Source: a virus. From it: 64,000 nucleotides of DNA. Where the stretch lies: the IMG/VR virus record IMGVR_UViG_3300017755_003154, positions 20,064 through 84,063 of that record. One strand, 5' to 3'. Made by a program: the position numbers and the translations under genes. Below, in pieces: positions 1 through 64,000 of the stretch (within the stretch, counting starts at the first letter, position 1; each line of letters starts with the position of its first letter). The notes under the pieces are model-generated. The model saw only the letters and a program-made list of their open reading frames with translations. It did not search any database and had not been told where the DNA came from.

Positions 1-949
1 CTTGTGTATTAAGTATATTTCTAATATTACTATCTGTATTGTATGGCGATATTTCAGAATTTTCTGGTTTAAGGTCTTGATCAGTATATACAGGAATGCC
101 AAGTTTAGCACATTGGTGAATTAGATCAGCAATATTTGTAGTATTGTAGAAAGAAGCAACTAAAGCAACCATTAGATCAATAGTTGGATATTCTGTCAAC
201 GATTTAAGATTAGCATAAACTTTAGGCCAAGAAGCATTATGTCTAATATAATCATAAACTTTACCTGTACCATCAATACTCAACAATAATTTTACTTTCT
301 TAAATTTTAGAAGTTTTTGAATTAATGGTTTGTTAAATTTTGTACCGTTAGTTGTAAGTTGAATTTCTAATCCGTTAGCATAATTATTATCAATTATCCA
401 ATCAAGTAACCCCATAAAATATTTACAAGCAGTAGGTTCACCTCCTGTAACTTTCCATAATTCTAATCCTTCTTTAACAAGTTTTTTTGTCCATTTTACT
501 TTTCTTAAACTTTCATCTTCTGTTACTTCTGCCCAACCACTAGCAATCCATGATGGAAATTCAGTTTGATCTTTATACAACTCTTCTAATTGATCGCTAT
601 CTGAAGGTTTACACATTCTACATGCAAGATTACATTTATTGCTATATGCAATATCAAGATATTTAATTTTTATTTCTTCTGTATATCCAAATCTTTCAAG
701 TGCTAGTTGTCTATGACTTACCGTATTTCTTTCTTCTTGTACTTTACATTTTTTACAAATTAAGGGCCAGTGTCCGTCTTTCATTTGTTGACGCATTATA
801 TCGTACATACGTGTTTTCAGACCTTTTTCGTAGTTCGCAAACCGCCAAGAGTTTTCTTTTTCAAATACATGACAACAAGGTGTAGGATGTCCTGTAGACC
901 CTATATATTGATGCATGTAAGGTAAAGGACAATATGTTTTAGATGTCAT
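1..949 (-). CDS. N-terminal-Twitch radical SAM protein (3' end outside window)
   Basis: The reading frame is open from ATG at 949 to the left edge (316 codons), so the C-terminus is missing. The N-terminus carries a cysteine pattern (C7, C25-C26, C65, C68) that in this class probably binds an auxiliary Fe-S cluster. It is followed by the radical SAM motif CNLACRMC at residues 106-113 (CxxxCxxC, all three Cys present) and a GGEP-like segment (KVTGGEP) expected to contact SAM. The start lies 11 bases inside the end of the upstream radical SAM gene, so the two are translationally linked. The fold and chemistry class are clear from the motifs. The substrate is unknown. It shares its Cys-first architecture with the genes at 939-2351 and 5599-6687. 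Confidence 0.85.
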   Translation of the reverse strand, partial: MTSKTYCPLPYMHQYIGSTGHPTPCCHVFEKENSWRFANYEKGLKTRMYDIMRQQMKDGHWPLICKKCKVQEERNTVSHRQLALERFGYTEEIKIKYLDIAYSNKCNLACRMCKPSDSDQLEELYKDQTEFPSWIASGWAEVTEDESLRKVKWTKKLVKEGLELWKVTGGEPTACKYFMGLLDWIIDNNYANGLEIQLTTNGTKFNKPLIQKLLKFKKVKLLLSIDGTGKVYDYIRHNASWPKVYANLKSLTEYPTIDLMVALVASFYNTTNIADLIHQCAKLGIPVYTDQDLKPENSEISPYNTDSNIRNILNTQ

Positions 950-2351
950 TAAAAATGTCCTTCATTTCTGGAAATGTTTCTGCGAAGGAAATACTACGTT
1001 GCGTGTCACACAAAGTTAAAAATTCTTTCATCTCTGGTAATCGTCTAGACCAGTCTTCACTTTCCATAAATTGTAGCATACCATTTAGTCTGCTGATGCC
1101 ATAACTAGCATTACGCCATTTATCGTAATCAACTTTACCTTTATGCCAACTAGGTACTCCTTTTTCCCAATTTGCTTCCCACCACGGATACCATGCTTCG
1201 TATTTTTTTCTGCATTTTTCTTTAAACCATTTAGGCAAAATTTTAACATTAAGATGTGGTGGATGATAAACAAAATGATAATTTATTGCTCCTGCTCCAA
1301 ACGGCCACATATTAATTTTTTTAAAACCTTGTTCTAGTTTCCATTGAATAAAATCTGGCAAGTAATATATGTTTAGTGCTTGTACTGCACAAGCAACTGT
1401 TACTTCTGTGTTGTTAGGTGTTTCGTTATCTAGTATATGAAACACTTCTTCTTGACGTTTCCAATTACTAGGGTAGCGAATATAATCGTTCATTTCTTTA
1501 ATACTATCAATTGAATAATGAAAACGCACTAGTTTAAATTCTTTCCATAAGTCAAACAAGTCATCACGCCATTCAACACCATTTGAATTATAACGTAATT
1601 CTAAATCTTTTGCATAACCCATTTTAATTGCATGTTCAAGTATTTCGTAGTGTTCTTCAATAATAAGACTTTCACCGCCTGCAAAATATATTTGTTGCAT
1701 ACTTGGCATTTGCTCATAAAACTGTTTCCAAAATGTAGGATTTTGTTTGTGCCAATTGTAACTACTGCCGTTAAAACTTCCTTTGTCTTTCCATTGCATT
1801 GTTTCTTTTAGGCTTTCATCTTGCACTGCTGGAAAAATTGCTTTGTAATCTTTTATCCAACCACTTGAATCGTGTGGTGAACACATAACACAAGCAAGTT
1901 GACATTTGGTTCCAAAACGTAAATCAATATATGCTAATTGTGGAGGTACTGATCCATCTTCTTTTGTATCTGCAACAATTTTGTCAACATCAACTCTTTG
2001 AGCCCAATACGCTGTTTCCCACATACGCTTTGAATTATGGCCTGCGGCTTCTTCCTTGTAACACTTAATACAACTTGGAGGCATTTCACCATTAAGCATT
2101 TGCTTACGCACATTCTTCATATATGTACTGTTCCACGCTGTTTCAAAGTCACTAACATTTAAGTTGTTAGGTCTTCCTTGTTCATCTTTTAATATGCCAA
2201 CTTGTCCTCCATGTTCTTTATCATTTGTAGGACCAACTGAACTTGCATTTGCTGTACAGCATACTCGCATACTACCGTCAGGTCTAGTACTTAAATGTAC
2301 CCAAGGTAGTAAGCAGAATGTTTCTGAGGGATATTTTGTTTTTTCTGTCAT
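939..2351 (-). CDS. N-terminal-Twitch radical SAM protein
   Basis: 470 residues. The N-terminal region has C13, C31-C32, C94 and C97 around the words FCLLPWVHL and VCC, the pattern of an auxiliary cluster placed before the catalytic barrel (Twitch/SPASM-like). The radical SAM motif CQLACVMC is at residues 150-157, and FAGGES further on is the GGE motif that binds SAM. Unlike canonical SPASM enzymes, no Cys-rich C-terminus is visible. The gene sits 11 bases after the preceding gene and overlaps the next by 11 bases, inside a run of seven radical SAM genes. It should be a 4Fe-4S, 5'-deoxyadenosyl-radical enzyme. The substrate cannot be inferred from the sequence alone. Confidence 0.85.
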   Translation of the reverse strand: MTEKTKYPSETFCLLPWVHLSTRPDGSMRVCCTANASSVGPTNDKEHGGQVGILKDEQGRPNNLNVSDFETAWNSTYMKNVRKQMLNGEMPPSCIKCYKEEAAGHNSKRMWETAYWAQRVDVDKIVADTKEDGSVPPQLAYIDLRFGTKCQLACVMCSPHDSSGWIKDYKAIFPAVQDESLKETMQWKDKGSFNGSSYNWHKQNPTFWKQFYEQMPSMQQIYFAGGESLIIEEHYEILEHAIKMGYAKDLELRYNSNGVEWRDDLFDLWKEFKLVRFHYSIDSIKEMNDYIRYPSNWKRQEEVFHILDNETPNNTEVTVACAVQALNIYYLPDFIQWKLEQGFKKINMWPFGAGAINYHFVYHPPHLNVKILPKWFKEKCRKKYEAWYPWWEANWEKGVPSWHKGKVDYDKWRNASYGISRLNGMLQFMESEDWSRRLPEMKEFLTLCDTQRSISFAETFPEMKDIFNDI

Positions 2352-2362
2352 TATATATGTAC

Positions 2363-3424
2363 TTATCTCATGGTTTCTTCATGTATCTGATTGTTGATAG
2401 TGCTAATAATATTTTGTTTACAATGGTGTACACACTTATCAAATATTTCTGTTTGTATTGTATCATGTAAATTACTGTACCAAGGTGAGTCTAAAATTTC
2501 CTGAAAGTTTTTTCCGTTACCAAGGTGAATGTCTTTAAAATTGTATTTTTTATTATAGGTCTTTTCTAAATCTGTTATATGTGCTTCTGTACCCCACCAA
2601 CAGCAAGGAAGCACTGCTCCTTTTACTGTTATATACAATCCTGAATCTAATCCAAAGTAATCTGGTCTTTGAAGTGCTTTACATACAATTTTCTTTGTTG
2701 TTTTCTTTGTATCTAATTCATGTTTGCCTGTGCCTGGAGTTACAATCTTATGTATTCTTGACTTTGTGCCTCTAAATTTTATACGCTCAAATCCTTCATC
2801 AATACTCCGTTGCCTTGCTAGTTCATCTTGATGTTCGTTGTGTTTAAAATATATAAACTGCCAACTTGCTCTACCGCCTGCGGCAATGTATGTTCTAAAA
2901 TTTTCTTGTAGTTTATTCCAGTCTACATTTCTTCTATATAAATGATTAGTGTCTTCTAATCCATCAATACCAAAAATTACATTCAATCGTTGTATTGTTC
3001 CTGGATTTGTAGTGCCGCGCCGAGGTGCTTTTAAATATTGATATTTGTCGGCAAGTTTTCCTAGTTTCCTCCAAAAATCTTTATTCCTTGTACCACCATT
3101 AGTAGCAATGTTAACTTGTAATTGCCGACTAAATATTCCGCTTTCAAAAATCCATTCAATAATATCTAAAAGGTGAGGATTTGTAGTTGGTTCGTCATAG
3201 TTACCGCAAAAATCAATTAGTCTTAGACTCCAAAAAAAGTCTCCGTTGTCAAACCATTTTTTAAATGTTTCTAAACTTACATATGTGTCGTTAATTCCAA
3301 TATGTTGTTTGTCATCTTTTGTTATGCTTTTTTCTCTCGCACACGCCGGGCACCTAGCATTACAATAGTTGCTTATTTCTAATTGTATTTTTTTAACTTC
3401 TTTTATATTAGCAGGCCAACTCAT
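2363..3424 (-). CDS. Radical SAM protein, C-terminal SPASM/Twitch type
   Basis: 353 residues. The radical SAM motif CNARCPAC is at residues 21-28, immediately after the first beta strand, the usual place. The segment DFCGNYDEP replaces the GGEP SAM-binding loop and recurs in the sister proteins as CGNLGDP, CGVLGDP and CGSVDEP. The C-terminal third holds a PCCWWG word (about residue 275) and a CVHHCKQ word (about 330), the likely ligands of an auxiliary cluster. The start ATG overlaps the stop of the upstream PP-loop gene as ATGA. The related genes at 4646, 6659 and 7762 share the layout, so these are lineage duplicates. Function is unknown beyond the enzyme class. Confidence 0.85.
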   Translation of the reverse strand: MSWPANIKEVKKIQLEISNYCNARCPACAREKSITKDDKQHIGINDTYVSLETFKKWFDNGDFFWSLRLIDFCGNYDEPTTNPHLLDIIEWIFESGIFSRQLQVNIATNGGTRNKDFWRKLGKLADKYQYLKAPRRGTTNPGTIQRLNVIFGIDGLEDTNHLYRRNVDWNKLQENFRTYIAAGGRASWQFIYFKHNEHQDELARQRSIDEGFERIKFRGTKSRIHKIVTPGTGKHELDTKKTTKKIVCKALQRPDYFGLDSGLYITVKGAVLPCCWWGTEAHITDLEKTYNKKYNFKDIHLGNGKNFQEILDSPWYSNLHDTIQTEIFDKCVHHCKQNIISTINNQIHEETMR

Positions 3425-4080
3425 TTATATCTTCCGAATCCCCAGTACCTTTCTCGGCACCACCAACACTCTTCGCAATGTTTTTCTATATTATATTTTT
3501 CATGTTTTTCCCATGCTTCGCAACTACGAGTAATTGGAAATAATGTATCCATAACTCCTAGTGTATTATAAAGTTCTGCAACACCCTTCTTATCAATATT
3601 AACTAATGGATTTCTTGTTAGCCTATTTTTAGTAGGAAATTTTTTTCCATTCCTGTTATCTGATGGACCTGTATGCGGTAACCATTGTCTATATATTTTT
3701 TTAGGAGGATTAGAAGTAATGCCACTATATATAATCTTTGCTGGCGTATTAGCCCTTGTTTCATCAACCAATGTATCTTGTGACGAAACATACTTGTTCA
3801 ATTGGCTTGCATGACTTGTTTGATGTTCTACAAATATATCTCCAAACTCGTTTTTTAAAAATTCTAGTACACGTTTAGCATATATTAATTGATATTGTTT
3901 CCCTGCAAGTGTAGTTGTAATAGGCATAATCTTAATATCAGGTCTTTCTTCTACAACAAATTTTGATAACATATAACCAACAATAGCACTATCAGCGCCT
4001 CCGGAAACTTTATATCCTAAAGTTGTTGTTGATTCGTCTTCGACTATGTGTATATCTTGTTGGCTATTTTTAATAATCAT
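3421..4080 (-). CDS. PP-loop ATPase, QueC-like
   Basis: 219 residues from ATG 4080. I chose this start over an in-frame GTG at 4092 because it makes an ATGA overlap with the upstream stop and has GGAG about 10 bases before it. SGGADS at residues 26-31 is the pyrophosphate-binding PP-loop of the adenine-nucleotide alpha-hydrolase family (QueC, GuaA, TilS). The C-terminus has SC followed by HCEECWWCRER, which matches the four-cysteine zinc site of QueC-type 7-cyano-7-deazaguanine synthases. The family activates a substrate carbonyl by adenylation using ATP. No other queuosine or deazaguanine gene is in the window, so the enzyme may act with the flanking radical SAM proteins on another substrate. 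Confidence 0.7.
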   Translation of the reverse strand: MIIKNSQQDIHIVEDESTTTLGYKVSGGADSAIVGYMLSKFVVEERPDIKIMPITTTLAGKQYQLIYAKRVLEFLKNEFGDIFVEHQTSHASQLNKYVSSQDTLVDETRANTPAKIIYSGITSNPPKKIYRQWLPHTGPSDNRNGKKFPTKNRLTRNPLVNIDKKGVAELYNTLGVMDTLFPITRSCEAWEKHEKYNIEKHCEECWWCRERYWGFGRYK

Positions 4081-4649
4081 AATTTTATACACTCCACGTT
4101 AGTATATTTTTGGATTATATCACATCTACCTTGTATCCTGTATAATCCAAATTTAATATATAAAATATCTCCACAATTAATTCTTCTTGTTGATCCTATG
4201 TAATCATGGTTAATATAGTAGTCAACGTTTATTGATTTATTATTAGTATATTCTACGTCTGCTTTTAAATTAAATTTTAATTCTGCTGGTACTGGATTGT
4301 GATCTTTTATAGCAGGAAACGAATTAATATTAAAATGTCCGTTTACAATGTTAAGCATACTAGGAGGTATTCCGGGATCATCACACCCATCATGTATTTG
4401 GAATACTGTAGCCCGGTGAGCATGAAATACTATGGGTGTTATAAATTCTACATCTGCTGAAAAATGATACTTACCAATTGCTAACTTACGTGTTGTTACT
4501 TCGTTACGCTCTTTATAGTCTGCTATTTTTATACCACGCTCGTATTGAGGTTTATCATCTGTGTCTACAGTACCTTTTGCGTTTCTAAAAACATATGTAT
4601 TGCCATCCTGCTCATATGTGCTGGACCATACTGGAAAAAAGTCTATCAT
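4077..4649 (-). CDS. Jelly-roll protein with polysaccharide-lyase-like motifs
   Basis: 190 residues, predicted mostly beta strand. Three short words fall in the order seen in jelly-roll polysaccharide lyases such as PL7: RNEVT (compare R-T/S-E-L/V-R), FQIHDG (compare the QIH catalytic strand) and YIKFGLYRIQ (compare YFKAGIYNQ). The likely reading is a lyase or carbohydrate-binding protein acting on an acidic polysaccharide. The match is by motif only, the first motif lacks its final Arg, and activity is not assured. It overlaps both neighbours by four bases (ATGA junctions) and so belongs to the radical SAM operon. There is no signal peptide. It could equally be a non-catalytic concanavalin-like sugar binder. 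Confidence 0.45.
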   Translation of the reverse strand: MIDFFPVWSSTYEQDGNTYVFRNAKGTVDTDDKPQYERGIKIADYKERNEVTTRKLAIGKYHFSADVEFITPIVFHAHRATVFQIHDGCDDPGIPPSMLNIVNGHFNINSFPAIKDHNPVPAELKFNLKADVEYTNNKSINVDYYINHDYIGSTRRINCGDILYIKFGLYRIQGRCDIIQKYTNVECIKL

Positions 4650-5602
4650 AATTTCTCCTTAACAAATTTATCTCTTATCTTTTCTGCACAAGTACTTTCA
4701 CACTTAGGAATACGCACATCGTCAGTCCAACTGTCTTTGATACCATTCCAAACTTTACTATTCATTGCTTGATCTAAAGTTACATTTTTAAGATTGATAT
4801 CATACATGTAATCATGCTGTGTAAGTAAATCTTCAAACTTATCTTTATGCTTACCACTAACAGGAAATTCTAACATTTTGCTATTCAAATGACAGCATGG
4901 AATAACATTACCCATATGATTTACAAATATACGTTTTTGATTTGCGTACTTACAACTAATACATGCACGTTCTCCAGGATTACGATCTGCTTTTGCTCTT
5001 TTATGTTTAACTTCTTTAGTATCTTTACGATGACTAATAATAGTTTTGAAATCTCTGAAGCCTTCGTCTTTAGCCATTTGCTTTGCAGTTTCTAGTTGAT
5101 GTTCGTTATGTTCAAAACTAATAAACTGCCAAACACTTTGTCCGCCAGCGGCAATAAACGCCTTAAAATTTTGTTGTACTTTCTTAAAACTTGAACCTTC
5201 TCTGTATACTTCTGATAGTTCATCACTTCCGTCAATACCCCAAGTCACTCTATGACTGCATGTTAATTCTTTTGCTAGTTTTTCCCACCACGCTGTAGTG
5301 CGTAAACTTCCATTAGTAGCAATATTAATATGACATCCCCAACTAGCAAAGTGTTTAATAATTTCATGGAACTGAGGATGACTGCACGGTTCGTCTACAC
5401 TGCCACAAAAATTAATAATCTTCATATTTGGAAACATATGTTTTTGGAACTTTTCTTTTATAGTATCCAAGTCAAGATATGTTTTATTAAGTATGTCGTC
5501 TTTATAATCTGATAGCACACGAAAACAGCCTTTGCATTTAATATTACAAAAACTTGTAAGTTCGATATCAATCCATTCTAATGTTTCACTTGACCATGTC
5601 AT
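4646..5602 (-). CDS. Radical SAM protein, C-terminal SPASM/Twitch type
   Basis: 318 residues from ATG 5602. An upstream in-frame ATG at 5614 exists, but 5602 gives the ATGA overlap used throughout this operon and an N-terminus (MTWSSETLEW) matching its sister at 3424. The motif CNIKCKGC is at residues 19-26. FCGSVDEP occupies the SAM-binding loop position. Near the C-terminus, IPCCH and CESTCAEK words supply probable auxiliary-cluster cysteines, with a further ACISCKY pair mid-protein that the sister at 2363-3424 lacks. It should be a radical SAM enzyme of unknown substrate, co-translated with the jelly-roll protein downstream. Confidence 0.85.
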   Translation of the reverse strand: MTWSSETLEWIDIELTSFCNIKCKGCFRVLSDYKDDILNKTYLDLDTIKEKFQKHMFPNMKIINFCGSVDEPCSHPQFHEIIKHFASWGCHINIATNGSLRTTAWWEKLAKELTCSHRVTWGIDGSDELSEVYREGSSFKKVQQNFKAFIAAGGQSVWQFISFEHNEHQLETAKQMAKDEGFRDFKTIISHRKDTKEVKHKRAKADRNPGERACISCKYANQKRIFVNHMGNVIPCCHLNSKMLEFPVSGKHKDKFEDLLTQHDYMYDINLKNVTLDQAMNSKVWNGIKDSWTDDVRIPKCESTCAEKIRDKFVKEKL

Positions 5603-6687
5603 TCGAAGCACCATCCTATTATTTTTTTACTATCTGTTTTACGTTTTACATCTAAGTCTAATAAAAATTGTTGCATCTTTTTATTATATTCATCGTCATA
5701 TGCGTAGTCGCTACAAAAATGTTTTAACTCAGGTACAGTAGTAGTTTCTAAAACTTTTTCTACAACACTTGGTTTTAAACAGTTAATTCTCAAATGGCGA
5801 GGAGCATGAAGTTTATGTATATCATATCTGCCATTCCATCTATCTTTAATATTACTAACAAGAGTATCAATGTTAGGTAAATTCATTGCTTGTACAGTTA
5901 TATTAAAGTATATGTCTTCAGTATCAAGTTGCATTAATTCATCTGTTTGTTCTATAAAAGTATTATGATTAGTAGGAAATCTAATTAATTCATTTACATC
6001 ACCCCAACCATCTATACTCATACTAAATTCTAATCTTTTAAACTTTGATAAAATATTTAAAAATTTTGGAGTATTACTTATACCGTTAGTTTGAATCTGT
6101 ATCCTAGTATTTTCACAATTCCATTTGTGCTTAGATAAGTCACCTAAAAATTTATGTACATTTTTCATATAAAAAGGTTCGCCACCTGCTATATAAATGT
6201 ATTCTGCCTTATCTACAACTTTTGTATAGACCCAATCCCAGTCAATATCTTCTCGTACTCTTCCAATATCTCTTAATTTATAATTATACTTCTGCCATAT
6301 TTCTGCATCTTCCATCCATTTGCTACTATTTGCAGGATTGCACATTGCACATTTTAAATTACATGTGTTACTAGGTCTTAGATCCCATCTAATAATACCT
6401 TTGTCAAAACCTTTTTGTAAACTACGCTTTCGTTTGCTTTCTTTGCCTAGTTCTTCATTCCTTATGCAATCTATACACTCTGGACGTTTCCAGTTTGTAG
6501 CAAATTTTTGTCTTATAGCATTAATATAAGGATTAGATAATAAGTCTTCAATATTTTTTACACCAGTTACCTCATCATTTTTAAAGAGACAACATGGTTG
6601 TGCATTATATCCTTGGTCAGTGAGTTCTACATATAAACTATTCACTGATTCTAAGCACTTATATTGCTTCAACTTTTTCATTTTCAT
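5599..6687 (-). CDS. N-terminal-Twitch radical SAM protein
   Basis: 362 residues. The Cys-first architecture is clear: C11, PCC at residues 31-33, and C71/C74 (CIDC), then the radical SAM motif CNLKCAMC at 109-116 and IAGGEPF as the SAM-binding loop. It is shorter than the sister at 939-2351. ATG 6687 overlaps the end of the upstream gene. An alternative ATG at 6681 would remove two residues and is not excluded. It ends four bases into the following radical SAM gene. The pairing of N-Twitch genes with C-terminal-type genes along the operon suggests different members handle different steps or substrates. That is inference. Confidence 0.85.
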   Translation of the reverse strand: MKMKKLKQYKCLESVNSLYVELTDQGYNAQPCCLFKNDEVTGVKNIEDLLSNPYINAIRQKFATNWKRPECIDCIRNEELGKESKRKRSLQKGFDKGIIRWDLRPSNTCNLKCAMCNPANSSKWMEDAEIWQKYNYKLRDIGRVREDIDWDWVYTKVVDKAEYIYIAGGEPFYMKNVHKFLGDLSKHKWNCENTRIQIQTNGISNTPKFLNILSKFKRLEFSMSIDGWGDVNELIRFPTNHNTFIEQTDELMQLDTEDIYFNITVQAMNLPNIDTLVSNIKDRWNGRYDIHKLHAPRHLRINCLKPSVVEKVLETTTVPELKHFCSDYAYDDEYNKKMQQFLLDLDVKRKTDSKKIIGWCFE

Positions 6688-7765
6688 CTCTTATTTCGTT
6701 ATGATAGGCTTTATTGTAAGCACAAGTTCTAATACATCTTTTTAAATGCTTTGGATGAGTTGGATTCCAACTGTCTCCAAGGATTTTTTTATACCAAGGA
6801 TGTTGCATAATTTCAGTTATACTTTTATCTTTAAGACTATTCCAACCAGTACCGTATTCAGCAAGTTTTTCATTTATATTATCGTTACCCTTTGCCGCCC
6901 AGTCGCTTAAAAAACAACAAGGCCACATTGTTAAGTTAGCCGCAATAAATATTTCTCCTTCGTGTATATATTTGCATTGTATTGTTTGTAATACTTCTAC
7001 TGTTTCTTTTTCTGTTTTATTTTCTTTAGCAATAAACTTATCAAGTTCTTTCACTTGTTCTACTTTACTGTGTTCTTTTTTTCCTGTAGTAGTAATAACC
7101 TTTTCTGTAGTGACAACTTTCTTTTGCTTATGATCTTTCTTTTTAATTTTAGCCGTCCATTGATGGAAACTATTACGCATACCTGTACGAGTTGCAAAAT
7201 TAAATCCTAAACGTTTTGCATGTTCTCTTGCCGCTTCAAGTTCATGTTCATTATGATCAAAAACAATAAACACCCACTTCGCTCGATATACATATTCGCC
7301 TACAGTTTCTACAAAAGCATTCATATTTCTTTCTAATACTTTCCATTTTGTGTTTACTCTGTAAATATGATTAGTTTGTTCATGCCCGTCTATACACCAA
7401 TGTAAATGAAACCGCTTTTCGTGGTCGTGACAAAGTTGCCCTATTTTACGCCACATGTCTGCTGTGCCGACTGCACCATTAGTACTGATGCTACACACTG
7501 CTCCACACAATAATAGATATTCTAGCATTTCAGCAAACTCAGGATGTATTGCAGGATCTCCTAATACCCCACAAAATTTAAATTCTACTCCTTGATAACT
7601 ATTAGGTGGAAAAATTCTTTTTAGATCAGCAAAACTAAAGTCTTGTACTTTAAGTGTTCCGTCAATAGCGGCATCAGTTCTTGCACAACCAGGGCAAGCC
7701 GCATTGCAGTTACTTGTAATTTCTAATTCTACTTTTTTTAAATCAGAAATATCTGTTAAAATCAT
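6659..7765 (-). CDS. Radical SAM protein, C-terminal type with Lys-rich insertion
   Basis: 368 residues. CNAACPGC at residues 20-27 is the radical SAM motif, and FCGVLGDP holds the SAM-loop position. The C-terminus carries MWPCCF and a CIRTCAY word as auxiliary-cluster ligands. A strongly basic, Lys/Thr-rich stretch of roughly 50 residues (about 205-260) interrupts the second half. It is low complexity and looks like a linker or nucleic-acid-contacting tether. A similar charged insertion occurs at the same place in the next gene (7762-8844), so those two are the closest pair. The start shares an ATGA junction with the gene upstream. Substrate unknown. Confidence 0.85.
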   Translation of the reverse strand: MILTDISDLKKVELEITSNCNAACPGCARTDAAIDGTLKVQDFSFADLKRIFPPNSYQGVEFKFCGVLGDPAIHPEFAEMLEYLLLCGAVCSISTNGAVGTADMWRKIGQLCHDHEKRFHLHWCIDGHEQTNHIYRVNTKWKVLERNMNAFVETVGEYVYRAKWVFIVFDHNEHELEAAREHAKRLGFNFATRTGMRNSFHQWTAKIKKKDHKQKKVVTTEKVITTTGKKEHSKVEQVKELDKFIAKENKTEKETVEVLQTIQCKYIHEGEIFIAANLTMWPCCFLSDWAAKGNDNINEKLAEYGTGWNSLKDKSITEIMQHPWYKKILGDSWNPTHPKHLKRCIRTCAYNKAYHNEIRDENEKVEAI

Positions 7766-8844
7766 TTAAACTGCTCCGCATACGGATCAAATTCGCTACC
7801 ACATTTTTGGGCGCAAACGCCTAATTTACCATCGGCAATACTATCTTTTTGCCAACTTGTAGTAATACTATTGATCAATTTTCCGTTAACCACGTGTTTA
7901 ATGTCGTTATCAATAATACTTATGCCATCCTTGCCGCCAGCACTATCTATATGATCCCATACTTGTTCTACACGAGGATCAGCATGCCACCATTTGTACA
8001 TGCGTCCAGCAGTCCAACAACATGGCATTAATAATCCTTCTGCTGTTACAAATATGCTTCCTTGCTTTGCCACCTTACAAGTTATACTACACTTATCTAA
8101 ATAATCTTTCATACTTCCGTAAGATTTTTCAATTTCTTTTTGTTTTAATAATGCTAAATTTTTATTCTTTTCATCTTTAGGCTGTGCTAGATTTTGTGTT
8201 TCAGCACCTTTTCGATTTACTGCTTGGTGTGATGTTTTAGGTTTGATATCACTTGTAATAAATCTACCTGATTTTTTCTTAATAAACTTTTCACACCCCC
8301 ATTGATTAGCAAGTGCTTCTGCTTCTTCAACTTGATGTTCGTTGTGTTGAAATATTAAAAAGTCCCAACGGGCTCTACCGCCTGCGTCAATAAATGCTTG
8401 CATGTTTCTTTCAACGTTATTCCATACAACATTTTGTCTATACAAATGATTAGTATCACGTAATCCGTCAACACTAAAAATTACTGCTCCTCTACGTCCT
8501 ATTACTTGTGCTAATCTTGCCCACCAGTAAATATCTTTAGCACCTGCATTAGTATTCATACTAAGCCACATATTAGGATTATGTTCTCTAAAATATTCAA
8601 ATACTTCTAATGTATCTCGTGCAACAATAGGATCTCCTAAGTTACCACACATATACATTACATTTAATTGCTTAATAAAGTCAGGACTAAACATACGCTT
8701 TGCATCTGCTAAACTAAGTTCAGCATTTGTTATGTGAGGATTATCTGCGCCACCATTCATATTACGGTCGCACATAGGACAAGCCGCTTGACACTTCTGC
8801 GTAATTTCTAAGTGTACTTCTTTTATGTCTTCGTATCTATACAT
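7762..8844 (-). CDS. Radical SAM protein, C-terminal SPASM/Twitch type
   Basis: 360 residues. The motif CQAACPMC sits at residues 18-25, CGNLGDP marks the SAM-binding loop, and the C-terminal words MPCCWTAG and CAQKCGSE give the expected auxiliary cluster cysteines. A charged Lys/Gln-rich insertion around residues 200-240 parallels the one in 6659-7765. This is the first radical SAM gene in transcription order, starting 22 bases inside the end of a 79-residue gene. The enzyme class is firm, the role unknown. Its GLRDTNHLYRQN word recurs in its C-terminal-type sisters as DTNHLYRRN or QTNHIYRVN, showing common descent. Confidence 0.85.
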   Translation of the reverse strand: MYRYEDIKEVHLEITQKCQAACPMCDRNMNGGADNPHITNAELSLADAKRMFSPDFIKQLNVMYMCGNLGDPIVARDTLEVFEYFREHNPNMWLSMNTNAGAKDIYWWARLAQVIGRRGAVIFSVDGLRDTNHLYRQNVVWNNVERNMQAFIDAGGRARWDFLIFQHNEHQVEEAEALANQWGCEKFIKKKSGRFITSDIKPKTSHQAVNRKGAETQNLAQPKDEKNKNLALLKQKEIEKSYGSMKDYLDKCSITCKVAKQGSIFVTAEGLLMPCCWTAGRMYKWWHADPRVEQVWDHIDSAGGKDGISIIDNDIKHVVNGKLINSITTSWQKDSIADGKLGVCAQKCGSEFDPYAEQFK

Positions 8845-9062
8845 TCGATTACTAGTTTAACATCCTTTCCTGGACCTGTTTCGCTTGGAAGTCCTCCGTA
8901 TGTATTTACATACCAATCAATCACAGCCGCATACCAATTTTGGCTGTTATGATGTGCTTGTTTGTTAAACTGATAAATGTTATTATTAGTTGCTTCCATA
9001 CAACTCAAGGCTCTAGCACTTTCAGTTTGTAGTTGCCTAAGTGTTAGTTTACTTGTATCCAA
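8823..9062 (-). CDS. Small hypothetical protein in the radical SAM operon
   Basis: 79 residues, mostly helical by composition, with a Trp/Tyr/Asn-rich middle (NSQNWYAAVIDWYVN) and a Gly/Pro turn after it. I do not recognise the family. It overlaps the end of the large repeat protein by 14 bases and the start of the first radical SAM gene by 22 bases, which supports it being translated. Small proteins next to radical SAM maturases are sometimes peptide substrates, but this one lacks an obvious leader/core division and the idea is only a possibility. Confidence 0.6.
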   Translation of the reverse strand: MDTSKLTLRQLQTESARALSCMEATNNNIYQFNKQAHHNSQNWYAAVIDWYVNTYGGLPSETGPGKDVKLVIECIDTKT

Positions 9063-12000
9063 TTTTCATATACCTTGTATACTGACCTAAATCAAGTTCG
9101 CCTTCATATAATACTTTTTGCATTGGCGTACTTGAACTAAATTCTTTTAAGTTATTTGAACAGTTCACATGTTCTTTAATTGCAAAGTAATTGTTACTTT
9201 GTAATATAATTAATCTGCTTTCTGGTAGCAGGTTATACCAATCTTTGAAATTATCAATATGTTCACAACTTGTATTAACAATAGTGTGTGGCATATCAGT
9301 CAACGGTATTATTGCACCGTCTAATTTTTCTGTGTTATAGTTGTGTTCAATATAATCAATATGCATAATATCTTGTGTACTTGCTTTAAACTGCCAACCT
9401 TCATTAACTAGATCAGCATTAAACGTTTCTGCAATTTTCCATGCTTCGGGATCAATATCAAAACTACGAATTTTTTCGAAGTCTAATTTTGCTTCTTGCA
9501 TTAATGGCACAATACTAGCATACCAACCTGCACATAAAAATATAGTACCTAATGGTAAATTTAATTTTGTAAGTTCGTCAACCAGCCATTTTTTACTTTT
9601 TAATTGTCCACGGCTCATTACATCTTTGTCATATTCTATTTTGTGCTTGTCTAATATTTCTAATGGTTTTACAAATGCACTTCCTGTATGCTTATCGAGT
9701 ACACGCCACAATGCATGTCTATTATTATCCATAGTTAAATTAACTTCATCAGTTACACTTGGCTCAATACGTTTGACACTCCACATATTTTTATAGAAGC
9801 CTGCCTTTTTAATATCTTCAACAATATTATCTTTATCTTCAATTAGTCTAAACAAACTCATTTCATTTGATTCAACTAGTGCTTTTCGTAAATCATCTGT
9901 TGTATCGCTTTCGTTTATCAATCTAAATAAACTATGTACATTTTTTTCTGTAACTGCTTTACGCAAGTCTTCGTATTCGTCACCTAGTAATCTAAATAAA
10001 CCATGGAAGTTTTTTTCTAATGTTGCTTTGCGTAAATCTTCATAGTCATTGCCTAGTATTCTAAACAGACCGTGTAAATTCTTGTCAATCATTGCTGTAC
10101 GTAAATTATCATGGCTTGGTCCTAACAGTCTGAACAAACTATGCAAGTTATCTTCTGTTACTACTTTACGTAGTTCTTCGTGTTCGTCACCTAACAATCT
10201 AAATAGACTGTGCAAGTTTTCTTCTACCACAGTTTTACGTAGATCTTCGTGTTCATCACCAACAAGTCTAAATAGACTATGCACATTATCTTCAGTTACT
10301 GCTTTTCGTAACTCCTCGTGATCTTCGCCTAGTAATCTAAACAAACTATGTACATTTTTTTCAATATACATTTTTCTAATATCTTCGATATCTTCAATAC
10401 CTTTATTTTCTAAATATCTAAATAAACTGTGATAGTTTCTTTCTTCAACAAATTTACGTAAATCTTCATCTCCAATTATTTTAAGTATGTCTAACATATG
10501 TCCATCGTTATAAAAACGTCTAATATTAGTTACTTTATCACCGTATAATATTTCAAATCTATCTAATAAGTCTACAATAAATGTGTCTCTGGGCGGTAAT
10601 GGTTCATCTTCTTTATATGGAACAGTTTGTTTCCATCCAGTATCTTCTTGTATTTCAACAGGTGCAATATCAACTGGCTTTGTTGTAACTGTGTCAGCAT
10701 CTCTATATAGTTTTTGCCACTCTTCTGTAGTATCAGTAGTTTCTGTAAACTGTTCGTATAGCCAATTAAAATCATTTATTAGCCGAAGGTCAGCCCCGCT
10801 AGAAAGGCCAAACTCCATACCAGCGGTAGCGCCTGCCAAAGCATATTTCCCAAATGGTCTATCGTGTCCCACGGTTGTCCAAGTTTTAAGTCTTTCATTT
10901 GTTTCATTTTCCTTTTGTCTGTCGATTACTTTACTGCTTAATTTTGCACATTCTCTAAATGCACCACGCCAAGTACTGAACTCGCTTGAGTTGAATGCAG
11001 TTATGCAAGATATTCCTTCCATCTTCTTAAATCTATCACTAATACTTGTAGTCATGTCTGGACGACTTGTATCCATATCACGTGTCATTTGCGTAGGAAA
11101 CAATTTTACACCTCCATAGCCATACACTAAATCATTAATAGGATTTTGACTACGCCATACATGCACTGCTCTACTATCTTCTACTTCATAATCAAAATTA
11201 AAATCATCTGCTATAACAGCATCACCGTCTACAATCCAAAACATCTCAGTAGAACAAATATTTGCCGCGGCAATATGTGCTTGATGTATTCCTTTGACTC
11301 CGTGTATACGTTGGGCTCTCGGAAAACGTGTTTTTAACTTATCAAAGTTTTCATCTGCATTTGCTTCGTCATAAGATATCATTACAATATCATATTCTAC
11401 TTTTTTATTAGGAATAAAGTTTGACGAAAAAGTATTAAATTGTGTAGTAGTTGTGCGTATATAAGGATGTTCTGGTCTTGGTGGGTTGCGGTATGTGCTT
11501 TTAAAAAACTTGCTTTGTTGAGCATCTAAGGGCGTTACAGCAATAGGAATATCCAACTGTACTTTTAATCTTTCGCCGTAGTCTTGGCATGCTTCTAGTA
11601 AATCGCTTTCGTCTTGGACTTTTTCTTTCCATAATTTATTCAAGTATTCAAAATCACGAACATTAACATAGTCCCAATCAGTACACATTGTTTTATATAA
11701 GCCTTCTCTTGCTCCATGTATTGCCCAAAGACCGTTTTCTACATCTGCACCTGCCATAGTCCATATATACAAACGTTCTAGATTTTTCCAATGATTGCCA
11801 ATAAGTTCATTTTTTGCTGGTTTCATTCCTTCAATCAGCGACATCTTAACACCTTCACGGAAACCAGCACGCCATGCTTGATGTGGTGTAGCATTATTAT
11901 AGACTGTACTCATTAAACTATTAATTTGAATATATTCTAAATCCCAACAAAAGTCAATACCTGCCGCAATATTATCAGGATCTGCATTTTCGTGAGTTTT

Positions 12001-12360
12001 CATTTTTAAGACTGTTTCTCTATCCCAACATTTTATACCACCATTGCCATAACGCAATCCGTTGATAATATTATCAGCAGTCCAACTAACTACGTGTCTA
12101 GACAGATCCACACCATCTTGAAAATTAATTGTTTGATTTAAAAACTGTTCATCTATTTGATTGTCTCCGTCAATAGTAATAAAACGTTTTGTTTCTGCTA
12201 TGTTTGCACACGCTTTATGAGAAGCATCTGATCCTTCTACTCCGTGTATGCGTTTTGCCCAAGGGGCTTTGGTCAGTAAATCTGCATAATTTTCTTCAGC
12301 ATTTGGCTCGTCATACGACAAGTATATAATGTCGTAGTCTAGAACTTTAAATTGTTTCAT
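9049..12360 (-). CDS. Tandem glycosyltransferase-like / 23-residue repeat / methyltransferase-like protein
   Basis: 1,103 residues from ATG 12360. The frame extends upstream to a TTG at 12381, but the ATG gives the better start and still overlaps the previous gene. Two related domains open the protein (about 1-230 and 320-520). Each begins with a hydrophobic strand plus SYDEPNAEENY or SYDEANADENF and contains IDGDNQID or VDGDAVIAD, the DxD-type signature of nucleotide-sugar glycosyltransferases. Residues about 640-840 form an array of 23-residue units centred on HSLFRLLG...DLRK. The C-terminal part (about 935-1103) has FLCAGWYAS and SFDIDPEAW, resembling SAM-binding motifs I and II of a class I methyltransferase. 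The fusion suggests sugar transfer plus methylation on one scaffold. Target unknown. Confidence 0.65.
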   Translation of the reverse strand: MKQFKVLDYDIIYLSYDEPNAEENYADLLTKAPWAKRIHGVEGSDASHKACANIAETKRFITIDGDNQIDEQFLNQTINFQDGVDLSRHVVSWTADNIINGLRYGNGGIKCWDRETVLKMKTHENADPDNIAAGIDFCWDLEYIQINSLMSTVYNNATPHQAWRAGFREGVKMSLIEGMKPAKNELIGNHWKNLERLYIWTMAGADVENGLWAIHGAREGLYKTMCTDWDYVNVRDFEYLNKLWKEKVQDESDLLEACQDYGERLKVQLDIPIAVTPLDAQQSKFFKSTYRNPPRPEHPYIRTTTTQFNTFSSNFIPNKKVEYDIVMISYDEANADENFDKLKTRFPRAQRIHGVKGIHQAHIAAANICSTEMFWIVDGDAVIADDFNFDYEVEDSRAVHVWRSQNPINDLVYGYGGVKLFPTQMTRDMDTSRPDMTTSISDRFKKMEGISCITAFNSSEFSTWRGAFRECAKLSSKVIDRQKENETNERLKTWTTVGHDRPFGKYALAGATAGMEFGLSSGADLRLINDFNWLYEQFTETTDTTEEWQKLYRDADTVTTKPVDIAPVEIQEDTGWKQTVPYKEDEPLPPRDTFIVDLLDRFEILYGDKVTNIRRFYNDGHMLDILKIIGDEDLRKFVEERNYHSLFRYLENKGIEDIEDIRKMYIEKNVHSLFRLLGEDHEELRKAVTEDNVHSLFRLVGDEHEDLRKTVVEENLHSLFRLLGDEHEELRKVVTEDNLHSLFRLLGPSHDNLRTAMIDKNLHGLFRILGNDYEDLRKATLEKNFHGLFRLLGDEYEDLRKAVTEKNVHSLFRLINESDTTDDLRKALVESNEMSLFRLIEDKDNIVEDIKKAGFYKNMWSVKRIEPSVTDEVNLTMDNNRHALWRVLDKHTGSAFVKPLEILDKHKIEYDKDVMSRGQLKSKKWLVDELTKLNLPLGTIFLCAGWYASIVPLMQEAKLDFEKIRSFDIDPEAWKIAETFNADLVNEGWQFKASTQDIMHIDYIEHNYNTEKLDGAIIPLTDMPHTIVNTSCEHIDNFKDWYNLLPESRLIILQSNNYFAIKEHVNCSNNLKEFSSSTPMQKVLYEGELDLGQYTRYMKIGYK
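9845..10440 (-). repeat. 69-base in-frame repeats (23-residue HSLFR units)
   Basis: Within the large protein a unit of 69 bases recurs with strict spacing: the HSLFR/HGLFR codons fall near 9920, 9989, 10058, 10127, 10196, 10265 and 10334, with longer degenerate units at both ends. The protein consensus is x-H-S/G-L-F-R-L-L-G-D-x-H/Y-E-D/E-L-R-K-x-x-x-E-x-N. DNA copies differ at many third positions, so the array is old and kept by selection on protein rather than freshly amplified. About nine units are recognisable. Confidence 0.9.
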
Positions 12361-12865
12361 CAAAAAATCCGTATGTATCAAAAATCTTTGGCGTATATAT
12401 ACTTACATCGCCACGCTCTTCTTCATAGTTAAAGTTGACTGTATACCCTTTAGTAATTTGTTCTACTGTTGCTGTAAATGTTCTAATTAATAAATGAGGA
12501 TCATTTGCTTTTGTAATACTAAATTTACATTGTTGTCTTGGATTTAACAGCATTTCTTTTTTAACATTTACAACTAATTCCCATTTGTCTGTACGTTTTA
12601 TAATACAATCTCCTATACTTTGTTTAGGTACATGATATATTACATCTTTAATATCATATGTAAATTTAGGTTTTTCATATGCTAGTATTACATATTTCTT
12701 CTGTGCAAGATCATACTTTACAACAAAATTATCTTTCTTGTCAGGATTAGACATAAAGTCAATATATTGGTCTTCATTTACTTCTAAACAAAATTCTGTT
12801 TCAGGAGTATAATTTTGTAAACCAGTAATTCTACTTGTATCTTTATCAAATATTAGCCAGTACAT
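12347..12865 (-). CDS. Hypothetical protein
   Basis: 172 residues, beta-rich, with no motif I recognise. The first residues (MYWLIFDKDTSRITGL) and the segment FTATVEQITKGYTVNFNYEE suggest a small beta-sandwich. It overlaps the glycosyltransferase gene upstream by 13 bases and the large repeat protein downstream by 14, so it is an integral member of the accessory operon. Its position between glycosyltransferases makes a role in the same modification or attachment process plausible, but this is context only. Confidence 0.7.
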   Translation of the reverse strand: MYWLIFDKDTSRITGLQNYTPETEFCLEVNEDQYIDFMSNPDKKDNFVVKYDLAQKKYVILAYEKPKFTYDIKDVIYHVPKQSIGDCIIKRTDKWELVVNVKKEMLLNPRQQCKFSITKANDPHLLIRTFTATVEQITKGYTVNFNYEEERGDVSIYTPKIFDTYGFFDETI

Positions 12866-13659
12866 TTTTCATACCTTGCTAAAATTTTATCACAAAAGTC
12901 TTTTTCAGTATAATGAAAAACGCCATGCTGTTTATGGTTTCCAATTTTAAGTCCGTCATTAAAATACCAATCTACTTTTTCTTGCCAATGCTCACTTGTA
13001 TCTACCCAATTTTGTGCATGTAACTTCATATGTACAAAGTCTATTAAGTCTACTTGTTGAAAGTTGTCATACTCCATAAGTTCTAATACAATGGCCGCAC
13101 ATACATCTATACTACAATGCTTTGGTTTAAATTCTTTACAAAATACATCATAAAAATCTTCCCAATCTTTAATCACAGTTTCTAATAATGCAAAGAATTG
13201 TGCTACACGTTTTGTTTTTTTAAAGTAATACAATCCTGCATACACATTAAATAAATAATTTTGTGAAAATACTTTTCTGTAATACGTGTCGTTGATAGGT
13301 TCTTGTCTGTAGGTAATTGGATTTTGTGTAAAATATAACTCTTCTTTTTCAAATTTTTTCCAATCAATTTTATCTAAAAATAATACATCACTATCAACTA
13401 CAATAGTTTCTTTATATGGACTAAGATTAAATGCTTTCCATCTATTTTCTATTTTCCATTCACTAGACTTTGCCTGATCGTGTTTTAAAACAATTACTTT
13501 ATCAAATATAAAGGCTGTTTTTTCATCAACTTCTTTATCAGTTACAAGAGTGAAATGTTTATTTCCACTATGCATACCGCTCAATGCACACAGATAGGCT
13601 TGTTTTACATAATCATCAGTTGTATTATTTTGTGCAAAGATTAAAATTCCTTTGGTCAT
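12853..13659 (-). CDS. Glycosyltransferase-like protein (DxD)
   Basis: 268 residues. An N-terminal Rossmann-like start (GILIFAQNN) is followed by DYVKQAYLCA and, near residue 95, IVVDSDVLFLD, where DSD is the metal and nucleotide-sugar binding DxD of GT-A fold glycosyltransferases. It is a paralog of the next gene (13656-14453), sharing the KGI-I-N-DYVKQA opening and the DSD block at the same place. The start makes an ATGA overlap with that gene. The likely role is transfer of a sugar from a nucleotide donor. Acceptor unknown. No membrane segment is visible, so it should act in the cytoplasm. Confidence 0.7.
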   Translation of the reverse strand: MTKGILIFAQNNTTDDYVKQAYLCALSGMHSGNKHFTLVTDKEVDEKTAFIFDKVIVLKHDQAKSSEWKIENRWKAFNLSPYKETIVVDSDVLFLDKIDWKKFEKEELYFTQNPITYRQEPINDTYYRKVFSQNYLFNVYAGLYYFKKTKRVAQFFALLETVIKDWEDFYDVFCKEFKPKHCSIDVCAAIVLELMEYDNFQQVDLIDFVHMKLHAQNWVDTSEHWQEKVDWYFNDGLKIGNHKQHGVFHYTEKDFCDKILARYEKCTG

Positions 13660-14453
13660 AGTAATTCCTCTAAATTAAACTTATTCATTGCATGTACAGT
13701 CATGTTTTTTGTCTTAATTGGATTGTTGTCTATTATAAATGTAAGTTCATCGTCTTTTATACTATGTAACGTATCCTTGTCAATAGTATAATATAGTTTA
13801 CCTGGCATAGGACCAACAAAATTTGCTTTGCTATGGCCACTCATTATGTGTATACCAATACTAAACGCAAAATCATTACGATATGTTTGTTGTGTTATTT
13901 GATATAACATTCTATAATGCGTCCATTCTTCTTCTATATGCTGTAATAAATCAAAAAATATTTTATTTTGTTTACATTTTGTAAAATATACACAAGTTGC
14001 CCAATAAAAGTCTACACTTGCATCGCTTACTTTATCAAATTCTCTATAATCAATATGTTTTGATTCATTTGCTAAATGATATGCTTTCCTATACATTAAT
14101 AAAGGATTGTTTTGTGTAAAACAGTTTTTATAAGTATCATCACAAATAATAATATCACTATCAATCATTAAAGTTTGATCATATGGAGTTAATTCATAAC
14201 TTAACACCCTTGCATTGTTTTTAAATGTAAGGTGTTTTCCGTTATTACCATTATTGTATAATTTTTTTGTGTATCTTTGCGGAGTATTAAATTTTATTAC
14301 GTTATCAAATACTGAATTATCAATATCCATATCAGTAATTACACTTGTAGGCAAGTCAAGATGCTTCTTAGCACGTTTAGCAACATCTATTGCTTGCTTT
14401 ACGTAATCTATTTCTTCATTGTTAAATGCATGAACAATTATGCCTTTAGACAT
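13656..14453 (-). CDS. Glycosyltransferase-like protein (DxD), paralog of neighbour
   Basis: 265 residues from ATG 14453. An upstream in-frame ATG at 14480 would add nine residues, but 14453 aligns with the paralog's MTKGILIF start (MSKGIIVHAF) and has an AGGGAA ribosome site. EEIDYVKQAIDVAKRAKKH follows the first strand. TLMIDSDIIICDD carries the DxD motif expected to bind a metal and nucleotide sugar. A duplicated glycosyltransferase pair beside a larger tandem-domain glycosyltransferase points to building a short glycan or to decorating several sites. Donor and acceptor cannot be read from the sequence. Confidence 0.7.
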   Translation of the reverse strand: MSKGIIVHAFNNEEIDYVKQAIDVAKRAKKHLDLPTSVITDMDIDNSVFDNVIKFNTPQRYTKKLYNNGNNGKHLTFKNNARVLSYELTPYDQTLMIDSDIIICDDTYKNCFTQNNPLLMYRKAYHLANESKHIDYREFDKVSDASVDFYWATCVYFTKCKQNKIFFDLLQHIEEEWTHYRMLYQITQQTYRNDFAFSIGIHIMSGHSKANFVGPMPGKLYYTIDKDTLHSIKDDELTFIIDNNPIKTKNMTVHAMNKFNLEELL

Positions 14454-14781
14454 CAAGAATTCCCTGTACGGTACGTTCACTTTTTATTAATTTTTGATAT
14501 TCTGTATGATAAGTTTTTAACGCAGTTGAATATGCTTCTACTAAAGCATCATAAAATTCACCTCTATTTTTTATTTCAATAGGAGTATTGTTATTATCTA
14601 CAAAAATACAACTGTTAATTGTCTTTAAACTTGCAATGTATTCTCTTGAAGCAGTAAATTGCCCGCCATCATAATAGATTGTAGATTGTTTGTCAAACTG
14701 GTTTAGTAGTACACGCTTTTGATTTTTAAATGTTGTAACATAATCTGCATGTTCAAGTGCTTTTTTTAGACGTTGATCCAT
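14446..14781 (-). CDS. Small hypothetical protein, first gene of accessory operon
   Basis: 111 residues, helical, with a central segment (YYDGGQFTASREYIASL) and a Tyr/Lys-rich C-terminal helix. I do not recognise a defined family. It overlaps the glycosyltransferase start by eight bases. It is the promoter-proximal gene of the minus-strand accessory operon: the sigma-70 promoter at 14,802-14,830 is 21 bases upstream of its ATG. The position next to the fibre cluster could suggest a chaperone-type role, but nothing in the sequence establishes it. Confidence 0.7.
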   Translation of the reverse strand: MDQRLKKALEHADYVTTFKNQKRVLLNQFDKQSTIYYDGGQFTASREYIASLKTINSCIFVDNNNTPIEIKNRGEFYDALVEAYSTALKTYHTEYQKLIKSERTVQGILDV

Positions 14782-14801
14782 AATTTCTCCATATAATTAC
14801 T

Positions 14802-14830
14802 ATTATACGGCAAAACTGCTAGAAAGTCAA
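14802..14830 (-). promoter_or_regulatory. Sigma-70-type (early) promoter for accessory operon
   Basis: On the minus strand TTGACT (14,830-14,825) is separated by exactly 17 bases from TATAAT (14,807-14,802), one mismatch from the full bacterial consensus. It lies in the short gap between the fibre genes and the accessory operon. The next ATG is at 14,781. Two other promoters in the window have the same design (49,631-49,659 and 50,525-50,553). Confidence 0.85.
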
Positions 14831-14833
14831 GTA

Positions 14834-15772
14834 TTAACTGCCAGAATAAGCAGATTGTAATGTGAAAGTAGGAACCGGAGTATTTACATAAACGCCACTT
14901 GCTCTAACAAAGCCTAACTCTGTTGTTAAAGTGCCTTGAACTAGTTCATCAACGTGTGCTGAACCTTTTCCTGTATCATCTCCAATATCTGCTTCGTTCT
15001 GATTTATACGAAATTCTATTACTGTAGTTGATACTTCTCTTCCTCTAATGTAATAGTTGTTATCTGCATAAACACCACTACCTGTTCTTCTAAAAAGTTG
15101 CTGTTCTGAAGAAGTTAATTGAAAATTACCGATTGCACTACCAGTACCAGTACCGCTTGCTGAAGTATAGTTATAACCAAAACTTACTGTGCCTGCATTT
15201 GACAACATAGTTGCCCAATCATTTGTTTTAGAAACATTTCCGCCACTTGCTGAACTAGACAAACTACTTACAAATGTAATAGTACCACCTGCATTAAAAA
15301 AATGTCTACGTGCATCTGCACTAGTAAAAGTTACTCTAAAATAAGCATTTAAATTTTGATTCCAATCTGATGAAAACGAAGATGATACTGAATTACTTCC
15401 TGATGTTGATTGTAATGGTGCTAGTCTAAATCTATTTGGTGATGATTCTAAAGTATTCATTGACTGTTCATAGTCAACAAATCCTTTTAATGTGCCATCT
15501 GGATCATCACTTGTCTCGTCAGCAATTAAATCTCCAATAGCAATAGTAGCAATAGTTCCAGCCGCTTGGTTAGTTTGGTGTCTATTAATTCTATCAATGT
15601 CTGTCTTTAACTGATTTACGTGGGTTGCAGTAACTATTTGGTCTACAGCGACTTGTCCACTTGCTGTAGTTTCACCATAGCCTTCAGTGCCAGAACCGAG
15701 GGCAAGAATATTCTCTACACGAGTCTGTAAAGCATTATATCTAGTTGCGGTAATTAGATCACCAACGGCCAT
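14834..15772 (-). CDS. Virion/tail-fibre-associated structural protein
   Basis: 312 residues, Ser/Thr/Gly-rich beta protein with no enzymatic motif. The N-terminus (MAVGDLITATRYN) and the phrase ARRHFFNAGGTITF are typical of a structural family found beside tail fibres in marine T4-like phages. That assignment is by pattern memory. It is a clear paralog of the upstream gene 15816-16724 along its whole length, so the pair arose by tandem duplication. RBS AGGAG precedes the ATG, and the leader contains a small TACGG/CCGTA hairpin (15,786-15,801). It is the last gene of the late baseplate/fibre run. Confidence 0.7.
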   Translation of the reverse strand: MAVGDLITATRYNALQTRVENILALGSGTEGYGETTASGQVAVDQIVTATHVNQLKTDIDRINRHQTNQAAGTIATIAIGDLIADETSDDPDGTLKGFVDYEQSMNTLESSPNRFRLAPLQSTSGSNSVSSSFSSDWNQNLNAYFRVTFTSADARRHFFNAGGTITFVSSLSSSASGGNVSKTNDWATMLSNAGTVSFGYNYTSASGTGTGSAIGNFQLTSSEQQLFRRTGSGVYADNNYYIRGREVSTTVIEFRINQNEADIGDDTGKGSAHVDELVQGTLTTELGFVRASGVYVNTPVPTFTLQSAYSGS

Positions 15773-15815
15773 TTAAATCTCCTCTTACGGCAAATACCGT
15801 ATACTATTAATTATC

Positions 15816-16724
15816 CTAAAGACTATTTATGGCCGAAAATGCTGGTGCTGGGGTATCTACATTCGATCCACTTGCCCTTACAAATCCTATTTTGGCTTCT
15901 AAAAGTCCTTGAACTGGTTCATCAATTTTGTAGCCAGATACTGCGGCATCAAAAAATTCGTATTTTATATGTATAGTAGAACTAGTAGGCGCCTTAGCAT
16001 AAAGAATATAATTATTGTTGCCATATACTCCTGTTGCTGATTTTCTATATATTTCTTGGTATGATGTTGTTAAATCAAAATTACCAATACTTTGTACAAC
16101 TCCAGATCCTGAAGTTGTAGTTACATCATAGTTCATATTCACTGTGCCAGCGTTTCCAAGTATTGCGGCCCAGTCTTGACTTTTTGCAACACTATCACCA
16201 CTAGTTGGAGTTCCGCTCAAAGAACTTACAAATGTTAAAGAGCCTCCAGCATTAAAAAAATGCCTACGTGCATTACTATCTGCAAATGACACTTGAAACT
16301 CACATTCAATTGGTGCTGTCCATTGATTTCGTCTTTGAATTACTTCAGCATTATTAAGTGTACTACTTTGAGAGCCTGCTAATCTAAATCTATTGCTTGC
16401 CGTTTCAATAATACTGATAAAATCTTCATAGTCTTTGAAGCCTTCTTTAGTGTCTGCTCCGCTTGTATCTTCAGCAACAGTGTCACCTACTTCTACTTCT
16501 GCAATAGAATTTGGGTTACCACCTGTTTGATGAACAAAAATTTTCTTTAAATCTGTAAACATGGCGTTTACATGAGTTGCATCTATAATAACATTGCTTG
16601 ATACTTGTGAACTAGCGACAGTTTGTCCGTAACCTTCATTAGTTGATCCAACTCCAAGGATTGCTTCTACTCTTCCTTGTGCGTTGTTGTATCTTGCGGC
16701 TGTAATTAAATCGCCAACTGCCAT
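15816..16724 (-). CDS. Virion/tail-fibre-associated structural protein, paralog
   Basis: 302 residues. Aligns end to end with 14834-15772: MAVGDLITAARYN start, NEGYGQTV, ARRHFFNAGGSLTF, and a shared C-terminal KIGFVRASG / ELGFVRASG block. Low Cys content and a Ser/Thr/Gly-rich makeup fit an exposed virion component. The two copies diverge most in the middle third, as expected for surface regions. It is preceded by a late-type promoter motif and follows the three fibre genes. Possibly a short fibre, fibre tip or adaptor. Exact role not established. Confidence 0.7.
   Translation of the reverse strand: MAVGDLITAARYNNAQGRVEAILGVGSTNEGYGQTVASSQVSSNVIIDATHVNAMFTDLKKIFVHQTGGNPNSIAEVEVGDTVAEDTSGADTKEGFKDYEDFISIIETASNRFRLAGSQSSTLNNAEVIQRRNQWTAPIECEFQVSFADSNARRHFFNAGGSLTFVSSLSGTPTSGDSVAKSQDWAAILGNAGTVNMNYDVTTTSGSGVVQSIGNFDLTTSYQEIYRKSATGVYGNNNYILYAKAPTSSTIHIKYEFFDAAVSGYKIDEPVQGLLEAKIGFVRASGSNVDTPAPAFSAINSL
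15824..15831 (-). promoter_or_regulatory. Late promoter motif CATAAATA
   Basis: On the minus strand CATAAATA lies about 50 bases upstream of ATG 15,772, inside the end of the previous gene. It fits the T4 late consensus TATAAATA recognised by gp55-bound polymerase. Confidence 0.45.
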
Positions 16725-16754
16725 AGCCTACTTCCTTTATATACGTGTTTTAAA

Positions 16755-16762
16755 TATTTATA
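16755..16762 (-). promoter_or_regulatory. Late promoter motif TATAAATA
   Basis: A perfect T4 late consensus TATAAATA on the minus strand, about 30 bases upstream of ATG 16,724 and overlapping the end of the upstream fibre gene. Confidence 0.6.
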
Positions 16763-18236
16763 CTTTTAAAACACACTCTATTAACTGCTCAGTATCAGAA
16801 GTACTAGACTCTAATGCTATGCCAACTAACCCATTACTTGCAATAGTTGAAGCACACCCGTCTTGCCATGCATAAACTGCTTGCCCTTTTGAAACTGGAC
16901 CTTTTACTCTTACAGGTACACGACCTTTGAGTGCAACTGCTTGACCGTCGGCCATGCTATTCATTAAGTATGCTGGGTTTTCTGATATAACACCAATTGC
17001 AAAATCACTCACTTTTGCTGGACGAACTTCTTTTTCTCCTCCAACTGCCATTACTGTACCAACTGGCTGATGCTCTGCTGTTTCATAATTTTCTGCTAAG
17101 TCAGCGTATTGTGCTTGTGTTGCTGTTCCTCTAAAAAAGTTTGCATGTAAATCACCTGAACTATCACGTAACGCAGTTGTGTTTGCAATAGCACTTGTGT
17201 CACCTGCATAATCTGAACTACTAAATTTAATTGCACTAGCACTTGTTGCATTACCGTTGAAGTTATCTGCCCAAACATTTGACCATTTAGCAATACTTGA
17301 TCCTAATGTATATGTGCTTGTTGAGCCTGGATTAATACCTGTTGACTGAATTACAACACTATTAGTTTGAACACTATTAGCATTACTTGTTTTAAATCTT
17401 ATAATGTTGTTTGTACCAACTTCATTAGCAATAACACCTTGGTTACCATTTTCAATATAAATGTGTAAGTCGTTTTGGTCACCTACAGTAATACCTGCAT
17501 CTGGAAACCTTACAATATCATCAAACGTTGTTGGTACGCCTGGTGTACTTTGTACAAAACTGCTAGGAAGTAATCCACCTAATCTTAATGCATTGCTCGA
17601 TGTTCCCCAATAATAATGATTAGTTGATGTTACACCGTTTGTTGCGTCTGTAGTATTAACTAATGTTAATCCTTTCTTGATAACATCATAACCTGTAATT
17701 GCATTTGTAGGATCTGTTGAATCAATTGTAAACTCTTGTCCACTGATAATATATATAATTTCATCTTCAATTGTTGCGGCAATTACACTGTGATTAACAT
17801 TTGCAGTATCACGCACTGTTTTACTTTGCATTTGCGTTAAACCTGTACCAGCGCCTTGCGGACCAACTAGTACAAAAGATGTTCCATTGTAAGTGTATAG
17901 TTGACTGTTACCTGAATCCCACCAAAAGTCACCTGCTGTTAAACCAAGTGGCTGTGTGGTTGAAACTTCTGCACCGCCAGTTGTTTTAAACTTTGAACCA
18001 TCGTAGAACTTAATTTTTCCGTTTGTTGAATCATGCCATATCTGTCCGCTAATTGGTTTAGGCGGTTGAGATGTTCCGCTAAAATTTTCTAACAAAAACA
18101 AAAAGTTTTCGTTCTGTATTTCGCCGTATCCGGCGTAGTTCTTACCAACAAACGTTAAGTCTGTTGTAACATCAACGGTACCATCTTGCACTACTACTAG
18201 TGTTGCGCCGCTGTATTTGTTAATTGTATAAGCCAT
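16758..18236 (-). CDS. Tail fibre protein with Peptidase_G2-like C-terminus
   Basis: 492 residues. The first ~140 residues form a module shared with the next two genes: a short beta start, VGKNYAGYGE, NENFLFLLENF and repeated GQIWHD / GDFWWD plus LYTYNGT units, probably the attachment domain to the baseplate. The middle is a beta-rich shaft. The last ~120 residues (ADLAENYET, AIGVISENPAYLMN, VALKGRVPVRVKGPV) resemble the C-terminal Peptidase_G2/intramolecular-chaperone-like domain of phage fibres, which may assist trimer folding. A late promoter motif lies upstream. Likely host-contacting. Receptor unknown. Confidence 0.75.
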   Translation of the reverse strand: MAYTINKYSGATLVVVQDGTVDVTTDLTFVGKNYAGYGEIQNENFLFLLENFSGTSQPPKPISGQIWHDSTNGKIKFYDGSKFKTTGGAEVSTTQPLGLTAGDFWWDSGNSQLYTYNGTSFVLVGPQGAGTGLTQMQSKTVRDTANVNHSVIAATIEDEIIYIISGQEFTIDSTDPTNAITGYDVIKKGLTLVNTTDATNGVTSTNHYYWGTSSNALRLGGLLPSSFVQSTPGVPTTFDDIVRFPDAGITVGDQNDLHIYIENGNQGVIANEVGTNNIIRFKTSNANSVQTNSVVIQSTGINPGSTSTYTLGSSIAKWSNVWADNFNGNATSASAIKFSSSDYAGDTSAIANTTALRDSSGDLHANFFRGTATQAQYADLAENYETAEHQPVGTVMAVGGEKEVRPAKVSDFAIGVISENPAYLMNSMADGQAVALKGRVPVRVKGPVSKGQAVYAWQDGCASTIASNGLVGIALESSTSDTEQLIECVLKV

Positions 18237-18260
18237 GTTTCAACCCTTTAATTATAACTA

Positions 18261-18268
18261 TATTTATC
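18261..18268 (-). promoter_or_regulatory. Late promoter motif GATAAATA
   Basis: Minus-strand GATAAATA, 25 bases upstream of ATG 18,236, in the 32-base gap between two fibre genes. One mismatch to TATAAATA. Confidence 0.5.
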
Positions 18269-20086
18269 TTACACACTAGATGTTAAGTTTTGACTAAATG
18301 TCCAATTCCCACCTGCTGTGACGTATTCTTTCAACGCTCTAGTTACACTAACTGTAACTACACCCGTTGCATCTGTAAAGCCAATATCTTGTAATACTGA
18401 CTCGTTTTGTACTCCTGCGGCATCTACTGCTATAAATGATTTTGTAGCAACCGCCGCAATATCGATCCCTGTTACACTTGCGCCGCCAAGTGTTGTACAG
18501 TGAATACGTGCAGTTGTACCGTTCGCAACAGTACTTGATGGAACTAAGTCGTTTAAGACCAAACCAATTTGAGTATCATTTAAACCTGTAACATCCATAC
18601 TAAACGAAATTGCAGAACCTGCGATTGCTTCGTCTACATAAACCTTATTTGCTCCATCAGTATCCTGTGTTGGCTGTGCCATCGCAGTAATTTTTTGATT
18701 TGATATATTAAGGTCGCCATTTGGACTAATTGTAATTCCACTAGCGCCTGTTATAGTGCTTCCGTTTATGTTGATGTTATCAACGTCTAATGATGTTAGT
18801 GTTCCTACACTTGTAAGACTTGATGCTGTTACTCCAGTTCCTAATGTTGTTGCATTAAGTACAGAATTCCCTGCAATTTTGTATTCGTTACCTGTAGTAA
18901 CATTAATATTTTCTGTTGCTGTCCAACTGTTTGTTGCTTGTATCCAAGTCCATTTTTTATCTACACCTGTTACTCTTATAACCATACCAGCATCGTCAAC
19001 GCCCGAGTCTGTTAAAAGTGTACTATCACTTGTAATTGCAAGTTCAATTTGTTTATCTTCAACTCGTAATGTGCTTACATCTATACTTGCACTAGAACCT
19101 TCTACTACTAAATTTCCTGTTACACGGATATCACCTGTAACATCTAATGTATACTCTGGTGTGTTATCAAAAATACCTACACGTTTATTTGCCGCGTCTA
19201 TGAATACAGCATCTACTTGCTGTGATCCAGCCGCTGTACTTGTTACTCTAATTGTATAATTTTCATCTAACTGCTGGTTAGCAGTAACAAACGAATTACC
19301 AATTATGCTTTGTACTTGGTTAGCGTTTGGTCCAATAGTAACACCTGCTGAGTTACTTACTGTCAGTGATCCTGTTACTGTGTTATTTGTAGTAGAACTT
19401 ACAAAGTTGTCTGCTCCAACTTTAGTACCGTCTGCTTTAATTAATGCTTTTGCCGCGTCTGCTGTACCTTCAAATAAGAAAGTATCTTTATCAATAATAT
19501 TAATACCTTTTTTGATATTACCTGTAATACCTGTTATTCCATATCCTACTGCTGGAGTAAATTCTACATTACTAATTACAGCGGCTCTAGAAGTAGTTCC
19601 GTCTGTTCCATTACCTAAGTATAAACTTGCAAGTGTACGACTTCTATCTTGGGTATCAAGTACACTTTCAATTCTAAATCCTGTTTCACCTTGACCTGCT
19701 GTATAAATTGGTCCTGCTAATGATAAATCAGTTCCGTCATAAAAGTAAAGTTGGTTGTTGACATTGTCCATCCATAAGTCACCAGCAACCATGTTAGGTT
19801 GTGTTTTTTGCACAAATGGTCCGCCAACTGCTTTAAATACAGTCCCTTCATAAACTTTCAAACGTGCTTCACTAGTATCCCACCAAACTTGTCCTGGTAT
19901 TGGATTAGTTGGTGAGTTTGCATTACTAAAATTTTCTAGTAATTTTATAAAGTTTTCATTAAATGCTTCACCGTATCCGGTGTAGTTTCTGCCTACTAAT
20001 GTTAATGATGTGCTATTAACATCTATAGTACCATCAATTAAATCTACTAGTAATGACCCATCTGTTTTGTTTAGTTTGTATGCCAT
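18269..20086 (-). CDS. Tail fibre protein
   Basis: 605 residues. It opens with the same attachment module as its neighbours (VGRNYTGYGE, NENFIKLLENF, GQVWWD, GDLWMDNVNNQLYFYDG). The central shaft contains the words GIFDNTPEYTLDVTGDIRVTG, common in phage fibres with trimeric beta structure. The C-terminus ends in a distinct beta domain without the collar or peptidase signatures of the other two. The start codon overlaps the upstream stop by one base (TAATG), so the two fibres are co-translated. Probably one of a set of alternative or hetero-oligomeric receptor-binding proteins. Confidence 0.75.
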   Translation of the reverse strand: MAYKLNKTDGSLLVDLIDGTIDVNSTSLTLVGRNYTGYGEAFNENFIKLLENFSNANSPTNPIPGQVWWDTSEARLKVYEGTVFKAVGGPFVQKTQPNMVAGDLWMDNVNNQLYFYDGTDLSLAGPIYTAGQGETGFRIESVLDTQDRSRTLASLYLGNGTDGTTSRAAVISNVEFTPAVGYGITGITGNIKKGINIIDKDTFLFEGTADAAKALIKADGTKVGADNFVSSTTNNTVTGSLTVSNSAGVTIGPNANQVQSIIGNSFVTANQQLDENYTIRVTSTAAGSQQVDAVFIDAANKRVGIFDNTPEYTLDVTGDIRVTGNLVVEGSSASIDVSTLRVEDKQIELAITSDSTLLTDSGVDDAGMVIRVTGVDKKWTWIQATNSWTATENINVTTGNEYKIAGNSVLNATTLGTGVTASSLTSVGTLTSLDVDNININGSTITGASGITISPNGDLNISNQKITAMAQPTQDTDGANKVYVDEAIAGSAISFSMDVTGLNDTQIGLVLNDLVPSSTVANGTTARIHCTTLGGASVTGIDIAAVATKSFIAVDAAGVQNESVLQDIGFTDATGVVTVSVTRALKEYVTAGGNWTFSQNLTSSV

Positions 20087-22110
20087 TAAACTTTCCCTGT
20101 GTAAATTATGTAATTTAAGGACATAAACGGACTTAATGTTTCCATTGCTTGTCCGGTTGTTCCTGCAACACCACCACTTGTGGTTACAGCCTGCCCTGCA
20201 TTTTGTCCTGTTGGTGCATCAAAAGTAATTGATGATACTGGACTGTTTGCATCTTTTGCCGCATCTAATATTGCATAAAACTGTGTACCTTCAACAACTA
20301 AATCATGTTCGTGATCTGGTAAGTTATTTTGTTGTATTGTAACTGTTTCTTGACCGCCACTGTTACCAAGTTCACTACCTTGTAAACCTGTAATTCTACT
20401 TGCCGCTGTTCCGCCCATATCATCTAGACCCATAACAGTTCTACCACGCATATCAGGTAGTGCAAATTTTGCTACACCATTATCACTTAATAATCCTGTT
20501 TGCTTGTATGTAAATCCAATTATTTCAAATAGTTCAGGATAATCTGCTTGTAATATTTCTTGTCCGTAACATAATAACCAAAACGTCGGTGCTGTTGTAC
20601 CTGCATATGGCATCATTACACCTGGTGGATTAACTGGAACTGTTGATAATAAATCTCTTCTACTTACTCTATAAAGTCCAACTTGCCCTTGTACTCTGTT
20701 TAACAAAAATTCGTCACTAGCGTCGACATCACCTGTGTAGGTTTTATTACTAATAAAACTGTTTGCAATAGTTGTTTGAAAAGTTTTTGTGCCACCGCCT
20801 GTTTGTCCGTCAAATATTATAGTTGGCGCACTTACTTCACCTTGTAATTGGAAATTTGTAGAACTAGAAAGTTTGTCTGCACTGCCTGCTCTACCACTTA
20901 CTTGTCCAGTAACGTTACCAGTTAAGTTTCCTATAAAAGTTGTTGCATATATTCCTGTATATTTGTTTGCTAATGATCCAATAGTTCTTGTGTTTGTTAC
21001 ATCTGGAATAATATTTCTAGTTTCTGTATCACCTAGTACATTTATTGTTCCGCCGATATTTAAATCACCTGCAATACCTGTACCGCCTTTTACAATTAAA
21101 CTACCTGTACCAAAGTTTGTACTTGCAGTAGTTCCGTCAATAGTAATTGAATCACTAACTTTAATTTTACCTGTTACATCTAATGCTTCACTTGGTGCTG
21201 TATTATTAATACCAACATTTGTTGTTGAATCAACTCGCATTACTGTCTTTGTAGTACCTTGATCGTTTACACGAAAATCTAAACTAGCACCACTTGTATT
21301 GTGACTAACAACACCAATTTGTCCTTCAACACCTAATGCAACTTGGTTTCCACTACCTAAAATAATACCGTCGTCTGTGTTTACTTTTAATTGTTTTGTT
21401 GTTGTGCTAACAACATCACCACGTAAGAAATTTGCGGCAGGAACCTTTGTACCTGCTACTACTAAATTTTCTGCTTGTTCAGCAGGCCCATAAAATCTTG
21501 CGGCACCATCACCTGTTATATCTGCTGTGCTTAAATTAATACCTGGATTAATTTGACCAAAGCCGTTTATTTCTGCTCTTGCTGTAAATGTATCGGCACT
21601 AATAATTGCAACCGGTTTAGCATTTATATCAACTTGTAGTGCAGTGTACTCTTTATTGTCTTGTGCTAATATAGTTACTGGACTTACACCTGTACTTAAA
21701 CCACCAGCGTACTCCGGACCAATTAGTGTCCAGCCAGAACCTGTATACAAATATAATTGTTGGTTATCAGTATCAACCCAAAGATCACCTGTGGTACTAC
21801 TTGCGGCTTCTGGTTGGTTGGTTGCTTTTTTCAAACCACCACTTGCTACCCAATTTGTTCCATCGTATACTCTAAGTTGTTCGCTACCTACTGTAGTATC
21901 GTACCATAATTGTCCTTCAACTGGATTTGATGGAGAAGATGCGTTAGCAAAGTTTTCTAATATCTTTAAAAAGTTTTGATTAAATTCAACACCATAACTA
22001 GTGGTATTACGTCCAACTAAACTTAAACTAGTTGATACGTTGATTTCATTGTCTTCAACTGTGACGCTACCTTTGTTTGTTACGTCAGTGAAATTAATTG
22101 TATAAGGCAT
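20086..22110 (-). CDS. Tail fibre protein with phage Tail Collar domain
   Basis: 674 residues. The N-terminal attachment module matches the other two fibres (VGRNTTSYGVEFNQNFLKIL, GQLWYD, GDLWVDTDNQQLYLYTG). The shaft contains NVGINNTAPSEALDVTG. The C-terminal ~180 residues are a Tail Collar domain (PF07484-like): PPGVMMPYAGTTAP, WLLCYGQEIL, LPDMRGRTVMGLDDMGG and NLPDHEHDL, as in T4 gp12-type short fibres. His pairs in PDHEHD may bind metal along the trimer axis, as in gp12. It lies three bases from the 201-residue structural gene upstream and overlaps the next fibre by one base. Confidence 0.85.
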   Translation of the reverse strand: MPYTINFTDVTNKGSVTVEDNEINVSTSLSLVGRNTTSYGVEFNQNFLKILENFANASSPSNPVEGQLWYDTTVGSEQLRVYDGTNWVASGGLKKATNQPEAASSTTGDLWVDTDNQQLYLYTGSGWTLIGPEYAGGLSTGVSPVTILAQDNKEYTALQVDINAKPVAIISADTFTARAEINGFGQINPGINLSTADITGDGAARFYGPAEQAENLVVAGTKVPAANFLRGDVVSTTTKQLKVNTDDGIILGSGNQVALGVEGQIGVVSHNTSGASLDFRVNDQGTTKTVMRVDSTTNVGINNTAPSEALDVTGKIKVSDSITIDGTTASTNFGTGSLIVKGGTGIAGDLNIGGTINVLGDTETRNIIPDVTNTRTIGSLANKYTGIYATTFIGNLTGNVTGQVSGRAGSADKLSSSTNFQLQGEVSAPTIIFDGQTGGGTKTFQTTIANSFISNKTYTGDVDASDEFLLNRVQGQVGLYRVSRRDLLSTVPVNPPGVMMPYAGTTAPTFWLLCYGQEILQADYPELFEIIGFTYKQTGLLSDNGVAKFALPDMRGRTVMGLDDMGGTAASRITGLQGSELGNSGGQETVTIQQNNLPDHEHDLVVEGTQFYAILDAAKDANSPVSSITFDAPTGQNAGQAVTTSGGVAGTTGQAMETLSPFMSLNYIIYTGKV

Positions 22111-22113
22111 CTA

Positions 22114-22719
22114 TTAAACTCCTGACAAACTTTGTACACGCACTGTATAATCAATTTGAACTAATCTGTTTAAACTTTTTTGTACAGGGTGGAAAATAAC
22201 ATGGGTAATTAATCTACCTGTGCCTGATGGGCTATAACTCTTAAGTCCTAGTTCGTCAAACACATAAAGGTTATCTGTATCTGTAGCAGTATCAAATGCA
22301 TCTTGACCTTCTGGTTCACCGTAATCTAACAAACAAGTTACAACAACATCTGTGTAATTTGTTCCACTAACATGACGAGTTTCAATCTTGTTTCTTACAG
22401 GATCTGTGTTGCTTGTACTCCTGTCATCTACTACTTTAGTAAATGTTTGATTATACAAACTTGCATTTGTTCCTGTACTATTTGGAGTTAGGTATGTAAT
22501 TACACCTGTTGGATCAACGCTTGTACCACCGTTACCAAAACTCATTTCGTATATCATCCCTTGACCTTGATTTGCAAGGCTTTCTGCAAGAGCAATACTC
22601 ATATTCTCGTAGTGAATAGCATTACGCTTATCAACATACACTTCGCCAGTTTTAGGGTCATGTATTTTGATATGTCCTTTAACTACTACTCCGCTTTTAT
22701 CATTTAATTTGTCTGTCAT
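22114..22719 (-). CDS. Virion structural protein (baseplate/fibre region)
   Basis: 201 residues from ATG 22,719. A GTG at 22,731 in the same frame would add four residues, but GAGAG is well placed for the ATG. The start (SGVVVKGHIKIHDPKTGEVY) and end (THVIFHPVQKSLNRLVQIDY) are beta-rich and look like a conserved structural component of marine T4-like phages between the giant baseplate-associated protein and the fibres. No catalytic motif is seen. Could be a connector attaching fibres to the baseplate. That is inference from position. Confidence 0.65.
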   Translation of the reverse strand: MTDKLNDKSGVVVKGHIKIHDPKTGEVYVDKRNAIHYENMSIALAESLANQGQGMIYEMSFGNGGTSVDPTGVITYLTPNSTGTNASLYNQTFTKVVDDRSTSNTDPVRNKIETRHVSGTNYTDVVVTCLLDYGEPEGQDAFDTATDTDNLYVFDELGLKSYSPSGTGRLITHVIFHPVQKSLNRLVQIDYTVRVQSLSGV

Positions 22720-22739
22720 GTTTTCTCTCACTGCTACTG

Positions 22740-22747
22740 TATTTATT
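22740..22747 (-). promoter_or_regulatory. Possible late promoter motif AATAAATA
   Basis: Minus-strand AATAAATA about 20 bases upstream of ATG 22,719, overlapping the stop of the giant gene. The match is good, but its upstream side is coding sequence, so confidence is limited. Confidence 0.4.
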
Positions 22748-25700
22748 TAGGTAGTTCCGTTGTTCTTGCCTTAAGAAACTGTGCAACGTCATTTTCTGCA
22801 TCAACTAGGCTTTCTCCTGCTTTTGTCCATGTTTGTCCAATGCGTCTAACCACCGTAACCTTCTGATCTTGCTCTGGTGTAACTGCTAACCCCAATGTAC
22901 TACCACTTAAAGTGAATTCTACTGGTAAAGTTACGTCTCCCTCGGCACTATCTTGTGCAATAAACCTAGTTACAAAGTTACCCGCACTATCTTTAGTGTC
23001 TACTTGATAACTACTTATCGCATTTTTACGAAGTCTGCGTCCAGCAACAAATACTTCAAACTCATTTACACCTTGTGTAGGTGTAAAGTCTAATTCAAAT
23101 GATGCTGTAGTACCATCTGCTGTAAACACTTGTGTAAGTGTTTGATCTGTGTAAGGAGCATTTTCTCCTGGACTTTGATCTCTTACTTCAGTTCCTGAAG
23201 CAATTAATGTGTTTACACCTGTACCTAATGTACCTCTACGTATTTGACGTAAACTATTTCCTTGCTTCACGTAGTACTCAATTCTTTCACCGTTTATAAA
23301 CACAACACCCGGTATTTGTTTCTTTTTACCTGGTTCAGGTAAATCAGAAGCATCTACTAGTTCAATTCTAGTATCCCACCAATTAAGGTCCTGTGCTAGT
23401 TTATACTTATTCGCATCGTCCAATCGCTTGTAGTGAACGCGGTTCAATATATCTTTAAACTGTCTATATCCAAATCTATGAGTTAATTGCTCTTCTCCAA
23501 ATTGTATTATTTCAACTTTGTCATTTGCACTTAATTTTTTAAGAATTTTTACATGTAGTTTATCTTCTTCTAAGTAATAATCAACATTTGGTGCTAATCT
23601 TACGCCATTTATAATTACCCATACATATTCAGAATCTTGTGATTTATTCCTTAATTCTACAAGTCCGTTACTTAAATTAATATATTCTTTAAAGTTAGTT
23701 GTTCCTGGTACAAGCGTAACTCTACTTACTAAGTTGTATTTGATACGCTCAAAATCTTGTATATCATGATTACTAAATGACGTAATTCTTACTGTTTCTC
23801 CTAGAGTAGGTGCTGTATCAAAATATATTTTGCTTCTATCTTGCAAAAATTTGGTACTGCTATCTGCACCAACGCCTACATAACCAAATGCATATTGTCC
23901 ATCAATGCTAAAGAACACATCTAGTTTGTCTCCAACTCCGCCGATACCTGCTGATAATACAACACTATTATTTGAACTATCCCATCTATATTGAACGTTC
24001 TTCACAAGCAACTCATCATTTAAGTAAACTTCAATGTCCTCACCTCTAACACTATTAGTTAAAAATTGCCATTCTTGAATTTGATACTCTCTAGTTGATG
24101 CATTTGTTATTGTAAAGTCTACATTATAACCTGCATCAAGTATATTATTGTTAAGTTCAACAATAGCATTTTGTGCAGTTGGTAATCCGCCAACTAGTGC
24201 TGGGTTAACATCAAATATTGTTGTTGAACCATCACCGATTAGTGTTTGCACATTAGTTGCACTAAAGTTTTTAGCAGTTGTATAAAATAATCCATAATCA
24301 ACAAGTTGCCCTGCTTGCGGTGCTGTGTCAAATGTAATTACAAAATTTTTGTTTGCATCTTCGGATAATGTAGAATTTATTACTACACCATTTATAGTTA
24401 CATAATGACTTACACCTGTTTGATATTTTAAATTAGTAGTGTATGTATTTGTACTTCCGTCTGCAACAAATTTATTAATGTCTAAAATTTTCTGTCCGCT
24501 TACACCCATTGTAACTATGCTTAATACTTTTCCTGCTGTTGGTGCAGTTGTAAATGTTATTGAATCGTTTACGTAATTAATAGTGTAATCTGTGTTAGCA
24601 ACTCTTACATTATCAATACTTACAAAAACTGCTTCACTATTATGAGGATGTATTCCAGTATTATAAGTTTGTGTTACTCCGTCTGTTTGGAAGAATTGTG
24701 TTTGTACATTACTTGTTCCATCATCTGGTCTGTGGAAAACTTTAATGTCAACTGTATCTGAAATTTTTCCTGGAACAAGTTCTTCAGGTCCAGTAGTTGT
24801 CATTGGTGTAATAAATCCGTCACCATCTACAATAATATCACTTGCATCAATACCTTTAGCATTACTATATGATAATGCGCCTCCAGTTAGTTCAGTGTCA
24901 TAACTTGCAGGGTCTGGTTGAAAACTACCATCACTAGTAGTTTTTCTTATTACAAATATATCATCATCTTTTGTTGTTATTCCAAAGTTTTGGATATTGA
25001 TACTTGTCAATACTCCATCACCTGTAATACTTGTCATAACAGCATTTGGATTTGTAGGATTACTTGGATAATTTGCATCATCAAGTCTTACATTATTTTT
25101 ATAAACATTGTAAACTACTCCATCTTCTAACGGTGTAGTCCAAGTAAGTTCTGCTGTTGAACCGTCTAAGTAAAAAATAATGTCTTCAAATGTTGAGTCG
25201 TAAATATCATATGCTTCTACACCAAAGCCTTTTGTTTCAAATCCACCTGCTTGAGAAAAGTCAAAACTTTTTACTTCTACACCACCAAAGTCAACACCCA
25301 TCATAAGTTGTGAAATATCTTTGCCAATCATTCCATCTATTGGTTTATAGTATGACTGTACTCTATCTTGTGCAGTTAATAAGTCAGGCGCTAATTCATA
25401 ATCCACTTTAATTGTTTTTGTCATTAAAGGAGGTGTATCAAATATAATTCTACCGCGTTTTCTATCATAACTTTTAGTACTATCTACATAATTTAAATAT
25501 GAGTATTCACTTTTTAATAATTCTACTCCGTTTATATAAATCTTTACTTTGGCTCCGTTTAAGTTCATTGGCCAACTCAAATTATATACTGCTGTAACGT
25601 TATCTCCAGTAAATGTTTCTGATCTTGCTACTTCTAAATAATAAGGGTTACCACTTACTCTATCAAATCGTGATATAATATGTGTACCTCTAACTTTACC

Positions 25701-28700
25701 ATTTCCAAGCACTGCTCTTGCAGTACATTTAGTTCCGCCATCTTCTACACTACCATTTAGTATTACATCTGGTGATTTCAAATAACCACTACCAGGATTA
25801 GTAACTTCAATTTTATTTACTTTACCATTATTCAAAAATGCTTTTGCTGTAGCGCCAGTACCACCGCCGCCTTCAATACTTACTATTGGAGGTAAAGTAT
25901 AGTTTGATCCTGAATTACCAACTGAAATTTCTTTTATTTGGTATCCACTATTTTCTAACCAATGCTTATCTGGATAAACGCTAGTACTATTTGATACACT
26001 TGTAATTGTATTATTAGAAACTTTAGCATTACTACTTAAAATTTTCTTTTTAGAAAAACTATATCTAGGCGGTAAATCAAAATCTGCAATTATACTATTT
26101 GTAGGATCAGTTTTTTCGTAACTAGAAACATACTCTCTAATTTTAGTTTTAAATGGTTTTACTTCATTAATATAATCTTGGTAATTGTCAATATTGTCAT
26201 TTTTAAATGTAACCTTTTGCATTAAGTCACCAACATTGTGTTGTGCTTTAATAAATGATGTTTTAAATGCCCAGTCAATATTTGGTTGTTCACTAAATGC
26301 GTAACGTATACTTGCAAGAAACAACTCGTTATAATGTACTTCTAAATTATCAACTAAAATATGATCTCTTAGTGTTTCTAAAACTACTCTAGATTCAGTT
26401 ACAGGTTGATTGTCATAAAATGTTGTATCAAATGTATCAGTATCAAATCCAGTTTTGTTTAAACTAGTATTATATAGTTTAGGACTAAATTGAATAGTTG
26501 CATTTTGCTTTCCTATTACTTTATAGTTTTGTGTGTAATCTTCAGTTTGTAAATTTGCAATTTTTTCTAACAGCAACCAACCGCCTGAACCTATTGAGGA
26601 AATTTTAACTGTTTCACCAATATTATTTTCCAAAGCAGATAACTGGTAACTAAAATCAATTAGACTATCAATTTCTGTAAATTCGCTATATCCTGCCGCA
26701 TACCAATCTGCATAATTCCAATATAAATTTGTATCAAAACGTTGACTTACAGTTCTGTTCCATCTAGTACCAGTGTAGTTATATAGCGACCATTTGTTAG
26801 CAACATTTGAATCACTTGCAACAAGTACACTAAAATTCCTCACTGAAAGTGTAGTATTTTCATCATAACCTATACCTGGATCAACAATATTAATTTTTAT
26901 AATTTGTCCTAGTTCATTTATTTCAGATTCTAATACAGCATCTCTACCAATACCTGTCACTGTAATTTTAGGACCTAATCTAGTTCCACCTACAGTTGAA
27001 TCATAAGTTGGATCTACGTATCCTTTGCCAGAATTAGGAATAGCAACACTTGTAATCTTACCATCTACTACTGTTGGTGTTAACAAGGCTGTAACTCTTT
27101 TTGCTATACCAACAAATGCAAGGTCTTCGTATGTATCAATTTTGATATCATATTCTCTTGAACTTGCAAACGGTGCCGGATCACTTTTTGTCAAATCACT
27201 TATATTAAATTCATCAACAATAATATTTTTTATTAGCACATCATTGACTCGTTCAATAACTTCTTTAAATGCTTCTGATTTATTAAGAAACATAGCCTGT
27301 CTTGGATTGTTACTAATACCGTATTTTGCTTTTGCACTTAGTTTAGGATCTGGCACTAATCTAAATTGAGAATCATAACCAATTAAACTGTCAAACCATT
27401 TACGCTCAATATCTCTTGTAGGCTTGCTTGACCCAATACCTTGTGTTAACATCTGATATTCATTATGAATATTTTGGTCAATGTTATCAAGTGTGTAGTA
27501 ACGTAAATTAAATGCAACATTATTACCGCTCAATAATGGCTCACAGTTAAACAACACATATCTATCTTTTGCCATTAGTCCAACAAATCTATGTCCTTGT
27601 CCTACTGGATCTTCTATTAAACGTTTTACATCATACGCAGTAATTTTTCTATTAGCAGTTGTAGGTACAACACGCTTGTTTGCTACCCAATAATAATATT
27701 TCGCTACGCTAGTATTTGAAATAGGATCCCATTTTAATCTTTGAGAATATACACCATCACCGTATCTACTCAACCCACTTACTCCTGAAGCAATACCGTT
27801 TTCGCTATCTGCTAAGGCATCCCATTCACTTGGCAATAAGTCAGTTTCTACCCATTCGTATACTTCTACACTTGTACCAGGAAATACTTCTCCCCAAAAG
27901 TTAGTTTGGTATGTAACACTATTTTGTTGGTAGTTGTAAAATTTAACTGCACTAATATCCCACCATAGTTGGCCTGCATGTTCTGCACCCCAAGCATTAT
28001 CCTCATCAATAACAACAGTATCATTACCTAGACTATATGCCGCAGGATCATAATACGTTTTATATGATAATTCTTGTTCTGCTGGTCCAGCAATTTTGCC
28101 TTGTACTGGATCAATATAATCTAAGTCTTCAATAAGTGTGTTTGTTTGGGTGTTATATAAAAATGCACCTTTTATCTTTGCAATGTCTACTTGATCAATT
28201 GGGCTTCTGTGTGTTTTCCATGCTTTTGCACCTAATGTTTTTCTAAAGTCAATAATCATACCTTGGAATGTAGTAAGATCAGTAACTTCTGGGATAGCAG
28301 AATATACATGGTTTGTTTTCATTAATAAGTTTTTACCAAAATTAACTGCTAATGGTTCGTCAATAACAAATTCTTGTGCAAATAATAATGACTGATTAAT
28401 TCTTTCGTACATGAATACAACACCGCTGTCCATATCTGTTGATTTAAAGTTTGTAAACTCATCATCAAATATAGTTGTATTATTATCAAATGTAGTTGGC
28501 AATTCAATATCGCCATTTAATGATGTAACTGCTAACTGATTACCGTCAAAATTTAAATAAGCACCAAATTGTTCTGCTTGTTCCCCGTTTGGACTAAACA
28601 CTTCTTGGGTTAAAGTAAACGAACCGTCAACAAGCGTATATACATATACTTTACCTTGATCTTTTTTCTTATCATCATTGTAAGGTTCACCAATAGCAAG

Positions 28701-31700
28701 CATTTCTCCATCGTCACTTATGCTTATGCTATCACCAAAGCCTGTAAAAGATCCTGTTGATAAGTCTTCATAAGGTGGTTTAATAGTTTGAGATACCGTC
28801 ATTTGCCCTTCAGGTAATCTTCTATAAACAACAATTACACGCTCTCCTGTACTGTCATTGCCTTGTATTCTAGAACTTACAACTAAAACTTCACCATCTT
28901 TAGATTGATCAAATTTTCTTGCAAAATCTCTAACTCCATATTCAGGATCAAATACATCTTCTCCAATAAGTCTATTTGTACCGTCTGTTGGAATAAATCC
29001 TACATGTGCCGTTCCGTCTGTTACACTTTCCCAATCATCTGCGATAAATGCACTTCCGCTTGCAATATTTCTTTTTGCTTTATACAGTAGACTTCCGTTA
29101 TTAACAATTTCGCCTTCTTTATAGAAAACCTGTGAACTAAACAATCCTCTAAACTCAGGATCAATATCTAACTGCCATTCATATGTACTTGCAACGCCAT
29201 TTTTAGTTTCGCTACCATGCTTAATAAAATGTATACTACCTGCGTTTGATTGAGTTCCATTACCTTTTGATGCAACTAATATTCTATATAACGCACCGTC
29301 TTGGTTAATTTGAATTTCGTCACCAAGTTTTGCATTTGCTTTTCTTTCAGGTACTGTAAAATGATCTACTACATCAAACTGTATTTTTTCATTTAATTGA
29401 TATGCACTAAACATACCTTCTAATTGTAATCCACTTGTAAACGTGCCATTAGCATTTGATACTGGAATATTAGTAACTAGTTGCCAGTCATTATTATTTG
29501 ATGCTGGAATGTTAGGATCACGAGGTATACCTGCAAGTGTAATTTCATTATAGAACCAATATTCAAAATCATCAAGTTGACTAATTGTCGCATCTGGAAA
29601 ATTAGTATCTTCTTCCATAACAATAATTTTACCTATACGTGTGCCTTCTAAACTTACAGCATCTATTCTACCCATTCTACGATCAATAGCACCACGTGAA
29701 CGGAATATATCTGCATCTTGGTTATAAGTGTTTCCTTTGCTCCATGTACCAGTAATATTTTTTACATAAATTCTAACAGTGTTAAACTGTCTTTTATAAA
29801 AAGTTATTTCTGCTGTCGCACCAGTAACTGTATCTTTTACTGTATCTCCTACAATTGGTTCAAAAGGTAATTGATTTGCTTGATCAAACTCATCAAATGT
29901 AAAGTCAATATAGCCATCCCATAAATCATAAACAGTATGTTCTTTATCAAACAACGCTTTGCTCATTACAGTATCAGTAAAGTTTGTATTGCCACTTACA
30001 CTATCTACTGTCATGTTAAATTTACTACCGATACTTAATGTATCAGTAAATGGTTTGTTTCCTCTTACTACCCATAATGGGCTTTCCTGTAATGCAAATA
30101 CTTCTAAAGGATCACCTTCGTAAGTAAGTGTTTGTGCAAACGATGCTTGGTCCATTAAACTTAAAGTAGAACCCGAATTGTTAGCATCTTGTACTGCTAA
30201 CTGTCTAGCATCAGTAATATTATGATAAAAGTTTGGTGTGCTTCTTCCGCTTGCAGTTGTTAACAGATCTTGATAAATTAAACCATGTCCTGGATCAACA
30301 AATATATTTGTACTATCTGCACTTGTAGTATATGTTGGTGTATTAATAAACCAGTAACCACCTAAGCCACTTGTTAAATTAGTATAATCTTCTGTGTAAT
30401 CACCTATACGTATAGTACCAACAAATACTGATCCTGATTGATCGAATGTTCCGTTAACATCCGACAAGTAAACTGTACAAGTTGTTAAATCATTTGCTAC
30501 ATATACTACTTGTCCACTAGCAATAGTACTAGAAAGAGTATCACCAACTTGTGGTAAGTTTACAAAATTTTCGATTACTAATACATTGTCTACTTTATAT
30601 TCAATATTATGTCTGTCACTTAAAAATGCACCTGTTATTGCAGGGAATTCTCCGTCAAACGGTTGAACATCTGTTGACGCACCTTGGATATTTAATTTAC
30701 TAAAATTATTCCATTTAAGAACAATATCGTCGCCGGCTGTACTTCCTTCATACGCATTCAACGGCGCTCTTATAAGCATGTGTGCAACCGGACTGTCGTT
30801 AATTTTATAATTACCAGTTTGTAATAAATTAATAAAAGTACTATCGCTTTGAGAAACAATATCTACATAGGAATCAAAACTGCTAAAGGATATTGCACCT
30901 GTAGCAGGATCAATATTTTGTACTGCTTTATATAAGTTTGGACCATATTTTATAATTTGACCTTTTGTATAAGAAGTACCTTGTTGGAATTCTCCTTTAT
31001 AAAACCCGTATGTATTTGATGCTTGTGGAGAACCAACTACAAGAAATTTTCCATCTGGACTTAATGCTACACTTTCGCCAAATTGCATTGATGTTGTAGG
31101 TGTACTGCCGTCATATGCATCTGCAACATTAGTTGGAGCAGAGATAATTTGATCCAAAACAAAATTTGTACTATCGTTTGGACGCACATATATATGAACT
31201 TCGCCATTTCCTTTAAATGGAATACCTACTGCCATTTTTGTATTGCCATCGTTTACACTTATAGAATGACCGAAGCCGTGTTGTGTACTATCTAATTGTA
31301 ATGTACTTAATACTTTTTGATGTTCTGAATACACTGGAGCATTTTTTAGTACAGTCCATTTATTATTATCATCATTGTCAATCCATATTAATTCATTAGT
31401 TCCTAAATTAGCAGTAACATTTTTATTTGCATCTTTTATGGATGCTGTACGTTGTGTAGTAAAAATAGTTATTGTACCGCTAATATCAATTGTTTCGTCT
31501 ATCTCTTGCCAGTCTTGATTTTCAGTTTCAAAAGTTACATCATTACCTATAACTTTAGTTGCTTTATAAAATCCATCTAATGTTGTAAGTGACGCAGTAT
31601 TTGCATTAGTAATACCAAATATATCACCTACTGCAATATCTCTAGCAGTAAAGTTTAGGCCTAAAGTAATTTCACTTCCAACTGGAGTTACTGTTTCAAT

Positions 31701-34700
31701 TCTTAATTTTGTTTCAGTATGTTGAATAACGTCCCAAGTTTGGTCATTAGTTGCTACCCAGACATAATCGTTTCTGTTTATATCATCAATACTAAATCCT
31801 AGTATTCCATCTTTTGTCAATACTGCACGACTTACATCTTCACCAGTTACGTAACCTACTGTTTTAACATACTCTTCATTAGTATATTTTGTAGGTATTT
31901 TGTTTATATCATAATTTTCTGGTTTTAAGAATACATCATAATTTGGTATTCTATAAATTAAGTCTGTTGGTGCTGTAGGTAATGTTTCAACTAATTCAAT
32001 TGGCTGAGGACTAAGATTAAAATTAGATTCGTTTAATTGCCATTCAATTTCTTCAAAGTTTGTAGTAGCACCGTATTGATTATTTTTTACAGCCCACTCT
32101 TCATAAAAATCAACAGATTCTTTATCTGCACTTGCAAGAGCATCAAATAATTTATCAATACTATTTCGTGATCCTTTATCAGCAATAAATCCTTGATAAA
32201 ATTTATATTGTGATACATCATCGTTTATAATATTTTCTAAATATTGACGCTTTTGATAACCAGTTAAATGTTGAGCGAGTTTTTGTTGCTCAGTATCAAA
32301 GTTATCGCTATCAAGATCATAAAAATCTGTAAACTGATTTATTCTATAATCAAAGTTTGTGTATAATTTTGTTTCAGGACGTCCTTCTAACCTGTTCCAT
32401 TCAGCAGGTATAAATTTTTGAGTGCCTGCAATTTTATTTTTTGCGGCGTAGAAAAATTCCTTATAACGAATAGTATCGCCTATTGCATAATCTCTAAATG
32501 CTTCCCATTCTGTTACCTCTGCTTGATCAAAAACAAATCCTGGAATATTAAGTGTACCGTTCCAATTGGCAGTTCTATATCCCATAACTTTAACACGATC
32601 TTGCCTATATCCAGATGCAGGACTATAAATTACATCTTTAAAGTCTGAAGTATTATCAAGTATAGCAACATGCTCAACTTGCACAAGCGGAAGTTGTATG
32701 TAATATATACCGTCTGCTGTGTTTGCTAAATTAACAGCAAACGTATTTCCTTCTCTAGTAAGCCTTGTAAATGTTTCATCTAACGGTTTCCCTGCACTAT
32801 CTTGCATAGAATAATCATAAAAATTATCATACAAGTTATCAACAACTGAGTACGGTCTTGTAAACTTTATTTGATTAGCACTAGGGCTTAATGCAATAAT
32901 TGTGCCTGCCGCCCAGTTTTGTGTAGTCCAGAATAAAAATTCTTTTGCACTTAGTTTCCAATCTTCAACAGTAGAATTATCTTTATTGTAATAATCAAAA
33001 GCAAAGCCTGCTGTATCAAGTTGTTTTGCATATCCTAATAGGAAATCTACAACTTCTTGGATTTCAGTATATATTGTTCCGTAAGGAACTTCGGTAATTG
33101 TACTTTCAAAGTTTTTACGAAACAATGCTGTTGCCCCGCCTCTTACAGGTATGTCATTAATTTTTTGAAAATTCTTTGCTTCAAAACTAGCACCAGATGT
33201 ATGATCTACAATTACTCTATAAAACTTACTTAAATGTCTTACAAACTTATCTACAGTATATTTTTTATCTTCTTCCCACTCTACAAACGCATCAGATACT
33301 CCACCAACATTTACTGCAGGATCGTTAGTACGTGGAGACGCTTGTTGTATTTTAAATATTGGATTTGCTCTATCATATCCTCTTATAACAAATCCGTAAC
33401 TTTGTTTTTCTATAATTACACCACTATATGAAACTGTATCTACAGGTGAACTTGTGTTTAAAAATATTTTATAATTTTCTTTTGGTAAAAATACATTACC
33501 TTTGTTGAATGGTGTTCTACTATCTAAAACAAATTTCATTTTATTTTGATCTGTAAATGCACCTAATTTCATACCTAATTGGTATTTTAAACTTTTTACT
33601 TGTTCTTTATAATCGTTAGTTGAAATACTACTATTAGATAATGTGTAGTTAACAACATAATCAACTAATCCGCTTGTGAAAACTCTTGTTGTATCTCCGT
33701 AAACATTACTGAAAACTAAATCTGCTAGTGAAATACAACGCTTGTTTTCTGTATAAACAAGTTGTCCTGCAAGATTTCTGCTGATCCTTGATAAATCCCA
33801 ACCTAATGACATTACTTTAGCAGGTTGATTTAATAACCATGATTTAATTAAACTAAACGCATAATCACTGCTGGTTCTCCAAGCATTTTCTGTCGGAGCA
33901 TGATCGCCAAATTTGAAACCTAGTTTAGTATAAGAATTAATATATTCTTTGGCATACTTAGAATCTAATGGACTTAATAAATTTCCACTTTCGTCAACTG
34001 GTATGTGCTTTGTTAAGCCGGGTCTTACATATTTTTCTAGATATTTTGCTGACTTGTTTGGTTCGGCAACTTTTCCTTCTTCAAGATCTTGCCACAGTAT
34101 TAAGTTATTACTTGTGTAAGGAGCCGCACCGTAAACAGTATTCCACCATGTAGGTTTTTCTGCAAAGCCTAACATCTTCCAAGGAGTTGTATGTGGAGTA
34201 TCTGTATCATATGCATTTTTATATACAGAACGCCAAAACCCTGTTAGTGCTTCACCGTTTGGTCCTGACATATATGAATAGTTGTAAGTAAAACTATCAT
34301 TAAGTTCATAAAAATTATTTGAAGTATAATCTAATCCACCTAATGACTCATTCCATTTAACAAAGTCACTTAGTAGTATTTTATTAATGTTATCTATTTT
34401 AAATTTTGTATTTCTGTATGCTCCAGGAACATAATCATTAATATCTAATTTTAAAACATCGTAAGTTGCTTTAATATTATTATAAATTCTTCTTTCAAGG
34501 TCTAACAGTAATGCATCTCTATAATCATTAAATGCAATAGTTCTACTTCCGTCATGTCCAATAATAATATTAGTAGGTGTTCTGTAACTATCATCACTAA
34601 TAATTTCAGGCACATATGCAGGATATAGTCCTAATTTAGTTGGAGTGCTAGGCACATAGTTTCCGTCTGTGCTTTCGTACTCATATATTTCAATTAAGTC

Positions 34701-37565
34701 TCCGTCTGCTTTGGTTGCTGTAATTACAGCAAAACCATCACTATTAAAAGTATAATCTCTACCATATACTAACTGTGCTCCGTTCTGATAAATTGTTACG
34801 GCTTTATTGCTTAATTTAGTTTTATCAAAAGTTTGAGATAAACTAAAAAAATTATTTTCAGTATCATAAACTTTAAATTCTAAACGCTTATTTCCTGCAA
34901 ACGGAACCATGTCACTAAAATAAAACGGATCATTTGTAGTTTTATTTTTTAATGTTTCAGATAAAATTTTATCTACATGTTGTTTGACTGGTCCGTCATA
35001 ACCTAAGTTTTCTGCAACTTGTAGGAAAGTTCTTTTAAATGTTCTAAATTCATTTTTTGCAAAGTCTATTGCTTTAATTACATTTGCATTTTTTGTAGTA
35101 ATATGATATAAAGGATTATTAATAGGGCCTGCATGTTGTACAAACTTTTTACCTACAGTGTTAATATCTCCTAAACTTCCTAAGTTACTGTCTCCAGGAA
35201 ATATACCTTTAAAATCTTCTAAGTCTTCTATCATTGAAAACACATGATCATTAACTTCGCCTAAAGTAAATGTATTTAAATTTACATTATTAGGATTGTG
35301 TTCTAAATTAATTGGAAATTCATAATATCCGTTTTCATTTTTCTCAGTGCTAGAAGATGTTTTGAATATAACACTATCGCCTGCTGATAATTCATTTTCA
35401 AAAACTACTATTGCTTTGCCGTCTTGTCTTGAAATACTATAATCATAAAAATGTTTATTGTTTACAAATACACTACAAGTCAAATCATTAAGATCGCCGG
35501 CATTTTTGTAAACATCAATTTCTAATTGGCTTACAGGACCTTGTACATCATATTGTCTAATAACTTTTTGCTGTGATGAGTTTTTTGCTTTTTGCCAACC
35601 ATTTTTATATGTAAAGGAGTTTAAAGAAGTGTATGTTTTTAGAAATCCTGTATCAGTGTTTACACCTAACACACTTGTTAAATCTTGATATGTAAAACTT
35701 TCAGTAAGCAAATCAAAATTAAAAGTAATATCACCCACATTAGTTAAAGCACGGTATGTAACTACAAATCCTAGTTCTGGGTCTACTGTACCTGATGTGC
35801 CAATTTTGTAACTAAAAACTTTGTTACCTGCAAAAGTTGTTGTCTTATACGTTGTTTCATCTGCAAAACTTATACCATTGCTATCAAACATATCAAACAA
35901 AGGTGATTGATTTACTTTTGTTTTAAGTTGTCCTAATTTCCAACTAGTGCCATCATAGTAATAGTGCTTACCTGCATTACTAGTTCCTTTTTTAACTAAT
36001 ACAACTTCATTTGTTAACGGAGTTGCATCAGTATCTTCAATTAATGCAATTTGAGGGACTGTACTATTATGCGTAATAAACTTAACTTTATAAATTTTTC
36101 CTGTTGCTCTTATATCTTTTTCAGCAGTAAATAAAATTCGCATGCCATCTGTAACGTCAACATTGTCAATATTATATCCTACTGCGCCTTCAACAGTTGA
36201 AAATATATCTGTAGTCAGCGTATCAATTAAATCAATATCATTTTTCTTTTCTGTACCAAAATTGAATAGTTTTAATCCAGAAGTGAATTCTATAATTGGA
36301 CGCTTTGCTCTTTGTGATTGATCAATGCTTACTGACTGTCCATTTACTTCAGCACTTTTTTCGATTACTGATTTATGATACCATTTGTTATTTCTTGTCC
36401 AAGCATTTTTATCTGGGGAATCTCTATTTACAACAATATAATCTTTTGTAATACTATACGAGGCCGCATTACCAAAAGGTAAACTATCAAAGTTATCGTC
36501 GTCAAACGCAATGGGCTTATCATCTGCATACGATAATGCAATTACTAAGTCATCAGTATTAACTAATTTAATTTGTGTACCTACACCTTCTACAATCCAA
36601 CTTCCTGTAGCATACTTTTCAGGTGTTACTTGTCCAACAAAATTTAATTTCATGCCGTTAAGTAATTCTACACCTTTAGATGTTGTATACTTTTTTTGAC
36701 CTATTATTTCTGATTCAACATCAATAGCCGTTGCTTCGTCAACTTCTGCTATTCTGATAATACCACCTGAATTAATATTGTTACTGTTTTGATAATACAA
36801 TCTTGTAGGTGCGTTTAATGGAACTGTAAATGTTAATGTTCCACTTTCAATGTTTGCATTAGTAATACCTGTTTCATATATAGTGTCTGCATCTAAACTA
36901 CGCTCAGTACGAATTGTAAATGGCATATCTGTTGCACTAATATCAAATTTATACGTTTGTCCTTTGTATAATTCTATAGTAGGATTCTGTGTAAGGTCTC
37001 CGTTTATAACGTATGCTAAATTATTTCCGTTGTCAACACTTGTAATAGTGTATGTTCTTGTTACTTCTGTACTTTGTCCTGCAACATTAATTGGTACAGG
37101 GCCGTCTGGCATCCAATAATATTCTCTAAAGTTTGTAAGTTTATCCCAATCAATATTTGGGTTCCATGAATAATATTCTGAACCATTAAGTAAATCATGA
37201 TTATCAACATTACCGCCAAATGCTTTTATTTGATTAATATAATCATTGTAGTCTTTATAAAACGTTACATTGTCATATAAATCTTTGGAGATAACAGATG
37301 GTTCTAATTGGTATGCTTCTCTCGGAACAGAAATATCACCAATGTAATTGTCATTGTTTCTATAAGACTTAGCAGTTCTTCTGCCATAAAATCCATTTAA
37401 CTTTTGTGCAGTGCCTGGTTGTAAAACTTGATCCAGTGTTGCATCTAAAAATTTATTATTTTTTGTAGTGCGAAAATACTTTGGTAATAAACTATTAGAC
37501 TTAAAAGAAGGTTTCTTGCCATCTATTGGTAATGGACTTTCGTTTTGATTATCGTCATAAGCCAT
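22743..37565 (-). CDS. Giant baseplate-associated virion structural protein
   Basis: 4,940 residues, uninterrupted, 23% of the window. It follows gp6 with a one-base TAATG overlap, the position of gp7 in T4, but is nearly five times longer than T4 gp7 (1,032). Visible modules: a cupredoxin-like segment near residues 190-270 (ELYKGQTYKFDIS ... RLYYQNSNN); four CBM5/12-like chitin-binding-type motifs near 1,440, 1,700, 2,210 and 2,830 (pattern Y-x-x-G-D-x-I-x-Y-x-x-x-x-Y-x-A); FG-GAP-like propeller repeats near 2,100-2,170 and 2,890-3,010 (FGHSISVND, FGESVALSPDG, FGDSISISDDG); and GSGY-x-x-x-P repeats near 3,520 and 3,880-3,935. It probably forms a large peripheral baseplate or fibre structure with sugar-binding surfaces. 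Confidence 0.75.
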   Translation of the reverse strand: MAYDDNQNESPLPIDGKKPSFKSNSLLPKYFRTTKNNKFLDATLDQVLQPGTAQKLNGFYGRRTAKSYRNNDNYIGDISVPREAYQLEPSVISKDLYDNVTFYKDYNDYINQIKAFGGNVDNHDLLNGSEYYSWNPNIDWDKLTNFREYYWMPDGPVPINVAGQSTEVTRTYTITSVDNGNNLAYVINGDLTQNPTIELYKGQTYKFDISATDMPFTIRTERSLDADTIYETGITNANIESGTLTFTVPLNAPTRLYYQNSNNINSGGIIRIAEVDEATAIDVESEIIGQKKYTTSKGVELLNGMKLNFVGQVTPEKYATGSWIVEGVGTQIKLVNTDDLVIALSYADDKPIAFDDDNFDSLPFGNAASYSITKDYIVVNRDSPDKNAWTRNNKWYHKSVIEKSAEVNGQSVSIDQSQRAKRPIIEFTSGLKLFNFGTEKKNDIDLIDTLTTDIFSTVEGAVGYNIDNVDVTDGMRILFTAEKDIRATGKIYKVKFITHNSTVPQIALIEDTDATPLTNEVVLVKKGTSNAGKHYYYDGTSWKLGQLKTKVNQSPLFDMFDSNGISFADETTYKTTTFAGNKVFSYKIGTSGTVDPELGFVVTYRALTNVGDITFNFDLLTESFTYQDLTSVLGVNTDTGFLKTYTSLNSFTYKNGWQKAKNSSQQKVIRQYDVQGPVSQLEIDVYKNAGDLNDLTCSVFVNNKHFYDYSISRQDGKAIVVFENELSAGDSVIFKTSSSTEKNENGYYEFPINLEHNPNNVNLNTFTLGEVNDHVFSMIEDLEDFKGIFPGDSNLGSLGDINTVGKKFVQHAGPINNPLYHITTKNANVIKAIDFAKNEFRTFKRTFLQVAENLGYDGPVKQHVDKILSETLKNKTTNDPFYFSDMVPFAGNKRLEFKVYDTENNFFSLSQTFDKTKLSNKAVTIYQNGAQLVYGRDYTFNSDGFAVITATKADGDLIEIYEYESTDGNYVPSTPTKLGLYPAYVPEIISDDSYRTPTNIIIGHDGSRTIAFNDYRDALLLDLERRIYNNIKATYDVLKLDINDYVPGAYRNTKFKIDNINKILLSDFVKWNESLGGLDYTSNNFYELNDSFTYNYSYMSGPNGEALTGFWRSVYKNAYDTDTPHTTPWKMLGFAEKPTWWNTVYGAAPYTSNNLILWQDLEEGKVAEPNKSAKYLEKYVRPGLTKHIPVDESGNLLSPLDSKYAKEYINSYTKLGFKFGDHAPTENAWRTSSDYAFSLIKSWLLNQPAKVMSLGWDLSRISRNLAGQLVYTENKRCISLADLVFSNVYGDTTRVFTSGLVDYVVNYTLSNSSISTNDYKEQVKSLKYQLGMKLGAFTDQNKMKFVLDSRTPFNKGNVFLPKENYKIFLNTSSPVDTVSYSGVIIEKQSYGFVIRGYDRANPIFKIQQASPRTNDPAVNVGGVSDAFVEWEEDKKYTVDKFVRHLSKFYRVIVDHTSGASFEAKNFQKINDIPVRGGATALFRKNFESTITEVPYGTIYTEIQEVVDFLLGYAKQLDTAGFAFDYYNKDNSTVEDWKLSAKEFLFWTTQNWAAGTIIALSPSANQIKFTRPYSVVDNLYDNFYDYSMQDSAGKPLDETFTRLTREGNTFAVNLANTADGIYYIQLPLVQVEHVAILDNTSDFKDVIYSPASGYRQDRVKVMGYRTANWNGTLNIPGFVFDQAEVTEWEAFRDYAIGDTIRYKEFFYAAKNKIAGTQKFIPAEWNRLEGRPETKLYTNFDYRINQFTDFYDLDSDNFDTEQQKLAQHLTGYQKRQYLENIINDDVSQYKFYQGFIADKGSRNSIDKLFDALASADKESVDFYEEWAVKNNQYGATTNFEEIEWQLNESNFNLSPQPIELVETLPTAPTDLIYRIPNYDVFLKPENYDINKIPTKYTNEEYVKTVGYVTGEDVSRAVLTKDGILGFSIDDINRNDYVWVATNDQTWDVIQHTETKLRIETVTPVGSEITLGLNFTARDIAVGDIFGITNANTASLTTLDGFYKATKVIGNDVTFETENQDWQEIDETIDISGTITIFTTQRTASIKDANKNVTANLGTNELIWIDNDDNNKWTVLKNAPVYSEHQKVLSTLQLDSTQHGFGHSISVNDGNTKMAVGIPFKGNGEVHIYVRPNDSTNFVLDQIISAPTNVADAYDGSTPTTSMQFGESVALSPDGKFLVVGSPQASNTYGFYKGEFQQGTSYTKGQIIKYGPNLYKAVQNIDPATGAISFSSFDSYVDIVSQSDSTFINLLQTGNYKINDSPVAHMLIRAPLNAYEGSTAGDDIVLKWNNFSKLNIQGASTDVQPFDGEFPAITGAFLSDRHNIEYKVDNVLVIENFVNLPQVGDTLSSTIASGQVVYVANDLTTCTVYLSDVNGTFDQSGSVFVGTIRIGDYTEDYTNLTSGLGGYWFINTPTYTTSADSTNIFVDPGHGLIYQDLLTTASGRSTPNFYHNITDARQLAVQDANNSGSTLSLMDQASFAQTLTYEGDPLEVFALQESPLWVVRGNKPFTDTLSIGSKFNMTVDSVSGNTNFTDTVMSKALFDKEHTVYDLWDGYIDFTFDEFDQANQLPFEPIVGDTVKDTVTGATAEITFYKRQFNTVRIYVKNITGTWSKGNTYNQDADIFRSRGAIDRRMGRIDAVSLEGTRIGKIIVMEEDTNFPDATISQLDDFEYWFYNEITLAGIPRDPNIPASNNNDWQLVTNIPVSNANGTFTSGLQLEGMFSAYQLNEKIQFDVVDHFTVPERKANAKLGDEIQINQDGALYRILVASKGNGTQSNAGSIHFIKHGSETKNGVASTYEWQLDIDPEFRGLFSSQVFYKEGEIVNNGSLLYKAKRNIASGSAFIADDWESVTDGTAHVGFIPTDGTNRLIGEDVFDPEYGVRDFARKFDQSKDGEVLVVSSRIQGNDSTGERVIVVYRRLPEGQMTVSQTIKPPYEDLSTGSFTGFGDSISISDDGEMLAIGEPYNDDKKKDQGKVYVYTLVDGSFTLTQEVFSPNGEQAEQFGAYLNFDGNQLAVTSLNGDIELPTTFDNNTTIFDDEFTNFKSTDMDSGVVFMYERINQSLLFAQEFVIDEPLAVNFGKNLLMKTNHVYSAIPEVTDLTTFQGMIIDFRKTLGAKAWKTHRSPIDQVDIAKIKGAFLYNTQTNTLIEDLDYIDPVQGKIAGPAEQELSYKTYYDPAAYSLGNDTVVIDEDNAWGAEHAGQLWWDISAVKFYNYQQNSVTYQTNFWGEVFPGTSVEVYEWVETDLLPSEWDALADSENGIASGVSGLSRYGDGVYSQRLKWDPISNTSVAKYYYWVANKRVVPTTANRKITAYDVKRLIEDPVGQGHRFVGLMAKDRYVLFNCEPLLSGNNVAFNLRYYTLDNIDQNIHNEYQMLTQGIGSSKPTRDIERKWFDSLIGYDSQFRLVPDPKLSAKAKYGISNNPRQAMFLNKSEAFKEVIERVNDVLIKNIIVDEFNISDLTKSDPAPFASSREYDIKIDTYEDLAFVGIAKRVTALLTPTVVDGKITSVAIPNSGKGYVDPTYDSTVGGTRLGPKITVTGIGRDAVLESEINELGQIIKINIVDPGIGYDENTTLSVRNFSVLVASDSNVANKWSLYNYTGTRWNRTVSQRFDTNLYWNYADWYAAGYSEFTEIDSLIDFSYQLSALENNIGETVKISSIGSGGWLLLEKIANLQTEDYTQNYKVIGKQNATIQFSPKLYNTSLNKTGFDTDTFDTTFYDNQPVTESRVVLETLRDHILVDNLEVHYNELFLASIRYAFSEQPNIDWAFKTSFIKAQHNVGDLMQKVTFKNDNIDNYQDYINEVKPFKTKIREYVSSYEKTDPTNSIIADFDLPPRYSFSKKKILSSNAKVSNNTITSVSNSTSVYPDKHWLENSGYQIKEISVGNSGSNYTLPPIVSIEGGGGTGATAKAFLNNGKVNKIEVTNPGSGYLKSPDVILNGSVEDGGTKCTARAVLGNGKVRGTHIISRFDRVSGNPYYLEVARSETFTGDNVTAVYNLSWPMNLNGAKVKIYINGVELLKSEYSYLNYVDSTKSYDRKRGRIIFDTPPLMTKTIKVDYELAPDLLTAQDRVQSYYKPIDGMIGKDISQLMMGVDFGGVEVKSFDFSQAGGFETKGFGVEAYDIYDSTFEDIIFYLDGSTAELTWTTPLEDGVVYNVYKNNVRLDDANYPSNPTNPNAVMTSITGDGVLTSINIQNFGITTKDDDIFVIRKTTSDGSFQPDPASYDTELTGGALSYSNAKGIDASDIIVDGDGFITPMTTTGPEELVPGKISDTVDIKVFHRPDDGTSNVQTQFFQTDGVTQTYNTGIHPHNSEAVFVSIDNVRVANTDYTINYVNDSITFTTAPTAGKVLSIVTMGVSGQKILDINKFVADGSTNTYTTNLKYQTGVSHYVTINGVVINSTLSEDANKNFVITFDTAPQAGQLVDYGLFYTTAKNFSATNVQTLIGDGSTTIFDVNPALVGGLPTAQNAIVELNNNILDAGYNVDFTITNASTREYQIQEWQFLTNSVRGEDIEVYLNDELLVKNVQYRWDSSNNSVVLSAGIGGVGDKLDVFFSIDGQYAFGYVGVGADSSTKFLQDRSKIYFDTAPTLGETVRITSFSNHDIQDFERIKYNLVSRVTLVPGTTNFKEYINLSNGLVELRNKSQDSEYVWVIINGVRLAPNVDYYLEEDKLHVKILKKLSANDKVEIIQFGEEQLTHRFGYRQFKDILNRVHYKRLDDANKYKLAQDLNWWDTRIELVDASDLPEPGKKKQIPGVVFINGERIEYYVKQGNSLRQIRRGTLGTGVNTLIASGTEVRDQSPGENAPYTDQTLTQVFTADGTTASFELDFTPTQGVNEFEVFVAGRRLRKNAISSYQVDTKDSAGNFVTRFIAQDSAEGDVTLPVEFTLSGSTLGLAVTPEQDQKVTVVRRIGQTWTKAGESLVDAENDVAQFLKARTTELPK

Positions 37566-40500
37566 TAGTAACCATATCCTCCGCCACTGTTGCCGCCGCC
37601 GCTGTTGCCGCCGCCACTGCTACTGCTTGAACTACTGCTTGAACTTGTACTACTTGACATAGCACCTGTAGAACTTATAGAACCTGCTTCAGATGCAGAA
37701 CTAACAACACCTGTATTAATTGTTTCTTGACTTGATGTAATAACATTTCCAGTTGCTCTTAATCTACTTGCTGTAATAGCATCTATAATTTCAACATTTT
37801 CTACTGTTGCTGAACTAATAAAAATTTCGTTTGATTCTGATTTAATTTCGTATAAACTACCAAATGATTGACTTTGCTCATTAGGTACAATTACAATACT
37901 AACAATGTCCGGAGTCATTTGATTCATAATATAAGTTGATAATTCACTAAAGTAAAAACTTTCACCAAATTCCCAATTATCTAAATTAAAGTAAACATTG
38001 ATTGCTTCAATTATTCTTGACTTAATATCGTTATTATTTGTAACTACATCTGGATTAGTAACTACTTTAAATGTTGCTTGCAAACTAGTCTCCGCTGATG
38101 AACCAAACAATGGTTTATATTTTACTGGGTGATAAATTATTTCATCACTTATTGATTTAATCTTTTCTAATTCTGTGCCGTAAGTACGATACATTTCATC
38201 ACTGCTTGGTGGTAATGGTTCTGTAAGTCTATCGCCTGCTAAGAATTGTCTATAAGCAATATCATATGTACGTGTTAATAGATAAGAATCCATAATGTTA
38301 CTTGCGGCTGGGTCAATTCTTTGATTATAATCTGCACTATGCAAGTATCTAAATTTTAATCCAGAACGTCCTATATAACCTCTATACTCTTTAGTAATTT
38401 CTATGTTTTTCTTTGTACTGTCTAATTTATAAAATAATTCAGTATCCATTGTGAAGAAAACTTGTCCTGCTGTATACTGTGAATACGCACCAATAGCACC
38501 GGAGTTTGCTTTTACTTTAATTCCTTCAATATTATTATTAACGTACCTATAGTCCTCGACACCGTCACTTGTAGTATATTTCTTTTGGAAAATATATTTT
38601 GATTCAGGATTAACAGTTTCAGCAACAATGTCAATAAATCCTTGCGGATTATCAATAACACCATCATCGTCGGCATCAAAGAAACTTACTTCAATACGTT
38701 TACTATCAACATATCCTTCTGCATCTCTATATTCTTTTACAACTTCCCAATCGTAACTAACGTTAAATGGATTAGATACATCTGGTTTATTGTTGATATT
38801 TAAAACTTCAATTTTGTCTTTAATAATTTTACCAGTTTTGTTATCATAGATTTTATCTGTGCTATCATAGTAAAATTTAATTTCTTGATCACTCTCAAAA
38901 ACGTATCTCATCGTTCTGTATGTAATATCGTAACGCTCGCCATCTGTTTTAAAATACATGATCCAACTTGCATCTAAGTTTTGATTACTCGAGTCTCCAG
39001 TTTTACCTGTACTAAAATTACTTACACTATCAATGTTTGCTTCAGTAATGATTCTCCATTGGCGTGTTTCAACATCATAACGTAAACCGAAAGTATTTGT
39101 TGCAAACGCTTGATCAACTACTTGTGTTTTTACAGCATCTGTAATTATATTTGCTAATTTTGGTCTTATTTCTTGTAGTACTGCTCCAGTAGGAACATTA
39201 TCATTTAGTACAATTGGTCCTAGTCCTGTTGAACCTACTACTGTACCGTCACCGCTAACACTAATAACTTTGGTCCAAATATAATCAATTGCATTAGGAT
39301 GATCTGAAGAACCTGCCATTAATCCGTGTTCATTATTTTTCATAAAATGAAAACCTGTTGGTGCAACAAATTTTAAAAGTGTGCCTGCTTCAACAAATCT
39401 TAAATTGTTTGCTGTAAATGTACCAACTTTAAATGTTACTCCTACACCAGCACCAGCAGTTTCAGGTTGGGTTTTACTTATTAATCCTGTACTTCTATTA
39501 GTATCTTGTGTAGAACTTGTCCATTCAACCCCTAAATCTGATGCAAGAATTTTAGTAAAGTTTTCTAGATAGTAATTATATACTTTTTTATCACGTATAA
39601 TAGGTTCTACTGTATTTGTAATTGCTTGTTCAATATCAGTTGTAGTTACAAAATTAAAACTTGTTTTTAAATTTTTTGTTTCTTTATAAATTATACCGTC
39701 ATTGCCAAATAAATTTGTACTTGAATATTTTCCTGTTGAATCAATTAAATCAAAGTATCTACTAATGCCGCTTGCATTTCTATTAACAGTTTTTACTTTT
39801 ACAATTTCTTGACTTACTCCTAATGGAGCAACATTATAATCTTCAGCAGTTACCATTCTATTTTGTGTATAGAATGTTGATGGAGCATTTGCTTTTATAC
39901 TTTCGTTACTTTCACTTAAACTACTGTTTGAAATTGTATATTTTAATTGTAGTGTTAAATTAAGTGTTTCAGGTACACCAAATTCACTTAGATAAGGAAT
40001 AGCAATTTGTATACCTGTCATTTCACTTGGTTTAATTGTATAACGTTTATTTGCACTTGTACGATATACTACTTTAAATCTGCCTTGTGGTAAATTTCCA
40101 AATACACCGTCACTAAAAATTAAACTAATTCTATCTTGTACTCTTGTTAAAACAGAATATAAGTTTCTAATACTTTTATTAACACTATTGTAAATTACAT
40201 TGTTGCCTTCAACTGAATTTACTTTTGTCCAAAATTCATTTTCACGTCCTTGTTCATCTAATTTAAATAACCAAACATCTTTATCGTTAATATCAGTTGC
40301 ATCAATATCAACTTTTTGATTTGAACTAGGATTGTTAACACTAAATTGACCATCATCTAAAGAACCTTGTTTAAATGTTGCAAAAAATCCTGTGTTTGTA
40401 CTTGCAGGACCTTGTCCATCGTTTTTATATAGGCATGCAAAACTGTTACCAACTAGTGGAATTTCTTCTTCAAGTGCATTCTCAACAATGTCAGTACTTA

Positions 40501-41143
40501 CAACTTCAAACGGTAAACTTTGTCCTTCAATAGTTTTTGAAAATGAATATTTAGGAATATCAGTATTGATACCATTAAATCTATATTGTTCATGTGGTAT
40601 ACCATTTACTGTTGCTTTTTTAGTAGGCTTACCAAAAACTCCGTTTGCCGGTAAAGCGGCATTCATTACTTTAATAAATTGTTCATACCAATTAGAGTTG
40701 CTAGGATCGTTCCAAGTAATTTGTTGTCCTGATAAATTAAAACTGTTAGAATCAACAACATCTTGTGATGTAGATACTGATGTAATTTTTAGTAATCCCT
40801 CAGCGGCTTGATTACGCTTTGGATTATAAGAAAGCAAACGTGCTAAACGTAATACGCTTTCTCTACGTTCTGCTAATTCAAGAAAGTTTTCACGTGCATT
40901 AAGGTCTATACGGAATGAAATATTTTGACCTAAAAATGCAATAAGATCTATTAGTGCTAGGTATTCACTAGATTCAATATAATCATTAAAATCCTCAGGA
41001 TAATTAGTCCTTAGGTAGTTGATCATAGTTCTACGTAAATTATCAAAATCGTAACTTTGGAAATCAGCATTACGATAAGATTGGTATATACGCTTCCAAT
41101 CTTCTGCAACTAGCAGTCTATTTTGTCTGTCTGTGGATGACAT
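37565..41143 (-). CDS. gp6: Baseplate wedge subunit gp6
   Basis: 1,192 residues. The N-terminus (YDFDNLRRTMINYLRTNYPE, EYLALIDLIAFLGQ, NFLELAERRESVLRLARLL, YNPKRN) is the signature of T4-family gp6 (baseplate J-like), which forms the dimeric ring holding the wedges together around the hub. T4 gp6 is about 660 residues, so this one carries an insert or extension of about 500. It ends in a Ser run and GGGNSGGG repeats, a flexible low-complexity tail. Part of the late minus-strand operon with gp25 upstream, and it overlaps the giant structural gene by one base. A well-formed late promoter precedes it. Confidence 0.95.
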   Translation of the reverse strand: MSSTDRQNRLLVAEDWKRIYQSYRNADFQSYDFDNLRRTMINYLRTNYPEDFNDYIESSEYLALIDLIAFLGQNISFRIDLNARENFLELAERRESVLRLARLLSYNPKRNQAAEGLLKITSVSTSQDVVDSNSFNLSGQQITWNDPSNSNWYEQFIKVMNAALPANGVFGKPTKKATVNGIPHEQYRFNGINTDIPKYSFSKTIEGQSLPFEVVSTDIVENALEEEIPLVGNSFACLYKNDGQGPASTNTGFFATFKQGSLDDGQFSVNNPSSNQKVDIDATDINDKDVWLFKLDEQGRENEFWTKVNSVEGNNVIYNSVNKSIRNLYSVLTRVQDRISLIFSDGVFGNLPQGRFKVVYRTSANKRYTIKPSEMTGIQIAIPYLSEFGVPETLNLTLQLKYTISNSSLSESNESIKANAPSTFYTQNRMVTAEDYNVAPLGVSQEIVKVKTVNRNASGISRYFDLIDSTGKYSSTNLFGNDGIIYKETKNLKTSFNFVTTTDIEQAITNTVEPIIRDKKVYNYYLENFTKILASDLGVEWTSSTQDTNRSTGLISKTQPETAGAGVGVTFKVGTFTANNLRFVEAGTLLKFVAPTGFHFMKNNEHGLMAGSSDHPNAIDYIWTKVISVSGDGTVVGSTGLGPIVLNDNVPTGAVLQEIRPKLANIITDAVKTQVVDQAFATNTFGLRYDVETRQWRIITEANIDSVSNFSTGKTGDSSNQNLDASWIMYFKTDGERYDITYRTMRYVFESDQEIKFYYDSTDKIYDNKTGKIIKDKIEVLNINNKPDVSNPFNVSYDWEVVKEYRDAEGYVDSKRIEVSFFDADDDGVIDNPQGFIDIVAETVNPESKYIFQKKYTTSDGVEDYRYVNNNIEGIKVKANSGAIGAYSQYTAGQVFFTMDTELFYKLDSTKKNIEITKEYRGYIGRSGLKFRYLHSADYNQRIDPAASNIMDSYLLTRTYDIAYRQFLAGDRLTEPLPPSSDEMYRTYGTELEKIKSISDEIIYHPVKYKPLFGSSAETSLQATFKVVTNPDVVTNNNDIKSRIIEAINVYFNLDNWEFGESFYFSELSTYIMNQMTPDIVSIVIVPNEQSQSFGSLYEIKSESNEIFISSATVENVEIIDAITASRLRATGNVITSSQETINTGVVSSASEAGSISSTGAMSSSTSSSSSSSSSSGGGNSGGGNSGGGYGY

Positions 41144-41168
41144 ATCACATTCCTTATTTGTTCATATG

Positions 41169-41199
41169 TATTTATTTGTTTAAGAAAAGTGCGTATATA
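41169..41199 (-). promoter_or_regulatory. Late promoter with upstream element before gp6
   Basis: Minus-strand AATAAATA (41,176-41,169) lies 26 bases before the gp6 ATG in a true intergenic gap. Just upstream are TATATACG and ACTTTTCTTAA, nearly the same words as before the late promoter at 63,637-63,664, which suggests an extended late promoter beyond the TAAATA core. Confidence 0.7.
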
Positions 41200-41201
41200 A
41201 T

Positions 41202-41648
41202 TTATGCTGTAAGACCCGCATCTTCATCAAAGTCCAATCTAAGTTTTTCTGAGATATTATACGGCAAGTATGTAAGTTCCATTTCAATTTGAATGCCACT
41301 TTCATAACTTGTTACTCTAATATTTTCTGCTTGTACACGTGGATCATAGTTACAAATAGTTGTAACATTTGCGGCTATTGCTTCTTTCAAATCATCAGTG
41401 AATGGTTCAAACAATGCGTCCCAAATAATAGTTCCAAATGCTGGATTATGTAGTTTTTCTCCTTGGCGTATATGAAAATGATTAAGTAAATCTTGTTTAA
41501 TTAAAGCAAGATCATATAACGTACTACTTGTATTCTCAGGATTAACTGTAGATAAACCTCTATAAGCCCTGCTTGTTACAACAGGCTTTTGCTCTTGCGT
41601 TGGTTTAATTGCAATTCTATCATATAGATTTTTTTCTAAAGTACTCAT
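41202..41648 (-). CDS. gp25: Baseplate wedge subunit gp25
   Basis: 148 residues. LYDLALIKQDLLNHFHIRQG followed by NPAFGTIIWDALFEP and the EIELTYLPYN-type ending (MELTYLPYNISEKL) match the gp25 / GPW_gp25 family of contractile injection systems (T4 gp25 132 residues). In T4, gp25 binds the gp6-gp7 core bundle and nucleates sheath polymerisation. The family shares a lysozyme-like name in databases but no lytic role. It sits between the PAAR gene and gp6, the usual grouping in marine T4-like phages. Confidence 0.95.
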   Translation of the reverse strand: MSTLEKNLYDRIAIKPTQEQKPVVTSRAYRGLSTVNPENTSSTLYDLALIKQDLLNHFHIRQGEKLHNPAFGTIIWDALFEPFTDDLKEAIAANVTTICNYDPRVQAENIRVTSYESGIQIEMELTYLPYNISEKLRLDFDEDAGLTA

Positions 41649-41656
41649 ATTGATAT

Positions 41657-41956
41657 TTATGTCCCTACGTTTACAAAGGATGCGCCACTGGTTATTGTAC
41701 CTGCATCACAACCATCGTCGACCCTACCTACTAAAATGCCACAAACTTTTACTACTGCACTTGATCCGTTTATATATTCTACATGGCTAGGACATAAAGG
41801 TGGATTATGAGTATGTGATACTGTTGGATCACCTAATCTAGCAACGTATTTCCCTTGGACTTTTACAAATGTTTGTCCTGGTGCATCTAGTGTAGTTGTG
41901 CTTGTACAACCGTGACCTGTATCTACTGTATCTGTTTCTCTTGCTATTAATGGCAT
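41657..41956 (-). CDS. PAAR-domain spike tip (gp5.4-like)
   Basis: 99 residues from ATG 41,956. An upstream in-frame start at 42,034 would lie inside the hydrolase gene, and the TAATG junction supports the shorter form. TGHGCTSTTTL, VKVQGKYVARLGDP, THNPPLCPSH and CGILVGRVDDGCDAG follow the PAAR fold with paired hairpins and His/Cys residues (H16-type, HTH, CPSH) for a metal at the apex. In T4 the corresponding gp5.4 (97 residues) sharpens the gp5 needle for membrane puncture. Directly downstream of the hydrolase and gp5 genes, as expected for a spike assembly unit. Confidence 0.85.
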   Translation of the reverse strand: MPLIARETDTVDTGHGCTSTTTLDAPGQTFVKVQGKYVARLGDPTVSHTHNPPLCPSHVEYINGSSAVVKVCGILVGRVDDGCDAGTITSGASFVNVGT

Positions 41957-42723
41957 TATGTTGTTGAATCCGTTCCTGCTGTTGCTGGTGCTGTACCATC
42001 GATAGCAATATCTGCGTTTGACGGTAAACTCCAATTTCTTTTTATACTTTTTACATATTGACTATTGCTGTTAAATTTATAATTAGAAACTTTAGCATTA
42101 TTACCTTGGTTTCCGCCTAATACTTTAATAACTCCATTTGATGTAATTTCTTGTACGAAACCAATATGGCCTCCTGAACGTTTTTTTGATTTAAAAATTA
42201 TAACGTCCCATTTCCTAATATTTGCTGTATCTCTCCAGTCAACTTCACTTCCCCAATTATACCAACCTTGACTGCTCATTGTTTGAAGCGTAGGAATACC
42301 TGCTGTATATAATGACCAACTCACAAAAGCCGCACACCAAGCATATGCCATAGAACTACTATCTCTTGTATAACTGTTGCCACATACTTTATAACATTCT
42401 AATATTCTTGGATTACCTTCTTTACCGCGTTCTCTCCAATCCTGAGTTAGTACGTTTGTTAAAACTGCATCTAGTTTTTCCCAGCCCGGACCTTCTGGTA
42501 GTGGACCAGGTGTAATATTTGGATCTAATGGAGGCAAATTAGATGTATTTACATATCCTCCATTACCTGCTTGTTGTCCTGGACCTGATCTTGGATAGTC
42601 ACCTTCTAAATCAAATTGTCCATCTGGAAATCTATTTGATTCTATTGTTTCATTCCAATCTGTATTGTCTGCAATTTCTGCTGGATTAACTGTAGGTGTA
42701 AGTGGAATAATTATCTGTCCCAT
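41956..42723 (-). CDS. CHAP/NlpC-type peptidoglycan hydrolase
   Basis: 255 residues. After a Pro/Gly-rich N-terminal 80 residues comes a cysteine-peptidase-like domain of the TIGR02594/CHAP kind: AYAWCAAFVSWSLYTAG (candidate nucleophile C130), KWDVIIFK, and GGHIGFVQE (candidate H186), then VLGGNQGN. This arrangement is used to cleave peptide bonds in bacterial cell walls. It is located between gp5 and the PAAR tip with overlapping junctions on both sides, so it is more likely a virion-borne hydrolase helping the tail through the wall than a holin-dependent endolysin. No signal peptide. Confidence 0.75.
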   Translation of the reverse strand: MGQIIIPLTPTVNPAEIADNTDWNETIESNRFPDGQFDLEGDYPRSGPGQQAGNGGYVNTSNLPPLDPNITPGPLPEGPGWEKLDAVLTNVLTQDWRERGKEGNPRILECYKVCGNSYTRDSSSMAYAWCAAFVSWSLYTAGIPTLQTMSSQGWYNWGSEVDWRDTANIRKWDVIIFKSKKRSGGHIGFVQEITSNGVIKVLGGNQGNNAKVSNYKFNSNSQYVKSIKRNWSLPSNADIAIDGTAPATAGTDSTT

Positions 42724-45335
42724 TATACTACTCCTGAATTCCTTGGATCATTTTGATCAATACCTGCTACAATATTTCTTTTGTTCGGATCTCTAATCCA
42801 GTCTGGATCATACTTTCCGTTTGTTAAAAGTTTTGCTTGTAAATAACCTTGGTCTTTAGGATATCCTAATTCATATCCTCTTTCAGTTCCTGCAATAGCA
42901 TATCTAAAATTACCAAGAGTTCCTCTACCAAAATCTTTATAACGTTCTTTTAAATATGCCGCTGTAACAGCAACCGATTTAGCAACATCAGTAATTAAAA
43001 TAGTAGGATCATCTACAATTTCTACACCGAATGGATTTATTGCTTCATCAACTAATTCTTCTTTTATTAGTCCTGCCGCTTTACCATATCGTTGATAGTT
43101 TGCTTTACCTGTCAACTGGATTAATCCGCGACCGATGTACTTACCTCCGTCACCTGCTCTTGTGTTACCCATGCCTGGTCCAATTTTACTTGTGTAACCA
43201 TAAACAAGTTCAAAGAACGTTGCTTTATCTTTTTTAATTTCTGTAAGTTCTCCATCACTAACTGTTCTTGCATTACTAAAGATTGAACGTATGCGCTCAT
43301 TGCTAGTACCGCTGTAACTTCTTTCAGTTGTTAATTTTAATCCGGATTCTGTTTCTGCTGTTGCAATAGCCGAATAAACTTGTTCTTCTGTAAATCCTTC
43401 AGCAAATAATGCTTTTGCAAATAATCTTGATATTTCTTGTTTGCTAACTTTTACTGGCTCAGGATCTGGTTGAATAGTCGCCGCCGCTATAGGATCAAAT
43501 CTTGCACTACCTTCTGGAGCCCCGCTTGTATTATATGCATTAGGCTGACTACCACTACCTATTACATAACCGCCTGGTGTTCTATTAAATGTATCAGGAG
43601 TACTAGGTGGATATGTTTCTGGAGGATCAACCCCTGCTCTAGTTAAGTCTGGTGTGTATTTCAATGGATCATAATGTTCATGCTCAAACCACGGTTCGTG
43701 TTGTGGAACACGACTTGCTTTAAGTGCAATTTCTGGTGGTGTAGGATCTACAATAAAAGGTGCTGGAGGTATAACTGCCGCCCTTGGATCGTCTGGTACT
43801 AACGGTACAATTTGTTGGATATCGATATCGTTACCATCTGAGTACATTAACATGTTTGTTCCAGCATGTGTTGAAAGTTGATTATCTGTTCTAATTTTAA
43901 GATTAGCAACACTTTTAATATCTAGTGTGTTGCCTGATTTAATTGTTGTTTTTAATTTGCTTGTTTGATGTATTTCTGCACCAGTGTTTGTATAACTACT
44001 TCCTAACGCTTTCATGTGGTAGTCACCGTCTGTAGTAATTTTAACTTCGTTGTGTCCTTCAATACCAATACCTGTTGTACTACCTAATGACAGTTGATCG
44101 CCTGACGAAATATTTTGTTTTTCTACAGCAACCATCATACCGTTCTGATTTGCATATAAAATTAAATCTTCGTTAGTATTAATATTAATGTCTTTACCAC
44201 TGTTTAAACTAAATTGTGTACCTGTAATCATACTAGTACTATCATGTGAACTTGTTCTAATTTTGTTAGCAACTGCATTAATATCTTGACCCGCAGTTAA
44301 ATTAATATCTCTATCTGCTGTAAAGTTTAAATCTTGTTGAGAGTGAACACTTATACTATCTGTACCATAGATATCAATTTTACCATTACTAGTCATTTCA
44401 ATCCAAGCAGTTCCCCTAGAATTTGCAATGTAAATTAAATCTTCTGAATTGTGCATTAATATTTGATGACCTGTTCTCGTACGCATACGAAATAATTCAT
44501 TGTGAGGTCTAGTAACATCTCCGCCTTCTTCTTGTGCTTCAATGTTTGCATATTCCATTGCTGTATCTTTAGGATGCCCTTTTCTCAAAAATTTGTCATC
44601 ACCGTCGTCCATAACAAAACTTGAACCACCTAATCTACTCTTTGGATAATTTAACTTGTTTCCTGTAAATCCTATGTCTGCTTTTGGAGCACCTTCTCTC
44701 TTATCTAATGGTCCTGGAGTACTCCAACCAAAAACTGCACTGGGCAACTCGCGCCTTGCACTAGAACTTGTAAGACCTCTTGTTTCATCATCGCTTAATC
44801 CTGCAACAATATAATTTTTAAGTAAATCTAAATGTGTAGGTTTTCTATGTGTAGTTGGTTCTGTTGTTGGATCTGTAGTTGTAAGTTTATTATATTCTAC
44901 TGCTGGTGCTTTTTTGTTGAAATCTTTTAGTAATGCAGTTGATGCATATCCTGGAGTCATAAAGTTCATAAATTCGTCTTGTACACACCCAATCCAGTAA
45001 CACTTACTAGTATTACCTTCAACAAAAATTACAAGCACTCTTGTACCTACGTCTGGTGGCACAGCCCAAAAGCCATAACTTTGCTGACTGTTTCTATATC
45101 CTTCATTTTTACTATTTCCGCCTACAGGTGTAACACCATAAAATGGACTAAGATAACTTGCTTCAAATACTTGTCCTGAGCGTTCAGGTTGGTTACCAGA
45201 GCCAGTTGACTTTAATAGTTCAACTTGCAATGTACCCATATATTTGGTATCTAAATTGTTTACAATAACTGCTTCAAACGGACCAGTCTGGCTAGTACTT
45301 TTAGGTTTGGATCTACGAATATCTTCATATGCCAT
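42723..45335 (-). CDS. gp5: gp5-like baseplate spike with C-terminal GH19-like lysozyme domain
   Basis: 870 residues. Residues 1-130 form an OB-fold-like N-terminus (PFEAVIVNNLDTKYMGTLQV ... GTRVLVIFVEG ... YWIGCVQDEF) as in gp5/VgrG proteins. Residues about 270-500 carry the triple beta-helix type repeats (DINLTAGQDINAV, KIDIYGTDSI). A Pro-rich linker leads to a C-terminal domain (about 635-840) with AIATAETESGL, GGKYIGRGLIQLTGKANYQR and PFGVEIVDDP, the GH19 chitinase/lysozyme signature. T4 gp5 instead has its lysozyme between OB fold and needle, so the enzyme has been swapped in family and moved to the end. It would pierce the outer membrane and digest peptidoglycan. Confidence 0.85.
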   Translation of the reverse strand: MAYEDIRRSKPKSTSQTGPFEAVIVNNLDTKYMGTLQVELLKSTGSGNQPERSGQVFEASYLSPFYGVTPVGGNSKNEGYRNSQQSYGFWAVPPDVGTRVLVIFVEGNTSKCYWIGCVQDEFMNFMTPGYASTALLKDFNKKAPAVEYNKLTTTDPTTEPTTHRKPTHLDLLKNYIVAGLSDDETRGLTSSSARRELPSAVFGWSTPGPLDKREGAPKADIGFTGNKLNYPKSRLGGSSFVMDDGDDKFLRKGHPKDTAMEYANIEAQEEGGDVTRPHNELFRMRTRTGHQILMHNSEDLIYIANSRGTAWIEMTSNGKIDIYGTDSISVHSQQDLNFTADRDINLTAGQDINAVANKIRTSSHDSTSMITGTQFSLNSGKDININTNEDLILYANQNGMMVAVEKQNISSGDQLSLGSTTGIGIEGHNEVKITTDGDYHMKALGSSYTNTGAEIHQTSKLKTTIKSGNTLDIKSVANLKIRTDNQLSTHAGTNMLMYSDGNDIDIQQIVPLVPDDPRAAVIPPAPFIVDPTPPEIALKASRVPQHEPWFEHEHYDPLKYTPDLTRAGVDPPETYPPSTPDTFNRTPGGYVIGSGSQPNAYNTSGAPEGSARFDPIAAATIQPDPEPVKVSKQEISRLFAKALFAEGFTEEQVYSAIATAETESGLKLTTERSYSGTSNERIRSIFSNARTVSDGELTEIKKDKATFFELVYGYTSKIGPGMGNTRAGDGGKYIGRGLIQLTGKANYQRYGKAAGLIKEELVDEAINPFGVEIVDDPTILITDVAKSVAVTAAYLKERYKDFGRGTLGNFRYAIAGTERGYELGYPKDQGYLQAKLLTNGKYDPDWIRDPNKRNIVAGIDQNDPRNSGVV

Positions 45336-45336
45336 A

Positions 45337-48300
45337 TTATGTTGGTCCTATATTTTTTAAATCTCTATTCAACTTTGCTAACTTAGTTGCATTTGCTGTT
45401 GCTACTGCTTCTAAATTATTTGGTATTTGCATTGCAACTGTAGGTGCTGTATTAGCAAGTTTTTGTAAACCAGGAACGTTACCTACTGTGTCTGTCAATG
45501 TTGTTCCAAACTTTCCTAAAACATCGCTCCCATTTAAATTTACCTGACTTAGTGTGTTACCGGCAAAGGATGTGGCGGCATTTTTTAAATTGTTAAATTC
45601 TGCTCCAATTTTTCCTAGGTCAGCAACCCCAATTTGTTCTTGTATTAATTTTAGTGATGTACCTATTCTGCCAAATGCATCTAGTGCTGGTAATCCTAAT
45701 GACTGTGCTTGCGATGAAACAAGTTCATTTAATCCTTCGTATCCAGGTAATAGTAACTCAATTTCTTTTTTATATGCCGCTAAATTTTCAGTAGCACCAG
45801 TTGTAATTGCCGCATCAGATACTCTCTTAGCATAGTCAACTGCTTTCTCATTCATTGACTCGCTGGCTTTTGTAGTTTCAATAAACGCTCCAAGATTTTG
45901 TGTTTGGGCTTGTTGTGTTTGCGCTCTCACTCTTGTCATTTGTAAAACCGTAGTATACATATTGTTGTTAATTAAATGATTAACTTGATTAACTCTGTAT
46001 AATCCGCTAAAAGTATCTACAATAATTAATTCTTCTGGAAATATATATTTCCCTTTATCAGGATCAAAATCAATCGGAGTTCTAAATAAAACATTAATAT
46101 GCAATTCACCGTTAGCATAATTTGCATGTCCGTCTTGGGTCATATTAATATATGATGTTTCTTTAGCATGATAATTTCCAACACCGTTGTCTGAAAGATA
46201 AAATGGATCTCCCATAATAGTCATATTAACTTTTACCATATCAACTAAAGAATTCATAAGTCTATCATTAAACATTCTAGCAATACCAATTTCAGAATTA
46301 TCAAAACCTGATCCGCCTGCATTACCTGAATTAGTGTTTACTATTTCTGATTGTTTAGCCGCGCCTTCTCCTGTTCCTAATCCGTTTTCGCCAGCATTAG
46401 TTTTATAATTAGGTTCTGGTGCTCCTGTAGTCTGCGTACCTGCCGCTCCTGTAGTTTGGGCCGCAGTTGATGATCCTCTATCTGCTGTGATTGGATAAAT
46501 GAAACTTTTATTATATGCAATTTCAAATTCTAGTATATCTTTATTTTTTCCTGTATAGATATAATTGTACTCTTTTGCCGCTTGTGCTTTGAGTTCTGGA
46601 ACTCCTTTACTTGCGGCAGTGGGTGCTGAAAAAACACTGTGATGAACATAATAAGGAACAATTCTATAAGTGTATACTGATGGTACTTTTCCTGTTTTTG
46701 CTATTTCACTATTAGTAGGTACTGTATAAACATCAGTTTCTACTCTATACCATTTAATATATCCAAATGGATCTTTAACATCTTTTAACTGTTCAGCAAG
46801 TTCGCGCCCATACATGCTTGTAATTAAAACTTCTTCAATTATTTCTTGCAGTCTTGTACCTGCACTAAATTTATATGTTCTAATTTCTCCGTTTAATTTC
46901 ATATTTGATCCTGCACGAGCAAATATAGGATACTTTGCTTGGAAGGCTTCATTTTTCTTTTTTAATTCTTCGTTGTCTTTTGCAATTTGTTCATTTTGTG
47001 CTGTAACCGCTTGTTTTTTAGCAACTAGTGCATCTATTCCTCCTGGTCCAACTACGTTCTTTGGCTCAGGCATTGGCTGTGCTCCGCCTTCAAAAGGACT
47101 GTCAAGCATTTTTGAAGCGCCAATTTCGTTTTGACTAAAAGAACTTGCCGCATATTTTTTCATCATGTCATCTAAACGTCCTGCATTTTTAACATTGCCA
47201 GACATTGTTGCAAGATACTCGTCAAAATTTTCAGGTACAGGTTCTTCACTTCCGCCTATACTCTTCCAATATGCTTCTAAAATTTTTGGACTAGTTACAT
47301 GCTCTTGAGTTTCGTCAATAAATCCTTCATCTGGTCCATAACCCATTGGATTTACTGTAGCAGAATTATTTGTTTCTGCATTTGCTGTAGGACTAAATGT
47401 AGATGCACCTTCTTTTGGAAAAATAATTACAAACTGATCTGCAACATTTACTTGGTCTGCTTGTTGCATTTCTAATAATCTGTTATTCATAATTCCTGTT
47501 ACACTTTTTCCGCCTGTTTGTAAAATTTCTCTTACAGTCCGTCCTGTAATTGCTACGTCTGTTTTAATTTGTTGCACACTATCACGCAATGCACGTTCAT
47601 TCCATGCAATCGCTTCAACTTGATATGTTGATCCACCTTCATTTACTGAAAACTGTGAAGTTGTAAGTGAAATAGGAATAAGTCTTCTTGCATATGGTAC
47701 ATCAACTTGTGTTCCGTCAACTGTCCAACCTTTAAAATCAAGTTGTAAACAAAAACATGCAGTTGTATAGTCTTGGAATCCGGCTTTTGCCGCGGCAACA
47801 CTTAATGCCTGATAAAATAATCCCATGCTATAAGGTTCTAGTACATCAAATGTAATTTTTGTTGCATTACTGTTTGTTCCATAGGATAAACTTGGAGTTA
47901 TGTTTGCTCCAATATCTAAATTGTCAATAAAAAATTCTACATTATTACCTAATGCAATTTCTACTTGTGTTTTTTTCTTTTTTGATCCTGCACCGCCGCC
48001 ACTTTGGCAAACAATATTATCTAGTCCAGTTTTCCTATATGTATTATCAGGATCACTTATTTGTTTATGGCTTAATGCCGCAAGTGTAATAATACAATTC
48101 ATACTTGCAAAATTTTCTAGTTCATTAGGCCACGGAGGTTGTGATTCTCCTGGTACCAAGTGTCCTGCTTTTGTTGTAAATCCTATTGGGCCTGGCTTTG
48201 CATCTAAGTTGCTTTTGAATTCTTTTGGATGCATTGAAGCAAACAAACTTCCGTCTTTTGCAGAATTTGTAAAACCTTCAATTTTTCCTAAAGCGTCATC

Positions 48301-48432
48301 TAAACCTTCTACCTTAAGTTGATTCATGGTATTAGCAATTTGACCTTGTAATTGACCTGCAATTTCTGGAACGGCAGAACTTATTTGATCAAACTTGTTA
48401 GACACTTTATTGACAAGTGATTTAAAATTCAA
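45337..48432 (-). CDS. Baseplate hub structural protein (gp27-like position)
   Basis: 1,031 residues. The N-terminal part is helical and repetitive. The central region has FDVLEPYSMGLFYQAL, GRTVREILQTGG and AGTRLQEIIEEVL, and near residue 800 EELIIVDTFSGLYRVNQVNH precedes TVLQMTRVRAQ, the kind of strand pair found in gp27/GpD hub proteins that carry the spike. It directly precedes gp5 (one-base gap), matching a hub-spike partnership. The length is more than double T4 gp27 (391), with a Gln/Ala/Gly-rich linker near 650-700. The hub assignment is by position and C-terminal pattern, not by a decisive motif. Confidence 0.6.
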   Translation of the reverse strand: MNFKSLVNKVSNKFDQISSAVPEIAGQLQGQIANTMNQLKVEGLDDALGKIEGFTNSAKDGSLFASMHPKEFKSNLDAKPGPIGFTTKAGHLVPGESQPPWPNELENFASMNCIITLAALSHKQISDPDNTYRKTGLDNIVCQSGGGAGSKKKKTQVEIALGNNVEFFIDNLDIGANITPSLSYGTNSNATKITFDVLEPYSMGLFYQALSVAAAKAGFQDYTTACFCLQLDFKGWTVDGTQVDVPYARRLIPISLTTSQFSVNEGGSTYQVEAIAWNERALRDSVQQIKTDVAITGRTVREILQTGGKSVTGIMNNRLLEMQQADQVNVADQFVIIFPKEGASTFSPTANAETNNSATVNPMGYGPDEGFIDETQEHVTSPKILEAYWKSIGGSEEPVPENFDEYLATMSGNVKNAGRLDDMMKKYAASSFSQNEIGASKMLDSPFEGGAQPMPEPKNVVGPGGIDALVAKKQAVTAQNEQIAKDNEELKKKNEAFQAKYPIFARAGSNMKLNGEIRTYKFSAGTRLQEIIEEVLITSMYGRELAEQLKDVKDPFGYIKWYRVETDVYTVPTNSEIAKTGKVPSVYTYRIVPYYVHHSVFSAPTAASKGVPELKAQAAKEYNYIYTGKNKDILEFEIAYNKSFIYPITADRGSSTAAQTTGAAGTQTTGAPEPNYKTNAGENGLGTGEGAAKQSEIVNTNSGNAGGSGFDNSEIGIARMFNDRLMNSLVDMVKVNMTIMGDPFYLSDNGVGNYHAKETSYINMTQDGHANYANGELHINVLFRTPIDFDPDKGKYIFPEELIIVDTFSGLYRVNQVNHLINNNMYTTVLQMTRVRAQTQQAQTQNLGAFIETTKASESMNEKAVDYAKRVSDAAITTGATENLAAYKKEIELLLPGYEGLNELVSSQAQSLGLPALDAFGRIGTSLKLIQEQIGVADLGKIGAEFNNLKNAATSFAGNTLSQVNLNGSDVLGKFGTTLTDTVGNVPGLQKLANTAPTVAMQIPNNLEAVATANATKLAKLNRDLKNIGPT

Positions 48433-48433
48433 T

Positions 48434-48739
48434 TTATACTCCTAGTACGCTTCTAAGTGTAGGACCTTTTGGTAAAAATATTTTTACGCCTGCTACCATA
48501 TCAAATACAGGGTCTTTTATTGTATCCATATTTCTTTGTGCAAACACCCACCACAATTTACTGTTGCCATATAAATCATGTGCAAGTAAATCTGGTCTAT
48601 GTGTATATTGTGTTTCTATTGTATACAAAAAATCGTCGGATTCTGCTGGAACTGGACGTATTTGAAAATTTCCTAAATACTTATTATCAACAATGTCAGT
48701 ATTTGACCAAGGACTAGTTTTGTTATAAGATGCTGACAT
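48434..48739 (-). CDS. gp53: Baseplate wedge subunit gp53
   Basis: 101 residues. TQYTHRPDLLAHDLYGNSKL followed by WWVFAQRN and DPVFDMVAGVKIFLP is the conserved core of gp53-family proteins, which join neighbouring wedges during T4 baseplate assembly and have a LysM-like fold. T4 gp53 is about twice as long, so this is the minimal core form common in marine relatives. It overlaps the upstream gene by one base and is followed two bases later by the hub gene. Confidence 0.9.
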   Translation of the reverse strand: MSASYNKTSPWSNTDIVDNKYLGNFQIRPVPAESDDFLYTIETQYTHRPDLLAHDLYGNSKLWWVFAQRNMDTIKDPVFDMVAGVKIFLPKGPTLRSVLGV

Positions 48740-49596
48740 TATAAAAATCCTCTTGTGCTAATTAAGTTTCCATTTACAAAATCATTTAAACTAAATTGTT
48801 CAACATGCGCTCTGCTGTATACTGGTTGTAATGTTACAGCCATTAAACTTTGTGTCGGAACCCATGTACCTGGAGCGCCTTCTGTTTCACCTGCACCTGC
48901 ACCTGCGATATTTGTTTTCATATAATCAACATCTTGAGGTAAGTCAACGTTAAAACTTGTAACAACACAAGGAACATTTTTAAATACATATTCTCCATAA
49001 CCATTAAATTTTACAATTGGCGGTGGATTACCGGTATTAGATCCGTTGTCACCATAAAACATTTTAGTAAGTGTTCTTAAAAATGTAACAGCCGCTACCC
49101 AATATTCTGCATCGTCATTTGTTTCAATAAAAAAGTCTCCTGAAACTGTTATAGCGTCCACAGCAGAGTTCTGGTAGTTGTAAAAAGGATAATTAGTATG
49201 TACAGGTTGCATTGAACTATATGATGCACTGTGCGAAAATATTACAGACGGAGTAAACGGAAAAATCATTCGCTCGCCTGACTCAATTAAAGGACTAATC
49301 AACGTGGAATCAAGATCTCTAATTACTGGAGGAATAGAAATACTTACACGCCAATCATTATCACTGGCTTTATCAACAACTTTTGCTTCAGATGATGTCT
49401 TTGATTTAGGAACACCATCTGGTGGAAATGACTGTCCAGCAGGACCATTCATTCGATTCATAGATCCAAAATCTTCTGCATGATGAGGATGTGGAATGAT
49501 TCGTTTTGTCTTTTCTTTGATCTTACTTTGAATAGTGCCAAATTCATCATAAACATGATCAATGTGTGGGTTACGTTGAAAGCGGTTAATACTCAT
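48739..49596 (-). CDS. Tail-tube/baseplate hub protein (gp48/gp54 candidate)
   Basis: 285 residues. FPFTPSVIFSHSASYSSMQP, ITVSGDFFIETNDDAEYW, TRTLTKMF-type helix (FLRTLTKMFYGDNG) and FNGYGEYVFKNVPCVVTSF give a tube-like beta fold with one long helix, as in tail tube initiator and cap proteins. It is the promoter-proximal gene of the baseplate operon, before gp53, hub and spike, where a tube-nucleating protein belongs. The T4 counterpart cannot be fixed from sequence memory. gp48 and gp54 are the best candidates. Confidence 0.55.
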   Translation of the reverse strand: MSINRFQRNPHIDHVYDEFGTIQSKIKEKTKRIIPHPHHAEDFGSMNRMNGPAGQSFPPDGVPKSKTSSEAKVVDKASDNDWRVSISIPPVIRDLDSTLISPLIESGERMIFPFTPSVIFSHSASYSSMQPVHTNYPFYNYQNSAVDAITVSGDFFIETNDDAEYWVAAVTFLRTLTKMFYGDNGSNTGNPPPIVKFNGYGEYVFKNVPCVVTSFNVDLPQDVDYMKTNIAGAGAGETEGAPGTWVPTQSLMAVTLQPVYSRAHVEQFSLNDFVNGNLISTRGFL

Positions 49597-49623
49597 TTTT
49601 ACTCCAGTTAAACTTTATAGTAT

Positions 49624-49630
49624 TATTTAG
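49624..49630 (-). promoter_or_regulatory. Late promoter motif CTAAATA
   Basis: Minus-strand CTAAATA 28 bases upstream of ATG 49,596, in the gap shared with the divergent gp55 promoter. The same form (ACTAAATA, 28 bases before the ATG) occurs on the plus strand at 54,487-54,494. Confidence 0.6.
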
Positions 49631-49659
49631 TTGACTTTTTTAACTACGTATATTATAAT
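49631..49659 (+). promoter_or_regulatory. Sigma-70-type promoter for late sigma factor gene
   Basis: TTGACT (49,631-49,636), a 17-base spacer and TATAAT (49,654-49,659). This is a near-perfect host promoter, with ATG 49,690 and a GGAG ribosome site downstream. It abuts the divergent late motif on the other strand. Confidence 0.85.
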
Positions 49660-49689
49660 ATATGTAATACTTTAAAAACTGGAGCCCTA

Positions 49690-50520
49690 ATGAGAAAAGT
49701 AAATTACTTAAATAACAAAGATATCTTAAAAGAGATACACAAGTCCAAAAGTACATTTTGTAGTTATATGGACAACGATTATGCCGATTTTGACATAATT
49801 TTACTTGATATAGAAAAAATAAACATACGCACTATTGCCGAAGCAAAGCGAAATAAAGCAAAAAAACAGAGTCAACTAGCATTTGAGACAAGAAAAGCGG
49901 CTGGTGAAAAAATAAAACAAGCAGAATGTGAAGTAGATTACAGAAAAATTACAAAAGAAGAACTAATTTTTAGAATTATGACATTTGATCATATTCCAGA
50001 AGAACCCGGACGCAAAAAGAACCCAAAAACAGTAGCAGATACAAAAACAAAACTTAATTTTCCGCCATTTCAACATTATAAGTTTAACGATGCCGGCGAA
50101 TTAATATGTGTAGGCAAAAGTCATTGGGAAGGTGGTATGGAAAATGGTGCATTTAGTAAATCTCACGGTAAAGCAACTAATAAACTTGCTATGATGTGGA
50201 TGAAATTGTGCGATCGCTATGCAACTAGAGGAAATGTGCGTGGATATACGTATAATGACGAAATGCGTGGTCAAGCAATACTACAATTAGCACAAATAGG
50301 ACTTCAATTTGATGAATCTAAGTCACAAAACCCGTTTGCATACTATACTGCGGCTGTAACTAACAGTTTTGTTCGTGTTATTAACCTAGAAAAGCGTAAT
50401 CAGAACATTAGAGACGATATTTTAGAAATGAACAATATGAATCCAAGTTATACTCGTCAGCACCAAGGCGAATGGGAAGCATCACAGAAAAGACAAGAAG
50501 AAATTAACAATAAAAAATAA
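49690..50520 (+). CDS. gp55: Late transcription sigma factor gp55
   Basis: 276 residues. The C-terminal half holds the gp55 core: GYTYNDEMRGQAILQLAQIG, FDESKSQNPFAYYTAAVTNS, FVRVINLEKRNQ, equivalent to the sigma region-2-like segment of T4 gp55 (GYTQSWKQEMIADGIEASI, YKNPHAYITQACFNAFV). It binds host core polymerase and recognises TATAAATA-type late promoters. T4 gp55 is 185 residues. Here about 140 residues precede the core, including a Lys/Ala-rich helix. The C-terminus ends in charged residues and shows no hydrophobic sliding-clamp-binding tail like that of T4 gp55. It has its own early promoter. Confidence 0.9.
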   Translation: MRKVNYLNNKDILKEIHKSKSTFCSYMDNDYADFDIILLDIEKINIRTIAEAKRNKAKKQSQLAFETRKAAGEKIKQAECEVDYRKITKEELIFRIMTFDHIPEEPGRKKNPKTVADTKTKLNFPPFQHYKFNDAGELICVGKSHWEGGMENGAFSKSHGKATNKLAMMWMKLCDRYATRGNVRGYTYNDEMRGQAILQLAQIGLQFDESKSQNPFAYYTAAVTNSFVRVINLEKRNQNIRDDILEMNNMNPSYTRQHQGEWEASQKRQEEINNKK

Positions 50521-50524
50521 TCAC

Positions 50525-50553
50525 TTGACAACGTTAGGTTTTTAAAGTATAAT
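50525..50553 (+). promoter_or_regulatory. Perfect sigma-70 promoter for gp47-gp46
   Basis: TTGACA (50,525-50,530), 17-base spacer, TATAAT (50,548-50,553): the full consensus. An AAGGAG ribosome site (50,564-50,569) and the GTG start at 50,579 follow, so the leader is very short. Confidence 0.9.
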
Positions 50554-50578
50554 AATATAGATTAAGGAGTGATTATAA

Positions 50579-51589
50579 GTGTTCAAGAAAGCGGCGGTCT
50601 TTACTGATATTCATCTTGGCCTAAAAGGCAATAGTAAAGTACATAACGATGATTGTGAACGTTTCGTAGATTGGTATATTGCACAAGCAAAAGCCAATGG
50701 ATGCGAAACAGGAATATTTTGTGGCGACTGGCATCATAATAGAAACAGTCTTAACCTTACAACCATGGATGCAACAATACGTTGTATGGAAAAATTAGGT
50801 AGTTCATTTGAAAAGTTTTACTTTTTTGATGGTAACCACGATTTATATTACAAAGACAAACGTGATGTAAACTCGACTGCGTTTGCTACATACATTCCAG
50901 GTATTACATTTATTGATGAAATACACATTGAAGAAGATGTTGCTCTTGTTCCATGGCTTGTTGGTGATGAATGGCGTAAAATTAAAGATATAAAAACCAA
51001 ATATATGTTTGGTCATTTTGAATTGCCATCATTCTATATGAATGCAATGGTACAAATGCCCGACCACGGTGAACTAAAAGCAGAACACTTTGAACATCAA
51101 GAATATGTGTTCAGTGGTCACTTCCATAAAAGACAAAAACAAGGCAAAGTACATTACTTAGGTAATGCATTTCCTCACAACTATGCAGATGCATGGGATG
51201 ATGCAAGAGGAATGATGATACTTGATAGAGAAAATAACAAAGAGCCTGAATATCTAAACTGGGATGACTGTCCTAAGTATAGAACAACTACACTTAGTAA
51301 ACTTCTTGATCCTAATCAAGACATTATTAAAAGTAATATGTATTTGCGTGTTACTATTGATGTTCCGATTAGTTATGAAGAAGCACAATTTATAAAAGAA
51401 ACATATATTACACAATATAAGTGTAGAGAAATTACACTGATCCCGCAAAAGCAAGTCGAGGAAATAAGTACCGACTTAGATATTTCAACCTTTGAAAGTG
51501 TCGATGAAATTGTATCAAAAGAAATTACAGCAATTGATTCAGATAACTTCAATAAAAAAATGCTATTGGACATCTATAACGAACTATGA
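50579..51589 (+). CDS. gp47: Recombination endonuclease subunit gp47 (Mre11/SbcD-like)
   Basis: 336 residues, start GTG with AAGGAG nine bases upstream. The metallophosphoesterase motifs appear in order: TDIHLG near residue 9, GDWHHNR, DGNHDLYY near 83, FGHFELP and SGHFHKRQ. These are the metal ligands of Mre11/SbcD nucleases. T4 gp47 has 339 residues. With gp46 it resects DNA ends for recombination-dependent replication and degrades host DNA. The stop overlaps the gp46 start by four bases. Cytoplasmic. Confidence 0.95.
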   Translation: MFKKAAVFTDIHLGLKGNSKVHNDDCERFVDWYIAQAKANGCETGIFCGDWHHNRNSLNLTTMDATIRCMEKLGSSFEKFYFFDGNHDLYYKDKRDVNSTAFATYIPGITFIDEIHIEEDVALVPWLVGDEWRKIKDIKTKYMFGHFELPSFYMNAMVQMPDHGELKAEHFEHQEYVFSGHFHKRQKQGKVHYLGNAFPHNYADAWDDARGMMILDRENNKEPEYLNWDDCPKYRTTTLSKLLDPNQDIIKSNMYLRVTIDVPISYEEAQFIKETYITQYKCREITLIPQKQVEEISTDLDISTFESVDEIVSKEITAIDSDNFNKKMLLDIYNEL

Positions 51590-53358
51590 TACGTATTAAG
51601 GACCTAACCGTAAAAAACTTTATGAGTGTGGGTAACCAGACTCAGGCTGTTGACTTTAACAAAGAACAATTAACCCTTGTGCTAGGTGAAAACTTAGATC
51701 AAGGCGGCGATGATAACGGATCGCGTAACGGAACAGGTAAGACCACCATCATCAACGCATTAAGTTATGCGTTGTATGGGGTGGCACTAACAAACATTAA
51801 ACGTAACAACCTTATTAATAAAACTAATAGCAAAGGAATGTTAGTTTCACTTGAATTTGAGAAAGATGGCATAGATTATAGGATTGAAAGAGGACGCTCT
51901 CCAAATATTCTTAAATTTTATATTAATAATCAAGAACAAGAAATGTTAGACGAGTCGCAAGGCGATAGTCGTAAAACACAAGCAGACATTAATGACTTGT
52001 TAGGTATGAGTCATGATATGTTCAAGCATGTTGTTGCACTAAACACATATACAGAACCGTTTTTAAGTATGCGACAAAACGATCAACGTGCTATTATTGA
52101 GCAGTTGTTAGGTATTACTATCCTAAGTGAAAAGGCAGACAAACTAAAAGAAGGTGTAAGACAAACTAAAGAAACTATTACACAAGAAACTTTAAAAATT
52201 GAAGCAATACAAACTTCAAATAGTAAAATAGAAGATACTATTACAAACCTGCAAGGTACGCAACGTGCTTGGCTTGCTAAAAAGCAACAAGACGTAGATA
52301 AGTTAACTAGTGCAATCGACGAATTAGAACACTTAGACGTTAATGCTGAACTAGATGCACATGAAAAATTACAAAACTGGAATGAACACAACAATGCTAT
52401 TTTGGCTCTTAAAAAAGAATTAAGCACACTAGAGCCTGCATTAGTACGTGCTGAGAGTTCTGTAGAAAAAGCAACTAAAGACATTTCAAATCTTGAAGAT
52501 GCAACATGTTATACTTGTGGACAAGAACTACATGCAGACAAAAAAGTAGAATTACAAGCACGTAAAGAAAAAGAATTAGACGAAGCAATTGACTATCGAT
52601 CAGAAATTTCTAAAAAAGTCGATGACGTTACAAAAGGTCTTCAAGAAATTGGTGATATAAATGGCAAGCCAACTACGTACTATGAAACAGCAAAAGAAGC
52701 ATATGAACATAGACAAAACGTTGATAGTTTAAAGACTGCCCTTGAAAATAAAAAGAACGAAGTTGATCCATATCAAACACAAATTGATGAATTGAATAGC
52801 ACAGCAATGCAAGAAGTTGATTGGACTGCAATTAATGAATTAACAAGTTTCAAAGACCATCAAGAGTTTTTATTAAAACTGTTAACAAATAAAGATTCAT
52901 TTATTCGTAAGAAGATTATTGATCAAAACTTAGCATACTTAAACAACAGACTTACATATTACTTGGATAAACTAGGATTGCCGCATCAAGTTGTGTTTAT
53001 GAATGACTTGAATGTAGAAATTACACAGTTAGGTCAAGACTTAGACTTTGATAACTTGTCAAGAGGTGAGCGTAATAGACTTATACTTGGTATGAGTTTT
53101 GCATTTAGAGATGTTTGGGAAAGTTTATATCAGAATATCAATCTATTGTTTATTGACGAGTTGATTGATAGTGGTATGGACACCGCAGGTGTTGAAGGTT
53201 CGCTGGCTGTACTTAAGAAGATGGGTAGAGAACGTCATAAAAATGTATTCCTTATTTCGCACAAAGATGAATTAATTGGAAGAGTTAATCATTTAATGAA
53301 AGTTGTTAAAGAAAATGGATTTACTTCTTATGAAAATGACATAGAGATAGTGGATTAA
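51586..53358 (+). CDS. gp46: Recombination endonuclease subunit gp46 (Rad50/SbcC-like)
   Basis: 590 residues. Walker A NGTGKTTI near residue 52, a coiled-coil pair interrupted by the zinc-hook CYTCG near residue 307, ABC signature LSRGERNRL near 490, and Walker B LLFIDELIDSG near 521. This is the complete Rad50/SbcC architecture, similar in length to T4 gp46 (560). The ATPase powers end resection with gp47. Translationally coupled to gp47 (ATGA) and to the small gene downstream (TAATG). Confidence 0.95.
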   Translation: MIRIKDLTVKNFMSVGNQTQAVDFNKEQLTLVLGENLDQGGDDNGSRNGTGKTTIINALSYALYGVALTNIKRNNLINKTNSKGMLVSLEFEKDGIDYRIERGRSPNILKFYINNQEQEMLDESQGDSRKTQADINDLLGMSHDMFKHVVALNTYTEPFLSMRQNDQRAIIEQLLGITILSEKADKLKEGVRQTKETITQETLKIEAIQTSNSKIEDTITNLQGTQRAWLAKKQQDVDKLTSAIDELEHLDVNAELDAHEKLQNWNEHNNAILALKKELSTLEPALVRAESSVEKATKDISNLEDATCYTCGQELHADKKVELQARKEKELDEAIDYRSEISKKVDDVTKGLQEIGDINGKPTTYYETAKEAYEHRQNVDSLKTALENKKNEVDPYQTQIDELNSTAMQEVDWTAINELTSFKDHQEFLLKLLTNKDSFIRKKIIDQNLAYLNNRLTYYLDKLGLPHQVVFMNDLNVEITQLGQDLDFDNLSRGERNRLILGMSFAFRDVWESLYQNINLLFIDELIDSGMDTAGVEGSLAVLKKMGRERHKNVFLISHKDELIGRVNHLMKVVKENGFTSYENDIEIVD

Positions 53359-53555
53359 TGACTGACGACACACACGATCTATTAACAAAAGCATATATGG
53401 AGTATTTCAAAGCAAATGAAACATTTGAAGACCGTGTTTCTTACAGGACCCACAGAGCAAGTCGAAAATGGCTTAGAGAAATACGTAAATTAAGTAAAAT
53501 ACGTATGGATGAGATCAACGACAAGTTCAAAACCAAGATCGAGGCAGACAAATAG
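53358..53555 (+). CDS. Small basic hypothetical protein after gp46
   Basis: 65 residues, highly charged and helical, with a run of Arg/Lys (YRTHRASRKWLREIRKLSKI) that would suit binding nucleic acid or the recombination proteins. The start overlaps the gp46 stop as TAATG. I recall small ORFs at this place in marine T4-like phages but no defined function. Confidence 0.7.
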   Translation: MTDDTHDLLTKAYMEYFKANETFEDRVSYRTHRASRKWLREIRKLSKIRMDEINDKFKTKIEADK

Positions 53556-53576
53556 ACGGTATAGGTATATAAGTTC

Positions 53577-54026
53577 ATGCAGTGGACTTATGGCGGAAAA
53601 AAGATAGACGAAATACCAGACGAATACGAAGGATTTGTTTATCTTATTACTAATACCACTACAGGTCAAAAATACATAGGCAAAAAACTAGCAAAATTTA
53701 AAACTACTAAGCCACCATTAAAAGGCAAAAAAAATAAAAGGCGTGGAACTAAAGAAAGCGATTGGAAAGACTACTGGGGATCCAGTGATAGACTAAACGC
53801 AGATGTTGCACAACTAGGCGCAGACAAATTTACAAGAGAAATACTATACCTATGTAAAGGTAGGGGCGAAATGTCCTACATAGAGGCAAGAGAACAGTTT
53901 GATAGGCGTGTACTTGAAACTGATGAATACTATAATGGTATCATTAATGTTAGAGTAGGCGGATCAGACAAACTCAAAAAGGCATTGCTAGAACAAAATA
54001 TCCAGGCAAAACAATCTAACACCTAA
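53577..54026 (+). CDS. GIY-YIG nuclease-like protein
   Basis: 149 residues. EGFVYLITNTTTGQKYIGKK near residues 19-38 is the GIY-YIG variant FVYLI...KYIG, the catalytic strand pair of this nuclease family. A Lys-rich segment (PLKGKKNKRRGTKESDWKDY) and WGSSDRLNADV follow, with EARE further on as a candidate acidic metal ligand (AREQ). Proteins of this shape occur as free-standing endonucleases in T4-like phages, some of them mobile (Seg-type). No interrupted gene or intron boundary is obvious next to it, although a structured non-coding region begins directly after the stop. Confidence 0.75.
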   Translation: MQWTYGGKKIDEIPDEYEGFVYLITNTTTGQKYIGKKLAKFKTTKPPLKGKKNKRRGTKESDWKDYWGSSDRLNADVAQLGADKFTREILYLCKGRGEMSYIEAREQFDRRVLETDEYYNGIINVRVGGSDKLKKALLEQNIQAKQSNT

Positions 54027-54030
54027 GGTT

Positions 54031-54350
54031 AGCGGGCCAGTTTATAATACCGCTGAGTAAAAGGCATCCGTAAAGGAGCACTCGTACACGTTGAGCCGCG
54101 TCCGGTAGTAGGGCGGCAGGATTAGCGTAGATTGACTGTTAGCAATCGAAGAACACAACACAGTTCATAAAAACTCTTTAGCAATAGGAACGAAGCGAGA
54201 GGTAGCGTAAGCGATGTCGACGTAGGTTGGGAAAGGTCAGAGCCCATTGAACTAAGTGTATAAACAAATAACCTACTTCCAAGTCTCGGCTGTGGCGAAC
54301 TCACATGAAGTCAAGATTAGATGGAACCAGCGATTAGGTTCCGTCTGACT
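54031..54350 (+). ncRNA. Candidate structured RNA, unknown family
   Basis: The stretch 54,027-54,521 has no credible gene. Its 5' 320 bases are clearly GC-richer than the genome and packed with possible stems: AGCGG/CCGCT (54,031-54,054), GCCGC/GCGGC (54,095-54,117), GATTG/CAATC (54,130-54,147), a 7-pair GTAGGTT/AACCTAC (54,222-54,276), and a 10-pair AGATGGAACC/GGTTCCGTCT hairpin (54,319-54,346) extended by AGTC/GACT across a six-base bulge. I found no tRNA T-loop, tmRNA tag or ends, RNase P signature or group I intron core. Strand is taken from the flanking genes and the downstream hairpin. Confidence 0.5.
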
Positions 54351-54374
54351 GAAACAATCTACATGAAGCAATTA

Positions 54375-54403
54375 CAATATTACTTCGTAATATTGCTTTA
54401 ATT
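54375..54403 (+). terminator. Hairpin, possible terminator after the structured RNA
   Basis: CAATATTAC (54,375-54,383) and GTAATATTG (54,387-54,395) form a perfect nine-pair stem with a TTC loop, followed by CTTTAATT. It is AT-rich and its T-tract is weak, so it may be a terminator or an RNA 3'-end stabiliser. Confidence 0.4.
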
Positions 54404-54466
54404 CATATTCATTTACTTCTATCATACAAAAAACGAAGTGTTTAGTTTGAGCGTTAAGCGAAAACT

Positions 54467-54494
54467 TATATCTACGGAGTAGATATACTAAATA
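54467..54494 (+). promoter_or_regulatory. Late promoter ACTAAATA with upstream TATATCTACG
   Basis: ACTAAATA (54,487-54,494) is 28 bases before ATG 54,522. Exactly 10 bases before it is TATATCTACG (54,467-54,476), the same word at the same spacing as at 63,637. Here the word is also one arm of a nine-pair palindrome TATATCTAC/GTAGATATA (54,467-54,487). Confidence 0.65.
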
Positions 54495-54521
54495 CAAGTA
54501 ACTACTTTAAGGACAATTAAG

Positions 54522-55286
54522 ATGAATATTCACGAAATAATTTTAGAAGATAGTCGTATTGATGAGAAACCCACAAGTTCAATAGGCAATTTCGCTAAAA
54601 AAATGGCTAGTAAAGTTACAACTGGTGGTGTAAGTGCTAGATTAGGCGGAAGTGCTGAAATGGGTTCTAAAGCAAACGAAATTTATAAAGATCTTGCTAG
54701 ATGGCAAGGTATCAACGGTAAAAACGATAAAAACATGACTGCACAGGATTTAGCGGCATTCATGAAGCAACACAAGTTAAACGCAGGCGGAATAGATTTA
54801 CCTGATGGTGTATTAGGTAAAAAAACAATCGATGCAGTACTAAAGAAAGCAAGTGCAAATGCACTTACAGGCGGAAACGCGGCGGCTTCAACTAAAGCCC
54901 CAGCAGGAGCACCTGCTAGTGGCGGTGGTGTTGGAGGAGCGTTAGGTGCTATGGCTAAAGGTGCAGGCGTAAAAACTCCAAATGTTAAACCAAGCACTGG
55001 TAGCGGTGCAGGTGGTGCAGGCGGTAGTGGAGGCGGAGCAGGTGGCGCAGGTGGTGCAGGAGCACCAGGACCGGCAGGAGCCCCAGGTGCGGCAGGAGCA
55101 GACGGAAAAGATGGAAAAGATGGAGCAAGTGCAAGTCCTAGCACAAGCAAACCAGCAGGTACACCAACTGCAAAAGATCCTAAAGTAACACCGTTAAAAA
55201 ATAAAGGTGGTATTTCACCAGAAATACAAACAATGATTGACAAATTGACGCCAACTGAGAAAAAAGCATTGGCAGGAGCAATATAA
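54522..55286 (+). CDS. Gly/Ala-rich protein with collagen-like segment
   Basis: 254 residues, RBS AAGGA. The first ~120 residues are a globular helical domain (IYKDLARWQGINGKNDKNMT, DGVLGKKTIDAVLKKA, reminiscent of a peptidoglycan-binding-like small domain). Residues about 125-225 are low complexity, with GGAGGAGG runs and collagen-type triplets (GAPGPAGAPGAAGADGKDG). It ends in a short helix. Late promoter upstream and TAATG coupling to the next gene suggest a virion component made late. I do not recognise the family. Collagen-like stretches in phages usually form trimeric stalks. Confidence 0.65.
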   Translation: MNIHEIILEDSRIDEKPTSSIGNFAKKMASKVTTGGVSARLGGSAEMGSKANEIYKDLARWQGINGKNDKNMTAQDLAAFMKQHKLNAGGIDLPDGVLGKKTIDAVLKKASANALTGGNAAASTKAPAGAPASGGGVGGALGAMAKGAGVKTPNVKPSTGSGAGGAGGSGGGAGGAGGAGAPGPAGAPGAAGADGKDGKDGASASPSTSKPAGTPTAKDPKVTPLKNKGGISPEIQTMIDKLTPTEKKALAGAI

Positions 55287-57367
55287 TGAAACTGCAAGAA
55301 GTAACATCATACAATTTAAAATCTGCAACTATTCTTAATGAAGGTTGGCAAGACTTAACAGAATCACAAAGACTTTATATTGGTCGTTGGGAAAAAGAAT
55401 TATGGCCTTTGCTAGAACAATATACAAAACTTGCAGAAGCACAACTAACAGCAGATCAAATTGATGCAATTTTTAAAGGTGCAGAAGCACAAGCAAATGC
55501 AGACGGTGACAATAGAAACTTATTAGGTAAAGCGGGTGCTGGAGCGGCCGCTGTTGCAAAACTACCTGTTCAAATGGCAAAAGAAATTGATGCTAAAATC
55601 AACGAACTTGGTAGAATGGCAAAAAATGCAGGTCCAATTAAAAATGCAGATGCAAAGTTTGCACAACTTAAAAAGGATATTACTGCAAAAAACGGTGACA
55701 GTAAAATTGTTCAAGGCATACAAAAAGTAAGTGATTGGGCAAAAGAAAATCCTGGTAAAGCAAGTGTAGCAGTTGGTATTTTAACAGCAGTTGCGGCTTT
55801 TGCCGGTGGACCAGTAGGCGGTGCGGCCGCAGGTTTAATTTTCCGTTCAACAAAAGAATTATTACAAGGTGAAGATCTTTCAAGTGCAGTAGGCAAGTCA
55901 GTTAAGACAGCCGCTTATGGTGCTATTGCAGGTTGGGCATTAGAAGGCATTGGCGATTGGATGGAAGGCATTAGAGCAGAAGCAGTTCCATTTGATAAAG
56001 CAGAAGGATTGACTACAGTAAAAGTTGACTTTACTAAAACTCTGAGTGGTTGGGGATATGAACACGAACAAAATTTAGTTAGTATGGTTGTTCCTGACGG
56101 TCAAGCAGGAGAGTTTGTTGAAATGGTTGAGAAGATGCGTGGGTTAGTAAACGCAGGCAAAGATTCAGAAGGTATTAGAGTGTTTAACAAACTTTGGGCA
56201 TTTACAAAATCATTTGACAAAGCAGAATTCTTAGACAACATGAACGTAACAAATCAAATTGCTAAGTCTGTTGCACAAGCCAACGATACAGCATTACAAG
56301 CAATGACAGCAGTCAATGATGGAATTTCTGCTATTGCACAAGGTAGTATGCAAACAGTTGATGATCCAGCAAAAGCCAAAGGTAAAATGGAAGTCGGCGG
56401 TAAGCCAGTTGAACCAGTGCAAGGCGAATTAGATCTTAAAGGTGGCGGTGCTCCAGCAAAAGCAGAAGCACTTGACATGGAGGAACGTTTTGAACAATTT
56501 TTAGCAGAAGCAGAACCTGCACAAGGTGAACTTCCTTTAAACAATCCAAATACAATGGGTGCTAAAGCAAAGCGTGGCTTAGGAAACTTAGCAAAAGGTG
56601 CATTAGGTGCAGTTAAAGGAGCGGCAGGCAAAGTAAAAGCAGGCGCAAAAGAATTAGGCAGTGTAGTAACTGCAAAAAAACTTAATAAAGCATGGAAAGC
56701 GGCAGGCGAACCTATGGATTCAGCAAGCATTATGAATATACTTGGAGATGCAGGATTAAGTAACGATCAAATTGCAACTATCGGACAAACTGCAAAAGTA
56801 GACCTAAAGCCAGGAGCAAGCAAAGAAGAACCAAAAGCAGATGCTACAGCAGAGCCAAAAGCAGATGCAGGTGCTACAGATGCACCAGCACCAGCAGGCG
56901 GAGATGCACCAGCAGGCGGAGATGCACCAGCAGGCGGAGATGCACCAGCAGGCGATGATAAAGTAAGTTATCCTACAGGCACTCCAGATGATCCAGTAAA
57001 AGCAACCGGTGGAGACTATCCAGACGAACCAGATGCGGCTCCAGCAGGCACTGCATCAAAAGCAGTTGCTAAAGGTGATACTATGAAAGCCAAAGATGGC
57101 AAAGAGTATAAATGGATGGGTGCATTATGGGTAGATGTTGCTACTAATAAACCAATTGGTATTATTCCTTCAATGGCACAAGGCTTACCTAATCCTAAAT
57201 TAGATCCAATTATTGCCGCGGCTAAGAAAGATCCAGCAATGGCAAAACTTATTAAACAGCAGGTTGCATCTAAAGGTGTTGAGCCAGGAACAGCAGGTGC
57301 TCAAAAAGCGGCACAAGCCGGAGTTAAAGGCACAGAACCACTTGATGCAAAAGGTGTAACGGCTTAG
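55286..57367 (+). CDS. Large Ala-rich protein with hydrophobic core segment
   Basis: 693 residues. The N-terminal ~150 residues are helical. Residues about 160-215 are strongly hydrophobic and Gly/Ala-rich (ASVAVGILTAVAAFAGGPVG, AAYGAIAGWALEGIGDW) and could be membrane-active or a packed helical core. Further on come long Ala/Lys helices, a Pro/Ala/Asp repeat, then a small C-terminal domain with DGKEYKWMGALWVDV. I do not recognise it. Co-translated with the collagen-like protein and probably late. Candidate virion-internal or injected protein, by analogy only. Its last four bases overlap the end of the -1-frame extension on the other strand. Confidence 0.6.
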   Translation: MKLQEVTSYNLKSATILNEGWQDLTESQRLYIGRWEKELWPLLEQYTKLAEAQLTADQIDAIFKGAEAQANADGDNRNLLGKAGAGAAAVAKLPVQMAKEIDAKINELGRMAKNAGPIKNADAKFAQLKKDITAKNGDSKIVQGIQKVSDWAKENPGKASVAVGILTAVAAFAGGPVGGAAAGLIFRSTKELLQGEDLSSAVGKSVKTAAYGAIAGWALEGIGDWMEGIRAEAVPFDKAEGLTTVKVDFTKTLSGWGYEHEQNLVSMVVPDGQAGEFVEMVEKMRGLVNAGKDSEGIRVFNKLWAFTKSFDKAEFLDNMNVTNQIAKSVAQANDTALQAMTAVNDGISAIAQGSMQTVDDPAKAKGKMEVGGKPVEPVQGELDLKGGGAPAKAEALDMEERFEQFLAEAEPAQGELPLNNPNTMGAKAKRGLGNLAKGALGAVKGAAGKVKAGAKELGSVVTAKKLNKAWKAAGEPMDSASIMNILGDAGLSNDQIATIGQTAKVDLKPGASKEEPKADATAEPKADAGATDAPAPAGGDAPAGGDAPAGGDAPAGDDKVSYPTGTPDDPVKATGGDYPDEPDAAPAGTASKAVAKGDTMKAKDGKEYKWMGALWVDVATNKPIGIIPSMAQGLPNPKLDPIIAAAKKDPAMAKLIKQQVASKGVEPGTAGAQKAAQAGVKGTEPLDAKGVTA
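56894..56947 (+). repeat. Three perfect 18-base tandem copies (APAGGD repeat)
   Basis: GCAGGCGGAGATGCACCA is repeated three times without change, with a partial fourth copy, encoding Ala-Gly-Gly-Asp-Ala-Pro units in a linker. Identical copies indicate recent expansion by slippage, and copy number may vary between relatives. Confidence 0.9.
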
Positions 57368-57594
57368 AAAAAAGGCTGTTGTGTTTTCTTTGTAGTTTCT
57401 AAATTTTCTTTGATAAGATCAGAAATTAAATTCCTATCTTCGTAACTAAGTTGGAATGCTTCGTCCATGGTCATGCTACCGCGCATGTACCACATCAGTT
57501 TAAAAATCTCAGACCTAAACTGTTTGCTTTGGCCTTCTAAGTTTTTAACTTCTTCTAGGATCTGTTCAGTCGGCCAACTGACGATCCTTAGGCG
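57364..57594 (-). CDS. -1-frame extension of gp26-like protein (frameshift product)
   Basis: 76 codons open in the -1 frame from CGC at 57,594 to TAA at 57,366-57,364, with no plausible start or ribosome site of its own near the beginning. The translated sequence (ILEEVKNLEG, FKLMWYMRGSMTMDEAFQLS, YEDRNLISDLIKENLE) is a protein-like amphipathic helical domain, and its RG-...-EAF-LS-EDRN-I pattern resembles tail assembly chaperone extensions. It would be made only as a fusion after slippage at 57,600-57,594, giving about 386 residues. A real separate gene starting at an internal ATG is less likely. Confidence 0.7.
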   Translation of the reverse strand, partial: RLRIVSWPTEQILEEVKNLEGQSKQFRSEIFKLMWYMRGSMTMDEAFQLSYEDRNLISDLIKENLETTKKTQQPFF

Positions 57595-58523
57595 AAAAAA
57601 TGTGCTTGGTCAAAAACAATTGGCACTTCAAATTTTTCTGGAGCACCTTCTTTAATTTGTTCTTCACTTGAACGTACTTCCATAGGAGGTACTTCAAACT
57701 CTTTCTTTTGTTTTTCAATATGATCTTGTAAGGCTTTAAAGAAAGATTTGTCTGTGTTTTCTAAAAACTCTACAATATGATTTCTATCAGTTACAACAGT
57801 GTCATCGATTTGAATTGAAACAACACTACTAATAACCATTCCTAAAGTTATATCTCTAATTTTATTAAACGTTTCAGTGAATTGTTTTAATTTTGCATCT
57901 TCATCAATTTTATCATTATTAACAAGTGCAAAGATTCTTTGTTCTTCAAATGTTTGCATTGAAACTTGGCTAAATTCTTTGTAATTTAACGGACGGATCT
58001 TACAAACTAAACCATTAAATTCAAATGTATCATTAAACTTAGCATTTGTATACCTATCTAATATTTGTCTTAAGTCAACAGTATAATCTACTGGTTCTTT
58101 TGTATTTGGTGCTGTTGCTGTAATAGTCATATGTTCACCACTTGACGCAATTCTAATAGCAATTAAACATGCATCAATATCAAGACTTGGCATGCCCCAA
58201 ACGTTTTTAATATTAGGAATACAACTTTGAATTAAATCCACTGTTGCTTGACCGCTCAACAATGCATCCGGAGTTTTTAATGCAAGTTCGTCTTTTGCTG
58301 TCATAGCCATAACTGGCAATTCTCCTGACTCAGGCATATCGATACTATTCTCAGGATAGTACATTCCACCACTTGGTAATGATATGTAAATTTTTGGTTG
58401 TCTAAAATGTTTTTGAAGTGGATTAGATCCACCTTCTTTTAGTGTTTTCTTTTGTGCTTCTATCAAAGGATTGATATTATTTCCTTCTTCTTGTCTAAAT
58501 TGTTCTGGGTTGAACTCTGCCAT
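57588..58523 (-). CDS. gp26/PF12322-like baseplate hub or tail assembly chaperone
   Basis: 311 residues. HFRQPKIYISLPSGGMYYPE, GELPVMAMTAKDELALKTPD, LLSGQATVDLIQSCIPNIKN and DACLIAIRIASSG are the conserved core of the T4_baseplate family (PF12322, T4 gp26 type), here with a longer helical C-terminus. The classical label is baseplate hub assembly. The adjacent tape measure gene and the slippery stop point instead to the role played by lambda gpG/gpGT: coating the tape measure protein during tail assembly. A late motif CATAAATA precedes it. Cytoplasmic, probably absent from the finished virion if a chaperone. Confidence 0.85.
   Translation of the reverse strand: MAEFNPEQFRQEEGNNINPLIEAQKKTLKEGGSNPLQKHFRQPKIYISLPSGGMYYPENSIDMPESGELPVMAMTAKDELALKTPDALLSGQATVDLIQSCIPNIKNVWGMPSLDIDACLIAIRIASSGEHMTITATAPNTKEPVDYTVDLRQILDRYTNAKFNDTFEFNGLVCKIRPLNYKEFSQVSMQTFEEQRIFALVNNDKIDEDAKLKQFTETFNKIRDITLGMVISSVVSIQIDDTVVTDRNHIVEFLENTDKSFFKALQDHIEKQKKEFEVPPMEVRSSEEQIKEGAPEKFEVPIVFDQAHFFA
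57594..57600 (-). promoter_or_regulatory. Programmed -1 frameshift slippery site T TTT TTC
   Basis: On the minus strand the last codons of the gp26-like gene read CAT TTT TTC GCC TAA. The heptamer T TTT TTC fits X XXY YYZ in the correct zero frame, two codons before the stop, and the -1 frame continues for 76 codons. Confidence 0.7.
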
Positions 58524-58534
58524 GTTTATCTCCG

Positions 58535-58542
58535 TATAAATA
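58535..58542 (+). promoter_or_regulatory. Late promoter TATAAATA for tape measure gene
   Basis: Perfect TATAAATA in the 73-base divergent gap, 55 bases before ATG 58,597, facing the tape measure and portal genes. Confidence 0.65.
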
Positions 58543-58561
58543 CATTAGTAATTAGTGTATG

Positions 58562-58569
58562 TATTTATG
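58562..58569 (-). promoter_or_regulatory. Late promoter CATAAATA for gp26-like gene
   Basis: Minus-strand CATAAATA, 39 bases before ATG 58,523. It interlocks with the plus-strand motif 20 bases away, so the two transcripts start past one another in overlapping leaders. Confidence 0.55.
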
Positions 58570-58596
58570 TGCGTACTTTATAGGATTTAAGGTAAT

Positions 58597-60999
58597 ATGG
58601 CAGGACCAGTAAAAGGAACCATAGGGGGCGATGATGTTACCCTAATTGATGCGGCTACCGAAACAACTCTACTAAAAATACTCGCGGCTATGAAGAAACA
58701 AGGCGGCGGTGGTGGAGGCGGCGGCAAGGGCGGTGCTCAAAGTTCAGAAGAAGAACTAATGGAGATGGCAAAAGCCACTGGTAAAACCACCGATTCATTA
58801 GAAGATTTAGAAGAACAAGTAGAAGAAACTAGCAGTATGCTAGCCAGAGGATTTGGCCAATTAAGCCAAATGGTCCAAGGATTAGCACACGAATTCTTAG
58901 GTGGATCTACATCAATTTCTGATTTTGCTTCACATATTACTGGTGCATTATCTGCTATTCCTATTGTAGGACCACTTGTAGGAGGCGCATTACAGTTACT
59001 AGTAAGTGTCGTTGATCAAAATATTCAAACATTTAGAGAAATGTCACAAGTTGGTGTAGACTTTGGTGCAAGTATTATGGGTGCAAAACTTGCGGCTACA
59101 CAAGCAGGACTAAGTTTAGAAACATTCCAAAACGTAATTTCACAGAATTCAGAATCACTTGCTTTGTTTGCAGGCGGTGCAAGTGAAGGTGCAAAACGCT
59201 TTGCACAAATCAGTGGACAAATACAGAAAAACATGGGACCACAGTTTAGTAAACTTGGTATGACAATGGAAGAAACTGCTGAATATACAGCAGACTATTT
59301 AGAAATGCAAACATCTTTGGGTAGAGCCCAAAAGATGAGCAACAGAGAATTAGAAGCAGGTATTGCTAGTACAGTACTAGAAGTTGACAAACTTGCTAGA
59401 GTAACAGGTAAGCGTCGAGACCAAGTCATGGCAGAGATGAAAGAAAACATGGCTGACAAACGTTTAAAACTTATATTCAACACTATGGAAAAAGGTGCTC
59501 AAGAAAATCTTAACGGTGTGTTGACAATGATGGGATCAGCAAGTCCGGACCTTAAAGATGCAATTACAGAAATGGTTGCAACAGGCGGAGTACCTTTAGG
59601 TGAAATGGGTCAAGACTTAGTGCGTTTAAATCCGCAGTTAGCGGCAATGTCAGAAGGCTTGAAAAACGGTACTGTTACTCAAGATCAGTTTATGGCAGAG
59701 ATTAGAAAAACTGCTGAGATGGCAGACAATCTAAGTGATGCACAAAAAGAACAGTACTCAACACTAGCGGCAATGGGTAGTAGCGTTGGTAGTGCTATTA
59801 TTGAAATTATTGGAATGAAAAATGCAGGTAAAAATTTAACTGATGCACAAAAACAACAACTAGAAGCATTTGAATCAAGAGAAAAAGCAACAGCAGATTT
59901 TGAACGTGTATTACAAGAAACTAAAAATAAAATTTATGATGCATTAATTAGTTCAGGAATCTTTACAGAAATTTCAGAATTAATGGGCTCATTTACTACT
60001 TGGTTAGCAAGTCCAAATGGTACTGCTCGTATTATGGAATTTACAAATAGTATTTCTACTAAGTTTAAAGAATTACTAGAAGCATTTAAGTCAGGTAACT
60101 TAATGCAATATGTTAAAGATATGTTAGCAACTGGTCTTTCTGGTTTAGGCGGAATGATTGGTAAGTTAATAGGTGGCATATTTGGCGGCGGTGGTGAAGA
60201 AGAAACAGCAGATGGAGCAGGAGGCAAAGAGAAAAAAGCAGGTGGCGGTATATTTGTTGGGTTAGATAGTGCATTAGAAAAACTAGCAGGACTAGTTGCA
60301 GTTGGTGGTGTAGTTTATCTTGCTATTAAAGGATTCCAATCATTATTAATGGGCTTTGCAAATCCAACAGTAATATTAGGTGCAGGTGTATTAGCAGGAT
60401 TATTAATAGGTACAGGCGCGGCAATAAGATTAGCAGGTGACGGAATTAGTGCGGCAGGCGATGGTGTAGAAAAAATGGCGGCAGGCGTTGAAAGAATGTC
60501 CCAAGTTAAAGATACAGCCAATTTAGCAAACGTTGCTGAATCCCTAGGTGCATTAGGTAGTGCTATGTTAGGACTAGCCGCAGGTGGTATACTAGATAGT
60601 ATAGCAAGTTTCTTTGGCGCTAGTTCACCATTTGATAAAATGGTTGAAGGAATTAACAAATTTAGTAAAATTGACGCAAATGCAATTAGTAATTTAACAG
60701 GTGCAAGTAGTGGACTTGCAAATTTAAAATCATTTACAGATGGTTTAGATGCAGACGGTGTTAAAACTTATGCTCAAGCATTAAAAGAACTTGCTGAGGC
60801 TATGAAAAAACTAAATGTAGTGCTTGCAGACTCAAATAGTAAGAGAAAAGAAAGCGGATATTCAGTTTCTGACTTACTCAAATCTGAAGGCGGATTAGGC
60901 GGTGGTGGCATAAGTAGTAATACATTAGAACAACTTATGCGTACTAACAATACATTGCTAGGAAAAATCCTGGAGAAAAACCCAGAGAGTGCATATTAA
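58597..60999 (+). CDS. Tail tape measure protein (gp29-like)
   Basis: 800 residues, RBS AAGG. A Gly run near residue 40 is followed by long amphipathic helices with regularly spaced Met/Leu, a hydrophobic helical stretch near 115-150 (ISDFASHITGALSAIPIVGP) and a strongly hydrophobic block near 560-620 (LAGLVAVGGVVYLAIKGF, VILGAGVLAGLLIGTGAAIR). This helix-rich plan with membrane-like segments and small-residue linkers is that of tape measure proteins, which set tail length and enter the host membrane at infection. T4 gp29 is 590 residues, which would imply a longer tail here. Its place beside the frameshifted gp26-like gene supports the call. Confidence 0.75.
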   Translation: MAGPVKGTIGGDDVTLIDAATETTLLKILAAMKKQGGGGGGGGKGGAQSSEEELMEMAKATGKTTDSLEDLEEQVEETSSMLARGFGQLSQMVQGLAHEFLGGSTSISDFASHITGALSAIPIVGPLVGGALQLLVSVVDQNIQTFREMSQVGVDFGASIMGAKLAATQAGLSLETFQNVISQNSESLALFAGGASEGAKRFAQISGQIQKNMGPQFSKLGMTMEETAEYTADYLEMQTSLGRAQKMSNRELEAGIASTVLEVDKLARVTGKRRDQVMAEMKENMADKRLKLIFNTMEKGAQENLNGVLTMMGSASPDLKDAITEMVATGGVPLGEMGQDLVRLNPQLAAMSEGLKNGTVTQDQFMAEIRKTAEMADNLSDAQKEQYSTLAAMGSSVGSAIIEIIGMKNAGKNLTDAQKQQLEAFESREKATADFERVLQETKNKIYDALISSGIFTEISELMGSFTTWLASPNGTARIMEFTNSISTKFKELLEAFKSGNLMQYVKDMLATGLSGLGGMIGKLIGGIFGGGGEEETADGAGGKEKKAGGGIFVGLDSALEKLAGLVAVGGVVYLAIKGFQSLLMGFANPTVILGAGVLAGLLIGTGAAIRLAGDGISAAGDGVEKMAAGVERMSQVKDTANLANVAESLGALGSAMLGLAAGGILDSIASFFGASSPFDKMVEGINKFSKIDANAISNLTGASSGLANLKSFTDGLDADGVKTYAQALKELAEAMKKLNVVLADSNSKRKESGYSVSDLLKSEGGLGGGGISSNTLEQLMRTNNTLLGKILEKNPESAY

Positions 61000-61008
61000 G
61001 GATAAAGA

Positions 61009-62754
61009 ATGAGTTGGAAAAAATATTTCACACCAGTACCAACAGGAGATAATCCAGGAGGAAATTACAGTCCTCTAGGTGGTGGTAGAGGGGGCAGTGG
61101 TAATGCAGGGCCAGCACGTACAAACTATAGTTCGTATTTGCCAGATGTTTATGTAGGCGCTCCTAACAGAGTTGAGCGTTACGGACAATATAATACTATG
61201 GATTTAGATAGTGAGGTAAATGCCGCACTTGACATCTTAGCAGAATTTTGCTCACAAAAAAATTCACAAAACAAAACACCTTTTGTATTAGACTTTAAGA
61301 AAAAAGCAACTACATCAGAAACAACAATTTTACAACAATATCTACAGCAGTGGAATAAAATACAAATGTTTGATACACGCATGTTTAGAATTTTGCGTAA
61401 TGTATTTAAATATGGAGATCAATTCTTTATTAGAGATCCAGAAACTAAAAAGTTATTTCATGTTGATTCAGCAAACGTAGCAAGAATTATTGTTAATGAA
61501 TCAGAAGGCAAAAAACCACAACAGTATGTAATTAAAGATTTTAATTTAAATTTCAAAGACATGGTTGCAACAACACCTTTCCAAACTAATGGAAATGTTA
61601 CAGGCGGCGGTGACGGATACTTAACTGGTGGCGTAAGAGGAATGGTCGGCCAAGCACCTAGACAGAGCGGAAGTAGATTCCAAGAAGGTGAAGGCGAAGT
61701 TGCTATTGATGCAGAAAATGTTGTACACCTAAGTTTATCAGAAGGACTAGATAACAACTTTCCATTTGGTAACAGTTTATTAGAAACAATATTTAAAGTA
61801 TACAAACAAAAAGAATTATTAGAAGATGCGATTATTATCTATCGTGTACAACGTGCGCCAGAGCGCAGAGTATTCTACGTTGATGTGGGTAACATGCCAT
61901 CGCACTTAGCGATGCAGTTTGTAGAGAGAGTTAAGACGGAAATACATCAAAGACGTATCCCATCGTCAACAGGCGGAGGCACTAATGTCATAGACAGTTC
62001 ATACAATCCGTTGTCAATCAATGAAGATTACTTTTTCCCACAAACAGCAGAAGGGCGTGGATCTAAAGTTGAAACACTACCAGGCGGTACTAACCTAGGC
62101 GAAATTGACGACTTACGTTATTTTACAAACAAACTTGTTAGAGGTTTACGAATTCCTAGTTCATATTTGCCAACAGGAGCAGACGATTCAGCCGCACAAT
62201 ACAATGACGGAAGAGTCGGAACAGCATACATTCAAGAATTAAGATTTAATACATATTGTGAAAGATTACAAGGATTGTTAATCGAAGATCTAAATCAAGA
62301 ATTTAAAAGATACTTGCTTGAGAAGGGCGTAAACATTGATACAGCAATGTTTGATATTAGATTCCAACCACCACAAAACTTTGCGGCTTATAGACAAAGT
62401 GAAATTGATAATGCACGTATTCCTACATTTACACAAATGAGTGCAATACCTTATGTTTCAAATCGTTTTGCTATGAAGCGTTACTTAGGACTAAGTGAAG
62501 AAGAACTTACTGAAAACGAAAGACTATGGCGCGAAGAAAATGATGAAAATATTACTCCACCACCAACAGATGCAGGCGGTGAACTTAGAGGCGCAGGCGT
62601 TAGCGGTGCAGGCATTGATGCAGACATGGCTGGTATGGAAGAAGAAGTTCCTGGCGGTGAAGCACCGATTGATGGAGGTGCAACTGATGCACCAGAAACA
62701 GCAACCGGTGGCGAAGGCGTTCCTCAAGAAGGCGCAACTGACGTAACGGTATAA
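61009..62754 (+). CDS. gp20: Portal vertex protein gp20
   Basis: 581 residues (T4 gp20 524). SYLPDVYVGAPNRVERYGQY, MDLDSEVNAALDILAEFCSQ, MFRILRNVFKYGDQFF, YRVQRAPERRVFYVDVGNMP, and YFFPQTAEGRGSKVETLPGG are hallmark blocks of T4-type portals. Twelve copies form the DNA channel at the head vertex and start prohead assembly. The C-terminal ~60 residues are a Gly/Ala/Glu-rich low-complexity tail not present in T4. It follows the tape measure gene by nine bases with AAGG as ribosome site. Confidence 0.95.
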   Translation: MSWKKYFTPVPTGDNPGGNYSPLGGGRGGSGNAGPARTNYSSYLPDVYVGAPNRVERYGQYNTMDLDSEVNAALDILAEFCSQKNSQNKTPFVLDFKKKATTSETTILQQYLQQWNKIQMFDTRMFRILRNVFKYGDQFFIRDPETKKLFHVDSANVARIIVNESEGKKPQQYVIKDFNLNFKDMVATTPFQTNGNVTGGGDGYLTGGVRGMVGQAPRQSGSRFQEGEGEVAIDAENVVHLSLSEGLDNNFPFGNSLLETIFKVYKQKELLEDAIIIYRVQRAPERRVFYVDVGNMPSHLAMQFVERVKTEIHQRRIPSSTGGGTNVIDSSYNPLSINEDYFFPQTAEGRGSKVETLPGGTNLGEIDDLRYFTNKLVRGLRIPSSYLPTGADDSAAQYNDGRVGTAYIQELRFNTYCERLQGLLIEDLNQEFKRYLLEKGVNIDTAMFDIRFQPPQNFAAYRQSEIDNARIPTFTQMSAIPYVSNRFAMKRYLGLSEEELTENERLWREENDENITPPPTDAGGELRGAGVSGAGIDADMAGMEEEVPGGEAPIDGGATDAPETATGGEGVPQEGATDVTV

Positions 62755-62762
62755 ATAACAGT

Positions 62763-63011
62763 ATGATACTTAGAGAACTATTTTATTTTGACAAAGAAAC
62801 ACTTGAGCCTGTAGAAGACAAGCGTTATTCTGCTACAGATGATCAATCTCCAGTAGACTTTGATTCAACACGTAAAACAAGACTCACACTTCGCCAAATT
62901 AATCGTGCAAGATTAGCCGCAGAGGTACATAAAGAAGAGCAAGTTAAAGACTTGCATTTTGTAAGACAAATGTATGGCATAGCGGCAAACGCAGAGGCCG
63001 GCGGAGTATGA
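62763..63011 (+). CDS. Small conserved protein downstream of portal
   Basis: 82 residues, charged, helical second half (RLTLRQINRARLAAEVHKEE followed by VRQMYGIAANA). It occupies the place that gp67 holds after gp20 in T4, but its composition is not as acidic as gp67 and I cannot equate them. Probably a head-assembly accessory protein, from position only. Starts eight bases after the portal stop. A TATAAATA string at 62,750-62,757 overlaps that stop but is too close to the ATG to act as its promoter. Confidence 0.65.
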   Translation: MILRELFYFDKETLEPVEDKRYSATDDQSPVDFDSTRKTRLTLRQINRARLAAEVHKEEQVKDLHFVRQMYGIAANAEAGGV

Positions 63012-63014
63012 TAA

Positions 63015-63617
63015 TTGAGTATAGCCTTTGTATTAGGTAACGGATTAAGCCGAAGCCGAATTCCTTTAGAACCTCTTAGAAAATTTGGAACTATCTATGC
63101 CTGTAATGCAGTTTATAGAGAATTCAAACCTGACTATCTCATTGCTGTAGATACTAAAATGGTCAACGAAATTGTACAGTATAGATATCATAAAGAAGGG
63201 CAAGTTTGGACAAATTATAATAAGTCTTATGAAAAATATAATGGACTTAACTATTTTGAGCCTAGTAAAGGCTGGAGTAGCGGACCTACAGCATTAGACC
63301 TTGCTAGTGACCACGGACATGATACAATCTATATTTTAGGATTTGACTATCAGGGCATAGGTCCTGAACATAAACGTGTTAATAACTTATATAGCGGTAC
63401 GCCTAATTACAAGCGAGAACACGATACATCAACTTATTACGGCAATTGGTTACGTCAAACTACTACTGTATTACAGAAAAATTCAAAAAAGAGATATATA
63501 AGAGTAGTAACAAACGAAATGAGTTTCATACCGGAACCTTTTGATAATTTTGCGAATATATCGCATATTACAGTGGAAGATTTAGCGAAATCTTTCAATT
63601 TTTCGTTGAATCCGTAA
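63015..63617 (+). CDS. Rossmann-like protein, DUF115-type candidate
   Basis: 200 residues, start TTG at 63,015 directly after an in-frame TAA. No ATG is available in frame near the beginning. SIAFVLGNGLSRSRIPLEPL opens a nucleotide-binding-like fold, followed by IYACNAVYREFKPDYLIAVD, SSGPTALDLASDHGHDTIYI and LGFDYQGIG. This pattern resembles the DUF115/MptE-like group linked to sugar or pterin nucleotides, but catalytic residues cannot be assigned. It is an enzyme-like gene set within the head module between portal and prohead core genes, so either a moron or a head-gene-linked modification enzyme. Confidence 0.6.
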   Translation: MSIAFVLGNGLSRSRIPLEPLRKFGTIYACNAVYREFKPDYLIAVDTKMVNEIVQYRYHKEGQVWTNYNKSYEKYNGLNYFEPSKGWSSGPTALDLASDHGHDTIYILGFDYQGIGPEHKRVNNLYSGTPNYKREHDTSTYYGNWLRQTTTVLQKNSKKRYIRVVTNEMSFIPEPFDNFANISHITVEDLAKSFNFSLNP

Positions 63618-63636
63618 AAATGGTTCGTTTTGAGCC

Positions 63637-63664
63637 TATATCTACGTACTTTTCTTAATAAATA
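63637..63664 (+). promoter_or_regulatory. Late promoter AATAAATA with upstream element
   Basis: AATAAATA (63,657-63,664) is 57 bases before ATG 63,721. TATATCTACG lies exactly 10 bases upstream, and ACTTTTCTTAA fills the space between, matching the gp6 promoter region on the other strand. Confidence 0.7.
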
Positions 63665-63681
63665 GTAAATAATAATGACAG

Positions 63682-63694
63682 CCTTACCGTAAGG
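63682..63694 (+). other. Small hairpin in the leader of the prohead core gene
   Basis: CCTTA (63,682-63,686) and TAAGG (63,690-63,694) with a CCG loop, followed by TAATTTTATTTT. Could be a weak terminator or an mRNA leader structure. It lies between the late promoter and the strong GGAG ribosome site of the next gene. Confidence 0.35.
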
Positions 63695-63720
63695 TAATTT
63701 TATTTTAACAGGAGAAAACA

Positions 63721-64000
63721 ATGGCAGATCTAAACAAGTTCGAGAACATGCTCGAAAAACTAGTCAATGAAGATCGCGCTGGAGCAGAAGAATTATTCCA
63801 CGAGATTGTAGTTGAAAAATCAAGAGAAATTTATGAAAACCTACTAGAAAACGATCTAGAGGAAACTGACAAAGAAGTTGAAGAGTCTGATAAAGACGAA
63901 GAAACTAAAGAGTCCACAAAAGATGAGGACACTAAAGAGTCAGCAGACGAAGACTTAGACGAAGCAACTGACGAAGAAGTTGATGAGTCAAGCGACGATG
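63721..64000 (+). CDS. Acidic prohead-core-like protein (gp67 candidate), 3' end outside window
   Basis: 93 codons visible, open to the right edge. The first 40 residues are an amphipathic helix (KFENMLEKLVNEDRAGAEEL) with resemblance to the helical start of T4 gp67. Then follows a highly acidic Glu/Asp/Lys/Ser repeat (DKDEETKEST, DEDTKESADED). Strong GGAG ribosome site and a late promoter upstream suggest high late expression, as for scaffold/core proteins. Position after portal gp20 fits the prohead core cluster 67-68-21-22-23. Family identity remains tentative because only the start is seen. Confidence 0.55.
   Translation, partial: MADLNKFENMLEKLVNEDRAGAEELFHEIVVEKSREIYENLLENDLEETDKEVEESDKDEETKESTKDEDTKESADEDLDEATDEEVDESSDD

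Follow-up and report, generated by a model that had tools for sequence, protein, structure and literature searches.

Many radical SAM (rSAM) genes in a T4-like phage are already known. The Campylobacter phages CP220 and CPt10 carry 11 and 12 of them (Timms 2010, PMC2853527), and our recount in CP220 likewise gave 11. Five of these genes lie in an exchangeable module near baseplate genes, together with nucleotide-sugar-transferase-like genes, and en-bloc exchange was described by Timms et al. (PMC2853527). A marine T4-like genome of 183 kb, TARA_ERS488813_N000010, has 12 rSAM genes (Nishimura 2017, PMC5332604). In pelagimyophages, including Mosig EXVC030M, a host recognition cluster forms a variable island near the tail fibres (PMC7029224). 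Additionally, a cyanophage study describes phage-borne, polymorphic tailoring clusters with oxygenases and glycosyltransferases, and proposes a cluster for a sugar- or amino-acid-derived metabolite (PMC7824862).

The locus considered here lies in an 84-kb IMG/VR virus record, of which a stretch of 64,000 nucleotides (the window) was analyzed. Phage origin is indicated by genes for portal, baseplate wedge, baseplate hub/lysozyme, tail-collar fibre and SbcC-like proteins, and the portal is nearest to those of jumbo phages of the Atu_ph07/Phosso/PA5oct type. Seven intact rSAM open reading frames, each with a single CxxxCxxC motif and all on the minus strand, were confirmed in positions 1-8844 of the window (Table 1). 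A first-pass annotation had called this number extreme for a virus, which the counts in CP220, CPt10 and the TARA genome contradict, and the full number is in fact 13, as six further genes (rS1-rS6) lie beyond the window at record positions 10294-19847. PF04055 matches the record 13 times (E 7e-17 to 1e-5), ten times over Pfam's cut-off and always on one strand, which excludes chance. The genes had been said to join by ATGA-type overlaps; this is true of three of the nine junctions in the window array (4-bp overlaps of ATGA/GTGA type), but the others are overlaps of 11-29 bp and one 11-bp gap. The 13 proteins are deep paralogues (the closest pair, rS9-rS10, is separated by 1.62 substitutions/site) and each is nearer to genes of other phages, so the idea that the array arose by recent tandem duplication was rejected. 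In related IMG/VR records the number of rSAM genes ranges from 6 to 21; of 756 such genes 733 are co-directional, and they are set around a fixed frame rather than the scattered single copies whose occurrence would have spoken against a pathway. Only two of 25 related records encode an Fe-S carrier of their own; a phage-encoded carrier was therefore rejected as a general supplier, and Fe-S supply would depend on the host.

Table 1. Genes of the array and its surroundings. Positions refer to the window, except where prefixed by L010.
Feature	Position	Strand	Evidence
rS7, N-twitch radical SAM, cut by window edge	2-949	-	PF04055 46.5 bits; NF033640 222.8 bits (cut-off 170)
rS7, full length, 390 aa	L010:9840-11012		
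rS8, core N-twitch radical SAM, 470 aa, most conserved array gene	939-2351	-	NF033640 418.9 bits
rS9, radical SAM, C-terminal SPASM-like cysteines, variable cassette	2363-3424	-	CxxxCxxC; phrog_21308; PF04055 26.0 bits (below cut-off 29.5); SPASM 22.0 (cut-off 21.5)
PP-loop ATPase, QueC-like	3421-4092	-	PF06508 23.3 bits (cut-off 22)
190-aa protein of unknown fold, present in few loci	4077-4649	-	
rS10, SPASM-type radical SAM, variable cassette	4646-5614	-	PF04055 37.6 bits; phrog_21308 126.7 bits
rS11, radical SAM, N-terminal twitch-like cysteines, variable cassette	5599-6687	-	PF04055 44.3 bits; cysteine pattern
rS12, SPASM-type radical SAM, variable cassette	6659-7765	-	CxxxCxxC; PF04055 20.1 bits (below cut-off); phrog_21308
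rS13, core SPASM-type radical SAM	7762-8844	-	invariant CxxxCxxC and CGNxGDP, 23 phages
small, 79-aa core protein, TTG start, 14-nt overlap with upstream gene	8823-9062	-	
GTrep, 1110 aa: two GT-A-like domains, LHSLFRLL-repeat solenoid, class I methyltransferase domain	9049-12381	-	AF2 and Foldseek
h172, GTa, GTb: glycosyltransferase-like by eye, between tail fibres and array	12347-14480	-	conserved position; no Pfam or PHROG match
Tail-fibre/tail-collar genes upstream of array	14834-22110	-	PHROG tail fibre, tail collar and virion structural matches (16758-22110); position only (14834-16724)

The CxxxCxxC motif is present in all 13 rSAM proteins and PF04055 is over its cut-off in ten, while rS9, rS12 and rS13 fall below it (E 1e-5 to 8e-4). 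Nine have the SAM-binding GGE motif and the remaining four a CGxxGDP/DEP variant, which was recognised by eye in rS9, rS10 and rS12 and is invariant across rS13 orthologues. In alignments of rS8, with a mean column identity of 82% over 30 phages, and of rS13, the SAM-binding residues and further residues are invariant. Conservation thus extends beyond the cysteines, a point the first-pass annotation had left to be checked; the catalytic residues are intact, and a [4Fe-4S] cluster with reductive SAM cleavage is predicted. In a scan that covered rS1-rS10, the N-twitch model NF033640 (cut-off 170 bits) was exceeded by rS1, rS3, rS4, rS6, rS7 and rS8, and rS2, rS5, rS9 and rS10 scored under it. 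The PP-loop ATPase named in that annotation was borne out, and rS6 carries another PP-loop as a fused domain, a weak match below the cut-off. The 190-aa protein had been labeled a jelly-roll protein, but it has no match in Pfam, PHROG or PDB and the label is unsupported.

The module structure of the array is well supported. Its constant frame runs from a glycosyltransferase-like/methyltransferase gene (GTrep) through small and rS13 to a variable cassette and rS8, often followed by a further variable stretch and rS2. Counted over loci fetched with small alone, rS13 is downstream of small in all 51 loci with room and rS8 in 40 of 41, rS13 precedes rS8 in 48 of 48, and a GTrep member is found at most two genes upstream of small in 67 of 68. 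The core genes are under purifying selection (dN/dS proxy 0.07-0.12). Such a fixed frame of co-directional genes supports the coordinated pathway that had been proposed. The gene small itself occurs at 480 viral loci, is single-copy in 23 of 24 large records, and is missing from L030/L079.

The first reading of the sequence also held that no neighbor states the substrate. This is only partly right, as GTrep and the strongly conserved 79-aa protein upstream of the array give a lead. The AF2 model of small is helical (pLDDT 88.8), and its residues N26-N28, H37-H38 and S40 are polar and invariant or nearly so. No fold match with E below 1 was found for it in PDB or BFVD. The GTrep model (AF2 and Foldseek) resembles the two-domain chondroitin polymerase 2z87 (E 7e-5, prob 0.98) and also NodS 3ofk, a chito-oligosaccharide N-methyltransferase; these calls are fold similarities of a model with pTM 0.45 and low whole-chain TM-scores. 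A match to the NodS fold is to be expected of class I methyltransferases in general. The glycosyltransferase and methyltransferase domains have no sequence-level family match, and a sequence-profile search for solved homologues of these domains and of small returned none that was convincing; where small hit antibody chains or designed repeat proteins, this was put down to chance.

Outside this frame the repertoire is open, with 118 rSAM families in 89 loci. The exchange is clearest in locus L015, whose portal is 98% identical and which keeps only rS8 (96%), rS2 (94%), rS13 (88%) and small (79%); its other rSAM genes are replaced and match at no more than 38%. The same swap is seen in L020 and L022, where rS13 and rS8 are kept. 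Variable genes other than rSAMs encode PP-loop, 2-oxoglutarate oxygenase, desaturase, nitroreductase-like, AMP-ligase and nucleotide-sugar dehydrogenase proteins, mostly in one direction and beside the tail fibres. Related arrays also carry UDPG/GDP-Man dehydrogenase, alginate-lyase-like and DUF6473 genes, as well as a family (c69) that looks amidinotransferase-like by eye and has no Pfam match.

The locus shares with CP220 and CPt10 its T4-like setting and its many exchangeable rSAM genes, but no small, rS8 or rS13 homologue was detected in those phages, the similarity to rS10 is distant (26%), and they have a glycine amidinotransferase, of which none was recognised in the window array. The TARA genome is possibly of the same lineage as the phages studied here; it has an Fe-S carrier, unlike most of our records, and its rSAMs were listed only as Fe-S proteins, a frame, a gene like small or a pathway not being mentioned. 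With the pelagimyophage cluster the locus has in common tail fibres, glycosyltransferases, Asp/Asn hydroxylases, a nitroreductase, a desaturase and rSAM cassettes. That cluster is recognised as a variable island beside VrlC/tail fibres and bounded by gp14, of which the tail-fibre/baseplate side is present in the window and no gp14 side was identified. It has few rSAMs (2 by PF04055 in Mosig) and no conserved core. The cyanophage clusters are based on carbamoyltransferase and halogenase, and rSAMs are not mentioned in the available part of that source (PMC7824862). We found no earlier account of the fixed frame, of small or of the link to bacteria that is set out below.

The genes rS13, rS8 and rS2 were also found, without small, on chromosomal contigs of Bdellovibrionota (L199, L246, L218 and others). 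These clusters have core rSAMs of 45-72% identity together with GTrep-like, PP-loop and c8/rS5-type rSAM genes, but gene order and strand are less fixed and GT2 genes adjoin the core. HTTM/gamma-carboxylase-like membrane proteins were set aside as a guess without Pfam support. Among about 560 sampled Alpha- and Gammaproteobacteria rS8 was absent, except on centre contigs that we regard as misbinned phage. The presence of part of the core in this predatory group suggests that phages and bacteria reach a surface molecule of unusual chemistry by a common route.

Our tentative reading, to which we give a probability of about 40%, is that a lineage of large marine T4-like phages has in its host-recognition region an exchangeable pathway that tailors a glycan or glycoconjugate at the surface of virions or infected cells. 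The GTrep fold matches, the sugar-related genes of related arrays and the GT2 genes of Bdellovibrionota point to a glycan, and the array adjoins tail fibres as in the pelagimyophage cluster (PMC7029224). The glycosyltransferase-like domains would assemble the glycan or glycoconjugate during infection, and the three core rSAMs and the methyltransferase would install a conserved modification. Lineage-specific rSAMs and oxygenases might then carry out further C-H chemistry, for example epimerisation, deoxygenation, methylation or cross-linking. Each phage would thereby present a chemical variant of its own, on the tail fibres or at the surface of the infected cell, and this would serve attachment or block competing phages. 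The small protein may be a phage-specific acceptor or adaptor, with Bdellovibrionota using the same core enzymes without it.

Peptides are the more frequent substrates of SPASM/twitch rSAM enzymes, which speaks against a glycan. Not all variable genes are sugar-related, and the Asp/Asn hydroxylase-like and AMP-ligase genes fit amino-acid or peptide chemistry equally. It is conceivable, if somewhat unlikely, that the rSAMs act with the Asp/Asn-hydroxylase-like enzymes on small or on tail fibres in a RiPP-like way on a folded substrate. Asp_Arg_Hydrox genes lie on the flanks of the array, most SPASM/twitch relatives in NCBIfam are peptide maturases, and small, directly upstream of rS13, is the one gene of the frame whose product does not look like an enzyme; it is nearly universal and single-copy, with polar residues that are invariant or nearly so. 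Being predicted to fold, however, small is not a typical leader-core peptide, a role weakened further by its absence from Bdellovibrionota that keep rS13-rS8-rS2 and from L030/L079, and no RRE/PqqD-like recognition domain was found in the array proteins scanned (Pfam, E<=0.01). A diffusible amino-acid- or sugar-derived molecule made in infection, for instance against competitors or host defence, is rather improbable. The mix of AMP-binding ligase, class IV aminotransferase, oxygenase, nitroreductase-like and PP-loop genes resembles a biosynthetic cluster, the corresponding region of Mosig, a SAR11 phage isolate, encodes aminotransferase, carbamoyltransferase and rSAM proteins, and the proposed cyanophage metabolite (PMC7824862) is of this kind; but no transporter or resistance gene was recognised in the array, its position beside tail fibres is fixed, and lytic phages would gain little from such a product.

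Anti-defence or nucleic-acid chemistry, whether viperin-like nucleotides, 7-deazaguanine or other DNA modification, appears very unlikely. The QueC-like PP-loop is just over its Pfam cut-off and rS2, rS5 and rS10 score weakly with the prokaryotic viperin model NF038283, but at best with 39-42 bits against a cut-off of 180, and QueE-type matches are weak, none of the ten rSAMs scanned passing the QueE model; both identities were rejected on these scores. The known pathway, moreover, requires one QueE-type rSAM and not 13, and the array is tied to tail fibres rather than replication. Least probable is a recombination hotspot that piles up unrelated rSAM cargo. Deep paralogy, the 40 of 118 families confined to one locus and the en-bloc exchange of Timms et al. 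(PMC2853527) would fit it, but the frame is constant, ordered, under purifying selection and kept when the rest is exchanged.

The tailoring pathway may be extended to a lineage-wide combinatorial system, an unlikely proposal, in which the constant three-rSAM core, a carrier protein and freely exchanged rSAM cassettes would yield phage-specific C-H-functionalised virion glycans or glycoproteins, and predatory bacteria would use the same core chemistry in prey contact. If our reading is right, few known sets of rSAM enzymes are as dense and as variable as the one in phages, which is built on a constant core. It would amount to a natural library of C-H chemistry, and viruses would have a new means of diversifying their surface. 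GTrep, small, rS13, rS8 and rS2 form a small, testable gene set for the substrate search, and a core common with Bdellovibrionota would link phage attachment to bacterial predation.

The radical-SAM (rSAM) genes of this marine T4-like phage lie in an array that combines a constant frame with a variable filling. The first-pass annotation had placed seven rSAM open reading frames in the window, all of which hold, and the array extends past the window to a total of 13 (rS1-rS13). On the flank opposite the co-directional enzyme genes (table) lie small, which encodes 79 residues, and GTrep, a GT-like/methyltransferase gene, followed by glycosyltransferase-like genes and then the tail fibres and baseplate. 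The nitroreductase, SGNH-like, kinase-like, amidinotransferase-like and GTa/GTb (GT-like genes near the tail fibres) names were given by eye.

Features of the array and related loci (window = positions 20064-84063 of the 84,063-bp IMG/VR source record)
Feature	Position	Strand	Description
13 rSAM genes	record 10294-28907	minus (all)	
rS1, 3, 4, 6, 7, 8, 11			N-terminal twitch-like type, by cysteine layout
rS9, 10, 12, 13			C-terminal SPASM-like type, by cysteine layout; CGxxGDP/DEP replaces GGE
rS2, rS5			third type, by cysteine layout
rS6		minus	830 aa, rSAM then PP-loop region
nitroreductase-like gene	past rSAM genes	co-directional	named by eye
desaturase gene	past rSAM genes	co-directional	
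TauD-type oxygenase gene	past rSAM genes	co-directional	
Asp/Asn-hydroxylase-like genes (two)	past rSAM genes	co-directional	
small	window 8823-9062		79 aa
GTrep	window 9049-12381		1110 aa
low-complexity proteins	window 54522-57367		adjacent pair, Gly/Ala/Pro-rich
alginate-lyase-like gene	L021:4659-5855	opposite	between rS13 and rS8; several phages
predicted secreted proteins	L199 (930-1337), L246 (1981-2454)		near core genes, Bdellovibrionota

Cysteine layout splits the 13 rSAMs into three types. Six proteins passed the NCBI N-twitch model NF033640 in a scan covering rS1-rS10. Identity between rS8 and five N-twitch paralogues is only 20-23%, yet 21 positions are invariant among the six, among them GGE, SID, an arginine and every cysteine of the cluster motif. 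The rSAMs are deep paralogues. As read from sequence, the catalytic motifs of the rSAMs are intact.

Queries with rS8 and small recovered 233 and 480 viral loci, respectively, and the best 80 of each, picked by similarity, were kept. Both sets share one gene order: the GTrep family, small, rS13, variable genes, rS8, variable genes and often rS2. Among loci fetched with small alone, most records being fragments, rS13 was downstream in 51/51, rS8 was present in 40/41, rS13 preceded rS8 in 48/48, and GTrep lay at most two genes upstream of small in 67/68. Purifying selection acts on the core genes (dN/dS proxy 0.07-0.12; dS is near saturation).

The filling is an open repertoire. Across 89 loci we counted 118 rSAM families at a single-linkage threshold (normalised score 0.40) on which such counts depend; 40 were confined to one locus, and the accumulation curve is still climbing. 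Large related records carry 6-21 rSAMs each, and 23 of 24 have a single copy of small despite portal identities of 54-98% to the window phage. Cassettes are exchanged around the constant core, most clearly in the related phage L015 (portal identity 98%), since its core genes are kept (rS8 96%, rS2 94%, rS13 88%, small 79%) while none of its other rSAMs matches at more than 38%. An A-type Fe-S carrier (PF01521) occurs in 2 of 25 phage records (L288, L289). Other viruses (L111-L117) bear a distinct second module of roughly nine conserved genes in a row; two of these are rSAMs, one of them 35-37% similar to rS10.

The small gene is strongly conserved, with 24 invariant positions, and its model is helical (pLDDT 88.8, pTM 0.77); no relatives were found in cultured phages, the PDB or BFVD. 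It starts with TTG in 58 of 69 loci and in 54 there is a 14-nt overlap with the GTrep stop (IGYK-stop versus LDISN; window and L012-L110), which suggests translational coupling. Two loci (L030, L079) lack small, and a kinase-like cassette, so named by eye, fills its slot. The GTrep model (pLDDT 80, pTM 0.45) has a pair of GT-A-like domains, an alpha solenoid built from LHSLFRLL repeats, and a Rossmann domain. Its top Foldseek matches were the chondroitin polymerase K4CP, with two GT-A domains (E 7e-5, probability 0.98, low TM-scores), and the methyltransferase NodS (E 2e-4, probability 1.0, target TM about 0.7); the putative glycosyltransferase and methyltransferase functions are fold-level assignments. 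Residues ~600-900 hold some ten degenerate copies of a NLHSLFRLLGDEHEELRKAV-type repeat, whose number varies from phage to phage. Many phages encode the two halves as separate genes, in which case the methyltransferase half adjoins small.

The array genes may act in one pathway, as the first-pass annotation had proposed. In the reading favoured here, the GT-like domains would produce an acceptor, the rSAMs would functionalise it, and the product would sit at the virion or cell surface. A glycan or glycoconjugate is favoured because of GTrep, the nucleotide-sugar dehydrogenase and alginate-lyase-like genes of related arrays, and the GT2 genes of Bdellovibrionota. Modification of a peptide or protein is a serious rival, to which the type of rSAM enzyme and the presence of the small protein both point.

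Multiple rSAMs in T4-like phages are already known, from CP220/CPt10 (PMC2853527; 11 in CP220 by our recount) and a TARA phage (PMC5332604). Pelagimyophage rSAM cassettes have been mentioned within a host recognition cluster (PMC7029224), and polymorphic phage tailoring clusters have been proposed for cyanophages (PMC7824862). The constant frame, small, the family size and the Bdellovibrionota counterpart are apparently undescribed in the open-licence literature searched, which does not prove novelty.

That counterpart emerged from a scan of 84,980 prokaryote species, one genome per species, in which full-length rS8 orthologues (57-64%) were found in Bdellovibrionota contigs, several of them chromosome-sized. 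There rS8 is adjoined by rS13 (45-49%) and rS2 (57-72%), and the contigs also hold GTrep-like, c8 (an rSAM family) and rS5 relatives; small was absent from the Bdellovibrionota genomes with the rS8 core. Neighbours of the core include a QueC-like PP-loop protein, an Asp/Asn-hydroxylase-like protein and GT2 glycosyltransferases, the count of the last being biased because the queries came from 3 of the 8 loci. Many additional N-twitch paralogues occur in these genomes (L205-L267). Class-wide searches were positive in 13/144 and 6/129 genomes, of which roughly nine were new finds, and none of ~560 sampled Alpha- and Gammaproteobacteria was positive except two contigs resembling misbinned phage. 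Contigs in Neisseriaceae, Rickettsiales, Gammaproteobacteria and Chloroflexi MAGs (L197, L203, L204, L260) resemble misbinned phage of this family; the MED685 contig (L298, from L204) has one in-frame TGA in rS8, which may be a sequencing error or recoding. Predation is a trait of Bdellovibrionota as a group, which the bacteria behind these MAGs may share. That Bdellovibrionota host these phages would be one simple explanation for the shared core.

Follow-up and report, generated by a model that had tools for sequence, protein, structure and literature searches.

The operon around the fused gene

The analysed window, 64,000 nucleotides of the viral record IMGVR_UViG_3300017755_003154, carries a gene on its minus strand in which sugar-transfer, repeat and methylation modules are fused (9049..12360; 1103 aa from the ATG at 12360 to the stop at 9049). 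From N- to C-terminus, the encoded protein consists of two GT-A glycosyltransferase (GT) domains, an array of 23-residue repeats and a class I SAM methyltransferase (MT) domain. An in-frame TTG start offers an alternative reading of 1110 aa (12381..9049, minus strand). The ATG is the start used in the coordinates of the original prediction, which named no strand, and the positions of the repeat words given below count along the 1110-aa reading. A plus-strand open reading frame (10583-11119) lies antisense within the gene.

The fused gene belongs to an operon of closely packed genes, all on the minus strand, which opens with a conserved late promoter followed by tail-fibre genes. The promoter, a T4-type TATAAATA (16755..16762), lies 38 nt from the start of fib302 and is conserved in relatives. 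The late-promoter call rests on the conserved position of this motif, which in many loci with flanking sequence stands 26-45 nt ahead of fib302/fib312 and is rare elsewhere, and not on its count, since the motif is not enriched across the window (3 found vs 12 expected). The first gene after the promoter, fib302 (15816..16724), and its paralogue fib312 (14834..15772) appear from position and sequence to encode tail-fibre-type proteins. They are followed by p111 (14446..14781), of unknown function and conserved in the operon; by GTc (13656..14480) and its paralogue GTb (12853..13659; 29% identity over 99 aa), the latter a possible glycosyltransferase with a weak mannosyltransferase match; and by p172 (12347..12865), also of unknown function, the upstream neighbour that is conserved in close relatives.

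Immediately downstream lies p79 (8823..9062), an overlooked small gene of 79 codons with a TTG start, which shares 14 nt with the fused gene and 22 nt with the next gene, rS6. It is conserved in >100 loci (dN/dS about 0.11). Six radical SAM genes complete the cassette, with rS6 (7762..8844) and rS1 (939..2351) as its conserved core. Two of them, rS1 and rS4 (5599..6687), encode twitch-domain proteins of the NF033640 family (418.9 and 208.7 bits, respectively; curated cut-off 170), while rS5 (6659..7765), rS3 (4646..5614) and rS2 (2363..3424) are radical SAM/SPASM-like. Between rS3 and rS2 lie p190 (4077..4649), of unknown function, and a gene for a QueC/NAD-synthase-like protein (3421..4092).

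Domains of the fused protein

GT1 (11482..12360, minus) and GT2 (10702..11427, minus) are assigned by fold and by a DGD motif in each. The two domains are 34% identical (E 3e-37), and the DxD aspartates (D67 and D69 of the alignment) are invariant across 43 aligned domains, so that the metal motif is kept in both. The AF2 model of this region (pLDDT 87) has a GT-A fold in each domain. Pfam Glycos_transf_2 did not match the window protein, and gave weak matches in 19 of 40 relatives (best E 2e-4). A single GT domain reached a best VIA Z of 11.5, and the best Foldseek matches of the tandem were bifunctional or tandem-GT enzymes, namely K4 chondroitin polymerase (K4CP; 8e-7), heparosan synthase 2, LH3 and LARGE1. 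Like the fused protein, K4CP and heparosan synthase 2 carry tandem GT-A domains on one chain, but they share about 6-11% identity with it, place their domains differently (TM about 0.2) and have neither a methyltransferase nor a solenoid. The low TM-scores of the tandem to K4CP (0.22-0.26, rmsd 16-18) mean that GT1 and GT2 are placed unlike the domains of K4CP, which limits the support to the domain fold.

The repeats occupy 9793..10473 (minus), within an all-helical region (9646..10584, minus; residues 40-352 of the predicted model, aa 600-912). H[SG]LFR words stand at aa 651, 678, 701, 724, 747, 770, 793 and 816, and are followed by MSLFR at aa 841, which brings the array to nine units, and by a degenerate HALWR unit at aa 889; the spacing is 27, then 23 six times, then 25. 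Thus, the 1,103-residue frame with about nine 23-residue repeats that had been proposed is borne out, with eight to ten repeats counted. Mean DNA identity between units is 0.64, 0.87 and 0.50 at codon positions 1, 2 and 3, a pattern that indicates protein-level constraint on the repeats. Among 128 distinct units from relatives, N(-2) is kept in 123, F in 119 and R(-9) in 117; R(+4) occurs in all 128, as imposed by the search pattern, whereas N(-2) and R(-9) lie outside that pattern and are conserved far above chance. In the joint model with the MT domain, the repeats are predicted to form an alpha-hairpin solenoid of short alternating helices (about 12 and 8 residues) with a mean pLDDT of about 91 (mostly 80-97), rather than an extended coiled coil between modules, of which the model contains none. 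Pfam gave scattered sub-threshold matches (DUF4197, BBS2_CtH, ARM_PUB, HEAT) and assigned no family to the repeats, and a VIA search with the joint model returned essentially methyltransferases alone. Weak matches of the repeat region to sequences of solved structures (designed armadillo proteins, E 0.009; myosin) were judged compositional. A role for the repeats as a docking scaffold is possible.

The MT domain (9052..9642, minus) contains SRGQ, AGWY, FDID and NTSCEH motifs and has a Rossmann-like methyltransferase fold with an acidic residue after strand 2; the second aspartate of FDID is invariant. Its top VIA match was NodS, a chitooligosaccharide N-methyltransferase (Z 16.3 over 161 residues), with which it has the class I fold in common and 8% identity. 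As NodS was tied with BioC and other methyltransferases, the fold gives no substrate identity. The original assignments of twin GT-like domains, repeats and a SAM-methyltransferase-like end were therefore right in each part.

Relatives in phages and bacteria

Relatives of the fused protein are common in IMG/VR marine phages, where the GT, repeat and MT parts are also found as separate genes. The fusion occurs in two separate clades, and several phages encode a separate repeat-methyltransferase (REP-MT) protein that is not tethered to the GTs. Repeats are always N-terminal to the methyltransferase; relatives have between 0 and 13 of them, and turnover is seen between sister sequences. At the limits used, INPHARED contained no relative of the whole fused protein, GT2, GTc or p79; the sole match to the MT domain there was a putative methyltransferase of Pelagibacter phage Mosig EXVC030M (MT647606), which is 26% identical, has no repeats and no GT1/GT2 match, and lies near genes annotated as MoaA-type (radical SAM-like), carbamoyltransferase and aminotransferase. 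A broader setting is known from the pelagimyophage host recognition cluster, a variable region of marine T4-like phages that combines tail fibres with glycosyltransferases and radical SAM cassettes; the portion of that paper available to us does not describe the fused protein, the repeats, p79 or a chromosomal counterpart (PMC7029224).

The enzyme set is also present, unfused, in bacterial chromosomes. Across 143 genomes of one Bdellovibrionota class, the MT occurs in 9 of the 11 that have the GTs vs 21 of the 132 others (p 1e-5, kinship ignored), although GTs and MT often lie on different contigs. In chromosomal loci, rS1 (up to 59%) and rS6 (41-46%) are joined to GTs or the MT. These chromosomes carry orthologous radical SAM genes, and no repeat of the 23-residue H[SG]LFR kind was detectable in them. 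Tail-fibre genes are absent from their cassette, which therefore has no inherent tie to a fibre target.

A possible glycan-tailoring pathway and its alternatives

Our preferred reading, held with moderate confidence, is that the fused protein is a late-expressed, multifunctional glycan-tailoring enzyme with a solenoid as spacer or docking rod, working in a radical-SAM pathway whose target is likely on the virion. Given their fold, pairing and DxD motifs, GT1 and GT2 may be two active glycosyltransferases that act sequentially on one acceptor; the C-terminal domain would then methylate their product, probably a sugar chain, in line with cellular MT homologues that have three glycosyltransferase genes and an ABC transporter as neighbours. 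The solenoid would set the distance between the MT and the GT pair, or dock the substrate or partner enzymes, without being the substrate itself. The conserved late promoter and packed operon suggest expression together with the tail-fibre genes, and co-occurrence points to one pathway for the fused protein, rS1 and rS6. The target would tentatively be a protein of the virion, for instance a tail fibre, and failing that the host surface. Two points count against this explanation: it is hard to see what radical SAM enzymes would do in a scheme of glycan building alone, and the Bdellovibrionota cassette has no tail-fibre genes with it. If it is true, the tail-fibre operon of abundant marine phages encodes a route to a methylated glycan on virion or host, together with radical SAM chemistry that, to our knowledge, has not been linked to virion modification. 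The repeat array would then be a natural experiment on the tuning of enzyme reach, and the chromosomal counterpart offers a way to seek the product outside the phage.

Several other readings draw on the same evidence. It is unlikely, in our view, that what the enzymes alter during infection is instead the polysaccharide of the host surface, for example to exclude competing phages, a role that the authors of the pelagimyophage study proposed for the glycosyltransferases of the host recognition clusters (PMC7029224). The neighbours of the cellular MT homologues would fit this as well. Exclusion genes are, however, usually expressed early, and the operon here looks late, with tail-fibre genes first; moreover, of the operon genes read, none stood out as a lipid-carrier or membrane-bound glycosyltransferase. 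We also consider it unlikely that the product of the cassette is a small peptide or cofactor, modified by the radical SAM enzymes, which the fused protein would glycosylate and methylate while the solenoid docks it. Mycofactocin biosynthesis combines the radical SAM enzyme MftC with oligoglycosylation by MftF and 2-O-methylglucose (PMC7491314), that is, the same set of radical SAM enzyme, GT2-type glycosyltransferase and sugar methylation, and the peptide S-glycosyltransferases ThuS (Z 10.6) and SunS (Z 9.7) are among the structural matches of the GT domain. In phages, the foremost candidate substrate would be p79, which lies between MT and rS6 with overlapping ends and under the constraint noted above; yet, in contrast to a typical leader/core precursor, it is conserved along most of the protein, and the Bdellovibrionota loci, though they retain the enzymes, yielded no p79. 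Nor does rS6 reach the cut-off of 265 bits for the mycofactocin maturase model MftC (TIGR03962), with a score of 33; in the NCBIfam scan, which covered rS1, rS2, rS4 and rS6, the other three were likewise far below cut-off or absent. The fused enzyme and solenoid have no counterpart in mycofactocin biosynthesis.

The suggestion that the adjacent radical SAM enzymes use the repeats as a multi-core substrate now looks highly improbable. Regular conserved words do stand beside six radical SAM genes, and the mean number of such genes downstream climbs with repeat class (3.4, 3.5, 4.7, 5.9; kinship ignored). But the solenoid is predicted to be well folded, and radical SAM orthologues persist without repeats: rS6 beside 16 of 18 repeat-free relatives vs all 8 with at least 7 repeats, rS1 beside 13 of 18 vs 7 of 8, and both in the chromosomes, where no such repeat was detectable. 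A multi-core RiPP precursor was rejected on these grounds, as maturase-like genes exist without the repeats. Quite unlikely, in our view, is a sharper form of the preferred reading, with the solenoid as a molecular ruler: repeat number would set the distance from polymerising GTs to a terminating MT, and hence glycan length, as for the WbdD coiled coil. The original prediction knew of no described protein of this plan, which holds for the fused-protein family, where none was found, but not for the plan itself: ORF6 of Klebsiella pneumoniae O7, a methyltransferase-kinase with a coiled coil and two GT2 modules (PMC11231755), already has two GT modules, an elongated spacer and a methyltransferase on one chain, and the fused phage protein is a variant of that plan. 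In WbdA-WbdD of E. coli O9a/Klebsiella O3 the modules are divided between two partner proteins (PMC11231755, PMC3482155), as in the split phage forms. The functions shared with ORF6, and a rod built from 0-13 similar units, a count that changes fast, speak for a ruler. Their spacer is nevertheless a coiled coil and not an alpha-hairpin solenoid, both systems include a kinase domain that was not seen here, and the domain order is reversed, with the GTs N-terminal in the phage protein. The setting also differs, here a tail-fibre operon of a phage that includes radical SAM genes, and the likeness is one of plan, without a demonstrated sequence relation. Compared with the ruler-type systems (WbdD, WbbB, ORF6-O7), GT, GT and MT stand on one chain here. 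REP-MT proteins separate from GTs in several phages speak against a ruler, as do H, S, F, R and N conserved in every unit, beyond the needs of a spacer unless they are packing residues.

The boldest form of these ideas, which we regard as quite unlikely, is a phage glycan assembly line whose length dial is a fast-changing array of helical repeats, set between a two-domain polymerase and a capping methyltransferase. By gaining or losing repeats, phages would retune a glycan of the virion or the surface, within an undescribed GT/radical-SAM/methyltransferase pathway shared with Bdellovibrionota chromosomes.

Plan and predicted structure of the fused protein

The fused protein most likely performs two glycosyl transfer steps and methylates a glycan, is expressed late alongside the tail fibres, and belongs to a conserved glycosyltransferase/radical SAM/methyltransferase pathway. 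Its gene lies on the minus strand, from an ATG at 12360 to a stop at 9049 (1103 aa). An alternative TTG start at 12381 gives 1110 aa, and residue numbers follow this longer reading. The window comes from an 84,063-base virus record in IMG/VR, and we take the genes neighbouring the fused one to be of T4-like marine phage type. The original prediction of two glycosyltransferase-like domains, repeats and a methyltransferase-like end in one chain is confirmed by the reading frame, the motifs and the located repeat words. GT1 (residues 8-300) and GT2 (319-560) are 34% identical, and both DxD aspartates are invariant in an alignment of 43 domains. H[SG]LFR words are found at residues 651, 678, 701, 724, 747, 770, 793 and 816, with a mid-array period of 23 residues, followed by the variants MSLFR (841) and HALWR (889). 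The conserved blocks SRGQ, AGWY, FDID and NTSCEH fall within the C-terminal 200 residues.

AlphaFold2 models built with alignments of relatives (mean pLDDT 87 for GT1-GT2, 91 for the remainder) and structure matches bear out the domain reading, with two GT-A domains in GT1-GT2 and a class I methyltransferase at the C-terminus. The top Foldseek matches spanning both glycosyltransferases, K4 chondroitin polymerase (8e-7), heparosan synthase 2, LH3 and LARGE1, all contain tandem glycosyltransferases; their TM-scores are low, so the placement of GT1 and GT2 differs from theirs. By VIA, a single glycosyltransferase domain reached at most Z 11.5 (B4GALNT1), with ThuS at 10.6 and SunS at 9.7, while the methyltransferase matched NodS at Z 16.3, equal to BioC and others. 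The repeat region is predicted to be an alpha-hairpin solenoid, in which helices of about 12 residues (DEHEDLRKTVVE) alternate with helices of about 8 (VHSLFRLV), joined at a conserved asparagine.

Relatives and the role of the repeats

A scan of viral contigs gave 360 matching stretches coding for a relative, of which the best 80 were kept, and a second scan with the methyltransferase gave 80 more loci, some shared with the first set. Relatives form a series of architectures: a single fused chain, GT1-GT2 with a separate repeat-methyltransferase protein, three separate proteins, and repeat-free versions. The repeats invariably abut the methyltransferase on its N-terminal side; they number 0-13 across relatives and 5-13 in the closest, and differ in count between sister sequences. 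A quick methyltransferase tree with many weak forks places fusion in a single main clade and, apart from it, in another clade that has no repeats. Four loci carry two neighbouring methyltransferase paralogues after GT2, with repeats detected in the second only. In the loci L066, L067 and L080 (17965-20527), ORFs of about 850 aa combine weak N-terminal GT2-like segments with a full C-terminal GT2 domain, a sequence pattern that suggests additional glycosyltransferase duplication.

The repeats had also been proposed, speculatively, as a multi-site substrate of the adjacent radical SAM enzymes. Where a locus had 5 kb or more of downstream sequence, we counted orthologues of the radical SAM genes rS6 and rS1. 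They accompany, respectively, 16 of 18 and 13 of 18 loci that lack repeats, 19 of 19 and 17 of 19 that have one to three, 14 of 15 and 13 of 15 that have four to six, and 8 of 8 and 7 of 8 that have at least seven. More repeats do go with more radical SAM genes (3.4 to 5.9), a trend not separable from kinship or contig span. Bdellovibrionota chromosomes, on contigs reaching 937 kb, carry GT1 and GT2 together with rS1 at up to 59% identity and rS6 at 41-46%, and lack such repeats. Since rS6 and rS1 persist both there and beside repeat-free relatives, these enzymes can do without the repeats, and a substrate role is unsupported. The repeats may act as a spacer or in docking.

Cellular counterparts and known systems

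The phage cassette has a cellular counterpart in eight Bdellovibrionota loci, some with the methyltransferase, which in part of the Bdellovibrionota loci adjoins rS1 and rS6. Across 143 genomes of one Bdellovibrionota class, the methyltransferase occurs in 9 of the 11 having the glycosyltransferases versus 21 of the 132 others (Fisher p 1e-5, or 5e-9 for strong hits only, kinship uncorrected), the two often on different contigs. Alphaproteobacterial homologues of the methyltransferase, rhizobial and other, adjoin a conserved three-glycosyltransferase gene set and an ABC transporter. This co-occurrence and these neighbours tie the methyltransferase to glycan synthesis. In four Bdellovibrionota methyltransferases the N-terminus is long, variable and helical-looking, and it bears longer repeats of LRxA..SLN type, which the phage repeat profile did not detect. 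A bacterial ORF of 1220 aa (locus L267, 9895-13557) starts with a GT2-like domain and extends into a further region.

The closest described plans are WbdA/WbdD and Klebsiella O7 ORF6, a methyltransferase-kinase with a coiled coil and two GT2 modules (PMC11231755). The fused protein lacks their coiled coil and is therefore not a member of this type, although it perhaps works like them. The radical SAM/glycosyltransferase/methyl set resembles mycofactocin (PMC7491314), a likeness we treat as a lead only.

The late operon and p79

The phage gene order is fib302/fib312 (tail-fibre-type genes), p111, GTc, GTb, p172, the fused gene, p79, rS6, more radical SAM genes and rS1, varying among phages by gains and losses. 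In the window, consecutive genes overlap from p111 to rS2, and a short gap precedes rS1. A T4 late promoter, TATAAATA, lies at 16755-16762 (minus strand), 38 nt upstream of fib302. The same sequence stands 26-45 nt upstream of fib302/fib312 in many relatives having enough flank; other copies are rare, with almost none elsewhere in the compared loci. This conserved position places the fused gene in what appears to be a tail-fibre operon expressed late; fib302 and fib312 are named as fibre genes from their position and the character of their sequence, not from a family match.

Between the fused gene and rS6, overlapping both, is the previously overlooked p79 (9062..8823, minus strand, TTG start). 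Its frame is open in more than 100 loci (108 sequences, 79 distinct), with a TTG, ATG or GTG start at the same position in 75 of the 79. Median dN/dS is 0.11, and p79 is under purifying selection in phage loci. Searches of Pfam, PHROG and INPHARED gave no significant match. It occurs also beside repeat-free relatives. Phage-type cassettes also occur on four genome-collection contigs labelled as Neisseriaceae, Rickettsiales, Neomarinimicrobiota and Gammaproteobacteria MAGs. Three of these contigs have p79, and all four probably come from phages and were binned into bacterial genomes. Within the radical SAM cluster lies a QueC/NAD-synthase-like gene (3421-4092, minus strand), and similar genes recur in relatives.

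Follow-up and report, generated by a model that had tools for sequence, protein, structure and literature searches.

Vladimirov, Gautam and Davidson reportedly found in 2022 that frameshifting is conserved in several groups of T4-like phages and that T4 uses the genes 26 and 51. As this work is cited in the PRFect paper, there are T4-like phages with one short and one long fusion tail assembly chaperone (TAC) gene in place of frameshifting (PMC10885494); as it is cited in the paper on phage Adele, the TAC-N genes of T4-like phages carry poly-T -1 slip signals (PMC12846349). In a review of T4, gp26 and gp51 are described as hub assembly chaperones (PMC3004832). The same architecture of a short and a -1 frameshifted long protein is found in gpG and gpGT of phage lambda, including a C-terminal domain without start codon, a slip site just before the stop and linkage to the tape measure gene (Levin 1993; Xu, Hendrix & Duda 2004). 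A conserved poly-T slip motif followed by a -1 extension is also present in the TAC genes of Vandenendeviridae and Andersonviridae (phage Adele, PMC12846349); these are other phage families, their motif is GTTTTT, and the likeness to the locus studied here is one of motif and extension.

In this study, we analyse a gp26-like gene in a stretch of viral DNA of 64,000 nucleotides (the window), which is part of a virus record of 84 kb. The first-pass annotation had proposed a programmed -1 frameshift producing a tail chaperone fusion in a T4-type phage. Conservation of the heptamer and of the extension, dN/dS and a downstream hairpin speak for this proposal, and we consider it very probable, on sequence evidence, that the locus is a TAC locus with programmed -1 frameshifting in a marine T4-like phage. 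The novelty for T4-type gp26 that was implied at the same time had to be given up, as the scheme is already published (Vladimirov et al. 2022, Virology 566:9-15, as represented in citing papers). The idea that the link of gp26 and gp51 to TACs would be a new result was likewise given up in view of that study, which reportedly identified the TACs of T4-like phages and was found via the papers citing it. The window locus is a well-supported further example of the published T4-like chaperone frameshift: it shares with the gp26/gp51 chaperones the short and long forms and the poly-T -1 signals, as these are cited, and the gene family PF12322/phrog_150, which was tested in the window gene.

Anatomy of the locus and its neighbourhood

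The features of the locus are listed in Table 1. The gp26-like protein belongs by its N-terminal domain to PF12322 (T4_baseplate, T4 bacteriophage base plate protein; 41.4 bits versus a cutoff of 24.5) and to phrog_150 (baseplate hub; E 1.7e-16). In the annotated collection it is related, with roughly 24-34% identity, to gp26-like genes that belong mostly to jumbo T4-like phages. On the minus strand the 3' end of the ORF reads GCA CAT TTT TTC GCC TAA, and the heptamer T_TTT_TTC at 57600-57594 is in the zero frame, just as the first-pass annotation had read it. After a slip the -1 frame stays open for 76 codons, up to a stop at 57366-57364. The earlier claim that this frame lacks its own start also holds: ATG, GTG and TTG are absent from the first 33 codons of the extension, and its first ATG is located at 57495, 33 codons in. 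The extension is predicted to be reached by a shift only, giving a fusion of 386 aa.

Table 1. Coordinates of the features at the putative frameshift locus (positions in the window)
Feature	Position	Strand	Basis or remark
Convergent neighbour gene	55286..57367	+	stop overlaps extension stop by 4 nt
-1 frame extension, 76 codons + stop, putative TAC-C domain of long form	57364..57594	-
Predicted stimulatory hairpin	57557..57588	-	outer stem AGGATC (57588-57583) / GATCCT (57562-57557), 6 bp
TAA, zero-frame stop of short form	57588..57590	-	sequence
Slippery heptamer T_TTT_TTC, one codon ahead of zero-frame stop	57594..57600	-	sequence; kept in relatives
Probable gp26-like tail assembly chaperone gene, short form (TAC-N, 311 aa)	57588..58523	-	PF12322, phrog_150, cyanophage gp26 profile
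Divergent 800-aa gene, probable tape measure protein (TAC client)	58597..60999	+	phrog_14121; PA5oct, RaK2 counterparts

A long open -1 frame alone is no evidence here, because neighbouring genes often overlap in that frame; in the window, the -1 frame is open for a median of 66 codons after a stop. Among all window ORFs of at least 100 aa (64 kb), in-frame T_TTT_TTC is found in four copies, and the gp26-like gene is the sole case with the heptamer within the last 15 codons. If the extension is ignored, 57368-57587 is a non-coding gap; once it is counted, coding is continuous, since its stop overlaps that of the convergent neighbour. The products of this neighbour and of 54522-55286(+) are rich in Ala/Gly/Pro/Asp repeats, with GGDAPAGGDAPAGGDAPAG and collagen-like G-x-x; neither gave a Pfam match or a strong PHROG match.

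The gene had also been described as adjoining a tape measure gene. Adjacency to 58597-60999(+) is confirmed, and the identity of this gene as tape measure protein is plausible. Its only match is phrog_14121 'virion structural protein'; similarity to a tape measure protein is noted in the annotation of the RaK2 counterpart, and ESI-MS/MS detected the one of PA5oct. In the window, the gp26-like gene is transcribed divergently from the presumed tape measure gene and is not directly upstream of it. In S-PM2, immuto and SP-15 the gene is co-directional and lies upstream of the tape measure gene or of a long ORF in that place. A location next to the tape measure gene is typical of frameshifted chaperones; in the window, the gp26-like gene adjoins the probable tape measure gene, though in divergent orientation.

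The extension was modelled as a confident helical unit (pLDDT 90.0), in agreement with the helical domain suggested earlier; the gp26 model reached pLDDT 83.8. Foldseek gave no significant match for the gp26 model in PDB or for the extension model in BFVD, and a search by sequence found no solved relative.

Conservation of heptamer, extension and hairpin

Heptamer and extension are present in 17 of 17 viral loci found with the window protein, down to 31% identity, one relative (L014) having the variant T_TTT_TTT. Both also occur in all seven cultured jumbo phages (Phosso, PA5oct, Atu_ph07, 121Q, RaK2, Munch and GAP32); over the 17 relatives and these seven phages they are kept down to about 28% aa identity. 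S-PM2 gp26 retrieved 80 loci, all of them with T_TTT_TTC just ahead of the stop, nearly always by 10 nt, and with a gp51-like frame at -1. The same heptamer is found in P-HM1, Aeromonas P19, ACP17, VH7D and OLIVR6, and pf16 has T_TTT_TTT. The pooled tally is 110 of 112 loci with TTTTTTC and two with TTTTTTT. A profile-based survey of the window clade revealed T_TTT_TTC in 80 of 80 loci (three of which duplicate contigs counted earlier), with an extension of 76 codons in nearly all. Within the window clade, no relative lacks a slippery sequence, and in none does the extension occur solely as a distinct gene whose own start is conserved. These are the two refuting cases that the first-pass annotation had named.

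The codon preceding the TTT of the heptamer always ends in T, and the residue it encodes varies (His, Ser, Asn, Thr, Arg, Asp, Ala). XXT_TTT_TT[C/T] is present in 32 of 32 representatives below 70% aa identity, for which a nominal probability of ~1e-26 was computed from the encoded residues and pooled codon usage; this value ignores shared ancestry and is an indication, not a p-value. The heptamer is conserved beyond chance. Among close relatives of the window, pairwise dN/dS is 0.13-0.17 for the extension versus 0.16-0.21 for gp26, and the -1 frame of the extension contains no stops, compared with 3-11 in each of the other frames. The extension is under purifying selection, like its parent gene.

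Such data bear on the idea that the two frames are joined artificially, through a sequencing error or because the gene is a decayed pseudogene. Homopolymer errors are common, and the record of phage IME-SM1 is apparently one T short at the site; however, the same architecture recurs in ~190 loci, sequenced in many projects, as well as in reference genomes, and both parts are under purifying selection. The comparative data refute this idea, and its probability is practically nil. In the Stenotrophomonas phage IME-SM1 record (L117:971-1813), whose slip site is one T shorter than that of relatives, the annotated end of gp26 is shifted; the missing T is possibly a homopolymer sequencing error.

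The predicted hairpin begins 5 nt past the heptamer at constant spacing, with an inner stem that varies by lineage, and folds with z = -2.8. Across 53 distinct sequences, 92% of the cells of the outer stem are paired and 13 cells are changed on both sides, as compared to 4.4 in shuffles; when the partner strand is slid along, pairing falls to 24-52%. For the inner stem, covariation is seen across nine close relatives. In the relatives L015, L024 and L025 the folding energy of the hairpin is unremarkable. Part of the stem conservation may come from coding, because the stem also encodes the residues RIL...EIL. In S-PM2 and its relatives, a long stem follows about 10 nt after the heptamer (13 bp in S-PM2). 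AGGA, GGAG and GAGG were absent within 25 nt upstream of the slip site in all 55 loci inspected, thus there is no dnaX-type stimulator with a Shine-Dalgarno-like element. An Rfam search at the slip site gave no match.

Two further explanations have to be weighed against ribosomal frameshifting. The extension may be an independent small gp51-like gene, with translation beginning at an internal start or coupled to termination at the gp26 stop, as the ATG starts annotated at or near this stop in S-PM2, Phosso and 121Q suggest, together with Vibrio phage K474, which has an ATG at the stop and no T6 heptamer. Yet in the window the first ATG of this frame lies 33 codons into the extension, many loci of the profile-based survey have no start codon near the slip site although conservation begins immediately past FF, and an independent gene leaves both the invariant T_TTT_TTC and the constant hairpin spacing unexplained. 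We regard such a gene as very unlikely. The -1 product could also originate from transcriptional slippage on the T6 run, which is present and comprises seven T in two relatives. Against this origin, nearly every locus has exactly six T and then C, and no run has drifted to eight or more, whereas polymerase slippage usually requires longer runs to be efficient; moreover, the hairpin is conserved at ribosomal spacing; we consider this origin most improbable.

The sequences show the anatomy of the locus, its conservation and its homology; the ribosomal slippage, its rate and a chaperone function are inferred. The majority of ribosomes would produce the gp26-like short form and halt at TAA. A minority would move one base back on U_UUU_UUC, helped by the hairpin downstream, and translate the further 76 codons into a long form with the helical C-terminal domain. 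Judging from lambda gpG/gpGT, coating of the tape measure protein would fall to the N-terminal domain and recruitment of tail tube subunits to the C-terminal one. The lambda system is likened to the locus by architecture; it differs in its slippery sequence, which is G_GGA_AAG instead of T_TTT_TTC, and in orientation, as the gp26-like gene of the window and the presumed tape measure gene are transcribed away from each other. The short form would be equivalent to T4 gp26 and the long form to T4 gp51.

Decoding of gp26 and its extension in related lineages

T4 itself has two genes in place of a frameshift. T4 gp51 matches PF12322 over residues 1-201 (177 bits) and, judged by this match, is a gp26 paralogue with ~48 extra C-terminal residues; by the same reading, genes 26 and 51 of T4 code for the short and the long chaperone form, respectively. 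Both residues 147-246 of T4 gp51 and the -1 extensions of cyanophages match phrog_634 (baseplate hub assembly catalyst), and these extensions align with T4 gp51 208-244. The gp26 profiles of the window clade and of cyanophages match with E 1.9e-13. For the extensions, the profile match between the jumbo (window-clade) form and that of cyanophages and T4 gp51 is weak (E 1.5e-3, probability 17%), and the jumbo profile gave only a spurious match against the single sequence of T4 gp51; the window-clade extension matches that of a sister lineage with E 4.7e-7.

The cyanophages S-PM2 and P-HM1 resemble the window in carrying T_TTT_TTC at the same place before the stop with gp51 at -1, and S-PM2 also in its strong hairpin downstream of the heptamer; they differ in being annotated with two genes. 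S-PM2 gp26 ends TCT TTT TTC GCA TAA, and the annotated gp51 is in the -1 frame, which is open through the heptamer. This gp51 (L032:10472-11364) is annotated as a separate ATG-started gene. Across Kyanoviridae, a separate gp51 is likely a misannotation. Cyanophage gp51 was described as lacking the first ~200 aa of T4 gp51 (Sullivan 2010); it would look truncated because the long form arises by a gp26-51 frameshift.

In the gp26 homologues of Mel-JY01, Flavobacterium phage immuto, RM378 and SP-15, the extension is in the +1 (or -2) frame (loci L122-L281; L026:2390-3262; L029:1495-2235; L030:1498-2175; L031:1492-2232). Searches with immuto and Mel-JY01 gp26 yielded 160 viral loci, 155 of them parsable. 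A near-universal TTT-YTN-TGG-CCT is found at the gp26 end of these 155 loci, as TTT TTT TGG (114), TTT CTT TGG (34), TTT CTA TGG (4) or CTT TTT TGG (3). In the loci displayed, CCT follows next after TGG and the zero-frame tails have 3-6 codons. The median open length of the +1 frame is 82 codons; the -1 frame is typically shut within 2. SP-15 has its +1 extension behind TTT TTT CAC, not behind the TGG motif. The gp26 parts of this lineage and of the window clade are homologous (E 7e-17), and PF12322 matches 11 of 18 members. A UUU-decoding tRNA slipping +1 onto UUY fits the main variants, with a -2 slip as the alternative. These patterns suggest +1 programmed frameshifting in the sister gp26 lineage, which is possibly a new result.

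Other arrangements are found as well. In Vibrio phage K474 (L121:902-1905) the extension's own ATG overlaps the gp26 stop (TAATGATG), an apparent separate-gene solution. Serratia phage Kevin (Ackermannviridae, L120:1501-2423) has a gp51-like extension at -1, and its gp26 ends CAG GTT TTC ATC TAA; by its sequence, GTT TTC is a different and weaker slip candidate than T6. The uniformity of the window clade does not extend to more distant gp26 lineages, where the extension has its own start (K474), lies in the +1/-2 frame (Mel-JY01, immuto, RM378, SP-15) or is part of a separate paralogous gene (T4). On balance, we lean towards the view that one ancestral T4-type chaperone gene has come to be decoded in at least four ways, with a switch of slip direction in evolution: -1 on U_UUU_UUC (window, jumbo phages, cyanophages), +1/-2 on UUU-YUN-UGG (Mel-JY01/immuto/RM378, 155 loci), an overlapping start (Vibrio K474), and duplication plus fusion (T4 26 and 51).

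Implications for the T4-type chaperone family

With this locus, the range of the T4-type chaperone frameshift grows by a large marine clade, mostly uncultured, and by the jumbo phages RaK2, 121Q, PA5oct, Atu_ph07 and GAP32, whose records annotate the short form only or two genes. Moreover, the results favour annotating cyanophage gp51 anew, as the C-terminal portion of a gp26-51 fusion. What most deserves further study is that the direction of frameshifting appears to have switched within a single gene family. If the +1 lineage is true, this family would be a natural comparison for a change of direction in which the product is preserved.
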